Positions 1-64,000 of a stretch of 64,000 nt of DNA are shown piece by piece. The notes beneath the pieces were generated by a model. The model worked only from the letters and a program-made list of their open reading frames with translations, ran no database searches and had not been told where the DNA came from. How positions within the stretch are numbered: position 1 is the first letter of the stretch; each line of letters begins with the position of its first letter. Made by a program: the position numbers and the translations under genes. Origin of the DNA: Salinibacterium sp. PAMC 21357 (GTDB taxonomy: Bacteria > Actinomycetota > Actinomycetes > Actinomycetales > Microbacteriaceae); NCBI RefSeq assembly GCF_000247645.1, contig NZ_AHWA01000004.1, positions 1,116,001 through 1,180,000 of the forward strand, given 5' to 3'.

Positions 1-11
1 CACTTTGCGCT

Positions 12-58
12 CGAAAGCCTCCGGCATCCACTATTTGGTGGGTGTGCGGAGGCTTTCG
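12..58. terminator. Inverted repeat over the 3' end of the SDR gene
   Basis: A perfect 12-base inverted repeat (arms 12-23 and 47-58, CGAAAGCCTCCG and its complement) with a 23-base loop. The loop holds the stop codon of the minus-strand SDR gene and the inner arm covers its last codons. There is no T-tract, so it is a possible factor-independent terminator or mRNA 3' stabiliser, not a proven one. Confidence 0.4.
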
Positions 59-975
59 TAGTTAACGCCGGTGAGGCGCTCTGATTCGGTCCACAATTTG
101 GCAGCGTCAATCTCAGAGTGCGAGGCGGGGTTCGATTCGACCAACACAGGGGCGCCACGGTACTCCTTGCGCCCAGAGGGGCCAAAGTAGTCGCCGCCGG
201 TGACGTTCGGGTCTGTCGCGGCACGCAGCGACGGCTGAGCGCCCTGCTTGGGGGTTTGGATGCCCAGAAAGACTAGTTTCTTTAGCGGACGCAGGTACCA
301 GCGGTCGAACATGTGGTCGGCAAGTCCAGTGCCTGCGGTTCCCGGATGCGCGGCTACCGCCATTGCGTCTACTCCTGCAGCCTCGAAACGGCGTTGCAGC
401 TCGTAGGTAAACAGCAAGTTGGCAAGCTTTGAGCGGCCGTAGGCAGCGCGGGGTGTGTATGAGCCGTTCTGAAACATCAGATTGCCAAACTCCATGAATC
501 CCCAGCGGTGTGCCACGCTCGAGAGGCTCACGACGCGGGCGCCTGGAGTGGCAGCAATGACGTCGAGGAGGCGTCCGGTGAGAGCAAAGTGTCCGAGGTG
601 GTTGGTGCCGAGCTGGGATTCGAAACCGTCGATCGTGAGCTGCGCATCCGTCATCATGATTCCGGCATTGTTGATCAGCAGATCGAGTCGAGAGTGTTTG
701 CTGTGAAATTCGTCACTGAATCGACGGATCGATTCGAGATCGGCCAGATCGAGGAGCATCGTTTCGAGTGAAACCTCGCCAAGTTCGCCCAGAAGTCGGG
801 TCGCCGCCGTCTCGGCTTTGGCTGCCGAGCGCATTGTCATCACTACGTGGGCGCCAGCTTTGAGCAGCGCGCGGCTCGTCTCGAAGCCCAATCCGGAGTT
901 TGCCCCGGTAACGATCGCTACTGTGCCGGTGAGGTCTCCGATGTCGGATTCAGACCAGTCGCTGCGAGCGTTCAT
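31..975 (-). CDS. Short-chain dehydrogenase/reductase (SDR), 314 aa
   Basis: NAD(P)-dependent oxidoreductase of the SDR superfamily, cytoplasmic; substrate unknown. Visible features are the cofactor motif TGANSGLG at about residues 23-30, the NNAG motif after the fourth strand, a catalytic serine in VVSLSSVAH and the YxxxK pair in AAYGRSK. The length of about 310 residues and the overall pattern match the retinol-dehydrogenase/WW-oxidoreductase-like SDR group. The start at 975 is preferred over one 17 codons upstream because AAGGA lies just before it. It diverges from the aminotransferase gene at 1237 with a 261-base spacer. Confidence 0.85.
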   Translation of the reverse strand: MNARSDWSESDIGDLTGTVAIVTGANSGLGFETSRALLKAGAHVVMTMRSAAKAETAATRLLGELGEVSLETMLLDLADLESIRRFSDEFHSKHSRLDLLINNAGIMMTDAQLTIDGFESQLGTNHLGHFALTGRLLDVIAATPGARVVSLSSVAHRWGFMEFGNLMFQNGSYTPRAAYGRSKLANLLFTYELQRRFEAAGVDAMAVAAHPGTAGTGLADHMFDRWYLRPLKKLVFLGIQTPKQGAQPSLRAATDPNVTGGDYFGPSGRKEYRGAPVLVESNPASHSEIDAAKLWTESERLTGVNYESLRTPTK

Positions 976-1236
976 AAGAGTCCTTCTTTTCGGGTCGGGG
1001 TAGCGGCAGTTGTGGAGCGTCCGCACCTTTTTCGGGAGGGGAACTTTCGCGCTTTTCTGAGGTCGCTAGGGCACTGCGAGTACTTACATTCCAGCATGAA
1101 TTGCTATGGATCACATTTGAAGCAGTTCGGAGCCACCTCCCGCACGGATTGCCCGCGTCATTTCGCGATGATCGCTCAGTTTCGGGTCGCAACCACGGAA
1201 CGCCTATTGTTTAAAGTCAACCGAACGGGATTGCCC

Positions 1237-2541
1237 ATGACAACACAGCCAAACAACCTTGACCAGTGGTTCAACCACTACGCAGACCGGGCCTCTGGGC
1301 TTGCGGCCTCCGAAGTTCGAGCGTTGTTCGCCGTGGCTTCACGCCCCGAAGTTGTTTCCCTGGCTGGCGGCATGCCGTATGTCTCAGCACTACCCCAAGA
1401 TCTCATCACCGAGTCAATTGACCGCGTGATGCGTGATCGCGGTCCCGCGGCCCTGCAGTACGGGTCGGGCCAGGGGTTGCCTGCCCTTCGCGAGCAGATC
1501 CTCGAGGTCATGGCCCTTGAGGGCATTCGTGCCAGCGTGGATGACGTCGTTGTCACCACCGGCTCGCAGCATGCTCTTGAGCTCGTAACGAAGCTGTTTA
1601 TCAACCCCGGCGATGTCGTCATCGCTGAAGGTCCGAGCTACGTCACCGCAATGGTGGTCTTCAAGTCTTTTCAGGCTGAGATTTCCCACGTTGAGATGGA
1701 TGAATTCGGGCTAGTTCCTGACTCTCTCCGGGCCCATATCGCCTCACTTCGCGCTGCCGGCAAAACGATTAAATTTCTGTACACCGTTCCGACCTTCAGT
1801 AATCCTGCGGGAGTGACACTCAGCTGGGAACGTCGGCTCGAGGTGCTCGAAATTGCCCGGGAGAACGGCATTTTGGTCCTTGAAGACAACCCATACGGGC
1901 TGTTGTACTTCGATGGGCCTCCACCGCATGCGATGCGCTCGGTCGAAGAGGAGGGTGTCATCTATCTCGGCACGTTCTCAAAGACGCTCGCTCCAGGATT
2001 TCGGGTTGGTTGGGTGCTTGCGCCTCACGCCATCCGAGAGAAACTCATTTTGGCGAACGAGGCTGCGGTGCTGTCGCCAAGTTCGTTTACGCAGAACATC
2101 ATTAGTGAGTACATGAATGTCGCCGACTGGAAGGGTCAGATCGACACCTTCCGCGGTGTCTATCGCGAGCGTCGCGATGCCATGCTCGATGCGCTCGATG
2201 ACTACCTGCCTGACCTGGAATGGACAGTGCCCAATGGCGGCTTCTATATCTGGGTCACGTTGCCACCAAACCTCGATTCCAAGGCAATGCTGCCCCGCGC
2301 GGTCAAGGAATTGGTCGCCTACACGCCCGGAACTGCCTTCTTCGCCGACGGAAACGGGCGTAGCAACATGCGGCTGTCGTTCTGCTATCCGACCCCTGAT
2401 TTCATCCGCGAAGGCATCCGTCGATTGTCTACCGTGATTAATGGCGAGCTCGAATTGCTCAATACTTTCTCGCAGACGGCACCGCTAACGATTGCGCCTC
2501 CCGCGTCGTCGATGATCAACCCTCCCGCCAATCTCAGCTAG
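1237..2541 (+). CDS. PLP-dependent aminotransferase, class I/II, 434 aa
   Basis: Fold-type I pyridoxal-phosphate aminotransferase resembling 2-aminoadipate/aromatic aminotransferases and the catalytic half of MocR proteins, but with no N-terminal GntR domain. The probable PLP lysine lies in SKTLAPGFRVGW, with the glycine-rich segment YGSGQGLPALRE and the substrate-carboxylate arginine region NMRLSF near the C terminus. The frame is open upstream to 847, but family similarity begins at the ATG at 1237. The next gene, an ATP-grasp ligase, starts 6 bases after its stop, so the two are probably co-transcribed. The amino acid substrate is not evident. Confidence 0.85.
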   Translation: MTTQPNNLDQWFNHYADRASGLAASEVRALFAVASRPEVVSLAGGMPYVSALPQDLITESIDRVMRDRGPAALQYGSGQGLPALREQILEVMALEGIRASVDDVVVTTGSQHALELVTKLFINPGDVVIAEGPSYVTAMVVFKSFQAEISHVEMDEFGLVPDSLRAHIASLRAAGKTIKFLYTVPTFSNPAGVTLSWERRLEVLEIARENGILVLEDNPYGLLYFDGPPPHAMRSVEEEGVIYLGTFSKTLAPGFRVGWVLAPHAIREKLILANEAAVLSPSSFTQNIISEYMNVADWKGQIDTFRGVYRERRDAMLDALDDYLPDLEWTVPNGGFYIWVTLPPNLDSKAMLPRAVKELVAYTPGTAFFADGNGRSNMRLSFCYPTPDFIREGIRRLSTVINGELELLNTFSQTAPLTIAPPASSMINPPANLS

Positions 2542-2547
2542 GACACC

Positions 2548-3501
2548 ATGAACGCTTCACCCACTCGCGTACTTGTTCTCGCCGGCGGAATCTCCCACGA
2601 GCGTGACGTTTCGCTCCGTTCAGGGCGACGCGTGGCCGATGGTTTGCGCGCTCAAGGCAAACATGTCGAACTTCGGGATCCGGATGCAAGCTTGCTTCCG
2701 TATTTGCGCGACAGTAAGCCAGACGTGGTGTGGCCTGCACTGCATGGCGCAAGTGGCGAAGATGGTGCTTTGCGCGGCCTGCTCGACCTCATTGGGATTC
2801 CCTACGTTGGATCGCGTGCCAACGCAGCACGCCTGGCGTGGGATAAGCCGACCGCCAAAGCTCTTGTGTCTCGGGTTGGTGTGCACACGCCGCTCTCAAT
2901 CGCGTTGTCGCGGGATTCGTTCCGCGAACTGGGAGCCCACAGCATTCTGGATGAACTTGCTGATGAGCTATCGGGGGAGCTGGTCGTCAAGCCAGCTCAG
3001 GGCGGATCGGCCCAAGGTGTCTCGATTGTCACCGACCGTTCAGACCTCCCCAGTGCGATGGTGAACGCGTACAACTATTGCGATGTTGCACTTATCGAAC
3101 AGCGCATTACCGGTGTTGAAATTGCGATCGGCATACTCGATAGCGGCATGGGCCCTGTCGCGTTGCCCGCAGTGGAGATCGCGCCTGTGGCCGGTGCTTA
3201 CACTTTTGAGGCTCGTTATAATGCTGGTCAGACCCTCTTTTACACTCCGGCCCGCATCGCCGCGAAAGAAGCAGAACGTGCAGCAGAGGCCGCGTTGGCT
3301 GCTCATTCCCAGCTCGGGCTGCGCCACCTTTCCCGCGTAGATATGATCGTGGATGGCGCGGGAACGCCATGGTTCCTCGAAGCAAATGTGCTTCCCGGAC
3401 TCACCGAAACATCAATCTTGCCTCAGGCGCTTGTTGCCGCCGGCCACGATTTGGGTTGGGTCTATGCCGCTCTCGCCGAATCCGCGATCGAAGGCCCGTA
3501 A
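2548..3501 (+). CDS. D-alanine--D-alanine ligase family (ATP-grasp), 317 aa
   Basis: ATP-grasp carboxylate-amine ligase related to D-Ala-D-Ala ligase, which joins two D-alanines for peptidoglycan precursors. The N-terminal segment LAGGISHERDVSLRSGR is the Ddl signature, HGASGEDG is the second family motif, and the C-terminal EANVLPGLTETSILP carries the metal-binding Asn and closing loop. At 317 residues it is nearer the short DdlB type than the roughly 370-residue actinobacterial Ddl. It could be the housekeeping enzyme or a paralogue making another dipeptide; its pairing with the aminotransferase upstream leaves this open. Confidence 0.8.
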   Translation: MNASPTRVLVLAGGISHERDVSLRSGRRVADGLRAQGKHVELRDPDASLLPYLRDSKPDVVWPALHGASGEDGALRGLLDLIGIPYVGSRANAARLAWDKPTAKALVSRVGVHTPLSIALSRDSFRELGAHSILDELADELSGELVVKPAQGGSAQGVSIVTDRSDLPSAMVNAYNYCDVALIEQRITGVEIAIGILDSGMGPVALPAVEIAPVAGAYTFEARYNAGQTLFYTPARIAAKEAERAAEAALAAHSQLGLRHLSRVDMIVDGAGTPWFLEANVLPGLTETSILPQALVAAGHDLGWVYAALAESAIEGP

Positions 3502-3905
3502 CTCTCCGACGACATTTCACGGGTTGGAGTGGCCGGCTTTGGCCTCCTGGTCGACACCCCTGCGAGAACAATCTCGTCTCTTCGTCGCTCCGAGATGACC
3601 AGCGATACTGGGCCATCCACAGGCTCTTCCCAACAACAGGAGCCTCGGATGGCTGCCGTTAAAACGAGAGCCGTTGACGGCACCTTTTCCATGGAAAACG
3701 CCAGTTTTAGCCCATTTCTTCACTCGGCTGTCGAAAAACCCGAGAATGAAAGTGTCCGCTCGCTCTGGACACCGCTGCTAGACGACTGATCCATGCTTAT
3801 CGGCGCGGTGCAGCATCGCGCTTGCGAGGGGGAGTGGCGGCTTCCGCGCACCTCGGTGCCGGCACATATTCGAGTCGCTTTTCGCCATCCATGCTCGACC
3901 GCTGC

Positions 3906-3921
3906 TGTTTCACGTGAAACA
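3906..3921. promoter_or_regulatory. parS: parS site 1 (perfect 16-mer)
   Basis: TGTTTCACGTGAAACA, the exact palindromic ParB-binding consensus known from Bacillus and actinobacteria. First of seven sites near parAB. Confidence 0.95.
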
Positions 3922-3971
3922 TGTCATACCGCGCGGGTCAGAGATTCGCCAACATCACATGGCAGCCTCAG

Positions 3972-3987
3972 CGTTTCACGTGAAACC
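3972..3987. promoter_or_regulatory. parS: parS site 2
   Basis: CGTTTCACGTGAAACC: the 14-base palindromic core is perfect and only the outermost bases differ from consensus. It lies 66 bases from site 1. Confidence 0.92.
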
Positions 3988-4038
3988 TACGGACCGCCGC
4001 GATGCCGTCGTCGCAATCCTCGCCTGTTCGGACCTCGA

Positions 4039-4054
4039 TGTTTCACGTGAAACT
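4039..4054. promoter_or_regulatory. parS: parS site 3
   Basis: TGTTTCACGTGAAACT: perfect core with one outer mismatch. It lies 67 bases from site 2, so sites 1-3 are evenly spaced. Confidence 0.92.
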
Positions 4055-4496
4055 ACATTCGCGCAAGAGCTACGTGCAGTGCGCGAGACAGGAACCGGAA
4101 TCCGCTGAAAAAGGTGCCCGCGCACAACCGACAGCGACAACGCGCGCCGCGTAACCCCAGCTTACGGAATCTTGGCTCAGATTGCCCTAGTGAGAACGCC
4201 TTGCTAGGGGATAGCTTATTCCGGATCCCCGGATTGAGGCTCCTACCTCGGAATATCCGGAGTGTAGATCGGGACTAACTTCGTGCTACTCGTCGTTTTC
4301 AGACGGCAGCGCCGCACTCGATGAGTCGGCTCACAGTCTTCAAGTGTGCTCGCTCGCACCTCAGAAGCTCTTCTTCATTGGGGACACCGCCACCCAATGA
4401 GAATATTGGGAACGTCTTGGAACGGGGAGTGTCGGAGCGCGCGCAACGCTAGCGATAGTCGGATTGAACCTCAAGCCGACTGTGAGTGAGTTCCTA

Positions 4497-4547
4497 CTCA
4501 CGGCTCACGGCTCACGGCTCTCAGAACTCAGAACTCAGAACTCAGAA
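4497..4547 (+). repeat. Two adjoining 7-base tandem repeats
   Basis: Three copies of CTCACGG plus a partial one (4497-4520) are followed directly by three copies of TCAGAAC plus a partial one (from 4521). They sit in the non-coding parS spacer just before site 4. They are simple sequence repeats, probably from replication slippage; no function is evident. Confidence 0.85.
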
Positions 4548-4559
4548 AAATCTAGCTGA

Positions 4560-4575
4560 TGTTTCACGTGAAACG
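4560..4575. promoter_or_regulatory. parS: parS site 4
   Basis: TGTTTCACGTGAAACG: perfect 14-base core at 4561-4574, immediately after the tandem-repeat block and downstream of parB. Confidence 0.92.
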
Positions 4576-4624
4576 GCAGAGAGGAGATTGTTCGTCCCGT
4601 CGACCCTTCTCAAGCCAGCGGACT

Positions 4625-4640
4625 AGTTTCACGTGAAACA
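4625..4640. promoter_or_regulatory. parS: parS site 5
   Basis: AGTTTCACGTGAAACA: perfect core, 65 bases from site 4, in the 3' flank of parB. Confidence 0.92.
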
Positions 4641-4697
4641 TGGGTCCCAGCATTTGACGCTGGCGCTTCGGAGCGGCGTGCGCGTACAGATTCGAGG

Positions 4698-5648
4698 CTA
4701 GCGATTGAAGCCTGTGTCGCCGAGCTCTTCGAGAATACGATTCAAATCGGCAACAGTCGCGAAGTCGATAATAACCTGACCCTTGCTTGCGCCGAGCGAC
4801 ACCTTGACGCGGGTGTTGAGACGATCAGCCAAACGCTCGGCGATTTCGTCGAGAGGCCCCTGCTTCTTGCCACGCGAAGGTTTTACCCTCGCCGGTTTCG
4901 TCGAGAGGGAGCCGGCTGCAGCCTCAGCCGAGCGTACAGAAAGCTCCTCATTGACGATTTTGTCAGCCAAACGCTCCATTCCTTCGGCGTCAGGAAGCGA
5001 TAGGAGCGCTCGAGCGTGCCCAGCGGTCAGAACTCCAGCCGCTACGCGGCGCTGAACGCTTTCTGGAAGGCGCAAAAGGCGCAATGTGTTCGTAATTTGG
5101 GGTCGAGAACGCCCGATTCGCTCCGCAAGCTGCTCTTGGGTGATTCCAAAGTCAGCCAGAAGCTGCTGATAGGCCGACGCTTCCTCGAGCGGGTTGAGGT
5201 TCGCGCGGTGAAGGTTCTCCAAAAGAGCATCACGCAGCATGTCCTCATCAGCAGTGCTCTTGATCACCGCGGGGATCGTTGCGAGCCCTAAGTGCTTACT
5301 CGCACGCAACCGACGCTCACCCATAATGAGCTCATACTGCGGCTCACCATCAGCAGCACCCGCTAGAGGCCGAACAACGATGGGCTGGAGAACACCGATC
5401 TCGCGAATAGAGACTATGAGCTCTGAGAGCTCTTCTTCGCGAAACTCGGTTCGAGGTTGACGCGAGTTCGGCACGATGTCGAGGGGGGAGAGGCTTGCGA
5501 GTCGCGCGCCTGGAACCGAACGCAGTTTGTCAGTCGAGATCTCTCCACCAGGGAAAAACACGTCGACGGGACGCTCGGCGTTTTCGTCCGACGCCGGGAT
5601 AAGCGCGCCGATGCCGCGGCCAAGTCCGGTGCGTTTTGGTGCTGCCAT
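4698..5648 (-). CDS. parB: Chromosome partitioning protein ParB, 316 aa
   Basis: Binds parS and spreads along DNA as a CTP-dependent clamp to build the partition complex that ParA moves. Visible are the N-terminal segment GLGRGIGALI (ParA-contact region), the CTP-binding GERRLRA (GxxRxxA) motif, the parS-recognising helix-turn-helix around FGITQEQLAERIGRSRPQITNTLRLL, and a C-terminal dimerisation domain after a basic linker. Length is usual for Spo0J/ParB. Its ATG overlaps the parA stop (TAATG), indicating translational coupling. Seven parS sites flank and invade the operon, so ParB probably also affects local transcription. Confidence 0.97.
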   Translation of the reverse strand: MAAPKRTGLGRGIGALIPASDENAERPVDVFFPGGEISTDKLRSVPGARLASLSPLDIVPNSRQPRTEFREEELSELIVSIREIGVLQPIVVRPLAGAADGEPQYELIMGERRLRASKHLGLATIPAVIKSTADEDMLRDALLENLHRANLNPLEEASAYQQLLADFGITQEQLAERIGRSRPQITNTLRLLRLPESVQRRVAAGVLTAGHARALLSLPDAEGMERLADKIVNEELSVRSAEAAAGSLSTKPARVKPSRGKKQGPLDEIAERLADRLNTRVKVSLGASKGQVIIDFATVADLNRILEELGDTGFNR

Positions 5649-6565
5649 TATTGGGGTGCTCCTCGGTGTGCGATTTCCGCGGCCGCTTCCAGATAGGAAA
5701 GCGAGCCCGGAGAATTCTGGTCATAGCTGATAACAGTCTGCCCGTAGCTGGGGGCCTCAGAAATCCGTACAGAACGAGGAATCACCGTGGTCAAAACCTG
5801 CTTGGGAAAGTGTTCGCGCACATCGTCGACCACTTGATTAGCAAGATTGGTTCGAGAGTCGTACATCGTCATAAGGATGGTCGAGACTCGAAGCTTTGGG
5901 TTGAGGTGGCGCTCAATGAGTTTGATGTTGTTAAGCAACTGGCTCAAACCTTCAAGAGCGTAATACTCACATTGAATAGGGATCAAAACTTCTTGCGCGG
6001 CGACGAAAGCGTTAATCGTAAGAAGACCGAGGGACGGCGGGCAGTCGATGAAGACATAGTGATAGGCGTCAGGGGAATCCTGAAGAAACTGATCAAGAGA
6101 AGAACGTAACCGTTGCTCGCGCGCGACCAACGAGACAAGCTCGATCTCGGCGCCGGCAAGGTGGATCGTCGCTGGTACGCAGTACAGTGCCTCAAATTCC
6201 GGGCTCTTCTGTATTACATCTGCCATCGGGACATCATTAATAATGACGTCATAGACGCTTGGTGTTTCAGAACGATGCTCCACACCGAGCGCAGTCGACG
6301 CGTTTCCTTGAGGATCTAGGTCAATGACGAGAACACGAGCTCCCGTTCGAGCTAGAGCCGCTGCGAGATTCACCGTAGAAGTAGTCTTTCCGACACCACC
6401 CTTTTGGTTTGCAACCGTGAAGACACGTGTTCGATCGGGGAGGGGGAGCGTGGCTGAGGCCACAGCCTTGCGCCGGCGCGTCAGTTCTGCGATCTCCCGC
6501 GCAAGCGGCGTGGTCTGGTCGAACGATTTTGACTGTTCGGTGACTTCGCGTTCGGGATGTTTCAC
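5648..6565 (-). CDS. parA: Chromosome partitioning ATPase ParA, 305 aa
   Basis: Walker-type ATPase that segregates the origin region with ParB. The deviant Walker A motif KGGVGKTTSTVNL follows a roughly 50-residue N-terminal extension; the Walker A' region LVIDLDPQGN and the Walker B region VFIDCPPSLG are also clear. The best start is a GTG at 6565 that lies inside parS site 6, with only a weak purine stretch upstream; no ATG precedes it in frame. It ends in a TAATG overlap with parB. Its neighbour upstream is rsmG, 66 bases away. Confidence 0.96.
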   Translation of the reverse strand: MKHPEREVTEQSKSFDQTTPLAREIAELTRRRKAVASATLPLPDRTRVFTVANQKGGVGKTTSTVNLAAALARTGARVLVIDLDPQGNASTALGVEHRSETPSVYDVIINDVPMADVIQKSPEFEALYCVPATIHLAGAEIELVSLVAREQRLRSSLDQFLQDSPDAYHYVFIDCPPSLGLLTINAFVAAQEVLIPIQCEYYALEGLSQLLNNIKLIERHLNPKLRVSTILMTMYDSRTNLANQVVDDVREHFPKQVLTTVIPRSVRISEAPSYGQTVISYDQNSPGSLSYLEAAAEIAHRGAPQ

Positions 6566-6573
6566 GTGAAACT
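6558..6573. promoter_or_regulatory. parS: parS site 6, covering the parA start codon
   Basis: TGTTTCACGTGAAACT with a perfect core at 6559-6572. The GTG start codon of parA (6565-6563, minus strand) is part of the central CACGTG, so ParB binding here would sit on the translation-initiation region of its own operon. Confidence 0.92.
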
Positions 6574-6631
6574 TTCTTTCTGGTGGCGCAAAAAAGGGGC
6601 AAGTAGAGTGACGGTCGAACTCGTGGCCGAA

Positions 6632-7267
6632 TCAGTACACTCTAGCCCGAAACACCCTAGTGATCTCTGGGGTTATTCCTTCACCTAGAACTAGCGACTC
6701 AACATCACGGAGCCCCGCCTTGCGAATCGCTTTAGATGCAGCTTCGATCTCTTCGTCGATGCGAGCACCCTTCATGAACACCATCTCTCCACCAGGAGCC
6801 AATAAATGTTCGGTGGTGGGGATCAGCTTTGAGAGAGCAGTTACCGCTCGCGCTGTCATCTGCGTCAAGGCTTCCGCGTACGGTGCATCCTGAGACCGGG
6901 ATCTATCAACGACAACGTTCGTTAAACCAAGTCTGGCGGCCTCAGCTTGCAGCCAGTCAACGCGACGTTCCATGGGTTCAATGAGTACGAAGTTCACATC
7001 GGGGCGCGCGATTGCCAAGACAATTCCCGGTAATCCCGCACCACTGCCAATATCGCCGACTAGTCCGGGCCTAAGCAGGGGAGCGACGAGCACACAGTTC
7101 ACAATATGGCGTGACCACAGTCGCGGAACCTCGAGAGGACCAATAAGTCCCAACTCTTCTCCACGAAGTGCAAGGCTATTTGTGTACTGCCGCGCGAGAT
7201 CGATGCGGTCGCCGAAAAGCACCGCGGCGATCTCAGGCTCGGACTCGAGCCCCAACTCTTCGGTCAA
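6632..7267 (-). CDS. rsmG: 16S rRNA (guanine527-N7)-methyltransferase RsmG, 211 aa
   Basis: S-adenosylmethionine-dependent methyltransferase of G527 in 16S rRNA (formerly gidB). The SAM-binding motif VGDIGSGAGLPGIVLA and the preceding LWSRHIVNC are diagnostic. The only usable start is TTG at 7267, one base after the core of parS site 7; no Shine-Dalgarno sequence fits because that site fills the space. It lies in the usual order jag-rsmG-parA-parB and is probably co-transcribed with jag. Confidence 0.94.
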   Translation of the reverse strand: MTEELGLESEPEIAAVLFGDRIDLARQYTNSLALRGEELGLIGPLEVPRLWSRHIVNCVLVAPLLRPGLVGDIGSGAGLPGIVLAIARPDVNFVLIEPMERRVDWLQAEAARLGLTNVVVDRSRSQDAPYAEALTQMTARAVTALSKLIPTTEHLLAPGGEMVFMKGARIDEEIEAASKAIRKAGLRDVESLVLGEGITPEITRVFRARVY

Positions 7268-7283
7268 TGTTTCACGTGAAACT
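7268..7283. promoter_or_regulatory. parS: parS site 7, between jag stop and rsmG start
   Basis: TGTTTCACGTGAAACT with a perfect core at 7269-7282. It overlaps the TAG stop of jag and abuts the TTG start of rsmG, so it occupies the whole intergenic junction. Confidence 0.92.
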
Positions 7284-7812
7284 ATGCGCGCGTGATGACG
7301 GTGTGACGGTCGCGGCCCTCGCCACTTGACTGAGATACGAAACCACGCTCAGCCACAACGTCATGAACAAGCTTGCGCTCGTAAGAGGACATGGGGGGGA
7401 GTGATGCAGAATCGGCACCGGCTTCAATCCGCTCGACGGCTGTGTCAACCAGCTTCGAGAGTTCCGCCGCACGAGCTTCACGCGATCCACCAATATCGAG
7501 GATAAGACGGGAGAAAGCACCAGTCTTGTTCTGGATCGCGATGCGGGTGAGCTCCTGAAGAGCGGTAACAGTATCGGGGCGAGACAACAACCGAAGGTTC
7601 GTGTCTTCACTCGACGTCACTGAGACGTAGGCGCGACCCGCACGGGCATCAATTTCAATATCGCCGTCAAGATCAGCGATATCGAGCAGCTCCTCGATAT
7701 AGTCCGCTGCGATATCGCCTTCTTCTTCCAACTGAGCAGAAGTGCGGTCTTCGCGATCGTCAACAGGAGTGGTCTCAACTGCTGCGGTGTCTGTGTCAGA
7801 AACGTTCGTCAT
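7282..7812 (-). CDS. jag: RNA-binding protein Jag/KhpB (KH-R3H), 176 aa
   Basis: Single-stranded nucleic acid-binding protein encoded next to yidC in most Gram-positive bacteria; KhpB homologues bind RNA and affect cell elongation. An acidic N-terminal tail of about 40 residues is followed by a KH-like domain (around RLILDIGGSREARAAEL) and a C-terminal R3H domain with the Arg-x3-His pair in YERKLVHDVVAERG. Its ATG overlaps the yidC stop (ATGA), so the two are translationally coupled. Confidence 0.94.
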   Translation of the reverse strand: MTNVSDTDTAAVETTPVDDREDRTSAQLEEEGDIAADYIEELLDIADLDGDIEIDARAGRAYVSVTSSEDTNLRLLSRPDTVTALQELTRIAIQNKTGAFSRLILDIGGSREARAAELSKLVDTAVERIEAGADSASLPPMSSYERKLVHDVVAERGFVSQSSGEGRDRHTVITRA

Positions 7813-8791
7813 TTCTTCTTTCCCTGCTTCTTCTTTGCACGGTTCTTGCTTACGGGTTGATCGCGCTGCGGATTCTTAGGCTCTTCAATGACGATGGTTC
7901 CCGAGTCCGACTCGGGCGCCTCCTCAATGATTCCCTTGCGTTGGTTGCGCTTTGCAAGACGAGCCTCGCGAGCCAGCGCCGCTTCACTGCCGGGCGTAGG
8001 CATGTTTCGAATGACGAGGAACTGCTGACCCATGGTCCAGAAGTTCGATACGAGCCAATAGAACATCACGCCCAGGGGGAAGGTGAACCCCGAGAAAGCG
8101 AACACAAGCGGGAGCATATAAAGCATGATCCGCTGTTGGCGATACATCGGGCTTGCCTTCATCTCAGCCGACTGGTTCTTCGACATGATCTGAAGTTGAG
8201 TGATGAACTTGACCCGGTCATAAGAATGACCATGATGACCGCTGTTACGATCACGGGAACATTGCCGTCTGCGGTGCTGATAGCTAAGTGCAGGGGAGCG
8301 ATATCGAAGAGCGACGAGGTGCCGAAGGACTCGGATAAATCTGCACTGAGCAGTCCTACTCCCGCTGCATGATCCTCGAGCTGTGCTTCGCGAAGTACTG
8401 AAAACAGGCCGAAGAAAATCGGCATCTGAAGAAGGAGGGGGAGACAAGAACTAAACGGATTAGTTCCCGCGTTCTTATACATCGCCATTGTCTCGCGAGA
8501 CATGGCCTCACGAGAGAACTGGTCCTTCTTGCCTTTGTACTTGTCTTGAATCTTCTTGAGCTGCGGAGCGACTTCCATCATGCGTCGCTGGCTCTTGATC
8601 TGACGAACAAAGACGGGGATTAGTGCTGCACGAACCACGAGGACAAGGCCCACGATCGACAGCACCCAAGTGAGACCAGCATCACCGTCCATGCCAACAA
8701 AACTCAGCAGCGAATGGAACGCAACGAGAATTGCTTCGATCACCCACTTGATTGGCCACAACAGCGTGCCAAAGAAAGCAAAAAGATCCAT
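7809..8791 (-). CDS. yidC: Membrane protein insertase YidC (frameshifted in this sequence)
   Basis: Inserts and folds inner-membrane proteins with or without SecYEG. The first frame (8791 downwards) carries the N-terminal membrane segments and the cytoplasmic loop MMEVAPQLKKIQDKYKGKK; the second carries FITQLQIMSKNQ, three further membrane segments and a Lys-rich tail. The frames meet at about 8213-8216, where one base is missing from a GGG run (minus strand). Adding one base gives 327 residues, close to actinobacterial YidC. YidC is essential, so a sequence error is likelier than a true pseudogene. It lies between yidD and jag. Confidence 0.93.
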
Positions 8792-8798
8792 GTGGTGG

Positions 8799-9110
8799 TT
8801 AGCCCCTTTCGTGGCTTGCGGCTATAACAAAGCCAAACCTGGTGATCTGGTAGCGGTCGTGCCGGCGAGCCGGAATGTCATCGATGCCGCCCTCTGCCCA
8901 CGGGTGGCAGCGAACTAGACGTCGAGATCCAAGCCACACACCACGAATTACTCCGTGCTGCTGAATAGCTTGAAGCGTGTAGTAAGAACACGATGGGTAA
9001 TACCGACAGACGTCACCGTAGAGCGGTGACATCACTGCGCGATAAACACGAAGGATCAATACACAAAGATTGCGTGGAAGAAGCATCACGAACGTAACGA
9101 GAGGTTTCAT
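8799..9110 (-). CDS. yidD: Membrane protein insertion efficiency factor YidD, 103 aa
   Basis: Small membrane-associated protein (formerly DUF37) that aids YidC-dependent insertion. The amphipathic N terminus and the core CRYYPSCSYYTLQAIQQHG followed by RCHPWAEGGIDDIP are family signatures. The gene sits between rnpA, whose end it overlaps by 4 bases, and yidC, 7 bases downstream, as in most bacteria. The C-terminal 25 residues are variable. Confidence 0.95.
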   Translation of the reverse strand: MKPLVTFVMLLPRNLCVLILRVYRAVMSPLYGDVCRYYPSCSYYTLQAIQQHGVIRGVWLGSRRLVRCHPWAEGGIDDIPARRHDRYQITRFGFVIAASHERG

Positions 9111-9448
9111 ACCTTCACCACGATGCGATCAATCCCTTCAGCGATCTCCGCGAGTAGCGTAGTCGATTCAGCCTGCGCCGAACCTGCCAGCGCACGAATC
9201 ACAATGTCCGAATTAACGGAAACATTGGGAAGAAGTTGCGCGGCAACGGCGCGAAGCCGACGACGAACCTTGTTACGTACTACTGCGTTGCCCACCGCTT
9301 TAGAAACAATGAATCCAAAACGTACGCCACTCGATCGCTCGTTGCTCACAATGTGAACAACGCAGTGCGGTGCTGAATAACGACGTCCCCGACGAACAGC
9401 CAAACGAAAGTCGCTCGGATGAGTTACGCGGTTCGCCTTAGACAGCAC
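9107..9448 (-). CDS. rnpA: Ribonuclease P protein component, 113 aa
   Basis: Basic protein cofactor of RNase P, which removes 5' leaders from tRNA precursors. The RNR motif is seen in VGNAVVRNKVRRRLRAV, and the N-terminal segment RVTHPSDFRLAVRRGRR is typical. Length and position directly after rpmH are standard. It begins 9 bases after the rpmH stop codon and ends overlapping yidD. Confidence 0.96.
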   Translation of the reverse strand: MLSKANRVTHPSDFRLAVRRGRRYSAPHCVVHIVSNERSSGVRFGFIVSKAVGNAVVRNKVRRRLRAVAAQLLPNVSVNSDIVIRALAGSAQAESTTLLAEIAEGIDRIVVKV

Positions 9449-9457
9449 CGGACGAGA

Positions 9458-9595
9458 TTACGCGGAGAGTTCGGTGCGTCCCTTGCGACGACGAGCGCCG
9501 AGGATCGCGCGGCCTGCACGGGTGCGCATACGCAAACGGAAACCATGAACCTTCGCGCGGCGACGGTTGTTTGGCTGAAAAGTTCTCTTGCTCAT
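9458..9595 (-). CDS. rpmH: 50S ribosomal protein L34, 45 aa
   Basis: Very basic 45-residue ribosomal protein beginning [15 protein letters not shown] and ending [11 protein letters not shown], the full L34 pattern. It has ATG at 9595 and TAA at 9458. It is the first gene of the leftward rpmH-rnpA-yidD-yidC-jag-rsmG-parAB cluster and diverges from dnaA across a spacer with DnaA boxes. Confidence 0.97.
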
Positions 9596-9882
9596 AGCTA
9601 TATCTCCAAGGCCCAGCTCTGGCGGCCGGGAAGAATTGGTAGGCCCAAGGGCCAGAAGTCAACTGATTAAAACTACGGCGTTAAACGGGTGCGGTCAAAC
9701 CGCACTTTCTGCAACGGCGCATTATCCACAAAGAGTACATCGTTATTGGTAACGACATGCTGTGGACAACTAAGGTGAGAGTCAGTGCATAACGGCGTCA
9801 GAAGTCCAGTAAATCAGCGAGAATAGCTGTTCTCAACAGTGGATAAGCCTGTGAGTAAATAGCGTCAAGGGATGGTAAAAGA
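9596..9882. promoter_or_regulatory. rpmH-dnaA intergenic region with DnaA boxes
   Basis: This 287-base spacer holds three DnaA-box-like 9-mers: TTATCCACA at 9722-9730, TTGTCCACA on the minus strand at 9761-9769, and TTATCCACT on the minus strand at 9838-9846. It must contain the divergent rpmH and dnaA promoters; the boxes suggest DnaA autoregulation of dnaA. A ribosome-binding AAGGGA at 9867-9872 precedes the dnaA ATG. Confidence 0.8.
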
Positions 9883-11297
9883 ATGTCGGAAACACCCGAC
9901 CCGACTAACGAACTGTGGCACGAGGTTCTGGCACATCTCACTGGAGACGAGCGCATTACGCCGCAACTCCAAGGTTTTATGAGCCTGGTTGAGCCAAAAG
10001 GAGTCATGGCTGGCACGCTCTATCTTGAGGTGCCTAACGAATTAACGCGCGGAATGCTGGAACAGCGACTCCGCCAGCCACTCCTCGATGCCATCGGCCA
10101 ATTGAGCAGTGACCACGGGATCAATAACTTCGCCACGGTCGTGAACCCCGATATCCAGCAAGATGCACTTTCTCAAGAAGTTCCTCGAACCGAGCAGCCA
10201 TATATTGAGCCGACTCCACCCAAGGCAGCAGACCAGTCGCCCTCGCGACGCAGTGATTCACGGCTCAATCCGAAATACAGTTTCGATAATTTCGTTATTG
10301 GTGGATCCAACAGATTCGCTCACGCTGCAGCGGTCGCCGTCGCCGAAGCGCCGGCGAAGGCCTACAACCCACTCTTTATTTACGGTGGATCCGGTCTCGG
10401 CAAGACTCACCTTTTGCACGCGATCGGCCACTACGCCGAGAGCCTCTACCCCGGAATCCGGGTTCGTTACGTTAGCTCGGAAGAATTCACGAACGACTTC
10501 ATCAACTCGATCGCGAACAACCGCGCCTCAGTCTTCCAGTCGCGATACCGCGAAATAGACATTCTGCTCATCGACGATATCCAATTCCTTCAGGGCAAAG
10601 ATTCCACACAAGAAGCGTTCTTCCACACCTTCAACACCCTGCACGATCACAACAAGCAGGTTGTGATCACCAGGATTTGCCTCCAAAACACCTCACCGGG
10701 TTTGAGGATCGGATGCGCTCGCGCTTCGAATGGGGCCTGATTACCGACGTGCAGGCGCCAGATCTCGAAACGCGCATCGCTATTTTGCGCAAGAAGGCTC
10801 AGAGCGAGAAAATGCAGGTCGGTAACGACATCCTCGAATTCATGGCTTCGAAGGTCTCGTCGAATATCCGCGAGCTCGAAGGAACCCTCATCCGAGTGAC
10901 TGCCTTCGCGAGTCTCAATCGCACCGAGGTCGATATGGCATTGGTCCAAACGGTGCTGAAGGACCTCATCACTCTTGACGAAGACAACGTCATCGCACCG
11001 GTCGACATCATCAATCACACCGCTGACTACTTCAAGCTCACGGTCGACGACCTCTATGGCTCGTCTCGATCCCAGGCCATAGCTACAGCACGCCAGATTG
11101 CTATGTATCTCTGCCGGGAACTGACAAACCTGTCGCTGCCGAAAATCGGCCAGCTCTTTGGTAACCGCGATCACACCACGGTGATGTACGCGAATAAGAA
11201 GATCACCGAGCTCATGAAAGAACGTCGCTCGATCTATAACCAAGTCACAGAGCTCACGAGTCGGATTAAACAGAACCAACGATTCAGCCAAAAATAG
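9883..11297 (+). CDS. dnaA: Chromosomal replication initiator DnaA (frameshifted in this sequence)
   Basis: Binds DnaA boxes and melts oriC. Domain I (residues 1-85) and a short linker precede the AAA+ core: Walker [10 protein letters not shown] at about 168-176 and Walker B LLIDDIQ at about 229-235. Sensor II follows in the second frame ([14 protein letters not shown]), then the domain IV helix-turn-helix with [12 protein letters not shown]. The frame breaks after 10673: ACCAG is followed by GATTTGCCTCC, where one base would restore Ser-Asp and continue into [11 protein letters not shown]. With one base added the protein is 471 residues, a normal length. DnaA is essential, so a sequencing error is likely. 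Confidence 0.95.
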
Positions 11298-11623
11298 GTT
11301 TTCCCACTTGGGGATAACTTGGGGATAACCTTCCCAACTCGCCGGAAAGATTGTTGATCACCAGAATCATTCTGTGGAATTACAAATTCTTGTCATTCGA
11401 GTTTCCCGTCGAGAGTGAACATTTCTCCACCGCTCGTCAACAACTCACACGGTTGTAGTTTCCCGTAGTTACAAGAAATCAGCCGGGTTATTCACAGTTT
11501 CCACAACGGTTAAGAGTGTGACCTTTAAAGAATGAAATTTGAATCCCAAATAACCTGTGGTTCGCAACGGGATTGGCTGTGCCAGTATTAACGGCCAGAG
11601 CTTGATCCGGTTAGGGGTGGTTC
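11298..11623. other. oriC: oriC-like dnaA-dnaN intergenic region
   Basis: The dnaA-dnaN spacer is the usual actinobacterial origin. It has a repeated CTTGGGGATAA just after dnaA (11317-11341), a DnaA-box-like TTATTCACA at 11488-11496 followed by GTTTCCACA at 11497-11505, further degenerate GTGGA/TCCAC motifs, and an A+T-rich stretch around 11520-11560 that could be the unwinding element. Boxes are degenerate and no experiment supports the exact limits. The dnaN promoter must also lie here. Confidence 0.75.
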
Positions 11624-12769
11624 ATGAAGTTTCAGGTTAATCGTGATGTCTTCAGCGAGGCAGTTTCGTTTGCAGTCAAACTGCTGCCGCAGCGCACAAC
11701 GCTGCCCATTTTGAGCGGTGTGCTGATCGAAGCCACCGAAGAGGGGCTCACGCTGTCATCGTTTGACTACGAAGTATCCGCTCGAACGCAGATCATCGCC
11801 GAAGTTGAAGAACCTGGTCGCGTACTCGTTTCGGGAAAGCTTTTAGCTGAGATTGCGAGCCGACTTCCCAATGCTCCCGTGAGATTTAGCACCGAAGATA
11901 ATAAAATTACGGTCGCTTGTGGCACTGGTCATTTCACGCTGTCGAGCATGCCAGTCGAAGAATATCCGACCCTTCCTCAGATTTCTGACCGTGTGGGCAC
12001 GCTAAAAGCAGATCTTTTTTCTGCCGCAATTGCCCAAGTCGCTGTTGCTGCGTCACGGGACGACGTGACTCCCGTTATCACCGGAGTACAGCTCGAGGTT
12101 TCGCAGAACAATATTTCGCTCGTGGCTACCGATCGCTATCGAGTTGCAGTCCGCGACATCGAATGGGACGCCGGGGATTCCGGTGTCGAATCTGCCACCG
12201 CCCTGGTGCCAGCGAAGACTTTGGTCGAGGTCGGTAAGACCTTCGGTAACAGTGGCGAAATTTCGATTGCAATCACGAGCACCGATGAACGTGAGCTCAT
12301 CGCTTTTCAGGCAGATAGAAAAACTGTGACCTCGTTGCTCATTAAGGGCAATTTTCCCCCGGTACGACGACTTTTCCCCGAGACTGTGGATAACTTTGCG
12401 GTTATGAATACCGCTGAGCTCATTGAAGCGGTGCGACGCGTATCCCTCGTGCTCGAGCGAGAAGCTGCACTTCGGTTCACTTTCACCACCGAAGGTGTCA
12501 CGCTCGAGGCCATCGGATCCGAGCAAGCCCAAGCATCCGAAACTATCGATGCTTTCTTGACCGGGGATGACACTGTTGTTTCGCTCAAGCCTCAGTTCCT
12601 GATCGATGGGCTGAGCTCAGTTCATTCTGAATTCGTGCGAATTTCTTTCACAAAGACGGAGAATCCCAACAAGCCAGGTCCCGTGTTGATCACGAGCCAG
12701 TCGTCCAAGGACCAACCTGGTAGTGACAACTACAAGTACTTGCTGCAGCCCAACCTGTTGTTGAGGTAA
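11624..12769 (+). CDS. dnaN: DNA polymerase III subunit beta (sliding clamp), 381 aa
   Basis: Ring-shaped processivity clamp that tethers polymerase III and partner proteins to DNA. The three-domain clamp fold is recognisable from MKFQVNRDVFSEAVSFAVKL, LPILSGVLIEA, ATDRYRVAVRD and a C-terminal region ending in YKYLLQPNLLLR, close to the usual hydrophobic clamp end. Length is typical. The gene follows oriC with a GGGGTGG ribosome-binding sequence; gnd starts 3 bases after its stop. Confidence 0.97.
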   Translation: MKFQVNRDVFSEAVSFAVKLLPQRTTLPILSGVLIEATEEGLTLSSFDYEVSARTQIIAEVEEPGRVLVSGKLLAEIASRLPNAPVRFSTEDNKITVACGTGHFTLSSMPVEEYPTLPQISDRVGTLKADLFSAAIAQVAVAASRDDVTPVITGVQLEVSQNNISLVATDRYRVAVRDIEWDAGDSGVESATALVPAKTLVEVGKTFGNSGEISIAITSTDERELIAFQADRKTVTSLLIKGNFPPVRRLFPETVDNFAVMNTAELIEAVRRVSLVLEREAALRFTFTTEGVTLEAIGSEQAQASETIDAFLTGDDTVVSLKPQFLIDGLSSVHSEFVRISFTKTENPNKPGPVLITSQSSKDQPGSDNYKYLLQPNLLLR

Positions 12770-12771
12770 TC

Positions 12772-13668
12772 ATGGTCGACACCATGCAGGTAGGACTCAT
12801 TGGCCTGGGAAAAATGGGCGGAAACATGCGTGAGCGCATGCGTGCCAAGGGACTCACCGTCACTGGTTATGACCCAAATGCCGAGGTCAGCGACGTTGCC
12901 ACGCTGTCTGATCTTGTAGATGCTCTGCCAACGCCGCGCATTATTTGGGTCATGGTGCCTTCCGGTTCGGTGACGGATTCTGTAATTACCGAAATTGAAG
13001 TTTTGCTCGAGCCTGGCGACTTGGTCATTGATGGCGGTAACACACGATTCACGGATGATGAGCTTCACCGCCAGCAGCTTGCAGGACGTGACATTGCTTT
13101 CGTAGACGTCGGCGTCTCTGGAGGAATTTGGGGTCTCGAGAACGGTTATGGACTAATGGCCGGCGGAGAATCATCCGACATCCAACGGGCTATGCCGATT
13201 TTCGACGCCCTTCGTCCAGAAGGTCCGCGTGATGAGGGATTTGTTCATGCTGGTCCGGTCGGCGCTGGCCACTACGTGAAGATGGTCCACAACGGAATCG
13301 AATACGCGCTGATGCAAGCGTGGGCCGAGGGATTTGAGCTTCTCGACAGCCGAAAAGATCTTGTGAAGGATGTTCCTGGGTCATTCAAGGCGTGGCAGCG
13401 CGGAACAGTAGTGCGCTCTTGGTTGCTTGAGCTCCTCGTTAAAGCCCTTGAAGAAGACCCTGATTTCGCGGATATCGCCGGTTATGTCGAAGATTCGGGG
13501 GAGGGCCGTTGGACTGTTCATGAAGCACTCAACCAAGCTGTCGCCGTGCCAACAATCAGTGCCGCAATTTTTGCTCGCTTTGTGTCTCGCCAAGAAGATT
13601 CGCCCTCGATGAAGGCGGTCGCAGCTCTCCGTAACCAGTTCGGCGGGCATAGCGTCCGCAAGAGCTAA
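12772..13668 (+). CDS. gnd: 6-phosphogluconate dehydrogenase (decarboxylating), short type, 298 aa
   Basis: Oxidises 6-phosphogluconate to ribulose 5-phosphate and CO2 in the pentose phosphate pathway. An N-terminal Rossmann motif GLIGLGKMGGNM, the GGNTRFTDDE segment and the catalytic region GAGHYVKMVHNGIEYA are visible. The roughly 300-residue length fits the short, often NAD-dependent GntZ/YqeC-type enzyme. Its place between dnaN and recF is an actinobacterial hallmark. It begins almost directly after dnaN, suggesting co-transcription. Confidence 0.94.
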   Translation: MVDTMQVGLIGLGKMGGNMRERMRAKGLTVTGYDPNAEVSDVATLSDLVDALPTPRIIWVMVPSGSVTDSVITEIEVLLEPGDLVIDGGNTRFTDDELHRQQLAGRDIAFVDVGVSGGIWGLENGYGLMAGGESSDIQRAMPIFDALRPEGPRDEGFVHAGPVGAGHYVKMVHNGIEYALMQAWAEGFELLDSRKDLVKDVPGSFKAWQRGTVVRSWLLELLVKALEEDPDFADIAGYVEDSGEGRWTVHEALNQAVAVPTISAAIFARFVSRQEDSPSMKAVAALRNQFGGHSVRKS

Positions 13669-13680
13669 GCCTTCACCGCG

Positions 13681-14844
13681 ATGCTTGTTACTCATGTTGA
13701 GCTCAAAGATTTTCGTAATTACGAGTCTCTTGCGCTAGAGCTCGGTAGCGGCCCGACGTTAATTGTTGGTTCAAACGGGCAGGGCAAGACAAACCTTGTT
13801 GAAGCATTAGGATTTCTCAGCACACTCGGTTCTCATCGTGTTTCGACAGATCACGCGATGGTTCGCCAAAATACGGATGCGGCCATCATCCGGGTGCGAC
13901 TCGAACACAATGATCGAAAATTTTTAGCTGAAGTACAGATCAATCGCAGCGGTGCTAACCGGGCCCAGATCAATCGCTCGGCAATTCGGACTCGAGAGTT
14001 GCCGCGTTATTTTTCAAGTGTGCTCTTTGCCCCCGAAGACCTTGCTCTCGTTCGCGGCGAACCTTCAGGTCGTCGAAGATTTATTGACGACCTGCTTGTG
14101 CTGCGCTCGCCACGGTTCAGCGGTGTTATTTCTGATTACGAGCGCGTGGTCAAACAGCGAAATTCTCTCCTGAAATCAGCCCGGGCTTCTGGTGTGCGCG
14201 ACACCCACTTGAGCACTCTTGATGTGTGGGACGAGCGTTTAGTGGAATTTGGAGCACAGATTATTAACGCGCGAAGTGCCCTTCTTGCTGATCTCAGCCC
14301 AGAAGTATCTAGCGCGTACGAGCGAATCGTTGGCGCTGATCATGGTGCTTCGTTGGCTAATTCGCTCAGCGTAATTTCTCGCCAGGATGATCCGGATAAT
14401 TCGGTGGCAACAAACGCGGTTGGCGAGATAATTTCGGTCGCTGACGCGACCACGGCATTCGTTGCAGCCCTCGAATCAGTTCGACGAGCTGAGCGAGATC
14501 GGGCGATTACGCTGGTTGGGCCCCATCGAGACGATCTTATTTTCGGCCTCAACGGGCTGCCGGCGCGGGGATATGCGAGCCACGGAGAATCCTGGTCTTT
14601 TGCACTAGCTCTCAAGTTGGCTTCGGCAGAGTTATTGCGGCGTGATTCCTCGGCAGGTGATCCGGTGCTTATTCTGGATGATGTTTTCGCCGAGCTCGAC
14701 AAATCTCGCCGGGAAAGATTGGCTGATTCAATTTCGGGGTTCGAGCAAGTTCTCATTACCGCTGCGGTTTTTGGGGATGTTCCGGAACAGCTAGCAGCGA
14801 ATGTTGTTCAGATCCGTGCAGGATTGGTCGTCACTGATGAATGA
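13681..14844 (+). CDS. recF: DNA replication and repair protein RecF, 387 aa
   Basis: SMC-like ATPase that helps load RecA at single-strand gaps. Walker A GSNGQGKT lies at about residues 30-37 after the RecF start pattern VELKDFRNYESL. The signature-like segment SHGESWSFALALKLA and Walker B VLILDDVFAELD lie near the C terminus. Length is usual. The downstream dciA-type gene begins inside the recF 3' end with an 8-base overlap. Confidence 0.96.
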   Translation: MLVTHVELKDFRNYESLALELGSGPTLIVGSNGQGKTNLVEALGFLSTLGSHRVSTDHAMVRQNTDAAIIRVRLEHNDRKFLAEVQINRSGANRAQINRSAIRTRELPRYFSSVLFAPEDLALVRGEPSGRRRFIDDLLVLRSPRFSGVISDYERVVKQRNSLLKSARASGVRDTHLSTLDVWDERLVEFGAQIINARSALLADLSPEVSSAYERIVGADHGASLANSLSVISRQDDPDNSVATNAVGEIISVADATTAFVAALESVRRAERDRAITLVGPHRDDLIFGLNGLPARGYASHGESWSFALALKLASAELLRRDSSAGDPVLILDDVFAELDKSRRERLADSISGFEQVLITAAVFGDVPEQLAANVVQIRAGLVVTDE

Positions 14845-15337
14845 TCGCGATCCGGCCGTCGATGAACACGTTGCTGTCTATTTGAGATTCCGCGAGGTAT
14901 TCGGGGACGCAACAAAGCGTTCGTACATGGCGCGAAAGCGCGACCGCAAGCAGCCAGGAACAAGCGTCCCCTTTGCTCCCGGCCGCGATCCGCATGGGCT
15001 GGGCGATGTGATGGACAGCCTCACCAACAGCATGGGGTGGAGTTCACCTCTTGCTCGCTCGGAATTGTTACTCGGATGGCCGGAGATTGTCGGCGATGAG
15101 ACAGCGGAACATTCTGAACCGATCGGTATCGAGGAAGGTGTTCTGACGGTTCGATGTGATTCCACAGCATGGGCGACACAGTTGAGGTTGATGCGATCGC
15201 GCATCTCGACGACGATCGCTCAGCAATATCCAGACGCCGGTGTCGATTCGGTCCGCTTTGAGGGCCCCAACGCCCCATCATGGAAAAGAGGCCCCAGATC
15301 AATTCCAGGCCGGGGCCCGCGCGATACTTACGGTTAG
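14837..15337 (+). CDS. dciA: DciA-family helicase-loading protein (DUF721), 166 aa
   Basis: DUF721 proteins found between recF and gyrB in actinobacteria are DciA, which assists DnaB helicase loading. The conserved core LLLGWPEIVGDETAEHSEPI followed by GVLTVRCDSTAWATQLRLM marks the domain at about residues 70-135; the N terminus is basic and probably disordered. The ATG at 14837 lies inside recF in another frame and is preferred over one at 14801. The function is taken from the family, not from anything specific here. Confidence 0.85.
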   Translation: MNDRDPAVDEHVAVYLRFREVFGDATKRSYMARKRDRKQPGTSVPFAPGRDPHGLGDVMDSLTNSMGWSSPLARSELLLGWPEIVGDETAEHSEPIGIEEGVLTVRCDSTAWATQLRLMRSRISTTIAQQYPDAGVDSVRFEGPNAPSWKRGPRSIPGRGPRDTYG

Positions 15338-15410
15338 CGAGGCAAATTAGGTCACGCGACCAAAGAAACTCCCGTAGAACGCAATTTAGCCGTCGTGGGC
15401 TCGCGGAATT

Positions 15411-15419
15411 TGGTAGAAT
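15411..15419 (+). promoter_or_regulatory. Extended -10 promoter upstream of gyrB
   Basis: TGGTAGAAT, an extended -10 element (TGn then TAGAAT at 15414-15419), lies 84 bases before the gyrB ATG in the 165-base spacer after dciA. No good -35 hexamer is visible, as expected for an extended -10 type. It is a prediction only. Confidence 0.45.
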
Positions 15420-15496
15420 ATCGGGAGCCGTCAGACGCACCTCCTTGTGGAGTACCAGCTCTGAATGGCGAGTGTGAACTAGCGGCAGGAGCCTAA

Positions 15497-17497
<2,001 letters not shown>

Positions 17498-17556
17498 CTC
17501 GAACAGAGCACCCGGCGCCCGCACTCGCGACTGATCAAGACTGGAATTGAAATTTA

Positions 17557-20133
17557 ATGGCTGACGAAGAAACTCCGAAGAAGACCTTCGACGATGCACC
17601 CGTAGACGACCGTCACGACAAAATTAGTCAGGTCGATTTGCAAGTAGAGATGCAGCGCTCCTACCTCGACTACGCGATGAGCGTCATCGTGGGTCGTGCG
17701 CTTCCTGAAGTGCGCGATGGTTTGAAGCCCGTGCACCGTCGCGTCATCTACGCGATGTACGACGGTGGTTACCGGCCAGACAAGGGTTTCTCTAAGTGCA
17801 CCCGCGTCATCGGCGATGTCATGGGGCAATTCCACCCGCACGGTGACTCGTCGGTTTACGACGCCCTTGTTCGTTTGGTCCAGCCATGGAGCCTTCGCTA
17901 CCCGTTGGCTCTCGGCCAAGGAAACTTCGGATCTCCCGGTAACGATGGTGCTGCTGCCCACCGTTACACCGAGACCAAAATGGCCCCGCTCGCTATGGAA
18001 ATGGTGCGGGACATTGAAGAAGACACTGTCGACTTCCAACCCAACTACGACGGGCGCACTCAGGAGCCCACCGTGCTCCCGAGCCGCTTCCCGAACCTGC
18101 TCGTTAATGGTTCCGTGGGTATCGCTGTCGGTATGGCCACGAATATTCCGCCCCACAACCTCCGCGAGGTCGGCGAGGGTGCGCTTTGGCACCTGGCCAA
18201 TCCGGATGCCTCTAAGGAAGAACTCATTGAGGCGCTGATTCAACGAATCAAGGGCCCTGACTTCCCCACCGGAGCGCAGATCCTTGGAATCAAGGGGATT
18301 CAGGATGCATACCGCACGGGGCGTGGCTCGGTCACGATGCGTGCTGTGGTGAATGTCGAAGAGCTGCAGGGTCGCACTTGCCTCGTTGTCACTGAACTTC
18401 CGTACCAAGTAAACCCCGACAACTTGGCACTCAAGATTGCTGACCTGGTCAAAGACGGCAAGCTCGCCGGCATCGCCGACATCCGCGATGAGACCTCGGG
18501 TCGCACAGGCCAGCGTCTGGTAATCGTTCTCAAGCGTGACGCCGTCGCGAAGGTTGTTCTGAACAACCTCTACAAGCACACGCAGCTTCAGGAAAACTTT
18601 GGCGCGAACATGCTGGCGATCGTGGATGGTATTCCGCGCACCCTCTCGATCGATGGCTTCATCACTGCGTGGGCTACTCACCAGATCGAAGTGATTGTTC
18701 GCCGCACCGCGTTCCGCCTCCGCAAGGCTGAAGAGCGTGCGCACATCTTGCGTGGCTATTTGAAGGCTCTGGATGCACTAGATGAGGTCATCGCTCTCAT
18801 CCGTCGCTCTGCAACGGTGGAAGATGCCCGCGAGGGACTCATCAAGTTGCTTGAGATTGACGAGATTCAGGCTCGCGCGATTCTTGACATGCAGCTGCGT
18901 CGCCTAGCCGCGCTTGAGCGTCAAAAGATTACCGATGAGCATGATGCTCTTGAACTCGAAATTGTCGAGTTCAAGGCAATCATTGGCAGCGAACAGCGCC
19001 AGCGCAACATCGTTAGTGAAGAACTCACTGATCTGCTCGCGAAATATGGTGACGATCGCCGCACCGAGATCATGATGGGTTTCGACGGCGACATGAGCAT
19101 GGAAGACCTCATCCCCGAAGAGGAGATGGTGGTTACTGTTACTCGCGGTGGTTACGTGAAGCGAACTCGTAGTGACAACTACCGCAGCCAGCACCGCGGC
19201 GGTAAGGGCGTCAAGGGTGCCCAGCTTCGGGCGGATGACATCGTCGATCACCTGTTTGTCACGACAACGCACCACTGGTTGTTGTTCTTCACGAACACTG
19301 GTCGCGTCTATCGAGCTAAGGCCTACGAGTTGCAGGAGGGCGGACGTGACGCCAAGGGTCAGCACGTCGCAAACTTCTTAGCGCTGCAACCTGGCGAAGA
19401 GATCGCCCAGATTCTCGATATTCGTGACTATCAAGCAGCCACCTACCTTGTTCTGGCTACGCATAATGGTCTGGTCAAGAAAACCGCGCTGGCCGAATAT
19501 GACACCAACCGTAGCGGCGGAATTATCGCCGTGAACCTGCGCGAGGGCGATGAGCTCGTCTCGGCGATGCTCGTTGAGAGCAGCGACGATGTGTTGTTGG
19601 TATCTCGTAAAGGAATGTCGATTCGCTTCACCGCATCCGATGAGGCCCTGCGCCCGATGGGCCGATCAACTTCGGGTGTGATGGGGATGAGCTTCCGTGA
19701 GGATGACCGCCTGCTGAGTGCGAGCGTCGTTCCTGAGAGCGGATTCGTCTTTGTGGTTACCGAGGGCGGATTCGCTAAACGGACTGCTGCAGACCAGTAC
19801 CGAGTTCAGGGCCGTGGTGGTTTGGGCATTAAGGTTGCCAAACTTGATGGTGCGCGAGGCGATCTCGCTGGTGCCCTGATGGTCGGCGATCACGACGAAG
19901 TTCTTGTGGTTCTTGCCAGTGGCAAGGTGGTACGCTCTTCTGTCGCTGAGGTTCCGGCGAAGGGCCGTGACACTATGGGCGTCGTTTTCGCTCGATTTGC
20001 AGCGGACGACAAGATCCTTGCAATCGCACGAAACAGCGAACGAAATCTAGAAAACAAAGAACTTGAAGCTCAAGACGATAGCGTTGTGAGCGAAGATGCC
20101 CCTGCTGGGAAGGACGAGTCGGTAGATGAGTAG
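17557..20133 (+). CDS. gyrA: DNA gyrase subunit A, 858 aa
   Basis: DNA breakage-reunion subunit of gyrase. The N-terminal segment [28 protein letters not shown], the catalytic tyrosine in [10 protein letters not shown] and six C-terminal beta-pinwheel blades are evident, with a GyrA-box QHRGGKG in the first blade. The quinolone-determining region reads [14 protein letters not shown], with Ser and Asp at the two key positions, the sensitive-type residues. The C-terminal tail is acidic. The next gene overlaps by 8 bases. Confidence 0.98.
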
Positions 20134-20533
20134 TGTCGCGGAGAAGCTGCAGCGCAAGTCGCAGCGCCAAACATCGGTAAAACAGGTTCGCCTCAAGCTG
20201 GTGTACATCGACTTTTGGTCGGCGGTAAAGTTCTCGTTCCTAGTAGCGATCTCGCTGGGAATTGTTCTTGTGGTCGCATCTTTGCTGATCTGGATCGTTT
20301 TGAACTCGACCGGAATCTTCGGCAAGGTTGATGAAATCTTCCGTGACATCCTCAGCGATGAGACCTTCAGCGTTGCGACCAGTTTCTCGCTGGCGCAGGT
20401 TGCTGGATTCTCGATTGTTGTCGCAATTCTCAATGTTTTGGTCGGTACAGCGCTCGGTGCAATTGCGAGTATGCTTTATAACTTCAGCGTGCGACTGACC
20501 GGTGGAATCCTCGTGGGTTTCACTAACAACTAG
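20126..20533 (+). CDS. DUF3566 transmembrane protein, 135 aa
   Basis: Small membrane protein conserved immediately after gyrA in actinobacteria. A basic N terminus is followed by two hydrophobic segments at about residues 33-55 and 88-112, the DUF3566 pattern, separated by a short extracytoplasmic loop. It overlaps the gyrA end by 8 bases, so it is probably coupled. Biochemical function is unknown. Confidence 0.88.
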
Positions 20534-20581
20534 TCGATTACGCCAAACGGTCAGAATGCGATACTCTCGTATCTGCCCAAC

Positions 20582-20655
20582 GGGGGTATAGCTCAGGCGG
20601 TTAGAGCGCTTCGCTGATAACGAAGAGGTCCGTGGTTCAAGTCCACGTACCCCCA
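20582..20655 (+). tRNA. tRNA-Ile (anticodon GAT)
   Basis: A 74-base cloverleaf: acceptor GGGGGTA pairs with TACCCCC (20648-20654), discriminator A at 20655, D-arm AGCTC, anticodon GAT at 20616-20618 and T-arm with GGTTCAAGTCC. CCA is not encoded. It lies 30 bases before tRNA-Ala, the usual pair after gyrA in this group. Confidence 0.97.
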
Positions 20656-20685
20656 CTGGAATCTTCACAAGAGATTCCTTAAATT

Positions 20686-20758
20686 GGGGCCTTAGCTCAA
20701 TTGGTAGAGCGCCTGCTTTGCAAGCAGGAGGTCAGGGGTTCGATTCCCCTAGGCTCCA
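20686..20758 (+). tRNA. tRNA-Ala (anticodon TGC)
   Basis: A 73-base cloverleaf: acceptor GGGGCCT pairs with AGGCTCC (one G-T pair), discriminator A at 20758, anticodon TGC at 20719-20721 and T-loop GGTTCGATTCC. CCA is not encoded. A strong terminator follows at 20786. Confidence 0.97.
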
Positions 20759-20785
20759 CAGCAAGAACTCCCCACAGTGGGAACG

Positions 20786-20819
20786 AAAACCCCGGTCAGT
20801 TATCTGGCCGGGGTTTTTT
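20786..20819 (+). terminator. Rho-independent terminator after the tRNA pair
   Basis: Hairpin CCCCGGTCA / TGGCCGGGG with a six-base loop, preceded by AAAA and followed by TTTTTT. It ends the gyrA-DUF3566-tRNA transcription region. Confidence 0.9.
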
Positions 20820-21411
20820 CGTGCGTCTATCGTGGTCGATGCTCTCAACCACGATAGGGATCTTTACCTCGCGGTGAAGCGTGCGACCGTGATATCCACC
20901 GTCCCTCTGCCAGACCTGCGGCAGGGGTGGATAGCCATACTGACTTTGGGGTGGCGAATCAGAGCGCCTATCGGCTACCTTTCGGCTCGACTGCGGTTGG
21001 CGCTGCGACGTCTACAGCCGAGGCTCTGCGTTTGTCGCGTGATGTTCTCGATCGTTTGGCAGCAGACGGACGATTACGCATCGTCCCACTGGTTGCTGAC
21101 CAGCTCGTGATGTGAACGAACACCGGAGTAGCTCTTGCGCTCGTTCTGAGGCCGGAACACAACCCCGACCACTCAGCGTCTGCACTCATGTGGGAGAGCG
21201 CGATCTCGACGATCCTCGCGGACGTGAGCGTGGCCTCTGCTCGTGGTGGTCGGCGGTGCGCTCATCAGATGCGAACGTCATGGCCGCGAACGTCATGATT
21301 AACGAGTTCAGGCCCGGTTCGATAAGAACCGGGCCTGAACTGATAAAGAGGTGGGGCTAGACCGTGTGCGGTAGCCGGCATTAGCAGGCTATGCCGACAG
21401 TCAACGAGAAG
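20820..21411. other. About 590 bases without a convincing gene
   Basis: No frame here is supported by family resemblance and a ribosome-binding site together. A short frame at 20927-21115 ends in a helical, protein-like stretch (SRDVLDRLAADGRLRIVPLV) that could be the tail of a decayed gene. A 12-base direct repeat GCGAACGTCATG (21271 and 21286) and a long hairpin at 21305 are present. It lies downstream of tRNA-Ala and looks like a degraded accessory spot. Confidence 0.55.
21305..21341. terminator. Perfect 16-base stem hairpin
   Basis: AGTTCAGGCCCGGTTC, a five-base loop, then the exact complement. It lies about 70 bases beyond the stop of the minus-strand gene at 21412 and has no T-run on either side, so it is probably an I-shaped terminator of the kind common in actinobacteria. 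Confidence 0.65.
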
Positions 21412-21957
21412 CTAAGCAGCCTCTGCTTCGTCATCAATCCAGAGGTCATCGTCGGCGCGCAGCGTCTGCCAGGCGGCATAAGCAACTCCGACAGCGGCGA
21501 CTACGCCGATGCCGATCAGCACGTAACGACCGAAGCCTGCCGATTTGGGCTGAGGCTTCACGAGGCCTGTTTTCTCGCCAGCGGTGGCCGCTAATCCTGA
21601 AACGCGAGCGAACGCATCCCGGACTTGCTGATTCTTGGCCACTTCAATCGCGGCAAGGGCTGTGCCAAGCGCAGAGGTCACGGCGGGCATGATGTCGCCC
21701 TTCACCTTGCTGCGAGTGGTTTCGGCCACTGAGCGAGCACCAGCGACTGATGACGACACCACGGGCTTTACCCGAGAGTCGATGGTGTTGTGAATCTTAG
21801 GGCTGACTTCTTCGCGCGCGTAGTTGGCGGCCTGATGGCTCGCCTCACGTACGACAGCGGAAGCGTGCTCAAGCAACTCCCGCTGATCGGTCCACAGGTC
21901 TTCAGCTTGACCTTTCAAGCGCTTGAGTTCTTTCCGGCGTTTGCGAGTTAGTGCCAC
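21412..21957 (-). CDS. Membrane-anchored hypothetical protein, 181 aa
   Basis: Unrecognised protein with a basic N terminus (TRKRRKELKRLKGQ), a long Ala-rich amphipathic helical region at about residues 20-125 resembling apolipoprotein-like or coiled segments, a single membrane helix at about 140-160 (YVLIGIGVVAAVGVAYAAW) and an acidic C terminus (DDDLWIDDEAEAA). The GTG start at 21957 is chosen over an ATG 12 codons upstream because TGGAGG precedes it. Similar proteins are found in Microbacteriaceae and are sometimes labelled DNA helicase without support. Function is unknown. Confidence 0.75.
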   Translation of the reverse strand: MALTRKRRKELKRLKGQAEDLWTDQRELLEHASAVVREASHQAANYAREEVSPKIHNTIDSRVKPVVSSSVAGARSVAETTRSKVKGDIMPAVTSALGTALAAIEVAKNQQVRDAFARVSGLAATAGEKTGLVKPQPKSAGFGRYVLIGIGVVAAVGVAYAAWQTLRADDDLWIDDEAEAA

Positions 21958-22090
21958 GGGAAACCTCCAAAGATGGTCGAACAGTTCTTCCATACTGCCA
22001 CGGTGGGTTCCGAGTGCGCACTGCTTTGGCTGTGAGCACCCTGAGTAACCCGGACCCGAGGCACAGGTTGGCTATGTAAGAATTGACCTT

Positions 22091-22630
22091 ATGTCTCAAC
22101 ACACCGCAGTTGCCACTATCAAGACAAATCTCGGAGAAATCCGTCTCAACCTTTTCGGCAACCACGCGCCGAAGACTGTTGCCAACTTCGTAGGTCTCGC
22201 TAAGGGCGAGATCGAGTGGACTCATCCGGCCACCGGCCAGAAGACCACCGCGCCTCTTTACGATGGCGTCATCTTCCACCGCATCATCAAGCAGTTCATG
22301 CTTCAGGGTGGCGACCCCCTAGGCAAGGGAATCGGCGGCCCCGGTTACAACTTTGATGACGAAATCCACCCCGAGCTCGGGTTCTCCGCACCGTACATCC
22401 TTGCGATGGCGAACGCAGGAACGCGTGCCGGCAAGGGCACAAACGGTTCACAGTTTTTCATCACGACCGTTGCTACTCCTTGGCTGCAGGGCAAGCACAC
22501 CGTTTTCGGTGAAGTTGCCGACGACGAGTCGAAGAAGGTCGTTGACGCAATTGAAGCCGTTGACACTGACGGCAGCGACAAGCCGCTTACCGATGTTGTC
22601 ATCGAGAGCGTCACGATCGACGAGGTCTAA
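22091..22630 (+). CDS. Peptidyl-prolyl cis-trans isomerase, cyclophilin type, 179 aa
   Basis: Cyclophilin that catalyses proline isomerisation. Core motifs are YDGVIFHRIIKQFMLQGGDP, GTNGSQFFIT and WLQGKHTVFGEV, with the catalytic Arg in FHRI. There is no signal peptide, so it is cytoplasmic, as with actinobacterial PpiA located near the origin. A rhomboid protease gene starts 5 bases after the stop and is probably co-transcribed. Confidence 0.96.
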   Translation: MSQHTAVATIKTNLGEIRLNLFGNHAPKTVANFVGLAKGEIEWTHPATGQKTTAPLYDGVIFHRIIKQFMLQGGDPLGKGIGGPGYNFDDEIHPELGFSAPYILAMANAGTRAGKGTNGSQFFITTVATPWLQGKHTVFGEVADDESKKVVDAIEAVDTDGSDKPLTDVVIESVTIDEV

Positions 22631-22635
22631 CCTTC

Positions 22636-23469
22636 GTGACCTCATCGCCGGATGCTAGCGGCAACTATTGCTATCGGCATCCTGACCGGCAGAGTTTTAC
22701 TCTCTGCCAGCGATGCGGGCGCACCGTATGCCCCAGCTGCCAAACGCAGGCAGCTGTGGGCGTACATTGCCCCGAATGTATCAAAGAGGCTCGCGCTAAC
22801 GGGCCCAAGCGCAAACCTGTGCTGATTCGTGCGGCACGAGCGTCGCACGGCAAGCCGGTCGTCACTTATACGCTGATCGCGTTGACAGTCGCCATCTTCT
22901 TGCTTCAGTTAATTCCAGGCAGCCCGGTTACCCAGGCACTGGTCTATTACCCTCCGCTCACGGCATCCGAGCCGTGGCGAATGATCACCTCGGCGTTTTT
23001 GCACTCGCCCAGTTCGCTTTTCCATGTTGGTTTCAACATGTTCACGCTCTTTATCTTTGGGCGGCTACTAGAAATCCCACTAGGTCGAGCGCGATTCATC
23101 TCTCTCTACCTGATCAGTGCCCTTGGTGGTTCGGTTGCCGTACTACTAATCTCGCCCGGCGCCGTTGTGCTCGGAGCATCCGGAGCGATCTTCGGCATAG
23201 TTGCGGCGTTCTTCGTTATTCAGCGCCGAATGGGCATCAATAACCGCGTACTGCTCATAGTTCTGGGCATAAACCTCGTCGTCGGCTTCATCCCCGGGTT
23301 CAACATCTCTTGGGAAGCCCACGTCGGTGGTCTGGTAACTGGAGCGTTGCTTGCGCTCATCTTCCTGCGTCAGCGCAGCACAAAATCGGCTAATTCTGAG
23401 ATCGCCTTAGTGGCGCTTACTGTGGCTGCACTTATCAGCCTGACTCTGATTCGAATCTTCGTTCTATAA
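22636..23469 (+). CDS. Rhomboid family intramembrane serine protease with N-terminal zinc finger, 277 aa
   Basis: Membrane-embedded serine protease. Residues 11-50 form a Cys/His-rich B-box-like zinc finger (CYRHPDRQSFTLCQRCGRTVC). About six membrane helices follow from residue 77. The catalytic Ser lies in GASGAIFG and the His in the later AHVGG motif; the HVGFNM segment in the first helix pair is also present. The start is GTG at 22636. A typical actinobacterial zinc-finger rhomboid next to cyclophilin; its substrate is unknown. Confidence 0.93.
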   Translation: MTSSPDASGNYCYRHPDRQSFTLCQRCGRTVCPSCQTQAAVGVHCPECIKEARANGPKRKPVLIRAARASHGKPVVTYTLIALTVAIFLLQLIPGSPVTQALVYYPPLTASEPWRMITSAFLHSPSSLFHVGFNMFTLFIFGRLLEIPLGRARFISLYLISALGGSVAVLLISPGAVVLGASGAIFGIVAAFFVIQRRMGINNRVLLIVLGINLVVGFIPGFNISWEAHVGGLVTGALLALIFLRQRSTKSANSEIALVALTVAALISLTLIRIFVL

Positions 23470-23480
23470 GTGACGAAAAG

Positions 23481-23489
23481 TTATCCACA
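23481..23489 (+). promoter_or_regulatory. Isolated consensus DnaA box
   Basis: A perfect TTATCCACA in the 59-base gap between the convergent rhomboid and crgA genes, 12 kb from oriC. It could titrate DnaA; since it lies at two 3' ends it is unlikely to control a promoter. Confidence 0.6.
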
Positions 23490-23528
23490 GGTTTATTAAC
23501 ACTGGGTATAACTACACGCGTGTAATTT

Positions 23529-23759
23529 CTAGCGCCACCGCGTAGTCATCAGGAATCCGACAAAGAGGATGCCGAAACCGACCAAAATGTTCCAACTGCC
23601 GAGAGATGCAATCGGAAGCTGCTGGTTGCTGACGTAGAACATGATGATCCAAGCGAGTCCGATCAGCATGAAGCCGAACATAACGGGCTTGAACCAGACC
23701 GCATTGGGTGCATCTTCAGCGGGACGCGAGGGTGATTTTTCTGCAGAATTACGGGCCAT
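23529..23759 (-). CDS. crgA: Cell division protein CrgA, 76 aa
   Basis: Small divisome membrane protein that in mycobacteria links FtsZ/FtsI and in Streptomyces inhibits premature septation. A polar N terminus of about 28 residues (MARNSAEKSPSR) is followed by two membrane helices (residues about 29-48 and 56-72) and a C-terminal RWR, with the conserved WNI segment. The ATG at 23759 is preferred over an upstream one because homology starts there. It lies next to sortase and pabA, as in other actinobacteria. Confidence 0.93.
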   Translation of the reverse strand: MARNSAEKSPSRPAEDAPNAVWFKPVMFGFMLIGLAWIIMFYVSNQQLPIASLGSWNILVGFGILFVGFLMTTRWR

Positions 23760-23840
23760 ACGTGAAATTCTAGCGCGAACGCCCTGAGTGCTGAACAAGC
23801 GCGCGGAAACCAGTCAACGTCTGCACGTAGAATTGTGGCC

Positions 23841-24613
23841 ATGGTTCGAAAAGACAGTCGGCGAGCTCGCCGCAGTACTGCGGCGCCTCGACCTGTCTCC
23901 TTCATTGGAATCCTCGGCGAATTGTTCATCACTGCCGGCATAATCGTGCTCCTGTTTCTCGTGTGGCAGACCTGGGTCAACAACATCTTTGTGAGCAGCG
24001 CGCAGCGCGACGATGCTACCGAGCTGAGTCAAGAGTGGAACAAGGGCGAGGCTGTGCGGCTCGCGCCAGACGAACGCGCCGACCCCGGTGTTCCTGTCGT
24101 TGCGGATGCGCCGGCTCACGCGGTCGCGTCGGAACGCTTATCGTTCCCCGATTCGGCGTTGACTATGCGCGCCCGATTGCCGAGAGCGTGAACCTGCGCG
24201 ACGTGCTCAACACTCAAGGTGTCGGGCACTACGTCGGTACGCAGATGCCTGGCGAGGTCGGAAACTTTGCCGTGGCCGCCCATCGCACCGGGTGGGGCGA
24301 TCCCTTCTTCGACATCAACAAACTTCAGCTGGGTGACAGCGTTTACGTCGAAACCGAAGCCGGCTGGTACCGCTACGTGTTCCGCTCGCTCGAATACGTG
24401 GAGGCATCCGGAGTCGGAGTGCTCAATCCGGTGCCGCAATTCGACGGTGCAGTAGCAAGCGACCGTCTCATGACCCTCACCAGTTGCAACCCCATCCACA
24501 CCGCAAACGAACGCATCATCGCTTACGCCGTGTACGACACCTGGTACCCGCGTGCTGAAGGTGCGCCAAGTGAAATTGCGGCGATCGCCCAAAGCAGTGA
24601 AGGAGCTGGCTAA
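23841..24613 (+). CDS. srtE: Class E sortase (frameshifted in this sequence)
   Basis: Membrane-anchored transpeptidase that attaches LAxTG-type proteins to the wall of high-G+C Gram-positives. The first frame carries a basic tail and a membrane helix (FIGILGELFITAGIIVLLFL); the second carries the catalytic His in VAAHRTGWGDPF, the Cys in LTSCNPIHTANER and the Arg of that motif. They join near 24128: GCG-TCGGAACG needs one extra T to read GCG TTC GGA ACG, giving AFGTLIVPRFG. Restored length is 257 residues. Probably a sequence error. The stop overlaps the next ATG (TAATG). Confidence 0.9.
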
Positions 24614-24771
24614 TGTATGCAGCACTCTGGCGTGTAATTCCTGGACCGGCAATTGTGCGGGTCTTTATTCTCCTCGTGGTGGCCGCGGCGATCGTCGCTG
24701 CCCTCTTCGTATGGGTGTTCCCGTGGGCGCTGCCGCTAGTGACTCCACTGGATGCGACGGTGCAACAGTGA
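24613..24771 (+). CDS. Small single-span membrane protein, 52 aa
   Basis: Begins MYAALWRVIPGPAIVRV and has one long hydrophobic helix at about residues 16-42, ending in a short polar tail. Its ATG overlaps the sortase stop (TAATG) and its TGA overlaps the pabA GTG, so it is translationally coupled on both sides, which strongly supports a real gene. No named family is recognised. The placement suggests a role with sortase or the nearby wall-growth machinery, but this is only inferred. Confidence 0.8.
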   Translation: MYAALWRVIPGPAIVRVFILLVVAAAIVAALFVWVFPWALPLVTPLDATVQQ

Positions 24772-25403
24772 CCCGCATCCTTGTCATCGACAACTACGAT
24801 AGTTTCGTTTACACTCTCAACGGCTATCTGCTCGAACTGGGCGCCACTACCGAAGTAATGCGCAACGACGCGTTTGCCGCGGATGATGCAGCCGCTGCCA
24901 TCGCAGAGTACGACGCAGTGCTGCTCTCGCCGGGCCCCGGAACCCCGGCCAACGCCGGCGTGAGCATTCCGATCGTGCACGCGGCTCTCGCCTCGGGGCA
25001 ACCACTCTTCGGAGTGTGTCTAGGCCACCAAGCGATTGCCGAGGCCCTCGGCGCAACTGTCACCCATGCTGACGAGTTGATGCACGGCAAGACTTCGCAG
25101 ATTGAGCACGATAACAGTCTCGTTTTCCGAGATATGCCGCAACCGTTTACAGCCACTCGCTATCACTCATTGGCCATCGTTGACGGAACCGTTCCTGACG
25201 AGCTTCAGGTCACAGCACGCACCCCTGGTGGCGTGATCATGGGCGTTCAGCATGAAAGCCAGCCGATCTACGGTGTGCAATTCCACCCCGAGTCGGTTCT
25301 TACCGAGGGCGGCTACCTCATGCTCGGCAACTGGCTGTCGCGGGTCGGGATGACCAATGCTCCAGCCTTGGCTAAAACACTGACGCCTCTCGTTCACAAC
25401 TGA
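24768..25403 (+). CDS. pabA: Anthranilate/aminodeoxychorismate synthase glutamine amidotransferase subunit, 211 aa
   Basis: Class I glutamine amidotransferase that supplies ammonia for anthranilate or 4-amino-4-deoxychorismate synthesis. Motifs: ILVIDNYDSFVYTL at the N terminus, LLSPGPGTP, nucleophile Cys in GVCLGHQAI, and the His-Glu pair in VQFHPESVLTEGG. The start is GTG at 24768, overlapping the preceding small gene; the longer open frame upstream is spurious. It converges on pknB with a 22-base gap, the order also seen at the mycobacterial pknB locus. Confidence 0.94.
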   Translation: MTRILVIDNYDSFVYTLNGYLLELGATTEVMRNDAFAADDAAAAIAEYDAVLLSPGPGTPANAGVSIPIVHAALASGQPLFGVCLGHQAIAEALGATVTHADELMHGKTSQIEHDNSLVFRDMPQPFTATRYHSLAIVDGTVPDELQVTARTPGGVIMGVQHESQPIYGVQFHPESVLTEGGYLMLGNWLSRVGMTNAPALAKTLTPLVHN

Positions 25404-25425
25404 GCGAGCATGCAGTCGACGCTGT

Positions 25426-27150
<1,725 letters not shown>

Positions 27151-27218
27151 TAGTTCACTCCTTGGTTAATCCGGGAAAGTACCGGTCTAGTCTATGTGCT
27201 GCTAGTCGGGACCTCGGG

Positions 27219-28886
27219 CTACTGAGCTGCTGCGGTGACCTGATCAGCCTGCGGTGATTCTAGGTCAGTGCATAAGACCGTGTAAGAGATCTTGTACTCA
27301 TCGCCAGCGGTAGCGGGGACCGTGATTTTGAAGGAGGTCTCGTTCGGGCCGCGGACTGCGTTTCCTTCCTTGATCGTCGCGCCTTCAACGCTGAAGTTGA
27401 AACCCGATCGAGGGTGTCCTGTGGGGCATCCTTGGTAGTCAGTCCACTTGACGGTCACCTCTGAGCCAGCGACTGCATTCAGCGGATCGAGCGTTACCGC
27501 AGAGGGTTGTGTTGGAGCCGGAGTGACCGGGACTTCACCGTAGAAGTAGACCAAGATGGTTTCGCCCTTTTCGACGTTGCCCAGCGGAGTGGCCGAATAC
27601 GAAAGACCAACCTGCTCAAGAGAATCTGCAGCGCTGCCAATCTGAGCGTCGAGTACTAATCCCTTCGCGTCGAGCACTGACTGGACCGCGTCTTGTTTGC
27701 GTCCGAGCAACTCGTCTTCCGTGAGCTCTACCTTGGTGCTTGTCGGAGTTGCCGACGGCGTTGGGGCACTCGAGGTCTGTGTTTCGGTCGGGGTCACTAC
27801 CGGAGTGGACTCTTGAGGGTTCGCCAGCAACGCGATGATTGCACCGATCAGCACGACAGCAAGCAATGAAATGAGCGCGATGATCGGCCACGTCCACGGG
27901 TTGCGTTTCTGGGGCTCTTCGTACGTTGGGGTTGGCGTTACCCCGGTAGCATCTGCGGTGTTGAGGATGCGGGTTGCCTGGGTGGCGTTGCCGTAGTTGA
28001 GGCCGACGGTTGCGGCGTGAGAGTTGTCCCCGAGAATTCCGGGAACCGCGGCAGCAGCGGCCGCGACATCCCCGCGACGCAAAGACTGTGCGGCGCGAGA
28101 GAGGTGCGAGGCGGATGCCGGGCGGTCGCCGGGTGATTTCGCCAAGCAAGCGTAAACGAGGTTGCGTACCGGTTCGGGCACAGTCATGGGCAGCTCAGGT
28201 GGAGTCTCATTGATCTGCGCCATCGCGATGGCAACTTGCGATTCTCCCGTGAAAGGACGACGACCGGCAAGCGCTTCGTACGCGACAATTCCGAGCGAGT
28301 AAATGTCTGTTGTTGGGGATGCGGGGTGACCACTGGCTTGCTCAGGAGACAGGTATTGCACTGTTCCCATGACCTGGCCGGTCGCCGTGAGTGGCACCTG
28401 GTCGGCAATGCGAGCGATACCGAAGTCGGTGATCTTTACTCGGCCCTCGGGAGTAATGAGGAGGTTTCCAGGCTTGATGTCACGGTGCACGAGGCCGGCG
28501 GCGTGAGCGGCCTGGAGTGCGGCAGCGGTTTGGGCCACCATGTCGAGAACCCGGTCGGGGTCGAGTACACGCTCGCGTTCGATGATCGCACTCAGTGCTT
28601 CACCGGGAACGAGTTCCATTACGAGGTAGGCGCTGCCCTCTTCCTCGCCGTAGTCGAAAACGTTAGCGATGCCTTCGTGGTTGACGAGCGCCGCGTGACG
28701 CGCTTCAGCACGGAATCGCTCTAAGAAGCCCGGGTCGCCCAGGTATTCATCTTTGAGGATCTTGATCGCAACCGTTCGACCGATAACGAGATCTGTGGCT
28801 TCCCACACCTCGCCCATGCCACCAATCGCAACGCGACTGGTTAGCTGATATCTGCCTCCGAAAGTGAGTCCACTGGTCGGTCTCAT
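27219..28886 (-). CDS. pknA: Serine/threonine protein kinase (PknA-like), 555 aa
   Basis: Second transmembrane Ser/Thr kinase of the cluster. Catalytic Lys42, HRDIKPGN with Asp136 and DFG at 154-156 are intact; a membrane helix lies at about 328-352. Beyond it is a Ser/Thr/Pro linker, then one PASTA-like segment (SVLDAKGLVLDAQIG...VEKGETILVYF) and a C-terminal Ig-like domain with two cysteines. Classical PknA lacks an extracellular domain, so this is a Microbacteriaceae-type variant. The ATG overlaps the pbpA stop by 4 bases. Confidence 0.93.
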   Translation of the reverse strand: MRPTSGLTFGGRYQLTSRVAIGGMGEVWEATDLVIGRTVAIKILKDEYLGDPGFLERFRAEARHAALVNHEGIANVFDYGEEEGSAYLVMELVPGEALSAIIERERVLDPDRVLDMVAQTAAALQAAHAAGLVHRDIKPGNLLITPEGRVKITDFGIARIADQVPLTATGQVMGTVQYLSPEQASGHPASPTTDIYSLGIVAYEALAGRRPFTGESQVAIAMAQINETPPELPMTVPEPVRNLVYACLAKSPGDRPASASHLSRAAQSLRRGDVAAAAAAVPGILGDNSHAATVGLNYGNATQATRILNTADATGVTPTPTYEEPQKRNPWTWPIIALISLLAVVLIGAIIALLANPQESTPVVTPTETQTSSAPTPSATPTSTKVELTEDELLGRKQDAVQSVLDAKGLVLDAQIGSAADSLEQVGLSYSATPLGNVEKGETILVYFYGEVPVTPAPTQPSAVTLDPLNAVAGSEVTVKWTDYQGCPTGHPRSGFNFSVEGATIKEGNAVRGPNETSFKITVPATAGDEYKISYTVLCTDLESPQADQVTAAAQ

Positions 28887-30337
28887 CTGTTTAGCACCGC
28901 CTCTAGTACTTGACGCCCAATTGGTGCGGAGATGCCGCTGGAGGTGCCGGACTGTCCAAGCCCACCACCATCTTCGACTACTACCGCGACTACGACTTCT
29001 GGATCATTTGCCGGCGCGAATCCAGTGAACCACAGTGTGTAGGGTTCACCTGCCCCGTTCTCTGCTGTGCCGGTTTTTCCGGCAACTTCGACACCGTCAA
29101 TTTTGGCACTGCGCGCCGCACCGTTGTCGACCCCAGCCACCATCATTTGGGTGAGCGCGGCCGCGGTTTGCGGGCTGATTGCCTGCCCAAACAACGTTGG
29201 TTCGAAAGCCTGAATAGTTGTGAGGTCTGACGCCATGATGCTCTCAACAAGATTGGGTTGCATCAAGGTGCCGCTATTAGCGATTGCCATCGAGACCATC
29301 GCCATCTGCAGTGGCGAGGCCCGAACACTTGACTGCCCAAACGCCGACAACATCGTCTGTGGGCGGTCGAGAGCACGAGGATAAACACTCTCGGTTGAGT
29401 CCAAGGGAACCGAAACGCTTTCGTTGAATCCGAATTTATTAGCTTGATCACGAATGGCGGTTGCGCCAAGAGCATCGCCGAGCTGCGCGAACGGAATGTT
29501 GCACGACAACTGGATTGCGGTAGCAATAGTTGCCGTGCTGCCGGAGCCGCACGTGCCACTGTCGGCGTTGCTGATTTTGAACGTGGACTCTGGCAACTGC
29601 AATTCAGCCGGGTTAGGGAAGTCGCTAGCGGCCGTGTAATCACCGGATTCGAGCGCGGCAGCGGCGACCACAAGTTTGAAGGTCGACCCCGGAGGGTTCA
29701 AAGGGCCCGCCAGAGTGCGGTTGTAGAAGGGGTCGTCAGGGTCATCGAGCAGTCGGTTGTAAGCGTCAATGACCTGTGTGGTGTTGTGGACGGCAAGTTC
29801 GTTCGGATCGAAAGTCGGCTTCGACACCATCGCCAGGATTTCGCCAGTCTTGGGGTTGATCGCGATGACCGCACCCTTGTAGTCGCCGAGAGCATCCCAA
29901 GCAGCCTGTTGGACGACCGGGTCGATCGTGAGCTCAACAGCGGCACCGGTGGGGTTTTGGCCCGTCAAGACTGCATTCACCTGATCGAAGAACTGATCGT
30001 TAGATGACCCACTCAAGTAGTCGTTGAGTGAACTCTCCAGGCCAGTGTTGCCCTGATTCAGGGTGAGGTAACCGGTAATGGGCGCGTACAACTCACCCTG
30101 CGGGTAGACGCGCAAAAATTTGAATTCGTCGTCAACGGCCTCGGAAAGAGCGATCGGCTCGCCGTCGACGAGAATTGGACCCCGCTCAGCCGAGTAGCTC
30201 GCGTACAGAGTGCGCACGTTGCGACCATCCGCCTGCAGGCTGTCGGCGGTCACGACCTGAATTACTGAGCTCGAGATGAACAAGCTCACGAACATCAGCA
30301 ATACAACGGTGCTTACCCGTTTGAGTTCGCGGTTCAC
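28883..30337 (-). CDS. pbpA: Penicillin-binding protein PbpA (class B transpeptidase), 484 aa
   Basis: Peptidoglycan D,D-transpeptidase. An uncleaved N-terminal membrane anchor lies at residues 8-30, then the dimerisation/pedestal domain, and a transpeptidase domain with the catalytic Ser218 in STFK (218-221), SCN at 278-280 and the KTG motif in VAGKTGTAENG. Overlaps rodA upstream and pknA downstream by 4 bases each, so synthesis is coupled to its partner glycosyltransferase RodA and to the kinases. Confidence 0.96.
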   Translation of the reverse strand: MNRELKRVSTVVLLMFVSLFISSSVIQVVTADSLQADGRNVRTLYASYSAERGPILVDGEPIALSEAVDDEFKFLRVYPQGELYAPITGYLTLNQGNTGLESSLNDYLSGSSNDQFFDQVNAVLTGQNPTGAAVELTIDPVVQQAAWDALGDYKGAVIAINPKTGEILAMVSKPTFDPNELAVHNTTQVIDAYNRLLDDPDDPFYNRTLAGPLNPPGSTFKLVVAAAALESGDYTAASDFPNPAELQLPESTFKISNADSGTCGSGSTATIATAIQLSCNIPFAQLGDALGATAIRDQANKFGFNESVSVPLDSTESVYPRALDRPQTMLSAFGQSSVRASPLQMAMVSMAIANSGTLMQPNLVESIMASDLTTIQAFEPTLFGQAISPQTAAALTQMMVAGVDNGAARSAKIDGVEVAGKTGTAENGAGEPYTLWFTGFAPANDPEVVVAVVVEDGGGLGQSGTSSGISAPIGRQVLEAVLNR

Positions 30338-31779
30338 TGCCCCACCACCAATCGGTTTTCGATGGACGGCTCAATAACCAGTTGCGGTTGGTGACGCACG
30401 GTATCTGACAGCCGCAATAGCAGTGCCGCAATGATCCAGTTAGCAACGAGCGACGAACCACCAGCAGCCATGAATGGAGTCGTGAGCCCGGTCAACGGGA
30501 TCACGCGCGTGACGCCGCCGATAACCACAAAGACTTGCAGCGCGATCACGAAAGCGAGACCGACGCCGAGGAGGCGGCCGAAATCATCTTGACCGGCAAA
30601 GCCGATGCGGAATCCACGAGACACAAACAGAAGGTACAGCGCCAAGATTGCGAAGATGCCGATAAGGCCCAACTCTTCGCCGAGCGCAGAAATGATGTAG
30701 TCGCTCTCCGCCAGCGGGGTGATATTAGGGCTACCGCGTCCAAGGCCCGTGCCGATGAGCCCGCCGTCCGCGAGGCCAAACAAGCCCTGCACAAGCTGAT
30801 AGCTGCCTCCGGTCGCCTCGTAAACATCCGGGTTGAAAGGATCGAGCCAGGCGTCAATGCGACCCGAGATGTAGGTGAGGTAGCGGCTAGCGACGAAAGC
30901 GCCGCCCAGGAACATCGCCATACCCAGCAGAATCCAACTCGATCGGCCGGTAGCGACATAGATCATCACGAGGAAGAGGCCGAAGTAGAGCAGCGCCGTT
31001 CCCATATCGCGCTGGAAGATCAAGACCAGCATCGAGGCAACGAAGACCACAATGATCGGGCCGAGATCGCGGGCGCGCGGGAACGTCAAACCCAACACTT
31101 TGCGACCAACCATCGAGAGCGAATCACGCGCCGAGACTAGGTAACCGGCAAAGAAAATTGCCAACGCAATTTTGGCGAGCTCACCTGGCTGGAATGAGAA
31201 AGCGCCGATCTGAACCCAAAGACGGGCACCGAAGCGGGTGTCACCAATGATGGGCGCGAGAGGGAGTAAGAGCAAAGCAATACCGCTAAACATCGCAATG
31301 TAGCGGTAACGCTGGAGTACACGGTGATTTTTGATGATGAGAAGAACCGCCATAGCGATGATGATCGCGATCGCCGTCCAGACAATCTGACGGATGCCGC
31401 CGCTACTCCAACCGTTCAATTCATCAGCCAAATCGAGGCGGTAGATCATGGCGATGCCGAGCCCATTGAGCACAGTGATGATCGGCAAAATCAGCGGATC
31501 GGCATCCCGAGCTGTAACCCGCAACGTGATGTGCATCGCGAACACGAGCACACCGAGAATGCCCGAAAGCCCCAAGACGGTGAAGCCCAGGTGCCCAATA
31601 GCGCCCAACTGAACCAACGCGATCGATCCCAGATTGATGGCGACCGCGATGATTACCAGCAGCAGTTCAAGATTGCGCAGCCGAGCGGGCACCCGAAGCT
31701 TCAACCGGATGTTCTCCGTAATCGCTCGCGGGCCGGCAGCAGCCGAGGCGCGAGCGGCATCGTTAAGGTATCCGGGCAT
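30334..31779 (-). CDS. rodA: FtsW/RodA/SpoVE-family peptidoglycan glycosyltransferase, 481 aa
   Basis: SEDS-family glycan polymerase working with the class B PBP encoded downstream. About 12 membrane helices; the SEDS motifs LAKIALAIFFAGYL, FQRDMGTALLYFGLFLVM and VIPLTGLTTPFMAAGGSS are present. Compared with shorter SEDS proteins it has a polar N terminus of about 30 residues and a cytoplasmic tail. It overlaps pstP by 17 bases and pbpA by 4. Elongation rather than division is inferred from the cluster. Confidence 0.95.
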   Translation of the reverse strand: MPGYLNDAARASAAAGPRAITENIRLKLRVPARLRNLELLLVIIAVAINLGSIALVQLGAIGHLGFTVLGLSGILGVLVFAMHITLRVTARDADPLILPIITVLNGLGIAMIYRLDLADELNGWSSGGIRQIVWTAIAIIIAMAVLLIIKNHRVLQRYRYIAMFSGIALLLLPLAPIIGDTRFGARLWVQIGAFSFQPGELAKIALAIFFAGYLVSARDSLSMVGRKVLGLTFPRARDLGPIIVVFVASMLVLIFQRDMGTALLYFGLFLVMIYVATGRSSWILLGMAMFLGGAFVASRYLTYISGRIDAWLDPFNPDVYEATGGSYQLVQGLFGLADGGLIGTGLGRGSPNITPLAESDYIISALGEELGLIGIFAILALYLLFVSRGFRIGFAGQDDFGRLLGVGLAFVIALQVFVVIGGVTRVIPLTGLTTPFMAAGGSSLVANWIIAALLLRLSDTVRHQPQLVIEPSIENRLVVGQ

Positions 31780-33007
31780 CAGACAACAGTCCTACGATTC
31801 GGCGGGCATCCTCAAGGTCGTGCGCATTGATCGTGCTCTCCACGCTCGCACGGCGATACAGCGGCAGGTCGACAACACGGACATCCGTGATTTGGTACAC
31901 GTGAGACAAAGAAATCGGCCCAATGTCTTGCTGCACACCCTGATAAATCGCCACCTGGCCATCATCAGCACCGACATAGAACTGCTGCTGGGTGTACTGG
32001 TAACCGACGACGAGACCGCCAGTAATGGCAGCGATCGTGACCGTAATGAAGGCGATCCACGAGATGCGACGTCGGCGAACTCGGCGGCGATCCTCCCGAA
32101 TAATCGCCTGATAGTACTCATCAGACTCAGGCTCAAAGTGACTATCGTCTGGTTGGTTGGCCTTAAGCGGGTGAAGGAGAAGGTTCGGCAGTCGAACCGG
32201 CTTCTTGGCGATCGTCGGCTCGAATGACAACGGCGACGCGGCTGAACCCACCGTAATCGGGGGTGTGCTGGCAGACGTATCGTCATCGCCGATATCGACC
32301 AGTACCACTGTCACATTGTCGGGAGCGCCCTGATCGAGGCTGGCCTGAACAAGACGTTCAGTCGCAGCAGCGGCATCGGTAACGCGACGCAGAGTTGCAG
32401 CGATCTTGTCATCCGTAACAAAACTGCTCAAACCATCGGAGCAGAGCAACCAACGATCACCCGGCTGAGTATCAAGAACTTCAGTATCGATCTCGGGAGA
32501 AGCATCAACATCACCCAACACACGCATCAACACCGAACGACGCGGATGCACGGCTGCTTCCTCAAGTGTGATGCGACCGCTCTCCACCAAACGCTGCACG
32601 AACGTGTGATCGTGAGTGATCTGCGACATCTTGCCATCGCGCAACAAGTAGATGCGAGAGTCACCGATATGGGCCATCGCCATTTTGTTACCGACACGAA
32701 CCATGCCGCTCACCGTCGTGCCCATACCGGTGAGCTCATTGTGCTCAATAACCGTGTCAGACAGGATGTGATTGGCCGAGATTAGAGTGTCGTGCAGAAC
32801 CTGAGCCGCTTCCTCAGCGGACTCAAACGGATGATCCGCCTCTACGACATGCTTGATAGTGATCGCCGAAGCGACATCGCCACCAGCGTGACCGCCCATG
32901 CCATCCGCGACAATAAAGAGATGTGTGCCAGCGTAAGCAGAGTCCTGGTTGTTGGCGCGGACCCGACCCACATGGGATGCGGCAGCACTGTTGCCCGAAG
33001 TCGCCAT
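31763..33007 (-). CDS. pstP: PP2C-family Ser/Thr phosphatase PstP, 414 aa
   Basis: Metal-dependent protein phosphatase opposing PknA/PknB. The PP2C domain covers residues 1-240: RANNQDSAYAG, VADGMGGHAGGD, IGDSRIYLLRDG and LLCSDGLSSFV carry the metal-binding Asp residues. A cytoplasmic linker is followed by one membrane helix (about 315-335) and a small outer domain. The gene lies 4 bases after fhaB and overlaps rodA. Confidence 0.96.
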   Translation of the reverse strand: MATSGNSAAASHVGRVRANNQDSAYAGTHLFIVADGMGGHAGGDVASAITIKHVVEADHPFESAEEAAQVLHDTLISANHILSDTVIEHNELTGMGTTVSGMVRVGNKMAMAHIGDSRIYLLRDGKMSQITHDHTFVQRLVESGRITLEEAAVHPRRSVLMRVLGDVDASPEIDTEVLDTQPGDRWLLCSDGLSSFVTDDKIAATLRRVTDAAAATERLVQASLDQGAPDNVTVVLVDIGDDDTSASTPPITVGSAASPLSFEPTIAKKPVRLPNLLLHPLKANQPDDSHFEPESDEYYQAIIREDRRRVRRRRISWIAFITVTIAAITGGLVVGYQYTQQQFYVGADDGQVAIYQGVQQDIGPISLSHVYQITDVRVVDLPLYRRASVESTINAHDLEDARRIVGLLSDARIP

Positions 33008-33011
33008 TCAA

Positions 33012-33530
33012 TTACCGTCGCAGTTCGAAGCTGGTCGTGCCGATTTTGATCGGCGTATTCAACGGAATTGGCGTCGGAACACTCACACGTTGGCCAGCAA
33101 GGAACGTGCCATTAGTCGAATCAAGATCCTGAACAACCCAGCTATCAGCCCAACGCAACAAACGGGCGTGATGAGTTGACGTGTAGTCGTCACGAATCAC
33201 CAAACCAGACTCGCTAGACCGACCAATCGTGAGCTGCTCATCCGGCAACGAAATCTCGAGACCCTCTTTGGAACCAGAGACGATAACCAGTCGCGTCGCA
33301 TCGAGCGAGCCGCCCGTGGCCGGCACCGGAGCAACTGGTCGAGTGGGCTGCGCGGCGGGTGGGGCAGAAGGGGTTGAGGGCGCTTGCGTCTGAGCGGCAC
33401 TCTGCACGGGCATCCGGCGCACCTTTTCTCCGAAGAGATCAGAGCGCAGAGCGTAGACGATCGCAAAAATGAAACCCCACATGATGGCGAGGAACGCGAT
33501 GCGCAACAAGAGGAGGGTGAGTTCACTCAT
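33012..33530 (-). CDS. fhaB: FHA-domain protein FhaB (FipA-like), 172 aa
   Basis: Phosphothreonine-reading adaptor of the PknA/PknB system. An N-terminal membrane helix (residues about 4-28) is followed by a Pro/Ala/Gln-rich linker and a C-terminal FHA domain at about 85-160 with the GRSSESGLVI, STHHARL and DLDSTNGTF motifs. It overlaps fhaA by 4 bases. In mycobacteria the homologue links kinase signalling to the division machinery; the same role is inferred. Confidence 0.95.
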   Translation of the reverse strand: MSELTLLLLRIAFLAIMWGFIFAIVYALRSDLFGEKVRRMPVQSAAQTQAPSTPSAPPAAQPTRPVAPVPATGGSLDATRLVIVSGSKEGLEISLPDEQLTIGRSSESGLVIRDDYTSTHHARLLRWADSWVVQDLDSTNGTFLAGQRVSVPTPIPLNTPIKIGTTSFELRR

Positions 33531-34243
33531 AGGGTGAACCCCCGGTCATTGCGTCGATCAGCGTTCTGGTCAACATCGGAGGATTGGGCAAGCACACGGA
33601 ACACGATACGGGTTCGACCGATATCAATCACGGATTCCGGCGCGAGTGGCGCGCGAGAAACTGGCGATCCGTTCAATTTCGAGCCATTTGTGGAGCTGAG
33701 ATCGTTAACTTCGGCCCGCGTGCCATCCCACAAAATTTCGACATGCTTGCGAGAAATACCGTTGTCATCGACAGTAATGTCAGCTTCGCTACCCCGGCCG
33801 ATGATGGTTCGCGAATGCACCAGGGGATGCCGGACACCATTTATTTCGAGCACCGGTGTCCAAGCGACGGTGCCTTTGACGCTCACGGAATCTACTTCAA
33901 TCATTCCCTGGCTGAGGGAATCATCGGGAGCAAGAGTGATGCCGATGCCCCCCGAAAACGAGTAATGCTGGGCGGTGGCGTGACGTTGTACAAGCTCGGT
34001 GAGCTCTGAAATGAGTGTTGACCCGAGGCCGGCCATCCGCTGATAGTCGGTTTGGCTGAGGCGCACGGTGAAATTGTTGGGCACGAGAATGCGGTCGCGC
34101 GACACAACGGCAGCCTGCGTGTCGAGTTCGCGGCGCAAAGCGCTCGTAATCTCGACGGGTTGCAGACCACTTTTGAAGGTCTTAGCGAATGCGCCGTTGA
34201 CGGCACGCTCGAGACCTCGCTCAAAGTTGTCCAGAAGACCCAA
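33527..34243 (-). CDS. fhaA: FHA-domain protein FhaA (DUF3662-FHA), 238 aa
   Basis: First gene of the wall-growth operon. The N-terminal DUF3662 domain (residues 1-115, beginning LGLLDNFERGLERAVNGAF) precedes a C-terminal FHA domain with GRGSEADITV, SRKHVEI and DLSSTNGSKLNG. Mycobacterial FhaA binds phosphorylated MviN and regulates peptidoglycan synthesis. It is shorter than the mycobacterial protein because the central linker is reduced. The start is TTG at 34243, supported by GAGGAG five bases before it. Confidence 0.93.
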   Translation of the reverse strand: MGLLDNFERGLERAVNGAFAKTFKSGLQPVEITSALRRELDTQAAVVSRDRILVPNNFTVRLSQTDYQRMAGLGSTLISELTELVQRHATAQHYSFSGGIGITLAPDDSLSQGMIEVDSVSVKGTVAWTPVLEINGVRHPLVHSRTIIGRGSEADITVDDNGISRKHVEILWDGTRAEVNDLSSTNGSKLNGSPVSRAPLAPESVIDIGRTRIVFRVLAQSSDVDQNADRRNDRGFTL

Positions 34244-34322
34244 AGCTCTCCTCGTGATCGCTCGTTGTGGTACGTCGATGTTAGCTGTTAAGGGAGACTA
34301 ACCCGTTACCGACGTCGAGCTG

Positions 34323-35039
34323 TTAGGGCAGTAGGCCCATCGGGTCAACGCGAGTTCCGTTGACGTAGGTCTCAAAGTGGAGGTGGGCGACGGTGACATA
34401 GCCGGTGCTTCCGCTCAAGCCGATGGGGGTTCCTGCAGCCACTGTTTGGCCGGGAGCTACCATCTGCGAGCCCTGAATCATGTGCGAGTAGAGGGTTGAA
34501 ACGCCGCTGCCATGATCGATCTTTACGTACTGGCCCCAACCTCCGCCATACGTAACCTGGGTGACTACACCGGGGGATGCCGAAACGATAGTTGCTCCGC
34601 TGCCCGTCATGATGTCGATGCCGCCGTGGAATTCTCCGGCGCCGCGGTAACCGAATCCGTCATTGACGGGGGCGCTTGCTGGCCACATGGCAAGGAATCC
34701 AGCGAACTGGCCGCCATACGACCCAGCGAATGAGCCAGAAGGGGCGGACGGAACGTAGACGGGAACGACGGGCTCTACAACGAGCTTCTCGACCTGAATG
34801 GCGTCGCGAGTTGCGGCGCTGATCTCGGTATCGACCGACGACGCGAACGTTTGGCTGGGAACCGAAGGCGTGGCTTCGGTGGCAGCAATGGACGAAGCTT
34901 GCTGCATGACTACGGATGCCGAAGCTGCGGAAGCAGTGGACGGAAGGTCGCGAGAAGACGGCTCCAAGTGTGCTGCGGCTGGAACAGTCACGCTCACGAC
35001 AACTGCCATGATTGCGCTGAGTGTCAGCAATCGTTTCAC
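34323..35039 (-). CDS. M23 (LytM-type) peptidoglycan endopeptidase, secreted, 238 aa
   Basis: Secreted zinc peptidase acting on peptidoglycan cross-bridges or regulating amidases. A signal peptide (MKRLLTLSAIMAVVVSVTVP, likely cleavage after AAA at about residue 23) leads to a Ser/Ala-rich linker and a C-terminal LytM domain with HGGIDI and the HLHFE motif that supply the zinc ligands. The start is GTG at 35039 with a GGGGG stretch upstream. It is separated from fhaA by 79 bases and is probably a separate unit or a distal partner in wall remodelling. Confidence 0.92.
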   Translation of the reverse strand: MKRLLTLSAIMAVVVSVTVPAAAHLEPSSRDLPSTASAASASVVMQQASSIAATEATPSVPSQTFASSVDTEISAATRDAIQVEKLVVEPVVPVYVPSAPSGSFAGSYGGQFAGFLAMWPASAPVNDGFGYRGAGEFHGGIDIMTGSGATIVSASPGVVTQVTYGGGWGQYVKIDHGSGVSTLYSHMIQGSQMVAPGQTVAAGTPIGLSGSTGYVTVAHLHFETYVNGTRVDPMGLLP

Positions 35040-35250
35040 GCGGTAACCCCCAGGGGTGTGGTCTTTGCACTGCCCAATATCAGCAGTTTTGGATCATGTC
35101 TGGTTGAACCCAGCATTTTAGATACACGGGCAGCTATCGACCCTATAGGAGAAAACTGTGAATCGTTAGTGAATTGATGCGTGAGCCCGAGTCGCGGACA
35201 GTCTTAGCGCTGTGATAATCTCACTCAGTTGAGTGTTTAACTCAACCCAC

Positions 35251-35334
35251 GCGTGAGTGGCGGAATTGGTAGACGCGCACGGTTCAGGTCCGTGTGTTCG
35301 AAAGGACGTGGGGGTTCAAGTCCCCCCTCGCGCA
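35251..35334 (+). tRNA. tRNA-Leu (anticodon CAG)
   Basis: An 84-base class II tRNA: acceptor GCGTGAG pairs with CTCGCGC (one G-T pair), discriminator A, anticodon CAG at 35285-35287 within CACGG/CCGTG, a long variable arm and a T-arm GGGGGTTCAAGTCCCCC. CCA is not encoded. Confidence 0.96.
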
Positions 35335-35362
35335 CAGTGCAGGTGCACAGCAGAGGTAGAAG

Positions 35363-35390
35363 AAAAGACCCACCAGATGGTGGGTCTTTT
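35363..35390. terminator. Bidirectional rho-independent terminator
   Basis: A perfect 12-base stem AAAAGACCCACC / GGTGGGTCTTTT with a four-base loop, followed by CTT. The A/T-rich outer arms let it act on both strands, serving tRNA-Leu (+) and pdxY (-). Confidence 0.9.
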
Positions 35391-35430
35391 CTTGTTGGTC
35401 GGTTTTTTGATCGGTGTTTGTTGGTTTAGT

Positions 35431-36282
35431 TCACCGAACCTGGCGCGCAGTGAACTGCATCTGCGGGTGCGCGTAGAACTCTTGTGACTCCACGAGCTGC
35501 AATTCACGCTCGCCAGACTCGAGGGTTCTGGTGAGCAGGTCGAAGACGCTGGATGCGGTGCGAGCCAAGGCATCCGCGGCATCGCCGGTGCGTGCGAAGT
35601 GGGCGGTGAAGAGGGCTGCGGTGACGTCACCGGAACCGTTGGCCTTCATTGGCAGCTGTGGGGTCTGTACGATCCAGGCTCCGGCATCCGTCACGACCAT
35701 CATTTCGATGGTGTCGGGCTCGCGGTCGGGGCGCTCGACGCTCGTCACGAGAACCGTGCTCGGGCCCATCGCCCGGGCGAGATCTGCGGATGACAGCGTC
35801 GATTCGATCGTGTCAGGCTCGGTCTCGGTGAGGAAGCCGAGCTCGAACTGGTTGGGCGTGATGATGTCGGCGACCGGAACCACGCGCTCGCGCAGCAGGA
35901 TCGGAATGGCGGGAGCCACGAAGCATCCGGATTTCGCATTGCCCATCACGGGGTCGCACGCGTAGATCGCGTTCGGGTTCGCTGCCTTCACGCGGGCAAC
36001 GGTGTCGATGATGACATCGCCGATGCCGTCGCCGCCCTGGTAGCCCGAGAGGATGACATCGAGCTGAGGGAAGATTCCACGGTCCTCGACGCCCGCAATG
36101 ACCTCTGAAACGTCGCTGGGGTCGATCATTGGTCCGCGCCACGCGCCATAGCCGGTGTGATTCGAGAAGTTGACCGTATACACCGGCACAACTTCAACGC
36201 CGATGCGCTGCAGCGGGAACACCGCGGCAGAGTTGCCGACATGGCCGAACGCGACTGCGGACTGAATCGAGAGGATTTTCAT
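35431..36282 (-). CDS. pdxY: Pyridoxal kinase, 283 aa
   Basis: PfkB/ribokinase-fold kinase that phosphorylates pyridoxal in the B6 salvage pathway. The N-terminal IQSAVAFGHVGNSAAVFPLQRIG, the HTGYGAWRG loop, DPVMG and ITPNQFELGFLT are PdxK/PdxY signatures; the C-terminal GSGDVTAALFTAH carries the catalytic Asp and anion hole. Length is usual. No operon partner; it is isolated between a terminator and a divergent lipoprotein gene. Confidence 0.93.
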   Translation of the reverse strand: MKILSIQSAVAFGHVGNSAAVFPLQRIGVEVVPVYTVNFSNHTGYGAWRGPMIDPSDVSEVIAGVEDRGIFPQLDVILSGYQGGDGIGDVIIDTVARVKAANPNAIYACDPVMGNAKSGCFVAPAIPILLRERVVPVADIITPNQFELGFLTETEPDTIESTLSSADLARAMGPSTVLVTSVERPDREPDTIEMMVVTDAGAWIVQTPQLPMKANGSGDVTAALFTAHFARTGDAADALARTASSVFDLLTRTLESGERELQLVESQEFYAHPQMQFTARQVR

Positions 36283-36424
36283 CCCTCGATTCTCCCACTT
36301 TCTACTGGCGGATGGTGTTCTCTTGGAGGCGAACCCCGGGGCGTCACCACAACGTGGGGGAGCGCTTGGTGAGGAACGTAAGATAACCTCGAATTTAGCT
36401 TATTGAAAAGATTTTGGGGATATT

Positions 36425-37024
36425 GTGATTGCAAGAACTAAGACCGTGAGCGTTATCGCAACCGCGATTGTGGCGTGCACATTGATGACTGGCTGCGCGT
36501 CTTCTGGAGCGAGCAGCGATCCGGAATCCTCATCGTCGGCCGAGGGCGGGATTGGAGTCGAGGAGAAGATCCTCAATGTGGTGGTAACGCTGCCCGCAAA
36601 CCTCTTCGAGGACACATCTGAAGAGGAAATCCACGCCCGCGCGGAAGGATCCGGCTACAAAGCGGTCGTCAACGACGACGGTTCGGTCGAGTACACCATC
36701 CCCAAATCGGTGCACGCGGAACTGATTGCTGAGATGGCCAGTGGCATAGACGAGAGTATCGCCGACACGCTGATCAGGGAAGCGCCTATCGAAGAGATTA
36801 CGCACGACGGCGAGTATTCCGCGTTCGCCATGACCGTTAACCGCGCGGCATTCGAGGAGTCGTTTTCCGCTGGGTTCGTTCCGATCACCTTGGGAACCCG
36901 GGCGATGTTTTACCAGTTGTTCGATGGCGTTTCTATAGATGATCGACGTGTCGTCGTGACCTACATCGATTCAGCTTCAGGAGAAGAGTTCGACACGTAC
37001 GTGCTCCCCGACGCTTTGGAGTAA
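36425..37024 (+). CDS. Putative secreted lipoprotein, 199 aa
   Basis: Starts with a basic residue-containing signal sequence and a lipobox LMTGC (Cys at about residue 20), followed by an Ser/Glu-rich linker and a folded domain of about 150 residues rich in acidic residues. No recognised family; similar orphan lipoproteins occur in Microbacteriaceae. The start is GTG at 36425. Function unknown. Confidence 0.75.
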   Translation: MIARTKTVSVIATAIVACTLMTGCASSGASSDPESSSSAEGGIGVEEKILNVVVTLPANLFEDTSEEEIHARAEGSGYKAVVNDDGSVEYTIPKSVHAELIAEMASGIDESIADTLIREAPIEEITHDGEYSAFAMTVNRAAFEESFSAGFVPITLGTRAMFYQLFDGVSIDDRRVVVTYIDSASGEEFDTYVLPDALE

Positions 37025-37061
37025 ACCTCGTCGCTGGCGGATGCTGGAACGGGCAGGCGAG

Positions 37062-37418
37062 CTAGCGGCGCCCGAGCTCCACGAGCTTGCGTTCGCGCAT
37101 TGCCAAGAACAGCGGGAAGGTGAACGCGAAGGCCGTGATGCCGGAGAGCACGATATAGAGCCAAGCGCGCTTCATCCCGAGGCGGCGCGCTTCGATGATG
37201 ATTAGGATGCTGCCCGCGACAGCCACCACGAGAAGGTCGACGCCGAGAGAGTTGACGGCCGGGCCGCTACCGAACCAATCGCCAAGATAATCGCGCATCT
37301 GCACGATTGCTAGAGCGTTGAAGATCCACGTGCCGACTAGGCCGATCAGCGAGAGGATCGCGAATGTGATCGCGCGTGAATTCCAGTGGCGAAGGATTCG
37401 AGCAGGTGGCTGCTTCAT
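37062..37418 (-). CDS. DUF2834-type membrane protein, 118 aa
   Basis: Three membrane helices (about residues 17-38, 59-76 and 86-105) in the DUF2834 arrangement, with a basic start MKQPPARILRHWNSR and a basic tail RERKLVELGRR. The longer open frame to 37688 runs into the LacI gene and a tandem repeat and is rejected; the ATG at 37418 begins the family-like part. Function unknown. Confidence 0.75.
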   Translation of the reverse strand: MKQPPARILRHWNSRAITFAILSLIGLVGTWIFNALAIVQMRDYLGDWFGSGPAVNSLGVDLLVVAVAGSILIIIEARRLGMKRAWLYIVLSGITAFAFTFPLFLAMRERKLVELGRR

Positions 37419-37480
37419 GACACCAGTGTGCACCCGCGCACCGCTGGAACGCGCAGCGACAGCATGAACCAGCACAAACA

Positions 37481-37510
37481 GCACAAACCGGCACAAACCG
37501 GCACAAACCG
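37481..37510 (+). repeat. Three perfect 10-base tandem repeats
   Basis: GCACAAACCG three times in a row, with degraded copies on the left (37462-37480). The array lies between the LacI gene stop and the DUF2834 start. It is a slippage-prone minisatellite; no function is evident. Confidence 0.85.
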
Positions 37511-37527
37511 GCATGGTGAAAGGCGAA

Positions 37528-38625
37528 CTAGCGCGAGGCTGCAGCTCCCGCGGTAGTGGCAGAGGTCGCGTCGCTTCCGGCGAGCCGAGCCGTCGACTCT
37601 CGCACAATGAGCTCTGCACGCAGTAGCACCGAGCTACCGGGGTCGGTTGACTCGTTGGAGCCCCGCTCGACTGCCTCAGCGACGGCAAGCTGCGCCATCC
37701 GCGTAATGGGCTGGCGAACGCTGGTGAGCGGAGGGTCGTACAGGTCAGCGAGGATGATGTCGTCGAAGCCGATCACGGAAACATCCTGCCCAACTTTGAG
37801 TCCGAGGTCACGAAGACCGCGACAGAATCCGAGCGCGGTCATGTCGTTGATCGCAACCACAGCCGTAGGGGCTGTTGCGGGGTCGGCGAACAGATCCTTT
37901 GCGGCGGCACGTCCTACCTCGGCCGCTTCAACATCACCGAAGAGGTCGGCGTCGAGGCCGGTCCAGTGCGGCATGTCGGCGACGGACAAGCCGGCAGCTT
38001 CAATGGCGTCGCAGTACCCCCGATAGCGTGCGGAGCGGTTGACCGAGCGAATCGACCCCGAAACAAAAGCGATTCGCGTGTGGCCGAGTTCGAGCAGGTG
38101 CGCTGTGGCAACTTGACCGCCCACATTGTTGTCGATGCTGATGCTCACGACTGAATCGGGGTCGTTCGGTTGCGCTGGTCGGTCGAAGGTCACTAGACGC
38201 AAGCCTTCAGCGATGACGTGACTGACGTGCTGGAGAGAGGGCAGTGAGGTGCACAGGATGATGCTGCGCACGCCGTCTTCCCACAACTCTTCGACATAGC
38301 GACGCTCGCGCTCGGGATCGCGCTCGCTGTTGCAGAGCAAAACGCTGCACCCCAATGCCAGTGCGGCGATCTCTACTTCGTGAGCGAATGCTCCCCAAAA
38401 CGGGTTACCGACCGAGGGCACAACGAGGCCAACGGTTTGTGTCTTGCCGTTGCGTAGCTGGCGCGCCGCACGGTTGGGGCGGTAGCCAAGTTCTGAAATC
38501 GCCGACTCGATACGCACTCGCGTTGCAGCGACCATTCGACCCTGTCGGTCGTTGAGGAAGTTGGAGACGGTGCTGGGGGACACCCCTGCGGCCTGAGCCA
38601 CATGCTGGATGGTTACTCGAGCCAC
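37528..38625 (-). CDS. LacI-family transcriptional regulator, 365 aa
   Basis: Probable local repressor of the divergent carbohydrate locus. The N-terminal helix-turn-helix TIQHVAQAAGVSPSTVSNFLN and the hinge helix are followed by a periplasmic-binding-protein-like effector domain (residues about 60-340). The GTG start has a strong AAGGAGGT ribosome-binding sequence. Two LacI-type half-palindromes lie in the spacer to the ABC transporter genes, one on the TSS side of the transporter promoter. The effector is probably an oligosaccharide or sugar acid. Confidence 0.93.
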   Translation of the reverse strand: MARVTIQHVAQAAGVSPSTVSNFLNDRQGRMVAATRVRIESAISELGYRPNRAARQLRNGKTQTVGLVVPSVGNPFWGAFAHEVEIAALALGCSVLLCNSERDPERERRYVEELWEDGVRSIILCTSLPSLQHVSHVIAEGLRLVTFDRPAQPNDPDSVVSISIDNNVGGQVATAHLLELGHTRIAFVSGSIRSVNRSARYRGYCDAIEAAGLSVADMPHWTGLDADLFGDVEAAEVGRAAAKDLFADPATAPTAVVAINDMTALGFCRGLRDLGLKVGQDVSVIGFDDIILADLYDPPLTSVRQPITRMAQLAVAEAVERGSNESTDPGSSVLLRAELIVRESTARLAGSDATSATTAGAAASR

Positions 38626-38905
38626 GTGACCTCCTTCGGTAGTTGACGATCCTGATGATCGCTGTTTCAGTGTAACGATTTATTAGCTTTCGGCAAATGT
38701 TTACTGAACCACCCGAAGCAAGTCTGACCTATTCAAATAAAATCTATTGACTCCACGAGACAGACTCGTCTATGGTCAGTGCATCGTTACACCGATTTCA
38801 CCCACCCCCCTAGGAAATCGGTCAGCAATCAAATGAGCCGACGACGACGTCGCGGAACGAAGGCACTGGAGCCGTCGCTCAATCTCACAGTGAGAGGACA
38901 TGCAC
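38626..38905. promoter_or_regulatory. Divergent control region of LacI and ABC transporter genes
   Basis: For the transporter operon a good sigma-70-type promoter is visible: TTGACT at 38747-38752, an 18-base spacer, TATGGT at 38771-38776. A LacI-type operator TGCATCGTTACA (38780-38791) sits at the expected transcription start. A related inverted half, TGTAACGATTTA (38671-38682), lies nearer the regulator gene. The inverted 9-mers TGTAACGAT and ATCGTTACA suggest two sites for one repressor, possibly with looping. Confidence 0.7.
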
Positions 38906-40204
38906 ATGGAAGTGAAGTCACGAATGCGCCGCACAGCATCGGTCGCGATGGTTGCCCTGTTGGGTTTCGGTCTCGTCGCCTGTTCAGCCGGAGAAGCGGA
39001 CGCTGATCTTAACCCCGACGAGGTTTCGGGCGAGATCAGCTTGCTCACCCCCATTTTTGAAGGAAGCCCCGGGCAAGACCTCCTCGAAGACGAGCTGCTC
39101 CCGCAGTTCTACGAGGAGTATCCGAACGTGAAGGTCAACGTCGACTACACGACGTACGGCAACCTCAACGAGAAGCTCACCACGGCCGTGGTCTCGGGAC
39201 TCGTTCCTGACGTAATGCTCATGGGCGTCGGCTGGATTGAAGCCTTCGCCGACAAAGGCGTGCTCGCCGATCTCGGCGAACTCGGCCTCAGCGAAGCTGA
39301 CCTCAAGGAGAGCTACACCGACGAGATCGTTGAAGCCGGCATGTGGGACGGCAACGTCTACGCTGTGCCGATCATGCTCGACACCCGCTTCGGAGTCGCT
39401 CGCATGGACATCCTCAAAGAAGCTGGCTACGACAGCCCGCCGTCATCGTGGGATGAGCTCATCGAAATCGCCGAAGCAACAACGGTGCGGTCTGGCAACG
39501 GCTCGCTTGAACGCGCTGGCTTCGACATGATGTCGCTGGATGCCCGTCAAGCCTTCGAGACGATTCTCTTCTCCGCCGGCGGTGAACTCTTCAATGAGGA
39601 TGCCACCGCACCCGCGTTCAATAGCGACGAAGGCGTTGCCGCGCTTGGCCTCATGGCTGACATGGTGAACAAGTACAAGGTCGAAGACATTGGCTTCACG
39701 TCGACGGACGACATCGTGAATCCGCTCATTAACGGCCGAGCCGCAATGGGAATCGCTCACAACAACCTGTGGACTCAGGCGATGGAAGCCGACTCCACCG
39801 TTCTCGACAACCTTGAACCGTTTGTGATCGAGGGTGAGGCATCCGGAATGTTCTTCGGGGGAACGTTGGCGACCGTTGCCAACAACTCCAAGAACCCGCA
39901 GGCGGCGCGTGCACTCCTCGAGTTCCTTTCCAGCCCGGATGCGGCGCTTGCCGCCAACGAACAGCGCGGTAACGTGCCGGCCCTGACCGAACTGCTCGAC
40001 TCTGACTACGTGCAGTCGAACCGTTTCGTGCAGTTCGCCATGGAGAACTTGGATGTCGCGCAGCGTGAAGGTGGCCCGTCGCAGTGGCTTGAGGTGCGCG
40101 GCGACTTCGCCCCGGCAGTTCAGGGCGCGCTTCTCGGCCAGAAAACTCCCCAAGAGGCGCTCGACGATCTTGCTGCTCTCGTGCAGACAGCAATAGACCG
40201 CTAG
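38906..40204 (+). CDS. Sugar ABC transporter substrate-binding lipoprotein, 432 aa
   Basis: Family 1 (ABC_SBP) carbohydrate-binding protein. A signal peptide ends in a lipobox GLVACS (Cys at about residue 26), after which the mature two-lobe fold spans to the C terminus (TPIFEGSPGQDLLEDELLPQFYEEYP, AMGIAHNNLW, EFLSSPDAALAAN). The second of two in-frame ATGs is chosen because GAGAGG is 8 bases before it. It heads the transporter operon; a hairpin follows that may keep its mRNA more abundant than that of the permeases. The ligand is inferred to be an oligosaccharide. Confidence 0.92.
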   Translation: MEVKSRMRRTASVAMVALLGFGLVACSAGEADADLNPDEVSGEISLLTPIFEGSPGQDLLEDELLPQFYEEYPNVKVNVDYTTYGNLNEKLTTAVVSGLVPDVMLMGVGWIEAFADKGVLADLGELGLSEADLKESYTDEIVEAGMWDGNVYAVPIMLDTRFGVARMDILKEAGYDSPPSSWDELIEIAEATTVRSGNGSLERAGFDMMSLDARQAFETILFSAGGELFNEDATAPAFNSDEGVAALGLMADMVNKYKVEDIGFTSTDDIVNPLINGRAAMGIAHNNLWTQAMEADSTVLDNLEPFVIEGEASGMFFGGTLATVANNSKNPQAARALLEFLSSPDAALAANEQRGNVPALTELLDSDYVQSNRFVQFAMENLDVAQREGGPSQWLEVRGDFAPAVQGALLGQKTPQEALDDLAALVQTAIDR

Positions 40205-40215
40205 TTCCTCCCCTG

Positions 40216-40246
40216 AGTGCCCGGGCGTCCAACCCGCCCGGGCACT
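40216..40246 (+). terminator. Intercistronic hairpin after the binding-protein gene
   Basis: Perfect 12-base stem AGTGCCCGGGCG / CGCCCGGGCACT with a seven-base loop, 12 bases past the stop of the binding protein and before the first permease. There is no T-run. It probably stabilises the upstream mRNA or partly terminates, raising binding-protein level over permease level. Confidence 0.8.
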
Positions 40247-40278
40247 ACCTCCCCAGACTTCAACCACACGAGGGCGTG

Positions 40279-41244
40279 ATGACCACTACAGAGCGACACC
40301 CCATTCGCGGCGCGGAAGCGGCAGCGGCAGCGAAGCAGGCTTCCCCATCCACCGCACCGAAGAAACGCAAGCGGATCAGTGCTGCCGAGAAAAAGCGGCG
40401 TCGCGCGGGCTGGCTGATGATTACGCCATCCGTCATTCATGTAGGGTTGTGGACGCTTATCCCGGTCATTGCGACCTTCTATCTTTCGTTCACTGACTAC
40501 GGAATCTTCGCGGCTCCGAAGTGGATCTGGTTCGACAACTACGTCGAAATGTTCAACGATGCCGTCTTCATGCAGTCCATCGGCAACACTATTTGGTACA
40601 CGTTCTGGACAGTGCCGGTATCGATGGCAGTAGCTGTCGTCGTGGCAGTGCTGCTGAACCAGGGCCTCAAGCTGCAAAAGTTCTACCGCACAGCGTTCTT
40701 CCTTCCGCAGGTCACCGCCACCGTCGCAATCGCGATGGTGTGGCTGTGGATTTTCAACCCGCAGTACGGCCTCCTCAACGCGATGCTCGAAACGATCGGG
40801 CTCCCCGGCCAGGCGTGGCTCGTTGACCCCAAGTGGGCGCTGCCGGCAGTGATTTTGGTCGGTGCGTGGCAGGGCATCGGTATCAAGATGCTCATCTACA
40901 TCGCGGCCCTGCAGAACATTGACGAATCGCTCTATGAGGCGGCATCGCTCGACGGAGCATCCTCGATTCGCAAGTTTTTCAGCATCACCGTTCCGATGCT
41001 CAAGCCGGCCACGTTCTTCGTCTTCATCATCTCGATCATCGGCGCCTTCCAAGTGTTCGACCAGATTTACGTGCTCACTGACGGTGGCCCGGCAAACGCC
41101 ACGACGATGATGACCTACGAGGTCTACCGCTCGGCATTCCAAGAATTCCGGATGGGAATGGCATCCGCTCAGTCGGTAGTGCTCTTCGCTTTCCTTCTTT
41201 TCGTCACTCTCATTAGCCGTCGCGTTACTAAAGAAGAGGACTAG
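40279..41244 (+). CDS. Sugar ABC transporter permease 1 (MalF/UgpA type), 321 aa
   Basis: Inner-membrane channel subunit of the CUT1 family. A basic cytoplasmic N terminus (about 50 residues, rich in Lys/Arg) precedes six membrane helices. The EAA loop EAASLDGASSIRKFFSITVPML contacts the ATPase. No ATPase gene is in the locus, as in many actinobacterial CUT1 systems that share one MsiK-like subunit. The GTG codon just before the chosen ATG is also possible. Confidence 0.94.
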   Translation: MTTTERHPIRGAEAAAAAKQASPSTAPKKRKRISAAEKKRRRAGWLMITPSVIHVGLWTLIPVIATFYLSFTDYGIFAAPKWIWFDNYVEMFNDAVFMQSIGNTIWYTFWTVPVSMAVAVVVAVLLNQGLKLQKFYRTAFFLPQVTATVAIAMVWLWIFNPQYGLLNAMLETIGLPGQAWLVDPKWALPAVILVGAWQGIGIKMLIYIAALQNIDESLYEAASLDGASSIRKFFSITVPMLKPATFFVFIISIIGAFQVFDQIYVLTDGGPANATTMMTYEVYRSAFQEFRMGMASAQSVVLFAFLLFVTLISRRVTKEED

Positions 41245-41246
41245 TG

Positions 41247-42182
41247 ATGACTCTCCCTACTATTAAGGCCCTCGCGATCAGCGAACAAGTCACCGTCGTG
41301 CCGCGCAAGCGCTGGTTTCACCACGCGAAGGGTCGCCAAGCGGCACTCATCAATGTGGCGCTCACTCTCGGCTCGATCACCATGCTGGTGCCGTTTCTGT
41401 GGATGGTGCTCACGAGTCTCAAATCACCGGCCGAGCTGGCCCAGTTTCCGCCGACGTTCTTTCCGCAAGAGTGGATGTTCAGCAACTACGCGGCGACTCT
41501 GGATGCTGCGCCATTCGGCCTCTACTTTCGCAACAGCTTTGTCATCGCCACCACTCACACCCTCATCACTGTCGTGTTGGGTTCGATGGCGGGGTATGCG
41601 CTGGCCCGTATTTACTTCAAGGGGCGGGAGGCGATCTTCCTCGCTTTCATCGCGATGCTGATGATCCCCACCTACACGAAGATCGTTCCGCAGTTCTTGC
41701 TCGTGAAGTTCATGCCCCTGTTCGGTGGCAACGATATCCTCGGCCAGGGCGGCAGCGGTTGGTTGGACACGTGGTGGGCACTCATCATTCCTGGTGGGCT
41801 GAGCGCATCCGCCATCTTCCTGTTCCGTCAGTTCTATTTGTCGCTGCCGAAGGACCTGGAAGAGGCGGCACGGATTGACGGCCTGGGCGAGTTCAGGATC
41901 TTCTCGCAGATTTATACGCCGCTCATCAAGCCGGCGATCGCGACCGTTGGGCTGCTGACGTTCCAAGAGAGCTGGAACAACTTCCTCTGGCCACTGCTCG
42001 TTACGACCAGTAGCGACCTGCGCGTGATTCAAGTGGGGCTTGCGGTCTTCCAGCAGCTCGACAACACGCAGTGGCAGTACCTGATGGCCGGAACCACGAT
42101 GGCGACAGTGCCCATGGTGATTCTGTTCATCTTTGCCCAGAAGTACTTCATTCAGGGTTTCACCAACGCCGGCATCAAGTAA
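41247..42182 (+). CDS. Sugar ABC transporter permease 2 (MalG/UgpE type), 311 aa
   Basis: Second channel subunit of the importer, with six membrane helices and an EAA loop EEAARIDGLGEFRIFSQIYTPLIKP. It starts right after the first permease gene (stop and alternative GTG start overlap), indicating coupled translation. The C terminus ends in QKYFIQGFTNAGIK, as is usual for MalG-like proteins. Acts with the lipoprotein at 38906. Confidence 0.94.
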   Translation: MTLPTIKALAISEQVTVVPRKRWFHHAKGRQAALINVALTLGSITMLVPFLWMVLTSLKSPAELAQFPPTFFPQEWMFSNYAATLDAAPFGLYFRNSFVIATTHTLITVVLGSMAGYALARIYFKGREAIFLAFIAMLMIPTYTKIVPQFLLVKFMPLFGGNDILGQGGSGWLDTWWALIIPGGLSASAIFLFRQFYLSLPKDLEEAARIDGLGEFRIFSQIYTPLIKPAIATVGLLTFQESWNNFLWPLLVTTSSDLRVIQVGLAVFQQLDNTQWQYLMAGTTMATVPMVILFIFAQKYFIQGFTNAGIK

Positions 42183-42277
42183 CGGCAACGCACGGTAGCC
42201 ACCCCGAACAACTGGCGGCACCGCACGAACCTTCGACAAACCAACACCCAACCAATAGATAGGCACGGTAGATAGAC

Positions 42278-43042
42278 ATGAGCATTGACCTCACCGGACG
42301 ACGCGCACTCGTAACAGGCGCAGGAGCAGGAATCGGCGCGGCCATCGCGAAAGCACTGGCGGCGGCGGGCGCTGACGTTGTGGTGCACTACGCCCACAGT
42401 GAAGCGGGAGCCACCGCGGTAAAGGAAGAGATCGAAGCGGGCGGGCATCGTGCGCTCGCCGTGCAGGCCGACCTCACCGACTCGGCGCAGGCAACGAAGT
42501 TGGTGGATGCCGCTGTCGAGTTTCTTGGTGGCCTCGACATCCTCGTCAACAATGCCGGGCACTTGGTGGGCCGCGCCACGATCACCGAGACCACGGATGA
42601 GCGCTGGAACGAGGTCATGGATGTGAACATCGCGAGCACCTTCTTCACGACTCGCCAGGCTCTCCCCGCGCTCGCGGAGTCGGAGCACGGCCGCATCATC
42701 ACGATGGCTTCGCTCGCTGCCGAGAACGGTGGCGGTGCTGGATCGGTTGTCTACGCCACCTCGAAGGCGGCCGTTGTTGGTTTCACTCGCGCGTTGGCCA
42801 AGGAAGTCGCGTCGAAGAAAATCACGGTGAACGCGGTAGCTCCTGGCTTCATTGGCGAGACTGCCTTCCACGAAACCTTCACCCCCGGCGAGGCTCAGAA
42901 GAACATTGTGGCGGGCATTCCGCTCGGTCGTGCTGGCACCGCTGGCGACGTTGCTGACGTTGCTCTGTTCTTGGCATCCGACCTCTCGTCGTATGTCACG
43001 GGCCAGGTCGTCGACATCAACGGAGGCCTCAACTTCCGATGA
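42278..43042 (+). CDS. SDR oxidoreductase of the carbohydrate locus (DEH reductase-like), 254 aa
   Basis: Classical SDR with TGAGAGIG at about residues 13-20, NNAGH, catalytic Ser in MASLAAEN region, YATSK (Tyr-x3-Lys) and C-terminal TGQVVDINGG. Its segments LVGR after NNAG and TAFH before the C terminus resemble those I recall for reductases of 4-deoxy-5-hexoseulose uronate, an alginate-lyase product; this is from memory and not verified. It ends in an ATGA overlap with the first heparinase-like gene, tying it to polysaccharide breakdown. Confidence 0.85.
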   Translation: MSIDLTGRRALVTGAGAGIGAAIAKALAAAGADVVVHYAHSEAGATAVKEEIEAGGHRALAVQADLTDSAQATKLVDAAVEFLGGLDILVNNAGHLVGRATITETTDERWNEVMDVNIASTFFTTRQALPALAESEHGRIITMASLAAENGGGAGSVVYATSKAAVVGFTRALAKEVASKKITVNAVAPGFIGETAFHETFTPGEAQKNIVAGIPLGRAGTAGDVADVALFLASDLSSYVTGQVVDINGGLNFR

Positions 43043-44823
43043 ATTCTGTTCCGCAGCAGCCGGGCGGGTGGTGGCATGACTATGTCTGCCCCACCCACGG
43101 CATCGAGTTGGGTGCCCGTGAGGGTAACGAGTTTCTGTGCAGCTACGGCTGTCGCCTCACGGGTGGCAAGGTCGAAGCGGCCTGGCTCGCGCTTGAACAT
43201 CAAGCCCTGGCTCGGGCCGCCCGGGTTGCTGCGCGAAGGTACGCGCTGCACGGCGAGGCCGCCGATCGTGAACGGGCCGTCGAACTCGTTCTCGACTACT
43301 CCGCTCTCTACGTGCAGATCTCAGCCGGCGGCTGGAGCGACAAGAGCGAATCATGGATGCTGCAGGGCAAGCTTTTTGCTCAGGCTCTCTCCGAGGCACA
43401 GTGGGCCGTCGGGTTCGCGGATGCGATCATCACGCTGGGGCCGCTTCCCGAACTTCGCGGGTCGACCGACCTCAACCGCACGCTCAACGGGCTGGCCGAA
43501 ACGCTCGCCGAGTCTCGCCGCATCCTCGTGGAAGATCGCGACGATCAGCGCAGCAACTACACCGCGTGGCTGGATGCCGCAGCCCGGTTGGTAGCGCTGG
43601 CCTTGCACACGCTGGGCGGGCCGGCGGTCGCACCGCAGTGTGCGGCGGTGGTCTTCGACCATATGCAGCTCGCGGTACGTTCCGATGGCTGGGAGTGGGA
43701 GGCATCCACTTACTATCACGTGTTCGTTCTGCGCGCCTATCTTCTGGGTCTGCGCGGAATCGAGCTCGCGGAGCTGCCGGCCGACGCCGTCGACACGCTG
43801 CGTCGCATGGTCGACGTGCTGGTCTCGATCGCGGCGCCCGACGGTTTCTTGCCCGCGCTGCACGACGGCCCCTACGACCGGGTCGCGATGCACCGCGAAG
43901 TGCTCGAAATTTGCACGCTGGGAGCGCAGCTCTTCAGCGATACCGGCCTGGCGACGGTGCAGTCGTGGGTCGTTGAACGACTTGGTGCTGACCACGATGG
44001 TCTCGAGTGGATGCTCGATGGCTGGTTTGTGGGAGCACCGCTTGACCGCGCACCGGTGGTGGTCGGTTCGCGAGCATTCGAGGATGCCGGGTATGTCGTG
44101 TTGCGTGATTCACGCAACCGCATGGTCGGCATCCTCGATGCTGGACCGCACGGCGGAGCCCACGGTCACTTCGACAAGCTCGCGCTCTACCTTTATGGCG
44201 ATGGCCCGAAGTGGCAGCCGGCTCCGGCCGTGCCACCGTATGGGCACGCGCTTCGTCATGCGTACTACGCGCGCACGATCGCGCATCCGACCGTTCGCGT
44301 TGATGGTGTTGATCAAGTCGAAGCAAGTGCCGACATCACCGAGTGGGATGCTGCGGCCTCCCGGGTTTCGGCGTTGACGACCACTGCGATCCGCGGCGTG
44401 CAACTGCGACGCACGGTGCAGCTCGGCGATGGCTTCCTTGTGGATGTCGTGACCGTTCGCTGCGACGACGGCGAACCGCACGACATTTCCCTCGGCCTCC
44501 GCCCGGCGCTCGACTTCAGCGTTGTGGTGGCGGGTGACTCGTGGCGTTCGACCTGGGGCGCTGCGCTGACCGGCTGGCATCGCGCATCCGGCGACGCCAC
44601 ACTCGAACTGGCCGCGGGCCGCGGACCCTCGGATGACCCGAGTCGACTGCAGCACGTCGGCAACTGGTCGAGCACGGCCAGCACCGCCACCTTCGTGAGC
44701 GTGTACTCCTTCGACCCCGAGCTCAGCCTCGACACTGTCGAAGCCGACTTCTCTGACGCCGCAGTGCGGATCACGATCCCCACTGCAGCCCCCGACCCAT
44801 CACTAATAGAGGTAGGACTGTGA
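43039..44823 (+). CDS. Heparinase II/III-like protein (putative polysaccharide lyase), 594 aa
   Basis: No signal peptide, so probably cytoplasmic. A conserved N-terminal Cys/His segment (YVCPTHGIEL, FLCSYGC) suggests a metal site; residues about 60-330 form an alpha-helical toroid with the candidate catalytic motif SNYTAWLDA, and the rest is a beta-sandwich with GPHGGAHGHFDKLALYLYG, the His motif typical of the heparinase II/III fold. Such enzymes cleave uronate-containing oligosaccharides by beta-elimination. Overlaps SDR (ATGA) and the next lyase-like gene (GTGA). Confidence 0.82.
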   Translation: MNSVPQQPGGWWHDYVCPTHGIELGAREGNEFLCSYGCRLTGGKVEAAWLALEHQALARAARVAARRYALHGEAADRERAVELVLDYSALYVQISAGGWSDKSESWMLQGKLFAQALSEAQWAVGFADAIITLGPLPELRGSTDLNRTLNGLAETLAESRRILVEDRDDQRSNYTAWLDAAARLVALALHTLGGPAVAPQCAAVVFDHMQLAVRSDGWEWEASTYYHVFVLRAYLLGLRGIELAELPADAVDTLRRMVDVLVSIAAPDGFLPALHDGPYDRVAMHREVLEICTLGAQLFSDTGLATVQSWVVERLGADHDGLEWMLDGWFVGAPLDRAPVVVGSRAFEDAGYVVLRDSRNRMVGILDAGPHGGAHGHFDKLALYLYGDGPKWQPAPAVPPYGHALRHAYYARTIAHPTVRVDGVDQVEASADITEWDAAASRVSALTTTAIRGVQLRRTVQLGDGFLVDVVTVRCDDGEPHDISLGLRPALDFSVVVAGDSWRSTWGAALTGWHRASGDATLELAAGRGPSDDPSRLQHVGNWSSTASTATFVSVYSFDPELSLDTVEADFSDAAVRITIPTAAPDPSLIEVGL

Positions 44824-46883
44824 CCAACACCACTGACACCACGACCCCCACCGCGGAACACGCGGCGACGCCAATGCCCACGACAGCATCAGCCTGGACG
44901 CCAGCCTCGTCAGCGACGGGCCGCGCGATGCTCATCGGCGATCGCGAGCAGCAGTTGCGCGGCGAACTTGATAGCAGCAGGAGCGCGCAGTTTCGGCGGC
45001 TGCTCGAGGAGTGTGAGCGCGCGAAGGGGATGGAACTTCCGCAGGAACACCCGCTGGCATCCATCACCTATTTCGGGCCGGGCTCGGCAAACCTCGCCCT
45101 CGCGTATCGTCTGACCGGTCAGGAGGCGTACCTCGAAGAGTTGCGTCGGTGGTTGGCGCCGCCGCTGTCGTTCCCGCACTGGGGCAAGGCGAATCTGCCC
45201 GACCACGACCTCGATGCCGGCTGGATTCTGCACGGGCTGTCGCTCGCGTATTCGTGGGCTGGCGACGCGCTGCACCCCGAAGAGAAGCAGGCCCTCGAAG
45301 ACAAGCTTTTGCTGCAGGGCCAGCGCATGTACGAGTTCGCTGTGGAGAAAGAGGGCGGATGGTGGTCGTCGTCGTACTGGCAGAACCACAACTGGATTTG
45401 CTACGCGGGCCTCGCGACCGCCGGCTACGCCCTGCAAGAGAAGTACCCCGAAGCGAAGGCTTGGACTGAGCGCGCTAAAGAGAACTTTGCCCTCGTTCTC
45501 GACTCGCTTCCCGACGACGGTTCCAACAACGAGGGTGTCGTCTACTGGCGCTACGGGGTGCCGTGGATCGCGAGCTACCTTGACGTGCTGCGGGACCAAG
45601 AAGGCATCGACTGGTTCAACCGCGGCACCTATTTGAAGGAAACCTTCTGGTACCGCCTCTACCAAGCGGCTCCCGATCTGGAACGCATCGTTGACCATGG
45701 CGACTGCCACGACCGCCGCAGCGGGCATCCGCTCGCCCTCTATTACAAGCTCGCCGCCGAATACCGCATTCCGCAGGCGCAGTGGTTGGCCAACAAGGTA
45801 TCGACCGAGTTCTACTGGCGCGAAGCGTACGAGAGTGGAGTGCGCCCCGGCGTTCGCCCCGAGGCGTACCAAGAACTGCTCTGGCTCGACCCGACGGTTG
45901 AGCCGGCCGGCCCGGAAACTCTCCCGCCGAGCAAGTACTTCGAAGATCTCGGACTCGTCGTCGGGCGCAGCTCGTGGGATGAACAAGCGAGCCTCGTCTC
46001 GTTCAAAGCATCACCGGGTGGCGGCCACAAAGCGTGGGATCAGTCGCACCGCCAGCGCAAGGAGAACGGCTGGGTCACGCTCAACGCGGGACACCACCAC
46101 CCCGACTCGGGCGCGTTCGTGTTCCTTGGGAACGGCTCGTATTTGGCGATCGACGAAGGCTATTCGTCGCGCAAACTCACTGAGCACCACAACTCGATTC
46201 TGATCGACGGCAACGGCTTCGTGAATGAAGACCGGTACCACGTGTTCGAAGAACTGGCCGAGGAGTTCACGGCCGAGATTCTGACGACAACGATCAAGGA
46301 TGGCTGGACGCATGCGGTCAGCGAGTCTTCCGCGATGTACGACCGCGACCTTGGCGTCACGCGGGTTCGCCGTCACCTCGTGCTTACGCCCGGCGGAACC
46401 CTCGTGATCGCCGACGACCTCGCCGCCGATCAGCCCCGCACCTGGACGTGGCTGCTGCAAACCGACAACGCGCCCGTTGCCCTCGGCGACAAGCGGTGGC
46501 GAGCGGATGCCGGTCACGGTGTCATGCCGATCGCTGCGCTCGACGACAATGCCGCCAGTCAGATTGTCGAAACGGCCGTGCACGCTAACCCCACGTCATC
46601 CACGCCCAGCCTGGCGATTAGCAAGAAGCAGCACACGCTCAAGCGCGTGAGTGAGCCGACGACGAGTGCACGCTTCGTGACGGTGCTCGAGTCGCGTCGC
46701 TGGGATGACACTGCCCCGGCGAGCATCCGTTACGACGTCGCTGCCGGCGGAGTTCGTGTGGAGATCGAGCGCGACGGCGTGACCGAAACCGTATCGTTGG
46801 GCTTCGATGGCGACGCTCCCACGCTGGGCGCAACGGCCGTCGTGGGCGAAGGATTCCAGGGGAGCACGAGTACGCAACGATGA
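44820..46883 (+). CDS. DUF4962 / heparinase II/III family protein (putative lyase), 687 aa
   Basis: A Thr/Ala-rich N-terminal tail of about 35 residues without a signal peptide is followed by a DUF4962-type alpha/alpha barrel (residues about 40-380), with SYWQNHNWICYAG, the Asn-His pair seen in this fold's active sites. The heparinase II/III beta-sandwich has HHHPDSGAFVFLGNG at about 422-436. It differs from its neighbour in domain make-up, so the two are not simple duplicates. The start is GTG at 44820. Substrate is unknown; a uronate polysaccharide is inferred. Confidence 0.85.
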   Translation: MTNTTDTTTPTAEHAATPMPTTASAWTPASSATGRAMLIGDREQQLRGELDSSRSAQFRRLLEECERAKGMELPQEHPLASITYFGPGSANLALAYRLTGQEAYLEELRRWLAPPLSFPHWGKANLPDHDLDAGWILHGLSLAYSWAGDALHPEEKQALEDKLLLQGQRMYEFAVEKEGGWWSSSYWQNHNWICYAGLATAGYALQEKYPEAKAWTERAKENFALVLDSLPDDGSNNEGVVYWRYGVPWIASYLDVLRDQEGIDWFNRGTYLKETFWYRLYQAAPDLERIVDHGDCHDRRSGHPLALYYKLAAEYRIPQAQWLANKVSTEFYWREAYESGVRPGVRPEAYQELLWLDPTVEPAGPETLPPSKYFEDLGLVVGRSSWDEQASLVSFKASPGGGHKAWDQSHRQRKENGWVTLNAGHHHPDSGAFVFLGNGSYLAIDEGYSSRKLTEHHNSILIDGNGFVNEDRYHVFEELAEEFTAEILTTTIKDGWTHAVSESSAMYDRDLGVTRVRRHLVLTPGGTLVIADDLAADQPRTWTWLLQTDNAPVALGDKRWRADAGHGVMPIAALDDNAASQIVETAVHANPTSSTPSLAISKKQHTLKRVSEPTTSARFVTVLESRRWDDTAPASIRYDVAAGGVRVEIERDGVTETVSLGFDGDAPTLGATAVVGEGFQGSTSTQR

Positions 46884-47524
46884 CATCACCGAAGAGAACC
46901 AAGCGCCGCACGCCGCGGTGGGAGCGCAGCATGCTGACCGCGCTCACCTACCCGGGCAACATTTTTCTGGGTTCGCTTGCAGTGCTGGTTCTCTCGCTCG
47001 GCGTCATCACGGTGCTCCCGGCCGCGATCGCTCTCGCTCGAGCCTTCGCGCGCTGGATTGTCGAGAACGACGACAGGGTATTCACCAACACCTTTCGAGA
47101 GTTTCGCGACACCTGGCGCAGAACCCTCGGCCTCGGCGTCATCGCGACCGTGGTCCTCGCCGTCATAGTCGGCGACGGAGTTTTCTTGGCTTATCAGCTT
47201 GCTCAGGGCGGCGGTTCGATTGCGCTGATGTTGAGCGCGGCCGTCATCCCGGTGGCCGCCGGCGTGTGCGTGCTCTTCATCGCCACGACCGCTGCCGCGA
47301 CCCTCAGCACTGAAGCGGATGCTCGCACCTGGGTTCGTGAGGGATTTGTATTGATGTTGCAGCATCCGCGTCGCGCGCTCTTCGTCTCGTTCACGGTTGC
47401 AGTGACTCTCGTGGTGTCGATTCTGCTGCCGACCATCGCGCCCTTCGCTTCAATCGCCCTGCCGGTCTACGTGGGCGTGCGGGCCTGGGGCCCGAAGCCT
47501 CCCGTCAACGACGAACAGGATTAG
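46880..47524 (+). CDS. DUF624 (YesL-like) membrane protein, 214 aa
   Basis: About five membrane helices with the family pattern GVITVLPAAIALARAFARW and NTFREFRDTWRRTL. DUF624 proteins such as YesL are often encoded in loci for pectin or other plant polysaccharides, but their biochemical role is not established. The ATG overlaps the lyase-like gene stop (ATGA), so it is part of the operon. The MFS gene follows 4 bases after its stop. Confidence 0.85.
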   Translation: MTSPKRTKRRTPRWERSMLTALTYPGNIFLGSLAVLVLSLGVITVLPAAIALARAFARWIVENDDRVFTNTFREFRDTWRRTLGLGVIATVVLAVIVGDGVFLAYQLAQGGGSIALMLSAAVIPVAAGVCVLFIATTAAATLSTEADARTWVREGFVLMLQHPRRALFVSFTVAVTLVVSILLPTIAPFASIALPVYVGVRAWGPKPPVNDEQD

Positions 47525-47528
47525 GGGA

Positions 47529-48728
47529 GTGGCCAAACGCCCGCCGATCTCGTTTGCGCTGAAGGTTCTCTATGGCGATACCTTCACGATGGCCGTCGGT
47601 TTTTACATGCTCGTGCCGTTGCTGGCGTATCACTTCTTGCAAGATCTGGCCCTCACGATTGCGGTTGTCGCTGCCCTAACGGCGCTGCGCACGGCAGCCC
47701 AAAACGGGATGATGCCGATCGCCGGGTGGGTCGCTGATCGCATCAACTTTCGCCGCGCCATCCTGATCGGGGTATTGGTTCGGGCGCTGGGCTTTGCGAT
47801 GCTCGGCACCGTCGAGTCGATTCCGCTGCTCGTGGTCGCGTCGATCTTTACCGGCCTGGGCGGTGCGCTGTTTCACCCCGCTAGCTATTCGGCCTATGCC
47901 GCCCTCACGACCGGCGCCGACCGGGTGCGGGTGTATTCGACTCGCGAAGTCGTGAGCAATGTCGGTTTCATCGTGGGTCCCATCATCGGCGGGTTCCTTG
48001 CCGGCGCCGACTTTGCGTTCGTGAGTTTGTCGGCGGCCGGGATGTTCGTGATCGCGTTCATCATCAGCGCATTCGGTTTGCCGCACCCGAGCGATGAAGA
48101 ACGGGCCCGCACCCCACCGCGCTTGAGGGTGGCCTTCGCGGATGCCGCATTCCTGCGGTACTGCGCGCTCGTGGCGGGCACCGCGGTGCTCATCGCTCAG
48201 TTCTATCTCGTCATCCCGTTTCGGGCCGCCGAGTTCACGTCGGGCCCGTCCGATCTCGGCTTCATTTACTCGGGCGCCGCGATCGTGATGGTGCTCACGA
48301 TGCTGCCGCTTACGGGTGCCGCCAACCGTTTTCTGCCCGACCGCGTCACCCTCGCCGGCGCGACAACGTGTCTGGGTGTCGGCGTCGGCATCATGGGTCT
48401 CTCCACGAATCTGCTCGGGATGCTCGTGGGCGTTGCCGTGTTCATCGTCGGCCAAATGCTCGCGCAGCCCGTGCTCAATGCCACCGTTTCACGCTTCGCC
48501 CCCGAAGGCTCCGTCGCTAGCTACTTCGGAGTGCAGGGCCTCGCCAACGCGATCGGTGGCGTCGTGGGAAGCAGCTCGGCGGGTGTGATCTATGCGCTCG
48601 CCGGCTCGGGCGAACCCGGAGCATCCTGGGTCTGGCTGACGTACCCCGCGTGGGCGATCGTCGTTGCGGTGATGTTTGTGGCGTTTGGGCCGCGGCGGGC
48701 GTCAGATTCGAGAGGTCGGGCCGTCTAA
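47529..48728 (+). CDS. Major facilitator superfamily transporter, 399 aa
   Basis: Twelve predicted membrane helices, with the MFS loop 2-3 motif in GWVADRINFRRAILIG and a second copy-like motif AANRFLPDRVTLAG between helices 8 and 9. It resembles drug/metabolite MFS exporters of the MdtH type. The start is GTG at 47529 with AGGGGAG before it. Placement at the end of the carbohydrate operon suggests import or efflux of a related metabolite. Confidence 0.9.
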   Translation: MAKRPPISFALKVLYGDTFTMAVGFYMLVPLLAYHFLQDLALTIAVVAALTALRTAAQNGMMPIAGWVADRINFRRAILIGVLVRALGFAMLGTVESIPLLVVASIFTGLGGALFHPASYSAYAALTTGADRVRVYSTREVVSNVGFIVGPIIGGFLAGADFAFVSLSAAGMFVIAFIISAFGLPHPSDEERARTPPRLRVAFADAAFLRYCALVAGTAVLIAQFYLVIPFRAAEFTSGPSDLGFIYSGAAIVMVLTMLPLTGAANRFLPDRVTLAGATTCLGVGVGIMGLSTNLLGMLVGVAVFIVGQMLAQPVLNATVSRFAPEGSVASYFGVQGLANAIGGVVGSSSAGVIYALAGSGEPGASWVWLTYPAWAIVVAVMFVAFGPRRASDSRGRAV

Positions 48729-48788
48729 AAGAGAAAGACGACTTCACGCTGAAACCTACTCTCACCGGCAGTTTTAGGTTCCGATGGC

Positions 48789-48794
48789 TACAAT
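48789..48794 (+). promoter_or_regulatory. Candidate -10 element for a leaderless transcript
   Basis: TACAAT ending 7 bases before the ATG at 48802, placing the transcription start on the initiation codon. No clear -35 hexamer and no Shine-Dalgarno sequence are visible. Confidence 0.4.
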
Positions 48795-48801
48795 GCGGTA
48801 C

Positions 48802-48981
48802 ATGGGTAAGTTCACAGACAAGGTTCGGTCGATGTTTGGGCGTTCACGACCGATCCCTAGAGAAGACGCTGACGAGATCGACGACTGGGTGAATGAAGGC
48901 GGAGCCCCTAACCCCGAGGGTCCGCCACGTGTCATCGACATCGACAACGGCAGCGGTATTGGCAATGGCAAGAAAAAATAG
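48802..48981 (+). CDS. Small acidic hypothetical protein, 59 aa
   Basis: A short protein starting MGKFTDKVRSMFGRS with an acidic, Asn/Gly/Pro-rich remainder (DADEIDDWVNEGG) and a basic tail ending GKKK. It is hydrophilic and probably disordered. The frame opens earlier at 48784. TACAAT at 48789-48794 lies 7 bases before the ATG at 48802, the spacing expected of a leaderless mRNA. No known family. Confidence 0.55.
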   Translation: MGKFTDKVRSMFGRSRPIPREDADEIDDWVNEGGAPNPEGPPRVIDIDNGSGIGNGKKK

Positions 48982-49031
48982 CTCCCGCCCGTGGGTCGGC
49001 AGGAAGCGATTCGGCCGGCATTAGGCCGCGA

Positions 49032-49685
49032 CTAGCGCCGGTCGCCCCACCACTGCGGGCTCGCGGCGAGCACCGCATGCACGGCTCCGTCGAGGTCGTC
49101 GAGGTCGCCGGTGAGGAGCCACGCTTCGGCCGCAGCAACCGTGCCGCCGGCGGCGTAGGCGACAGCCATCGCGAACGTCGTTTCGGAAAGCGGGGCGAGT
49201 GCGGCAGGCACGATTTCTGGATGCCGCCGCAGATGATCCGCGAGAATCTGTCGCGCAGGCTCGATGAGCACCGATCGCAGCCGGCCGCTTAGGCTGCCGC
49301 TGGCCGCCATCCGATAGAGCGTTGCGTGGGTGCGTACGTGGCTAAGGAAGACGCGAGTGGGGCCGGCGAAAACATGGTTCGTCGTCGAGAAGGTCGTGGC
49401 TGATGCGTTCGCGTCTGGGGCAGGCTTGGCGGCGTGGGAGAACGCAGCAGCATCCGCCGCGTCGAGTAGATCCCCGAATTGCTCGATGGCGTCAGCCAGC
49501 TCGGCGTGCAGAGCAGTAGCGATGAGGTCAACGGGGTCGCAGGCGTGGCGGTAGAAAGTGTCGCGGCTGATGCCGGAGGCGTTCGTGATGTCAGTGACGG
49601 AGATGGTGGCAATGTCGCGCTGCTCCGCTAGAGAGTAGGCCGCCGCGACGAGGGCGTCGCGAGAGCGGCGAGTGCGAACATCCAT
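49032..49685 (-). CDS. TetR-family transcriptional regulator, 217 aa
   Basis: N-terminal helix-turn-helix (residues about 6-50; TISVTDITNASGISRDTFYRHA) and a ligand-binding C-terminal domain rich in Ala. The ATG at 49685 (MDVRTRRSRD) is preferred over an upstream start. The gene diverges from an alcohol dehydrogenase; the spacer has a perfect 20-base palindrome that is almost certainly its operator. It is likely to repress both genes until an inducing alcohol or aldehyde binds. Confidence 0.92.
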   Translation of the reverse strand: MDVRTRRSRDALVAAAYSLAEQRDIATISVTDITNASGISRDTFYRHACDPVDLIATALHAELADAIEQFGDLLDAADAAAFSHAAKPAPDANASATTFSTTNHVFAGPTRVFLSHVRTHATLYRMAASGSLSGRLRSVLIEPARQILADHLRRHPEIVPAALAPLSETTFAMAVAYAAGGTVAAAEAWLLTGDLDDLDGAVHAVLAASPQWWGDRR

Positions 49686-49711
49686 AACCGAACTGTAGCG
49701 GAATAGACCAC

Positions 49712-49731
49712 TATCTGACACCTGTCAGATA
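49712..49731. promoter_or_regulatory. TetR operator palindrome
   Basis: TATCTGACA CC TGTCAGATA, perfect 9-base arms with a two-base centre, lying midway in the spacer between the TetR gene and the dehydrogenase gene. Size and position fit a TetR-family operator. Confidence 0.88.
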
Positions 49732-49793
49732 ACACCGATAGGGTGGAGGTGAGGCTACAAACCTCAGCCTCGCCCCTAGAGAGGATTCAGAAT

Positions 49794-50831
49794 ATGCAAG
49801 CAGTGAAGCTCGTAAGTCCAGGCAAGATGGAACTTCAAGACATTCCGGTGCCAGAGATCGGCCCCGATGAGATTTTGGTCAAGGTTGCGGGCGCAGGACT
49901 GTGCCACTCCGACCTCCACGTTCTGCACATGGGCGAAGAGTGGCCCTTCTTCGGCGGAACCGTCGGCCACGAAGGTGCCGGCTGGGTCGAAAAAGTGGGC
50001 TCCGCACTGGAGGGGTACACCAAGGGCGACGCCGTTCTCGTGAGCGTGGTGTGGGCCTGCGGCCACTGCCGCGCGTGCATTGAAGGTCGCGACAACGAGT
50101 GTGAAGTCAACGGCAGCCGCATGCAATTCCCCACCACCCCGGGCCTCGGCCCAGACGGCGCCATGGCCGAGTACATGGTCGTGAAGGCCCGCCACCTCGA
50201 CAAGATTGGTGACCTCGACCCGATCCAGGCAGCACCGCTCGCGGATGCCGGCGTCACCCCCATGCACGCCATCAACAGTGCACGTTCGCGCCTCACTCCC
50301 GGCTCGACCGTCGTCGTGATCGGTATTGGCGGCCTCGGTCACCTTGGACTCCAGATTCTGAAGGCCACGACTGGCGCCCGCATCATCGCCCTCGACACCG
50401 ATAACGAACGTCTCGAGCTTGCCCGCAAGCTCGGCGCAGATCTCGTGCTCAAGAGCGACGGCGCTGCAGCCCAGCGCATCCTCGACGAAACCAACCAGTA
50501 CGGTGCGGATGCCGTCTTCGACTTCGTCGGCGTCCAGCCCACCGTCGACCTCGCGACAGCGGTCATCGCTCCCGGCGGAATGCTCCGCTTTGTGGGCCTC
50601 GGTGGCGGACAGTTCGACTACCTCGTTGGTGTCGGCCAGGCCCTCCCGTGGGGAACCGACGTTCAGCTTTCGTATGGCGGAACGCGTGCCGATCAACTCC
50701 AGGTGATCGCACTCGCCCAGCAGGGCAAGCTCGGCGTTGAGGTGACGCAATACCCGCTGGCTGACTTCCAGACAGCATTCGATGACCTCGAAGCTGGGCG
50801 CATTACCGGCCGCGCGGTACTCATTCCGTAA
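49794..50831 (+). CDS. Zinc-dependent alcohol dehydrogenase, 345 aa
   Basis: Medium-chain NAD(P)-dependent dehydrogenase resembling Rhodococcus ADH-A type secondary-alcohol dehydrogenases. Catalytic zinc ligands lie in GLCHSD (Cys) and GHEGAG (His-Glu); the structural zinc Cys cluster is CGHCRACIEGRDNEC; the Rossmann motif is GIGGLGHLG at about residues 177-185. AGAGAGGA precedes the ATG at 49794; the longer frame upstream is unlikely. Regulated by the divergent TetR protein by inference. Confidence 0.94.
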   Translation: MQAVKLVSPGKMELQDIPVPEIGPDEILVKVAGAGLCHSDLHVLHMGEEWPFFGGTVGHEGAGWVEKVGSALEGYTKGDAVLVSVVWACGHCRACIEGRDNECEVNGSRMQFPTTPGLGPDGAMAEYMVVKARHLDKIGDLDPIQAAPLADAGVTPMHAINSARSRLTPGSTVVVIGIGGLGHLGLQILKATTGARIIALDTDNERLELARKLGADLVLKSDGAAAQRILDETNQYGADAVFDFVGVQPTVDLATAVIAPGGMLRFVGLGGGQFDYLVGVGQALPWGTDVQLSYGGTRADQLQVIALAQQGKLGVEVTQYPLADFQTAFDDLEAGRITGRAVLIP

Positions 50832-50854
50832 CGGCTAACGCGCACTGCGACGAC

Positions 50855-50888
50855 CCGCGGCCCTCACCACACCCGGTGGGGGCCGCGG
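50855..50888 (+). terminator. Long hairpin after the alcohol dehydrogenase gene
   Basis: A 14-base stem CCGCGGCCCTCACC / GGTGGGGGCCGCGG (one G-T pair) with a six-base loop, 24 bases after the stop codon, followed only by TTCGTT. Probable terminator. Confidence 0.75.
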
Positions 50889-50933
50889 TTCGTTACTCGG
50901 CTGACGCTAAGCCCGCCCCCGCAGAATGGTGAA

Positions 50934-51491
50934 ATGCACAAGACACCTGCGGCTAACGATTCGAACGAGGCCAGCACGCCGAACGAGACCGGCACACCGA
51001 ACGAGCGCATCGAGGTTGCCTCAGTCAGGGGCTCAACGGCTCCCGACGAAGTCTCCCGCGCCAGCCGGATCGGCCGCCGAGTCGGGCGCATCGCCCTCGG
51101 TGCCTCCCTTGTCTTCGCCGGCATCAGCCACCTCACTTTCGCGCGCCAAGACTTTCAAGCGCAGGTGCCCGACTGGCAACCGTTCGACCAAGACTTTGTG
51201 GTCGTTGCATCCGGTGTCGTAGAGATTGCCCTCGGTAGTGCGCTCATCTTCGCCAAAAAGTACCGCCCGGCGGTTGGCTGGGTTGCCGCCGCGTTCTTTA
51301 TCGCGATCTACCCCGGCAACATCTCCCAGCTCGTGAATCAGGTCGATTCACTTGGCCTCGACACTGACCTTAAGCGCTGGATTCGAATGCCGTTCCAGCC
51401 GGTGCTCGTGCTTTGGGCACTCTGGTCGACGGGGGCCTGGCGCGCGTGGCGTGCCTACCGCCGCAACGAGAATGCATTCGATCGACAGTGA
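50934..51491 (+). CDS. DoxX-family-like membrane protein, 185 aa
   Basis: A polar, Thr/Asn-rich N-terminal segment of about 45 residues is followed by four membrane helices with GRIALGASLVFAGISHLTFA and FFIAIYPGNISQLVNQ, the DoxX/DUF4267-like pattern in which the helix 1 region ends in Ser-His-Leu. Function in this family is not settled (quinone- or thiosulfate-linked in some). Monocistronic, between a terminator and the HipBA promoter. Confidence 0.78.
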   Translation: MHKTPAANDSNEASTPNETGTPNERIEVASVRGSTAPDEVSRASRIGRRVGRIALGASLVFAGISHLTFARQDFQAQVPDWQPFDQDFVVVASGVVEIALGSALIFAKKYRPAVGWVAAAFFIAIYPGNISQLVNQVDSLGLDTDLKRWIRMPFQPVLVLWALWSTGAWRAWRAYRRNENAFDRQ

Positions 51492-51498
51492 GGAACGG

Positions 51499-51557
51499 TT
51501 TAGTGCCGCACAAATCAGCCATAAAAGGCTATAATGGCTGAATATTGCGGCACTAAA
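51499..51557. promoter_or_regulatory. Nested palindromic operator/promoter of hipBA
   Basis: Outer 12-base arms TTTAGTGCCGCA (51499-51510) and TGCGGCACTAAA (51546-51557) are perfectly inverted. Inside them are 7-base arms CAGCCAT (51516) and ATGGCTG (51534). A consensus -10 TATAAT (51530-51535) overlaps the inner arm. This is the layout expected for autorepression by a HipB-type antitoxin. Confidence 0.88.
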
Positions 51558-51569
51558 TAGGGAGATGAA

Positions 51570-51890
51570 ATGGCGTCACAGAGCGCGACTCTTGCGCGGG
51601 AGATGGAACGTCTCGGCCGCAACATTAGGTCGTGGCGCAAAATCTCTGGCCTCACAGCGCACATCACAGCGGAACGTGCTGGTGTATCCCGGGACACTCT
51701 CCGCGCGATCGAAACCGGCCGCTCTACATCATCCGAGAATTTGCTTGCTGTCATGCGTGCTGTCGGCATCCTTGCCGCAGTGGTTGATGCCTCTGACCCG
51801 ATTGCCAGCGACTTCGGCTCCCGCAACCTTGCGCGCGCCAGCGTAGAACGCGTGCGGATTCCCCGCTCATCCAAGCGGATCGAGGAGTAA
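51570..51890 (+). CDS. hipB: HipB-like helix-turn-helix antitoxin, 106 aa
   Basis: Xre-family DNA-binding protein. Helix-turn-helix at about residues 18-75 (NIRSWRKISGLTAHITAERAGVSRDTLRAIETG), followed by a basic tail (RIPRSSKRIEE). AGGGAGA precedes the ATG. The stop overlaps the hipA start (TAATG). By family, it neutralises HipA and represses its own promoter, which carries two nested palindromes. Confidence 0.9.
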   Translation: MASQSATLAREMERLGRNIRSWRKISGLTAHITAERAGVSRDTLRAIETGRSTSSENLLAVMRAVGILAAVVDASDPIASDFGSRNLARASVERVRIPRSSKRIEE

Positions 51891-53260
51891 TGACTGACCA
51901 GCTCACCGCTGCTGAGGTTCATGTTGTTCTCCCCGACGGCGATGAGGTTCTCGCGGGCACTGTCTCCAGCGAAGGAGCAATTGGCTCTGCTGCTACCTCG
52001 CTCGTTTTTCGGTACGCCGACGGCTACCTAACCGATTCGCGTGGTTACGATCTCTCCCCAGATATGCCGCGCACGGGTGGACCTATTCGAACGTGGTCCG
52101 GCCGCGAAACTCTCGGCGCACTTGGCGATTCCATGCCAGACGCGTGGGGCAAACGAATCATCCGTGCGGGAACGCCCGCCCGCACGACTTTCGACTTTCT
52201 CACACACGTCAACGACGCTACCCGGCAGGGGGCGCTCCGATTGCGTGATGCGCGTGGCGCGTACCTGGGAGCTCGTAATCATCCTGTTGCCGACGTGCAC
52301 GACCTAGACAGGATTGTTGCTGCCGCCCGTGCCTTTGAAGAAGGCGCAGAAACGGACGCCGAACTTCAGATCCTTGTCGAAGCCGGCACCAGCGCTGGCG
52401 GTGCGCGCCCCAAAGCAACCGTAAAGAATGGCGGCGACTTGTGGATGGCGAAGTTCGCTCGAGAGACCGAGTTTTTCGATCCAATGGCAGGGGAGGCTAC
52501 GGCGCTCGCTTTCGCCAAAGCGGCCGGTATCGACACCCCAGAGTTCGATCTTGTGCGGCTTTCGGAATCGCAGTCGATACTGCTCAGTCGCCGGTTTGAT
52601 CGCGACAACGGTCGACGAATCGGCTACATCAGTGCACATTCGTTGACAACTAAGGGCGACAATCAGACGCTGTCCTACAGTGACATTTCTGACACGCTTG
52701 CCCAATACAGTCCAGCACCACGGGACGACCAAGCGGAACTATTCCGTCGGATCGCGCTGAGTCTGCTCATCGGCAATGTCGACGATCATTTTCGCAACCA
52801 TGGGTTTCTCCGCGACTACAACGGCTGGAAGTTGTCGCCAGTATTCGACCTCGAGCCCAACCGCCGCCCAGAGCAGGTCGAAGCAACGCCCATCGTGGAC
52901 GGCGGTGAACGGTATGGCCGAGATATCCGCGAATTGCGTGACGCCCACGATGCGTTCCGGCTCAGTCGCGACGAGGCATCAGCGATCGTGCGGGATGTTG
53001 CGGAGCGCACGAGCGACTGGATACAGATCGCCCTAGGCTACGGAATCTCACTCGAAGCTGCAGAGGCATCGAGACGTGCGATAGATGGGCCGAACCGTGA
53101 CAGGGCGTTGGCAATGACCGCGAACCCGCCTGCCGCGATTGGGCTTGCGAAAACACAAGGCTCCGCGCAGAAACGACGGGGAGAACTTGGCATTCCCGGT
53201 AACTCTGGGCAGTGGGCACGAACGAAAAATAACACCGACGCCAATGACCTCGACGCGTGA
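51890..53260 (+). CDS. hipA: HipA-like serine/threonine kinase toxin, 456 aa
   Basis: HipA-domain kinase; E. coli HipA phosphorylates glutamyl-tRNA synthetase and causes persistence, while other homologues have other targets. Visible: the HipA N-terminal segment (GRETLGALGDSMPDAWG), the phosphate loop TSAGGARPKATV, LSRRFDR, the catalytic-loop motif IGNVDDHFRNHGFL, and the metal-binding Asp in LSPVFDLEP. The C-terminal 30 residues are polar and may be disordered. Key residues look intact, so it is probably active. Confidence 0.92.
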   Translation: MTDQLTAAEVHVVLPDGDEVLAGTVSSEGAIGSAATSLVFRYADGYLTDSRGYDLSPDMPRTGGPIRTWSGRETLGALGDSMPDAWGKRIIRAGTPARTTFDFLTHVNDATRQGALRLRDARGAYLGARNHPVADVHDLDRIVAAARAFEEGAETDAELQILVEAGTSAGGARPKATVKNGGDLWMAKFARETEFFDPMAGEATALAFAKAAGIDTPEFDLVRLSESQSILLSRRFDRDNGRRIGYISAHSLTTKGDNQTLSYSDISDTLAQYSPAPRDDQAELFRRIALSLLIGNVDDHFRNHGFLRDYNGWKLSPVFDLEPNRRPEQVEATPIVDGGERYGRDIRELRDAHDAFRLSRDEASAIVRDVAERTSDWIQIALGYGISLEAAEASRRAIDGPNRDRALAMTANPPAAIGLAKTQGSAQKRRGELGIPGNSGQWARTKNNTDANDLDA

Positions 53261-53289
53261 TAGTTTCACTGAATGAGCGGAGTCGCTGA

Positions 53290-54348
53290 ATGAGCAGAGT
53301 TGCGGCAGTCGCTCCGGTCGTGCCGGACTACAGCTATACACAGGCCGAGATCACTGCCGAGCTGGGGCCGCTACTGTCGGCCACACCGTCGCATCAAGCC
53401 GTCATTGAGCGGATGCACGGAGCCAGCGGCATCCAGCGTCGGCACACTGCCCTTCCGCTCGAGCGCTACCGCGCCCTTGGCAGCTTTCGCGAGAGCAACA
53501 ACGAGTTCATTCGCGTCGCCACCGACCTCCTCGAGCGTGCGCTGACGACCGCGCTCGCGGATGCCGGGCTCACGCCGAGCGATGTCGACTTCGTCTTCTT
53601 CACCTCCGTCACGGGGGTGTCGGCACCCTCGGTTGATGCGCTGCTCGTTCCGCGGCTGGGGCTGCGGCCCGACGTAAAACGGGTTCCCTCGTTCGGCTTG
53701 GGTTGTGTCGCGGGAGCCGCGGGCTTGGCCCGCGTGCATGACTATTTAGTCGGGCATCCGGATGAGGTCGGCGTTCTGTTGAGCGTCGAACTGTGTTCGC
53801 TCACCCTGCAGCGTGACGATCAAACCATGGGCAATTTTGTGGCCACCGGTCTCTTCGGTGACGGGGCTGCGGCCGTCGTCATGGTGGGGGAGAATCGCAG
53901 CGAGTCTGGGCCGCGCATTGTCGACACCCGCAGTACGTTCATCGTCGACAGCCACGATGTGATCGGCTGGAACGTGGGAGGAACCGGCTTCGAGATCGTG
54001 CTCACGGCCGGCGTTGCCGATGTGATTCAGAACAGCTTCCCGGCCGAGGTCAGCGAGTTTCTGGGCCGCAATGGTCTGACGATTGCGAATATCGACACGT
54101 GGCTCGCGCATCCAGGTGGCCCTCGTGTTCTTGAAGCGTTCGAGAGTTCGCTTGGGCTTGAGCGAAGCGACCTGCAGAGCAGTTGGGATTGCCTCGCCCG
54201 CGTCGGCAACCTGTCATCGGCCGCAGTGCTGCATGTATTGGCGGATGCTCTGCACGCCGACCCGGCGCCCAATCCCGGCAGTCACGCCCTCGCCTTCGCT
54301 CTCGGGCCTGGCGTGAGCGCCGAATTCGTTCTGTTGGAGTGGTCGTGA
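53290..54348 (+). CDS. Type III polyketide synthase, 352 aa
   Basis: Chalcone synthase-fold enzyme that extends an acyl-CoA with malonyl-CoA and cyclises it to pyrones or resorcinols. The catalytic triad is visible: Cys139 in FGLGCVAGA, His274 in LAHPGGPRV and Asn307 in VGNLSSA. Length and pattern fit bacterial alkylpyrone/alkylresorcinol synthases (BpsA, SrsA). A six-codon frame ends in an ATGA overlap with its start. A methyltransferase and an FAD enzyme follow. Confidence 0.92.
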   Translation: MSRVAAVAPVVPDYSYTQAEITAELGPLLSATPSHQAVIERMHGASGIQRRHTALPLERYRALGSFRESNNEFIRVATDLLERALTTALADAGLTPSDVDFVFFTSVTGVSAPSVDALLVPRLGLRPDVKRVPSFGLGCVAGAAGLARVHDYLVGHPDEVGVLLSVELCSLTLQRDDQTMGNFVATGLFGDGAAAVVMVGENRSESGPRIVDTRSTFIVDSHDVIGWNVGGTGFEIVLTAGVADVIQNSFPAEVSEFLGRNGLTIANIDTWLAHPGGPRVLEAFESSLGLERSDLQSSWDCLARVGNLSSAAVLHVLADALHADPAPNPGSHALAFALGPGVSAEFVLLEWS

Positions 54349-54419
54349 TGCGTGAGGCTGACGAGCTTTGTGACCGTCGCGCCGCCAGCGTGATCGAGCT
54401 GAAGGCGCCCCGCGCATGA
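54348..54419 (+). CDS. Possible 23-aa coupling ORF between PKS and methyltransferase genes
   Basis: An ATG overlapping the PKS stop (TGATG) opens a 23-codon frame that starts MREADELCDRR and ends in a TGA overlapping the methyltransferase ATG (ATGA). It fills the 67-base gap exactly. The peptide has no known match; it may exist only to carry ribosomes to the next gene, or be chance. Confidence 0.4.
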   Translation: MREADELCDRRAASVIELKAPRA

Positions 54420-54946
54420 CCGTCATTGCCTACATCGCGCTCGTGCTCGGCACCGGCATGGAACGCCTCTATGAGCTGCGCATCTCGAAGCGCAATGCCG
54501 CGGCAGCGTTCGAGCGCGGCGGCCGTGAGTATGGGCAGAAGCATTTTCCGTGGATGGTGGCCCTGCATACCGGGCTACTGATCGCCTGCGTCGTGGAAGT
54601 GATCGTGGCCGATCGCCCCTTCCTGTTGTGGCTCGGAATTCCCATGCTCGTGATCACGCTCCTGAGCCAAGCGGCACGCTACTGGATCATCAACTCGCTC
54701 GGCGCCCAGTGGAACACCCGCGTCATCGTGGTGCCCGGAGCCGGACGCGTGCAGAACCGTGGGCCGTACCGCCTGACGTGGCTACCGCATCCCAACTACT
54801 TGGTTGTCGCGATCGAGGGCATCGCGTTGCCGCTCGTGCACACCGCCTGGGTCACCGCGATTGTCTTCACCGCGCTGAATGCGGTGCTGCTGCTGGCGTT
54901 CCGCATCCCGACCGAAAACCGGGCCCTGCGCGAACTGACGCCATGA
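54416..54946 (+). CDS. ICMT-family methyltransferase, 176 aa
   Basis: Membrane methyltransferase of the isoprenylcysteine carboxyl methyltransferase (PEMT/ICMT) family with about four helices and the SAM/lipid-binding motif NRGPYRLTWLPHPNYLVVAIEG; the RxPHPNY core is diagnostic. Homologues next to type III PKS genes (BpsB/YpbQ) O-methylate alkylpyrones. The stop overlaps the FAD enzyme ATG (ATGA), making a tight three-gene unit with the PKS. Confidence 0.9.
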   Translation: MTVIAYIALVLGTGMERLYELRISKRNAAAAFERGGREYGQKHFPWMVALHTGLLIACVVEVIVADRPFLLWLGIPMLVITLLSQAARYWIINSLGAQWNTRVIVVPGAGRVQNRGPYRLTWLPHPNYLVVAIEGIALPLVHTAWVTAIVFTALNAVLLLAFRIPTENRALRELTP

Positions 54947-56157
54947 GTGGCGTCGGTGCGGGTGTAGGTGCGGACGACGCGGCTGCTGCTGCAAGCGGGG
55001 CGGGCTCGAACGCATCCCGCGTCATTGACGTGATTGTCGTCGGTGGCGGACCGATCGGTCTCGCCACTGCTATCAATGCACGGATGCACGGTCTCACCGC
55101 CCTCGTGATCGAGCCCCGCACCGGCGCGATCGACAAAGCTTGCGGCGAAGGAGTCATGCCCGGCGCCGTCACCGAACTCGCCGCCCTCGGGGTTCACCCG
55201 CACGGGCGGAGGATCGTCGGCATCAGCTATCAAGACGGGACCCGCACGGCCGACCACCGCTTCGCCTCGGATGCCGCGCTCGGCGTTCGGCGCACCGAGC
55301 TGCACCGGGCGCTCGCCGAGCGTGCGTTCGAACTCGGCGTCACGTTCGAGACCGGCAAGGTCGAGGCGATTGAGCAGCATAACGACGGCGCGTCGACTAG
55401 TCGCCGAGGCGGCGGCTCACGCAATGAGTTAAACGGGCGTGGCGACACAAACGCGCAGGCGCAGGAGCACGGCGGCGCGGTATCCGCGCACCTCGCCGAC
55501 GGTCGCACCATCGAGGGGCGGTGGATGCTCGGCTGCGATGGCCTGCACTCCACGGTGCGTGAGCTGGTTGGCCTGGCCGCGCACCCTCGCCGCGTGAGGC
55601 GACGTGATTCTCGGCGGTTCGGCATCCGGCAGCACTTTGAGGTTGCTCCGTGGACTGATCTCGTGGAGGTGCATTGGGCGCCGACCGCGGAGTTGTATGT
55701 CACGCCGGTGAGCGATACCGAGGTGGGTGTCGCGGTGCTCGGCCCGCGCGGAACGTCATTCGAGGACGCGTTGGCGAGTGTGCCAGCGCTCGCCGAACGG
55801 CTGCGCGGAGCGACGCCGACGTCGACAGTGCGGGGTGCTGGCCCGCTATTGCAGAACACGACCGGGCAGCGTGCGGGCCGAGTGCTGCTCGTGGGCGACG
55901 CTGCTGGCTACGTTGATGCGATCACGGGGGAGGGCATCCGCTTAGGGCTGGCAGAAGCGCGCGCCGCGATCGAGTGCATCGTCGCCGGCGCACCCGAACG
56001 CTACGAACGCGAGTGGCGGCGAGTGACCCGCGACTTTCGGATGCTCACGACCGGGCTTGTTGCTGCCGCGAACTCACCGCTGCGCCGAGCAATCGTGCCG
56101 CTCGCCGTGCGGCTGCCGCGACTTTACGGTCGCATCGTCGAGAGCCTGGCGCGCTGA
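54943..56157 (+). CDS. FAD-dependent oxidoreductase (phenolic-lipid hydroxylase candidate), 404 aa
   Basis: Group A flavin monooxygenase/geranylgeranyl-reductase-like protein. After an Ala/Gly-rich N terminus (25 residues) come the FAD motif VVGGGPIGLATA, the CGEGVMPGA segment and the C-terminal GDAAGYVDAITGEGIRLGL. A low-complexity insert of about 30 residues (around 145-175) is rich in Gly/Arg/Asn. By analogy with SrsC of Streptomyces it may hydroxylate the aromatic lipid made by the PKS. Start ATG overlaps the methyltransferase stop. Confidence 0.87.
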   Translation: MSGVGAGVGADDAAAAASGAGSNASRVIDVIVVGGGPIGLATAINARMHGLTALVIEPRTGAIDKACGEGVMPGAVTELAALGVHPHGRRIVGISYQDGTRTADHRFASDAALGVRRTELHRALAERAFELGVTFETGKVEAIEQHNDGASTSRRGGGSRNELNGRGDTNAQAQEHGGAVSAHLADGRTIEGRWMLGCDGLHSTVRELVGLAAHPRRVRRRDSRRFGIRQHFEVAPWTDLVEVHWAPTAELYVTPVSDTEVGVAVLGPRGTSFEDALASVPALAERLRGATPTSTVRGAGPLLQNTTGQRAGRVLLVGDAAGYVDAITGEGIRLGLAEARAAIECIVAGAPERYEREWRRVTRDFRMLTTGLVAAANSPLRRAIVPLAVRLPRLYGRIVESLAR

Positions 56158-56313
56158 CGCAGTACGTGCACGATGAACACTTCCCCCTTGATGAACTTCG
56201 ACTTTCGTCGAACGTGCTCGTCGACTGCTGTGAGGCTAGATATCGATTCGATCAACGTTTCTCTCAGGAGGCAACTCTCAGATTAGGGTGAGTTTCACTT
56301 AGGTTTTCAGTAG

Positions 56314-56349
56314 ACAGCGCAGACAGCACAGACAGCGCAGACCGCGCAG
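56314..56349 (+). repeat. Four 9-base tandem repeats
   Basis: ACAGCGCAG, ACAGCACAG, ACAGCGCAG, ACCGCGCAG in series upstream of a lipoprotein gene. A slippage-type minisatellite in a 220-base spacer. Confidence 0.8.
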
Positions 56350-56388
56350 GCCACACCGGCCTCACGTTCGGCACGAAGGGTGAAGTCG

Positions 56389-56850
56389 ATGAGAATTGAC
56401 GCTGAACATCATTCCCACGCAATTTCTCGCAAGAGTGGGCTCGTGGCTCTCCTTCTCGTATGCGGGTTCTCGCTCACCGCGTGCGTTGGTCCGAGCATCG
56501 CGTTCAAGGATGACGGCGACTGCGATGGTGCCGACGTCATAACAAATGATGATTCTGGTGACCTCATCGCATGCCTCATTGACGACGATAAGGTGGGCAT
56601 CCGCACGGGAGGAAGTAGCGGTCGGCAGTGGACGCCAACGAAAGCGTATGCGGCTGACGACGGCGTGATGCACGTTGAGTTTCGTCAACCACCATCGCTA
56701 CTGCCGAGCATGAACAACATTGAGTACACGCTCCACGTGCTCGAGATCCCTGACGGCGTTGACCGGGATCCGCTCGTGATCGAACAAACCTTCAACGATG
56801 AGTTCCCGAAAACGGTCGAACTGAAGCCTGCGGGTGAGAACCAGCAATGA
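56389..56850 (+). CDS. Putative lipoprotein 1, 153 aa
   Basis: Begins MRIDAEHHSH, with a hydrophobic helix and a lipobox LTACVG (Cys at about residue 32). The mature part has two Cys residues near DDGDCDG and DLIACL and a mixed fold of about 120 residues. No recognised family. A GTG 3 codons upstream is an alternative start. The stop overlaps the next ATG (ATGA), so both lipoprotein genes form an operon. Confidence 0.7.
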   Translation: MRIDAEHHSHAISRKSGLVALLLVCGFSLTACVGPSIAFKDDGDCDGADVITNDDSGDLIACLIDDDKVGIRTGGSSGRQWTPTKAYAADDGVMHVEFRQPPSLLPSMNNIEYTLHVLEIPDGVDRDPLVIEQTFNDEFPKTVELKPAGENQQ

Positions 56851-57347
56851 CCGTTACAAGCCGATTTTTGCATCACGGAGCAGCAGTCAGTATCGTCACG
56901 ATTGCCGTTGGTCTACTGACGGGGTGCACCTTTTCTGGTGCAAATACGACGGCTCTGTTAACGGTGTCTCCGGCAGAATCTGCTGCCCTCGCGCGGCAGG
57001 ATGATCAGACTGCCCGCCTCTATTTAGAAGCCTTGTATCCGCAGGTGGAGTTGCCTGAGGTGCCGGTGATTCGGTTTGTCACCGCTGTCGAGTTGCCGCA
57101 CTTCATGGCCAAATGTCTCGCGAGTCAGGGTGTCGAGGACGCAAATGATTCCTCGATGTCAGTAACGTTCGAAGACGGAGGCGCGGTGTCGCTGCACGAG
57201 GGGGTCGAAGTCACGCACGAGGAGCTCGTTGACCTTCTTGATCGTGAGGTACAGATCGTCATCTTCGACCAGGAGCCAGACGAAAAATATGACATAGCAA
57301 ATTACACCTGTCAGAGAATGTTTCCGCTCGACCCGAGAGTGCGTTAG
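56847..57347 (+). CDS. Putative lipoprotein 2, 166 aa
   Basis: A signal sequence with lipobox LLTGCT (Cys at about residue 27) and a mature acidic domain with two further Cys (AKCLASQ and YTCQRM), which may form a disulfide outside the membrane. No recognised family. Translationally coupled to lipoprotein 1. A hairpin overlaps its 3' end. Confidence 0.7.
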   Translation: MTVTSRFLHHGAAVSIVTIAVGLLTGCTFSGANTTALLTVSPAESAALARQDDQTARLYLEALYPQVELPEVPVIRFVTAVELPHFMAKCLASQGVEDANDSSMSVTFEDGGAVSLHEGVEVTHEELVDLLDREVQIVIFDQEPDEKYDIANYTCQRMFPLDPRVR

Positions 57348-57357
57348 CGCTCTCGGG
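57332..57357. terminator. Hairpin between convergent genes
   Basis: CCCGAGAGTG / CGCTCTCGGG, a 10-base stem with one G-T pair and a six-base loop. It covers the stop codon of lipoprotein 2 and faces the 3' end of the HAD gene. No T-run; likely serves both strands. Confidence 0.65.
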
Positions 57358-57383
57358 CGCTGCTAGTAGAACTGCGGCAAGCG

Positions 57384-58046
57384 CTAGCTCGGAAGCAGCA
57401 GCGGCAGCAGTTCTTCTGCTTTTGACACGACAGCGAGCGACCCTTCGGATTCGCCGGCGTTGCCGTAACCCCACTCGACATAGATGGTGGGGATGCCGTG
57501 TTCGTGGGCGCCTTCGATGTCATAGTCGCGATCACCGATCATGACCGGGTTGCTCACGTCAGCACCGATCATCTTGAGGCGCGTGAGGGCTTCGGCGATG
57601 ACGTCCTTTTTCGCGCTGCGAATCTCATCGATTGAGGCCCCAGCCATCACCCGGAAGTACTGCGTGAGGTTCGCGTGATCCAGAATGACGGATGCCGGAA
57701 ACTCGGGTTTCGAGGTTGCCAGCGATAGCGGAATTCCGCTCTTGTGCAGCTTCTTCAGGACCTTGGCCATGCCAGGAAAGATGTCGCTGCCGTGGGCGTT
57801 GTTGCCCTCCATGTAGTGGCGGCGGTACACGGCCAGTGCCTGTGCAGATTCGACGGCGGTGAATCCGGCGCGGTCGCGGAATGAGTCGAGAATCGGCGGA
57901 CCAACGTAGGCCCGCAGTTCTTCCTGTGACGGAACGGGGTAGCCCATCTCCTCAAACATGAATGCGAGGGATGTCGTGATTCCGGGCGCCGAGTCAGCGA
58001 TTGTGCCATCGAGGTCGACAAGAATGCAGGTCCAGTTATTAGCCAT
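57384..58046 (-). CDS. HAD-family hydrolase (phosphoglycolate phosphatase-like), 220 aa
   Basis: Haloacid-dehalogenase-fold phosphatase. Motif I LVDLDGTIADS near the N terminus, motif II in SLATSKPEF, and motif III/IV in VMIGDRDYDIEGAHEHG are intact, with a C1-type helical cap between. It resembles GpH/PpaX-type phosphatases; substrate unknown. The ATG at 58046 is chosen where similarity begins, though an ATG two codons upstream is possible. It lies 31 bases after nucS and is probably co-transcribed. Confidence 0.9.
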   Translation of the reverse strand: MANNWTCILVDLDGTIADSAPGITTSLAFMFEEMGYPVPSQEELRAYVGPPILDSFRDRAGFTAVESAQALAVYRRHYMEGNNAHGSDIFPGMAKVLKKLHKSGIPLSLATSKPEFPASVILDHANLTQYFRVMAGASIDEIRSAKKDVIAEALTRLKMIGADVSNPVMIGDRDYDIEGAHEHGIPTIYVEWGYGNAGESEGSLAVVSKAEELLPLLLPS

Positions 58047-58077
58047 TTGCATCAAGCCTAAGCGGCAAGCCTGAATA

Positions 58078-58773
58078 CTAGAACAACCGCATGTTGGGGT
58101 CGTCGAGTCCGCGCATCTCGTCATAGTCCAACAGCACACAGCGGATGCCGCGGTCCTTCGCCAGAGTGCGTGCCTGTGGCTTGATTTCCTGGGCGGCAAA
58201 AATACCCGTCACCGGAGCTAGCAGCGGGTCGCGGTTCATCAGTTCGAGGTAGCGCGTCAGCTGCTCGACGCCGTCAATGTCGCCGCGACGCTTGAGTTCT
58301 ACGGCAACGCTCGCACCCTTCTCGTCGGTCGCCAGAATGTCGACCGGCCCGATGGCGGTCATGTATTCGCGGCGCACGAGACGGTAGCCCTCGCCGAGAA
58401 TGTCGATGTGCTCGGCCAGCAGCTTCTGCAGGTGAGCCTCGACGCCATCCTTTTGCAGTCCGGGGTCGACGCCTAGTTCGTGGTTCGAGTCGTGCAGGAT
58501 TTCGTGAATCGAGACGATGAGCATGTCGGCCGACTTGGTGTGGGCGACTTTCCAGATCTCGGTGACTCCGGCATCCGACTGCTCAGTTTCGGGCTCGATC
58601 GTGGAGAGCACGCAGGGTGGGCTCATCCAGTTGAGAGGCTTGTAGGAGAGCGCATCGGAGTGCACGAGCACCGAGCCATCCGACTTCAGCAACAGCAGTC
58701 GTGTGGCGAGGGGCAGGTGGGCACTGAGGCGTCCGGCGTAATCAACGGAGCATTTGGCTATGACAAGTCGCAC
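58078..58773 (-). CDS. nucS: Mismatch-specific endonuclease NucS/EndoMS, 231 aa
   Basis: Core enzyme of the actinobacterial non-MutS/MutL mismatch repair pathway. It cuts both strands at G-T, G-G and T-T mismatches. The N-terminal [20 protein letters not shown] and [10 protein letters not shown] are signatures, and the C-terminal nuclease domain has [12 protein letters not shown] and [21 protein letters not shown] with the catalytic Asp/Glu/Lys. It ends DDPNMRLF, a likely clamp-binding tail. The start is GTG at 58773 preceded by AGGA; the longer frame is not needed. Confidence 0.95.
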
Positions 58774-58875
58774 CGTCCTACGGTACTCGGAGAAGGTCCG
58801 TGGTGAATCATCCTGGGCGAGATTCATCGTCTGGCCGCGACGACGGCGGCCGTCCGCGTTCGAGCACCTGTCAGG

Positions 58876-59613
58876 ATGGTGACCATGTATGTCGCCACCT
58901 CCGGACCAGACGATGCGCCGCCCGTACTGCTTCTCCACGGTGGCGGTGTTGCGGGCTGGATGTGGGATTCACTGCGAGAGCGGTTGGAGACCGATTACCG
59001 GGTGATTGTTCCCGACCTCCCCGGCCACGGGCGCTCTGCCGACGAACCCTATGTTTCGCACGCCGCGACGGTCGCAGCGCTGGCGAGTCTCATCACGACC
59101 CCGGTCACCGTGATCGGGTTCTCGCTGGGCGCGCAGCTTTCGATTCTGCTCGCGTCGCACCACCCCCAACTCGTCACGAATGCCGTGATCGTGAGCGCGC
59201 AAGCAAAAGCTATGCCCTTCACGGGTCTCACGCTTGCCGCTCTAGGGGTCAGCGCGCCTCTCGCCCGCCAGCGCTGGTTCGCCAAGCTTCAAGCTCGCGA
59301 ATTGTTCGTTCCTCCTCACCAGATAGAGGACTACATCGCGACAAGTGCCGGCGTCACGAAAGAAAGCTTGCTGGCGGCCGTCGGTGAAAACATGAGATTC
59401 GAACTCCCGGCGGAGTGGTCGACCTTCGACGGTCGCGTATTGGTGATGGCGGGAACGAAAGAACGTCGGGTGATGCATGAGTCGGCCGCCGCGATTCACG
59501 AAGCTCAACCAGCCAGCACCCTCACGCTCGTCGAAGACTGCGGGCACGGCATCCCGCTGCAACGCCCGGACTGGTTCAGCGACCGCGTGCGGGAGTGGCT
59601 CGCTCAGGCCTGA
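58876..59613 (+). CDS. Alpha/beta hydrolase, 245 aa
   Basis: Serine hydrolase fold with oxyanion motif [12 protein letters not shown], nucleophile Ser in VIGFSLGAQ, an Asp in the penultimate strand region and catalytic His in [11 protein letters not shown]. No signal peptide. The substrate cannot be told from sequence. Divergent from nucS with about 100 bases between; no clear ribosome-binding site, and an ATG three codons downstream is possible. Confidence 0.88.
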
Positions 59614-59773
59614 CTGACGAGTCTCAAGAGCGCGGCCGCAGCGTATTCCATCGATCGGGGCCCGTCGTGACTGACGGGCGCGAAGCCGTTTCTCTGTGTC
59701 TGGCTTGTGTTCTCATCCTGAGAATGCGAGCCACGCTGTTGCCAATTCAGAACGTGTTCGGAATAATGGAGTT

Positions 59774-60250
59774 ATGTCAATCGCCACACCGCGTCCTGCG
59801 GTCACCTCTCAAGTGAAGTCCTCAGAGCTGTCGCGCAACTCCGCCGAGGTCTTTCACGCTGCCGAGCGCGGCCCCGTCTTGGTGACGCGGCGTGACGCTG
59901 AACCTTTGGTCCTCACCTCTAAAGCCGCGGCGGACGAGACCGATCAGGTTCTGTCGGCCGCTGCTTCACTTATTGGGGTAGCCGTCATGGTCGATCCCGA
60001 GGTTTTTGCTCAACGGCTGACTGACGCTTTTCCGTGGGCAGCAGCGCTTTCAGAGAACGAGCGTTCACTCTTCGCGGACGAGCTTGTTGCATCGGCGCGA
60101 GCGTGTTTCTCGCTCAAACAGCACAACCTTTTCCTCGGCACGCTGAACGGCTGGCGTGGCACTGCCGAGGCCTACGCGGCTGGGCTGCGAAACACGACCA
60201 ACGACTGGCTCGATGTCGCGGCTGAAGTCGCCGACCCGCGCGCGTCTTGA
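59774..60250 (+). CDS. Phd/YefM-like antitoxin with C-terminal extension, 158 aa
   Basis: Residues about 15-50 match the Phd/YefM fold (SSELSRNSAEVFHAAERGPVLVTRRDAEPLVLTS). The remaining 100 residues form an extra helical domain (SENERSLFADELVASARACF) not usual in this family of 80-90-residue proteins. TGGAG precedes the ATG. Its stop overlaps the TTG start of a RelE-like toxin (TTGA). By family, it should repress its promoter and block the toxin. Confidence 0.8.
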   Translation: MSIATPRPAVTSQVKSSELSRNSAEVFHAAERGPVLVTRRDAEPLVLTSKAAADETDQVLSAAASLIGVAVMVDPEVFAQRLTDAFPWAAALSENERSLFADELVASARACFSLKQHNLFLGTLNGWRGTAEAYAAGLRNTTNDWLDVAAEVADPRAS

Positions 60251-60585
60251 GCCCCAAGAATCCATCGGTGCCGCGACCGATCAAGAGAGCTGAGTTCGCG
60301 ATCGTTTGTGCGACCACCTCCGCCGAAAAGGGCTGGCGTGATGTTCGGGCGACCCAACTCAATGCGGTTGTCGACGCGTGGGACCGCCTGACGCGCGATC
60401 CGCAGAGCATCGACGGCACTTGTCATCCGCTCAAGGGCGACCTTGCGGTAGTGGTGCGTGAAGGTAAAAGCCACGACCAATGGCAGTACGAACTCAAAAA
60501 TGGCGCGCGCATTTGGTTTTATGTTGAGGGCAAAACTGTGAACCTAGTCGCTGTTCACACGGCGCACCCGAATCAAACGAAGTAG
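60247..60585 (+). CDS. RelE/ParE-superfamily-like toxin, 112 aa
   Basis: Small basic protein; the region WDRLTRDPQSIDGTCHPLKGDLAVVV followed by WQYELKNGARIWFYVEGKTVNLVAVHTAHPNQTK is the RelE-like beta-sheet with a C-terminal basic segment. Start is TTG at 60247, coupled to the antitoxin stop. Cleavage of ribosome-bound mRNA is the usual activity of the family; here it is inferred. It converges on an MFS gene with a 33-base gap. Confidence 0.8.
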   Translation: MSPKNPSVPRPIKRAEFAIVCATTSAEKGWRDVRATQLNAVVDAWDRLTRDPQSIDGTCHPLKGDLAVVVREGKSHDQWQYELKNGARIWFYVEGKTVNLVAVHTAHPNQTK

Positions 60586-60618
60586 ACACCCGAGAATCAT
60601 CGAGGAAGCTGCGCGGTG

Positions 60619-62036
60619 CTACTTGCCGGGGCGCTTGCGCTTGAACTTGCCCAAGCCGCGACGCTCGTTCTCGCGCTGAGCTTCTTCGATCTGCTCGGGG
60701 GTGATGACGAAGTGCATTTCGGTGGTCGCCATTGTGATGGCAATGGATGTCGTACCCGGCGACGAGAAGTCGACGTACGGGAAAGCGTGGCGGCCTGCCA
60801 ACTCGCGGGCGTAGGGCGAAAGTAGCCCGGAAATGATGGCGAGAACGACGATCAGCAGCAGTGCGTGCAGCACGCCGACCTGGTCGCTGAGTACCCCGAT
60901 CATGGGTGGTCCGATGAGCGTTGAGGCGTAGGCGATGGTCGCTACCGCGGTGACTCTGGCGGTGGCACGCTTGGGGTCGTCGGCGGCGGCCGAGATGCCG
61001 ACGGGGAAGCCGAGCGCAGCGCCTGCACCCCAAAGGGCGGTGCCGATGACGGCAAGCAGAACGACTGGCGAGAAGATGACGAGCAACAAGCCGGCGGCTG
61101 CGAGACCAGCGGATGCTCGCAGTACGGGTACACGACCGAAGCGGTCGAGGGCGCGAACCCCGAAGAAGCGGGTAGCGGTCATGGCGGTCACGAAGACGCC
61201 AAAGATCAGCGTGCCGAAGGCGTTGGAGATCTCATAGCCGTCGACCATGGCGAGAGCGAGCCAATCGATCGCCGAGCCTTCAGCGAAGGCCATCCCCAGC
61301 ACAATGATGCCGATCAGGATGGTGCGGGGTTCGAGCCAGACGCTCCTCAGCTTGGGCGCGGTCAGCTCTCCCGCGGCGATCTTCATCTCGACAGTGTTCG
61401 GCGGGGGATCGGCGAGTCTCTCCGGAAGGATGAACGCCGAAACGAGCAGCGCGGTGATCAGCACGATCGCCGAAACCACGATCAGGTGAGTAGCGAGAGG
61501 AACGTGGAGTGCTTCTGCCGCCGCCCCGAATCCAGCCCCCGCCATCGTTCCGAGGCTGTAGAAACCGTGCAGGGTCGGCATGCTTGAGCGACCGAGCAGT
61601 CGTTCGTTGGCGGTGCCCGACAGGTTGATCGCGACATCGTAAGTACTGAAAGCCAAGCCGAATACGGCGAGGGAGATCACGGCACCGAGGAAGCTGCCGA
61701 GCACACCAATGATGATCGCGGTGGCTGCGAGCGAACCCACGAACAGCAGCACGCACACCCGCACCACGATTCGAGCGCCGAACCGTTCGACAAGTTTGCC
61801 GGCAACGAGCAGCCCAAGAAGAGACCCGATGGCGAGCCCAAACAGCAGGATGCCGATCTCGGAGTGGCTGGCATCAAACGTGTCACGCACCGTCGGGATG
61901 CGGCCGACCAACTGGCAAACGAAAAGCCAGCGAGTGCGAAAAGCGTCGCGATCGCATTGCGCCACGAGAGCACTTGGCGGGTGGTGAGGCCGTGGGGAAG
62001 AGATGGTGGTGTGGCGGCCGAGTCAGAGGCTGTCAT
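60619..62036 (-). CDS. MFS transporter (frameshifted in this sequence)
   Basis: About twelve membrane helices. The correct N terminus is MTASDSAATPPSL with LFALAGFSFASW in the first helix, then the frame shifts to VGRIPTVRDTF, where the rest continues to a basic C terminus (ERRGLGKFKRKRPGK). One base is missing at about 61907 (minus strand TTGG then TCGG; a third G gives Trp-Val-Gly-Arg). Restored length is 472 residues. The sequence resembles fucose/sugar or drug MFS proteins; substrate unknown. A sequence error is likely. Confidence 0.88.
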
Positions 62037-62110
62037 CAGTCAATTGTAAGGCTCACCATCGGTGTCGGATTCGCAGTGTGTGCATAAGGAGTAGGCCCTA
62101 GGCTGTGTGC

Positions 62111-64000
62111 ATGACTGCCGAATCGACCTTGCCTTCTGGAATTGCTGTTCACGATCTCGATCCGAAAGTTCGCCCTCAAGACGATCTCTTTCGTCATGTG
62201 AATGGTGCGTGGATTGACCGCACCGAGATTCCGGCAGACAAGGCTCGCTATGGCTCTTTCATGGTGTTGGCGGAAGAGTCTGAAGTGGCCGTTCGCGACA
62301 TCATCATCGAGTCACAGTCCGCCGAGCCTGGTACCGAAGCCCGCAAGGTTGGCGACCTCTACGCCAGCTTTCTCGACGAGGCCCGTGCCGATGAGTTAGG
62401 GGCCGACCCTATCGCCCCACAGCTTGCCGAGGTTGCGGCTGTCGACTCCATCCCCACCCTTCTCAGCACCCTAGGCCGCCTCGAACGTGGCGGCACCAGT
62501 GGCTTCTTCCAGCTCTTCGTCGACAACGACCCTGGCAACCCCGAGCGCTACCTCGTCTTCATCGAGCAGGGTGGGCTTGGCCTTCCCGACGAGTCGTACT
62601 ACCGCGAAGAGAAGTTCGCCGAGATTCTCGCGAAGTACGAAACCTTCATTGAGCGGATGCTGACGCTCGCCGGCCTCGACGCTCCCGCCGAGCGTGCCGC
62701 CCGCATCGTGGCCCTCGAAACTCAGATCGCGTCAAAGCACTGGGATAACGTCGCCAACCGCGACAGTGAAAAGACGTACAACCCGATGACCTGGCAGGCA
62801 GCCAACGATCTCACCGGTGCCGTCGACTTGACCGTGTGGCTCGACGCCATTGATGTTCCGGCCCACGCTCTCGACGAGGTCGTTGTGCGCCAACCGAGCT
62901 TCGTGGAAGGGCTCGAGGCGGTACTGAGCGACGACCACTTGCAGGCCTGGCGGGACTGGTTGTCGTGGCAGGTCATCCGCAACAACGCGGCGTACCTTTC
63001 GGGCGACTTCGTTGAAGCCAACTTCGATTTCTATGGCCGCACCCTTTCGGGAACACCGCAACTTCGTGCCCGCTGGAAGCGTGGGGTTTCGCTCGTTGAG
63101 GGTGTGCTCGGCGAGGCTGTCGGAAAGATTTATGTCGAGCGTCACTTTCCTCCGACGGCAAAGACGGCCATGGATGTGCTCGTCGCCAACCTCGTTGAGG
63201 CCTACCGTCAGTCGATAACCCACCTTGAATGGATGAGCGCCGCCACCCGCGAGCGTGCTCTCAACAAGCTCGACAAGTTCACCCCCAAGATCGGTTTTCC
63301 CGAAAAGTGGCGTGACTATTCGACCCTCGAGATCAGCGTGGATGACCTTGCCGGCAACATGCGTGCCGCCACGAGTTCGAATTTCAGCGTGAGCTCGGCA
63401 AGATCGGCAAGCCCCTCGACCGCGACGAGTGGTTCATGACCCCGCAAACCATCAACGCGTATTACAACCCTGGCTTCAACGAAATTGTGTTCCCTGCCGC
63501 TATCTTGCAGTACCCGTTCTTTGACGAGGGCCGGGATGACGCCGCCAACTATGCCGCAATCGGTGCCGTTATCGGGCACGAAATTGGTCACGGCTTCGAC
63601 GATCAGGGCGCCAAATACGATGGCGATGGTCGACTCATTGACTGGTGGACGGCCGAAGATAAGGCCGCGTTCGAGGAGCGCACGAAGTCGCTCATCGATC
63701 AGTACAACGCTCTCGCTCCGGCGCAGGTGCCCGAACATCACGTGAATGGTTCTCTCACGATCGGCGAGAACATTGGTGACCTCGGCGGGCTCGCCATCGC
63801 GTGGAAGGCCTACCTGATCTCCCTGGGTGGAGCAGAACCGCGCATCATTGACGGTCTCACTGGTGCCCAACGATTCTTCATGTCGTGGGCGCAGGCCTGG
63901 CAGCAAAAAGGCCGGGACGAAGAGGTGATTCGTTTGCTGGCGATTGACCCTCATTCACCGAATGAATTCAGATGTAATCAAATTGTTCGCAACATCGATG
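62111..64000 (+). CDS. M13-family zinc metallopeptidase (frameshifted, and cut by the window end)
   Basis: Neprilysin/PepO-type endopeptidase without a signal peptide. Zinc motif HEIGH lies in AVIGHEIGHGFDDQGAKYDG and the third ligand in GENIGDLGGLA; the first 420 residues are the helical N-terminal domain. The frame breaks near 63372: GCCAC is followed by GAGTTCGAATTTC, where an extra C restores ACC GAG and continues into ELGKIGKPLDRDEWF. The reading continues to the window end at NEFRCNQIVRNID, a few residues short of the usual C terminus. Sequence error is likely. Confidence 0.9.

Follow-up and report, generated by a model that had tools for sequence, protein, structure and literature searches.

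A LacI-linked importer and predicted lyase locus in Salinibacterium, probably for alginate-type oligouronates

What does a bacterium feed on when it places a sugar importer beside two different heparinase-fold proteins under a LacI-family regulator? Such a locus lies in Salinibacterium sp. PAMC 21357, within the window analysed here (the whole 64,000-nucleotide stretch of DNA), and a first-pass annotation had proposed that it cleaves imported uronate oligosaccharides inside the cell, as a candidate undescribed pathway for a substrate that could not be named. We find that intracellular cleavage of uronate oligosaccharides is well supported as a prediction, and that the substrate can, with fair confidence, be identified as an alginate-type oligouronate, because in relatives of the locus one gene run also encodes a PL7 alginate lyase, a KDPG aldolase and a KDG kinase. 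Alginate, an acidic polysaccharide of slimy consistency, is produced by brown algae and by certain bacteria. Overall, we consider it probable that the locus is a LacI-controlled operon for uptake and breakdown of homopolymeric-uronate oligosaccharides, most likely those of alginate.

Results

All nine genes were confirmed at their coordinates, and their Pfam families agree with the gene set first proposed. A divergent LacI-family regulator gene (37528–38625, minus strand; Pfam LacI and Peripla_BP_3) stands opposite a single rightward, plus-strand run. This run begins with the solute-binding lipoprotein (SBP) of a CUT1 ABC importer (38900–40204; SBP_bac_1), whose hydrophobic N-terminus ends in a lipobox-like LVAC, and with permeases A (40276–41244; UgpA/MalF-like) and B (41244–42182; UgpE/MalG-like), both assigned to BPD_transp_1 and both below NCBIfam cut-offs. 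There follow an SDR (42278–43042; adh_short), the heparinase-fold proteins HepA (43039–44823) and HepB (44820–46883), a DUF624 membrane protein (46880–47524) and an MFS transporter (47529–48728; MFS_1). The overlapping stop and start codons described earlier from the SDR through DUF624 are 4-bp overlaps at all three junctions (SDR/HepA, HepA/HepB and HepB/DUF624), and the MFS gene starts 4 bp after DUF624. Signal peptides were judged from N-terminal hydrophobicity, taking the best 15-residue Kyte-Doolittle mean within the first 60 residues: this was 2.33 for the lipoprotein SBP, 0.61 for HepA and 0.47 for HepB, and no hydrophobic N-terminal stretch was found in either lyase-like protein, in line with the lack of signal peptides that the annotation had reported.

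The SBP and two permeases constitute an oligosaccharide importer whose ligand assignment is putative; a search of solved structures with the SBP returned general sugar-binding proteins, none of them named for alginate. One ATPase scored above the cut-off of NF008653 (named PRK11650.1 in the match list), a family that we take to be MsiK/UgpC, and its gene lies outside the locus at C3:350487-351560. The DUF624 protein may be a MusI-like importer accessory: it matches the NCBIfam MusI model at 32.7 bits against a cut-off of 160, alongside a link between DUF624 and MusI that we assume, and the MusI/DUF624 literature offered nothing useful among the matches listed. In the SDR, a proposed DEH reductase, the TGxxxGxG motif and residues Ser145, Tyr159 and Lys163 are invariant in 18 sequences. 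The motif is one named for a DEH-reductase SDR in an excerpt of PMC8778563; A1-R′ ranked 21st of 275 PDB sequences in the SDR profile search, and no specific closeness to A1-R was seen.

HepA (Pfam Hepar_II_III_C and Hepar_II_III_N) is a predicted PL17-like cytoplasmic oligouronate lyase. In a profile search of PDB sequences, PL17 alginate lyases took the top seven places (E 1.7e-21 to 1e-14), followed by PL12 (2.3e-12); the single sequence matched heparinase III (PL12) best (4.8e-6), with PL17 after it (3.7e-4). A fold search with the predicted structure (pLDDT 92.1) placed PL17 Alg17c first and PL12 close behind, nearly level. The nearest solved relatives by profile and, narrowly, by fold are the PL17 oligoalginate lyases Alg17c and AlgL17; aligned by fold, HepA and Alg17c share about 17-18% identity. 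Among NCBIfam models HepA matches only heparin-sulfate lyase HepC, and a Chloroflexota relative (L130) matches the oligoalginate lyase model at 1.2e-24, both scores falling far short of the cut-offs. PL17 members typically carry an N-terminal Alginate_lyase domain (PF05426), which Pfam did not detect in HepA; the third lyase of L130 carries it. On alignment with PL17, Asn173, the Tyr225-Tyr226 pair and the HxH motif match, but the catalytic set (Asn-His, Tyr, His) is incomplete, the position of His202 being occupied in HepA by Tyr174, a tyrosine invariant in 25 sequences. According to an excerpt of PMC11921355, a His at this position is tied to G-type substrates; with Tyr in its place, HepA is predicted to be an M-type lyase.

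HepB is a predicted PL15/DSE-like cytoplasmic oligouronate lyase. Pfam assigns it DUF4962 and Hepar_II_III_C, the latter at 23.8 bits, just under the 24-bit cut-off, and at 25.5 when neighbouring pieces are included. Its nearest solved relatives by profile and by fold, at about 19-20% identity, are human dermatan sulfate epimerase 1 (DSE; profile 1.6e-33; fold 1.4e-31, TM 0.78) and the PL15 enzyme Atu3025 (2.9e-27; TM 0.74), the fold search having used a model with a pLDDT of 86.7. HepB is also related to PL35 GAG lyases, and the one NCBIfam model that it matches, heparin lyase HepB, scores far under its cut-off. The catalytic residues of Atu3025 include His311 and Tyr365 (PMC12088678). Tyr242 of HepB aligns with Tyr365, and His190 falls one column off His311 in the phmmer alignment, both being invariant in 32 sequences; because of this offset, we base what we say about residues on the Asn-His pair itself. 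With this dyad and the catalytic Tyr apparently retained, HepB is predicted to act on both G- and M-type units. HepA and HepB represent two predicted lyase lineages, both apparently uncharacterised.

The cassette is conserved well beyond this genome. Among 80 loci in named genomes, collected through relatives of HepB, the seven core genes (LacI, SBP, both permeases, SDR, HepA and HepB) occur together in 70, and given this number of complete loci their grouping is more than chance. Carriers range from Salinibacterium and Cryobacterium to Streptomyces, Kribbella and Chloroflexota; a relative of the LacI gene adjoins the cassette in 72/80 loci and the SDR is present in 74/80. The MFS transporter was dropped as a core member, having a counterpart with >45% identity in only 15 of the 80. 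One predicted LacI-type operator is kept in 70/70 scored LacI-SBP gaps, comprising the window and all 69 loci with a scorable gap. In the window, the strong site (38777–38794) scores 25.4 bits with a PWM that it helped to build, and a PWM scan revealed a weaker site (38668–38685; 16.5 bits) that was not among the PWM-building sites. A search of the LacI-SBP gap for near-perfect palindromes missed the window's operator, which a degenerate pattern found. Two predicted operators also precede a CBM32/beta-helix gene in both Isoptericola loci, and the CBM32 of that gene's relative (L065) best matches CBM32s of alginate lyases.

Neither KDG kinase nor KDPG aldolase is among the nine genes, as the first-pass annotation had noted. 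A genome search, which it had recommended, located such genes elsewhere, side by side at C3:1011201-1012049 and C3:1012162-1012692, above Pfam and below NCBIfam cut-offs; an operator scan of this region gave no credible site (best 5.6 bits). Such a pair adjoins the cassette in 11/80 loci. KDPG aldolase is present in 14/14 cassette carriers vs 98/185 other genomes (Fisher p 2e-4, uncorrected for kinship).

Neighbouring genes in relatives point to the substrate. In five Streptomyces/Nocardiopsis loci (L079, L082, L083, L084 and L121), one rightward run leads from SBP through the permeases, SDR, HepA and HepB and on through DUF624 (where detected), a beta-helix protein, a PL7 alginate lyase and KDPG aldolase to KDG kinase; in L068 and L127, HepB is followed by DUF624, KDPG aldolase and KDG kinase. 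In L082 Pfam confirmed both the aldolase and the PfkB kinase, and in L068 the aldolase. PL7 occurs in 12 of the 80 loci, where its density across 246 presumed Streptomyces genomes (8.9 Mb genome assumed) would predict about 0.06, and Pfam confirmed it in all seven of the 12 that were checked (L079, L066, L075, L076, L078, L084 and L114). The beta-helix neighbour was considered as a PL6 lyase and rejected, there being no PL6 match. Across the same 246 genomes, HepB occurs in 17, PL7 in 63 and both in one, vs 4.4 expected (P(X<=1) 0.04), and in that single genome (G794) PL7 lies about 2 kb from HepB. Since genome-wide co-occurrence failed and this PL7 is close to HepB, the tie is one of physical linkage. 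PL7 was not found in the Salinibacterium sp. PAMC 21357 genome, no PL6 exceeded the cut-off in 27 genomes of the genus, and 30/80 loci, including all five named Salinibacterium loci, have none of the four scored secreted-lyase/CBM32 neighbours.

Other neighbours bear on whether the substrate might be a different homopolymeric or acetylated uronate, such as glucuronan, xanthan-like or other exopolysaccharide oligomers, which would likewise be imported, cleaved exolytically and fed into the KDG route. PL8 adjoins 31/80 loci, and for the one copy searched (L092) the best solved-structure match is xanthan lyase; an AXE1 esterase (35/80) and a GDSL esterase relative (29/80) point to an acetylated polymer, and HepA is missing the His typical of alginate lyases. 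Nevertheless, 5/31 PL8 sequences match in register 6/7 published residue positions of Aly16-1, a Streptomyces PL8 described in an excerpt of PMC11596371 as an alginate lyase that prefers M and also acts on GAGs and xanthan, and O-acetylation is itself usual in microbial alginate (excerpt of PMC12336832). Set against the PL7 neighbours, five of them within one run that holds the whole pathway, this reading appears unlikely. Where the cassette is accompanied by PL8 and two esterases, as in its Streptomyces/Kribbella form, the combination suggests that acetylated alginate of the bacterial type is used. Against the alginate reading, an excerpt of PMC7874173 does not name actinobacterial isolates from alginate plates among the groups that it lists as able to grow with alginate by itself.

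A glycosaminoglycan or heparosan locus, in which heparinase-like enzymes cut imported unsaturated oligosaccharides, would account for the heparinase II/III superfamily membership of both proteins, for their sub-cut-off heparin-lyase matches, for the kinship of HepB with DSE and PL35, and for the single-sequence preference of HepA for PL12, which nearly equals PL17 by fold. We hold it to be very unlikely: the GH88 hydrolase typical of known GAG clusters (excerpt of PMC5430744) had no match in this genome, with one marginal match among 27 genus genomes, in a genome without HepB, and the nine genes of the cassette include none for amino-sugar metabolism or a sulfatase. Comparable is the Streptobacillus GAG cluster, in which an SBP-dependent importer is accompanied by genes for PL12, an SDR, a kinase and an aldolase (excerpt of PMC5430744); it also has GH88 and a sulfatase, both absent from the Salinibacterium cassette. 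Even slighter is the chance that HepB, as a cytoplasmic DSE relative, is a C5-epimerase or mixed epimerase-lyase that converts guluronate to M-type units, so that oligomers are epimerised and then finished by an M-only HepA. DSE is the top match of HepB by profile and by fold, and HepA is without the His tied to G-type substrates (excerpt of PMC11921355); PL15 oligoalginate lyase, however, is almost as close to HepB, and since the catalytic residues are common to lyases and epimerases with this fold (excerpt of PMC11848413), sequence cannot separate the two. Pectin or galacturonan use was dropped, as no pectin gene is among the nine.

Discussion

On the preferred alginate reading, fragments would be freed outside the cell, for Salinibacterium perhaps by other organisms, and would be imported by the SBP and two permeases, as their families suggest, with power from a shared MsiK/UgpC-type ATPase encoded elsewhere. 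Judging by relatedness and conserved residues, the signal-less HepA and HepB would then degrade the oligomers in the cytoplasm by beta-elimination, the SDR may reduce the resulting unsaturated monouronate (DEH) to KDG, and the KDG kinase and KDPG aldolase, whose genes are present, would carry flux to pyruvate and glyceraldehyde 3-phosphate.

Parts of this scheme are familiar. The Vibrio alginate cluster, with the PL17 pair VaAly17A/VaAly17B, also has two tandem signal-less toroid-fold lyases, and the cytoplasmic finishing of oligoalginate shown for that pair is what we propose for HepA and HepB (excerpt of PMC12336832). Unlike the Vibrio pair, the predicted lyases here are of two lineages, PL17-like and PL15/DSE-like, and they accompany a CUT1 importer and a LacI gene in members of the Actinomycetota and Chloroflexota. 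Sphingomonas sp. A1 combines, as is proposed here, ABC import, an exolyase (A1-IV), an SDR reductase (A1-R) and the KDG route, but A1-R lies far from the import and degradation cluster (excerpt of PMC8778563), whereas the Salinibacterium SDR gene is placed between those for the importer and the predicted lyases; the Salinibacterium locus, in contrast to that system, encodes no ATPase. The earlier suggestion of an undescribed pathway therefore holds in part: the predicted chemistry follows the known alginate pathway, and what looks new is the combination of genes, the pair of lyase lineages and the phyla that host them.

If correct, this reading would assign a substrate to the cassette and make its Salinibacterium, Cryobacterium, Streptomyces, Kribbella and Chloroflexota carriers predicted consumers of alginate fragments. 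It would also offer a simple residue rule for the two lineages, with His indicating action on G and M and Tyr in its place action on M only, and the conserved operator provides a handle for regulon searches in other genomes. HepB, in turn, would give human dermatan sulfate epimerase a close relative in bacteria.

A conserved, LacI-linked cassette, probably for oligouronates

In contig C3 of the 3.1-Mb host genome, a leftward LacI gene is followed by a rightward run of SBP, PermA, PermB, SDR, HepA, HepB, DUF624 and MFS genes (window 37528 to 48728). As the first-pass annotation had read, stop and start codons overlap from SDR through DUF624, with 4 bp shared at each of the SDR/HepA, HepA/HepB and HepB/DUF624 junctions. 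Its view that the two heparinase II/III-fold proteins, HepA and HepB, lack signal peptides is likewise supported: neither N-terminus begins with a hydrophobic segment; that of SBP is lipoprotein-like.

Scanning a HepB alignment over one genome per species yielded 97 confirmed loci, of which the best 80 were retained and searched with the window proteins (tblastn, >60 bits). SDR and HepA were each present in 74/80 of these best loci, both permeases in 73/80, and SBP and LacI in 72/80 each, with all seven core genes together in 70/80. Eight of the ten incomplete loci are truncated where the contig ends or sit on short contigs (L088, L108, L114, L122, L123, L124, L125, L128); of the others, L090 is missing the importer and L129 has no good HepA match. 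DUF624 was found in 36 of the best 80 loci at >60 bits and in 68 at any score, and MFS at >45% identity in 15. Among 199 related genomes, 14 encode a closely related HepB (63% identity or higher), while 3 more have only a distant one. Across 396 genomes from the phylum, a HepA relative at ~41% identity occurs in two genomes besides the host, with weaker matches in eight. Within the genus, 9/27 genomes carry HepB, indicating that gain or loss has occurred. One cassette-bearing genome (G179, cassette L043) also encodes three distant HepB-like proteins at 27-30% identity in other contexts (L048, L049, L050).

A shared operator accompanies the regulator. The degenerate palindrome NRGTGYAWCGWTRCACYN scores at least 13/16 in all 70 scored LacI-SBP gaps (the window and 69 loci; the other 11, which lack LacI or SBP or do not have the two as a divergent pair with a gap <700 bases, were excluded), and 339 of 350 same-length random segments score 12 or less. 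At a threshold of 12 bits, a position weight matrix (PWM) built from the 70 gap sites recovered 179 sites across the 80 loci, 69 of them included by construction, versus 2 in Markov-resampled sequence. Second or third sites, outside the training set, occur in 65/69 gaps, and the window holds such an extra LacI-type operator at 38668 (16.5 bits). In two Chloroflexota metagenome-assembled genomes (L129, L130), three sites each precede a LacI gene that runs in the cassette direction, which extends the conservation of both regulator and operator beyond a single phylum. Further sites lie in the LacI-SDR gap of L090 (two), upstream of PermA in 8 loci, and before a CBM32/beta-helix gene in L061 and L062, both from Isoptericola (two each); L078 has one without a named target, and a single site within the L059 HepA gene is probably a chance match.

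Polysaccharide lyases and the proposed downstream route

Pfam searches of neighbouring genes identified a PL7 alginate lyase (L079), PL8 and AXE1 proteins (L080), GDSL and beta-helix proteins (L102), a Chondroitinase_B/PL6 protein (L087), a CBM32-type F5/8-C plus beta-helix protein (L065) and a protein combining Alginate_lyase (PF05426) with Hepar_II_III_C (L130). A tblastn count across the best 80 of 97 loci, with a cut-off of E 1e-12 and the source loci retained, found PL7 in 12, PL8 in 31, AXE1 in 35, GDSL in 29, beta-helix in 41, PL6 in 7, CBM32/beta-helix in 9, KDG kinase-like in 15 or 16 depending on the query, and KDPG aldolase in 11; because the loci are related, these are not independent events. 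Pfam confirmed PL7 in 6/6 further genes, PL8 in L117, both aldolase and kinase in L082, and aldolase also in L068. Some of the CBM32 match shares an open frame with PL7 in two loci, L075 and L078. At least one PL7, PL8, PL6 or CBM32 protein accompanies 50 of the best 80 loci; the 30 with none include all five named Salinibacterium. PL7 may lie upstream, downstream or at a distance, depending on the locus. Five loci encode the whole predicted pathway in one rightward run, and in two Cryobacterium loci aldolase and kinase directly follow DUF624. After DUF624 in three loci (L063:12619-16662, L064, L066) lies a protein of ~1350 residues in which only fn3 is recognized.

Some PL8 proteins may resemble the Streptomyces enzyme Aly16-1, which is reported to prefer M-rich alginate, also cut glycosaminoglycans (GAGs) and xanthan, and share <30% identity with characterized PL8 enzymes (PMC11596371). 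Six of seven published Aly16-1 residue positions are in register in L092, L101, L117, L119 and L124; the other 26 of the 31 PL8 sequences match one to five. However, the L092 protein matches xanthan lyase at 490 bits, which given the low identity reported for Aly16-1 counts against its being the same enzyme, and the residue match is suggestive only.

A genome-wide check for KDG kinase and aldolase, proposed in the first-pass annotation, found adjacent KDG kinase-like and KDPG aldolase genes in the host genome together with a KdgR-like IclR regulator, all scoring below NCBIfam cut-offs. Among the 199 relatives, KDPG aldolase is present in 14/14 cassette carriers versus 98/185 others (p 2e-4, without kinship correction), and within the genus in 9/9 versus 11/18 (p 0.04, likewise uncorrected). 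GH88, which is reported from GAG clusters (PMC5430744), had no match in the host genome. One of 99 ABC ATPase matches there exceeds the NF008653 cut-off and is a candidate for the shared importer ATPase.

HepA and HepB as putative oligoalginate lyases

The HepA structure model (pLDDT 92.1) matched the PL17 alginate lyase Alg17c best (E 1.7e-19, TM 0.69), with PL12 heparinase III close behind (3.0e-19). A single-sequence search placed PL12 heparinase III (4.8e-6) ahead of PL17 (3.7e-4), but a profile of 25 relatives clearly inverted that order, its top seven PDB sequences all being PL17 (1.7e-21 to 1e-14) and PL12 following from 2.3e-12. HepA Asn173-Tyr174, both invariant in 25 sequences, align on the PL17 Asn-His pair. 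Because that His serves G-type substrates in PL15 and PL17, whereas Tyr alone can handle M, as the excerpted study describes (PMC11921355), HepA is predicted from this substitution to be an M-only lyase. Another paper describes this His as conserved across five alginate lyase families (PMC12088678), an argument against regarding HepA as a typical alginate lyase. Separately, a CxxH...CxxxC pattern is conserved at residues 17-38 of HepA (window 43039-44823) and is possibly a metal site.

For HepB, single-sequence, profile and fold searches all returned dermatan sulfate epimerase (DSE) as nearest and the PL15 oligoalginate lyase Atu3025 second. Asn189, His190, Tyr242, His425, His427 and Asp429 show no variation across 32 sequences, and catalytic residues are reported to be common to DSE and lyases (PMC11848413). 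We tentatively prefer a lyase over an epimerase, since the cassette is simplest if monomers are released. The HepB model is good except at residues 1-33, and the start codon is uncertain because the first ~31 called residues have low model confidence and are absent from 8/9 aligned relatives.

HepA and HepB apparently represent two uncharacterized lyase lineages. The first-pass annotation's case for an undescribed pathway holds in part. The kind of system, alginate-type oligouronate catabolism, is known, but among the matches listed from the open-licence PMC literature none describes the cassette itself, its role in alginate use by Actinomycetota, or alginate use by Salinibacterium, which is weak evidence of absence; five papers name both alginate and Salinibacterium, though each does so only a few times. 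The analysis establishes the gene content, its conservation and the operator, whereas the substrate, the specificity of the importer and every enzyme activity are inferred. In a survey of alginate-plate isolates, actinobacteria made up 5.7% of 88 strains, and the listed growers on alginate alone were Proteobacteria and Bacteroidetes (PMC7874173), a pattern that fits an oligomer scavenger or else speaks against alginate use.

Other features of the window

Third-position GC is ~0.69-0.80 over the cassette and its neighbours (window 35400-51500) versus mostly 0.55-0.66 nearer the origin. The dnaA gene (window 9883-11297) is broken across two frames, with an ORF carrying the PF08299 C-terminal domain overlapping one that carries the PF00308 ATPase domain (positions 1-136 of 162); since dnaA is essential, this is probably a sequence error. 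An HTH gene followed, with a 1-bp overlap, by a gene for a HipA-like kinase forms a HipBA-type toxin-antitoxin pair (window 51570-53260); in the Salinibacterium relatives L037 and L051, the interval separating the cassette from the next conserved gene lacks this pair.
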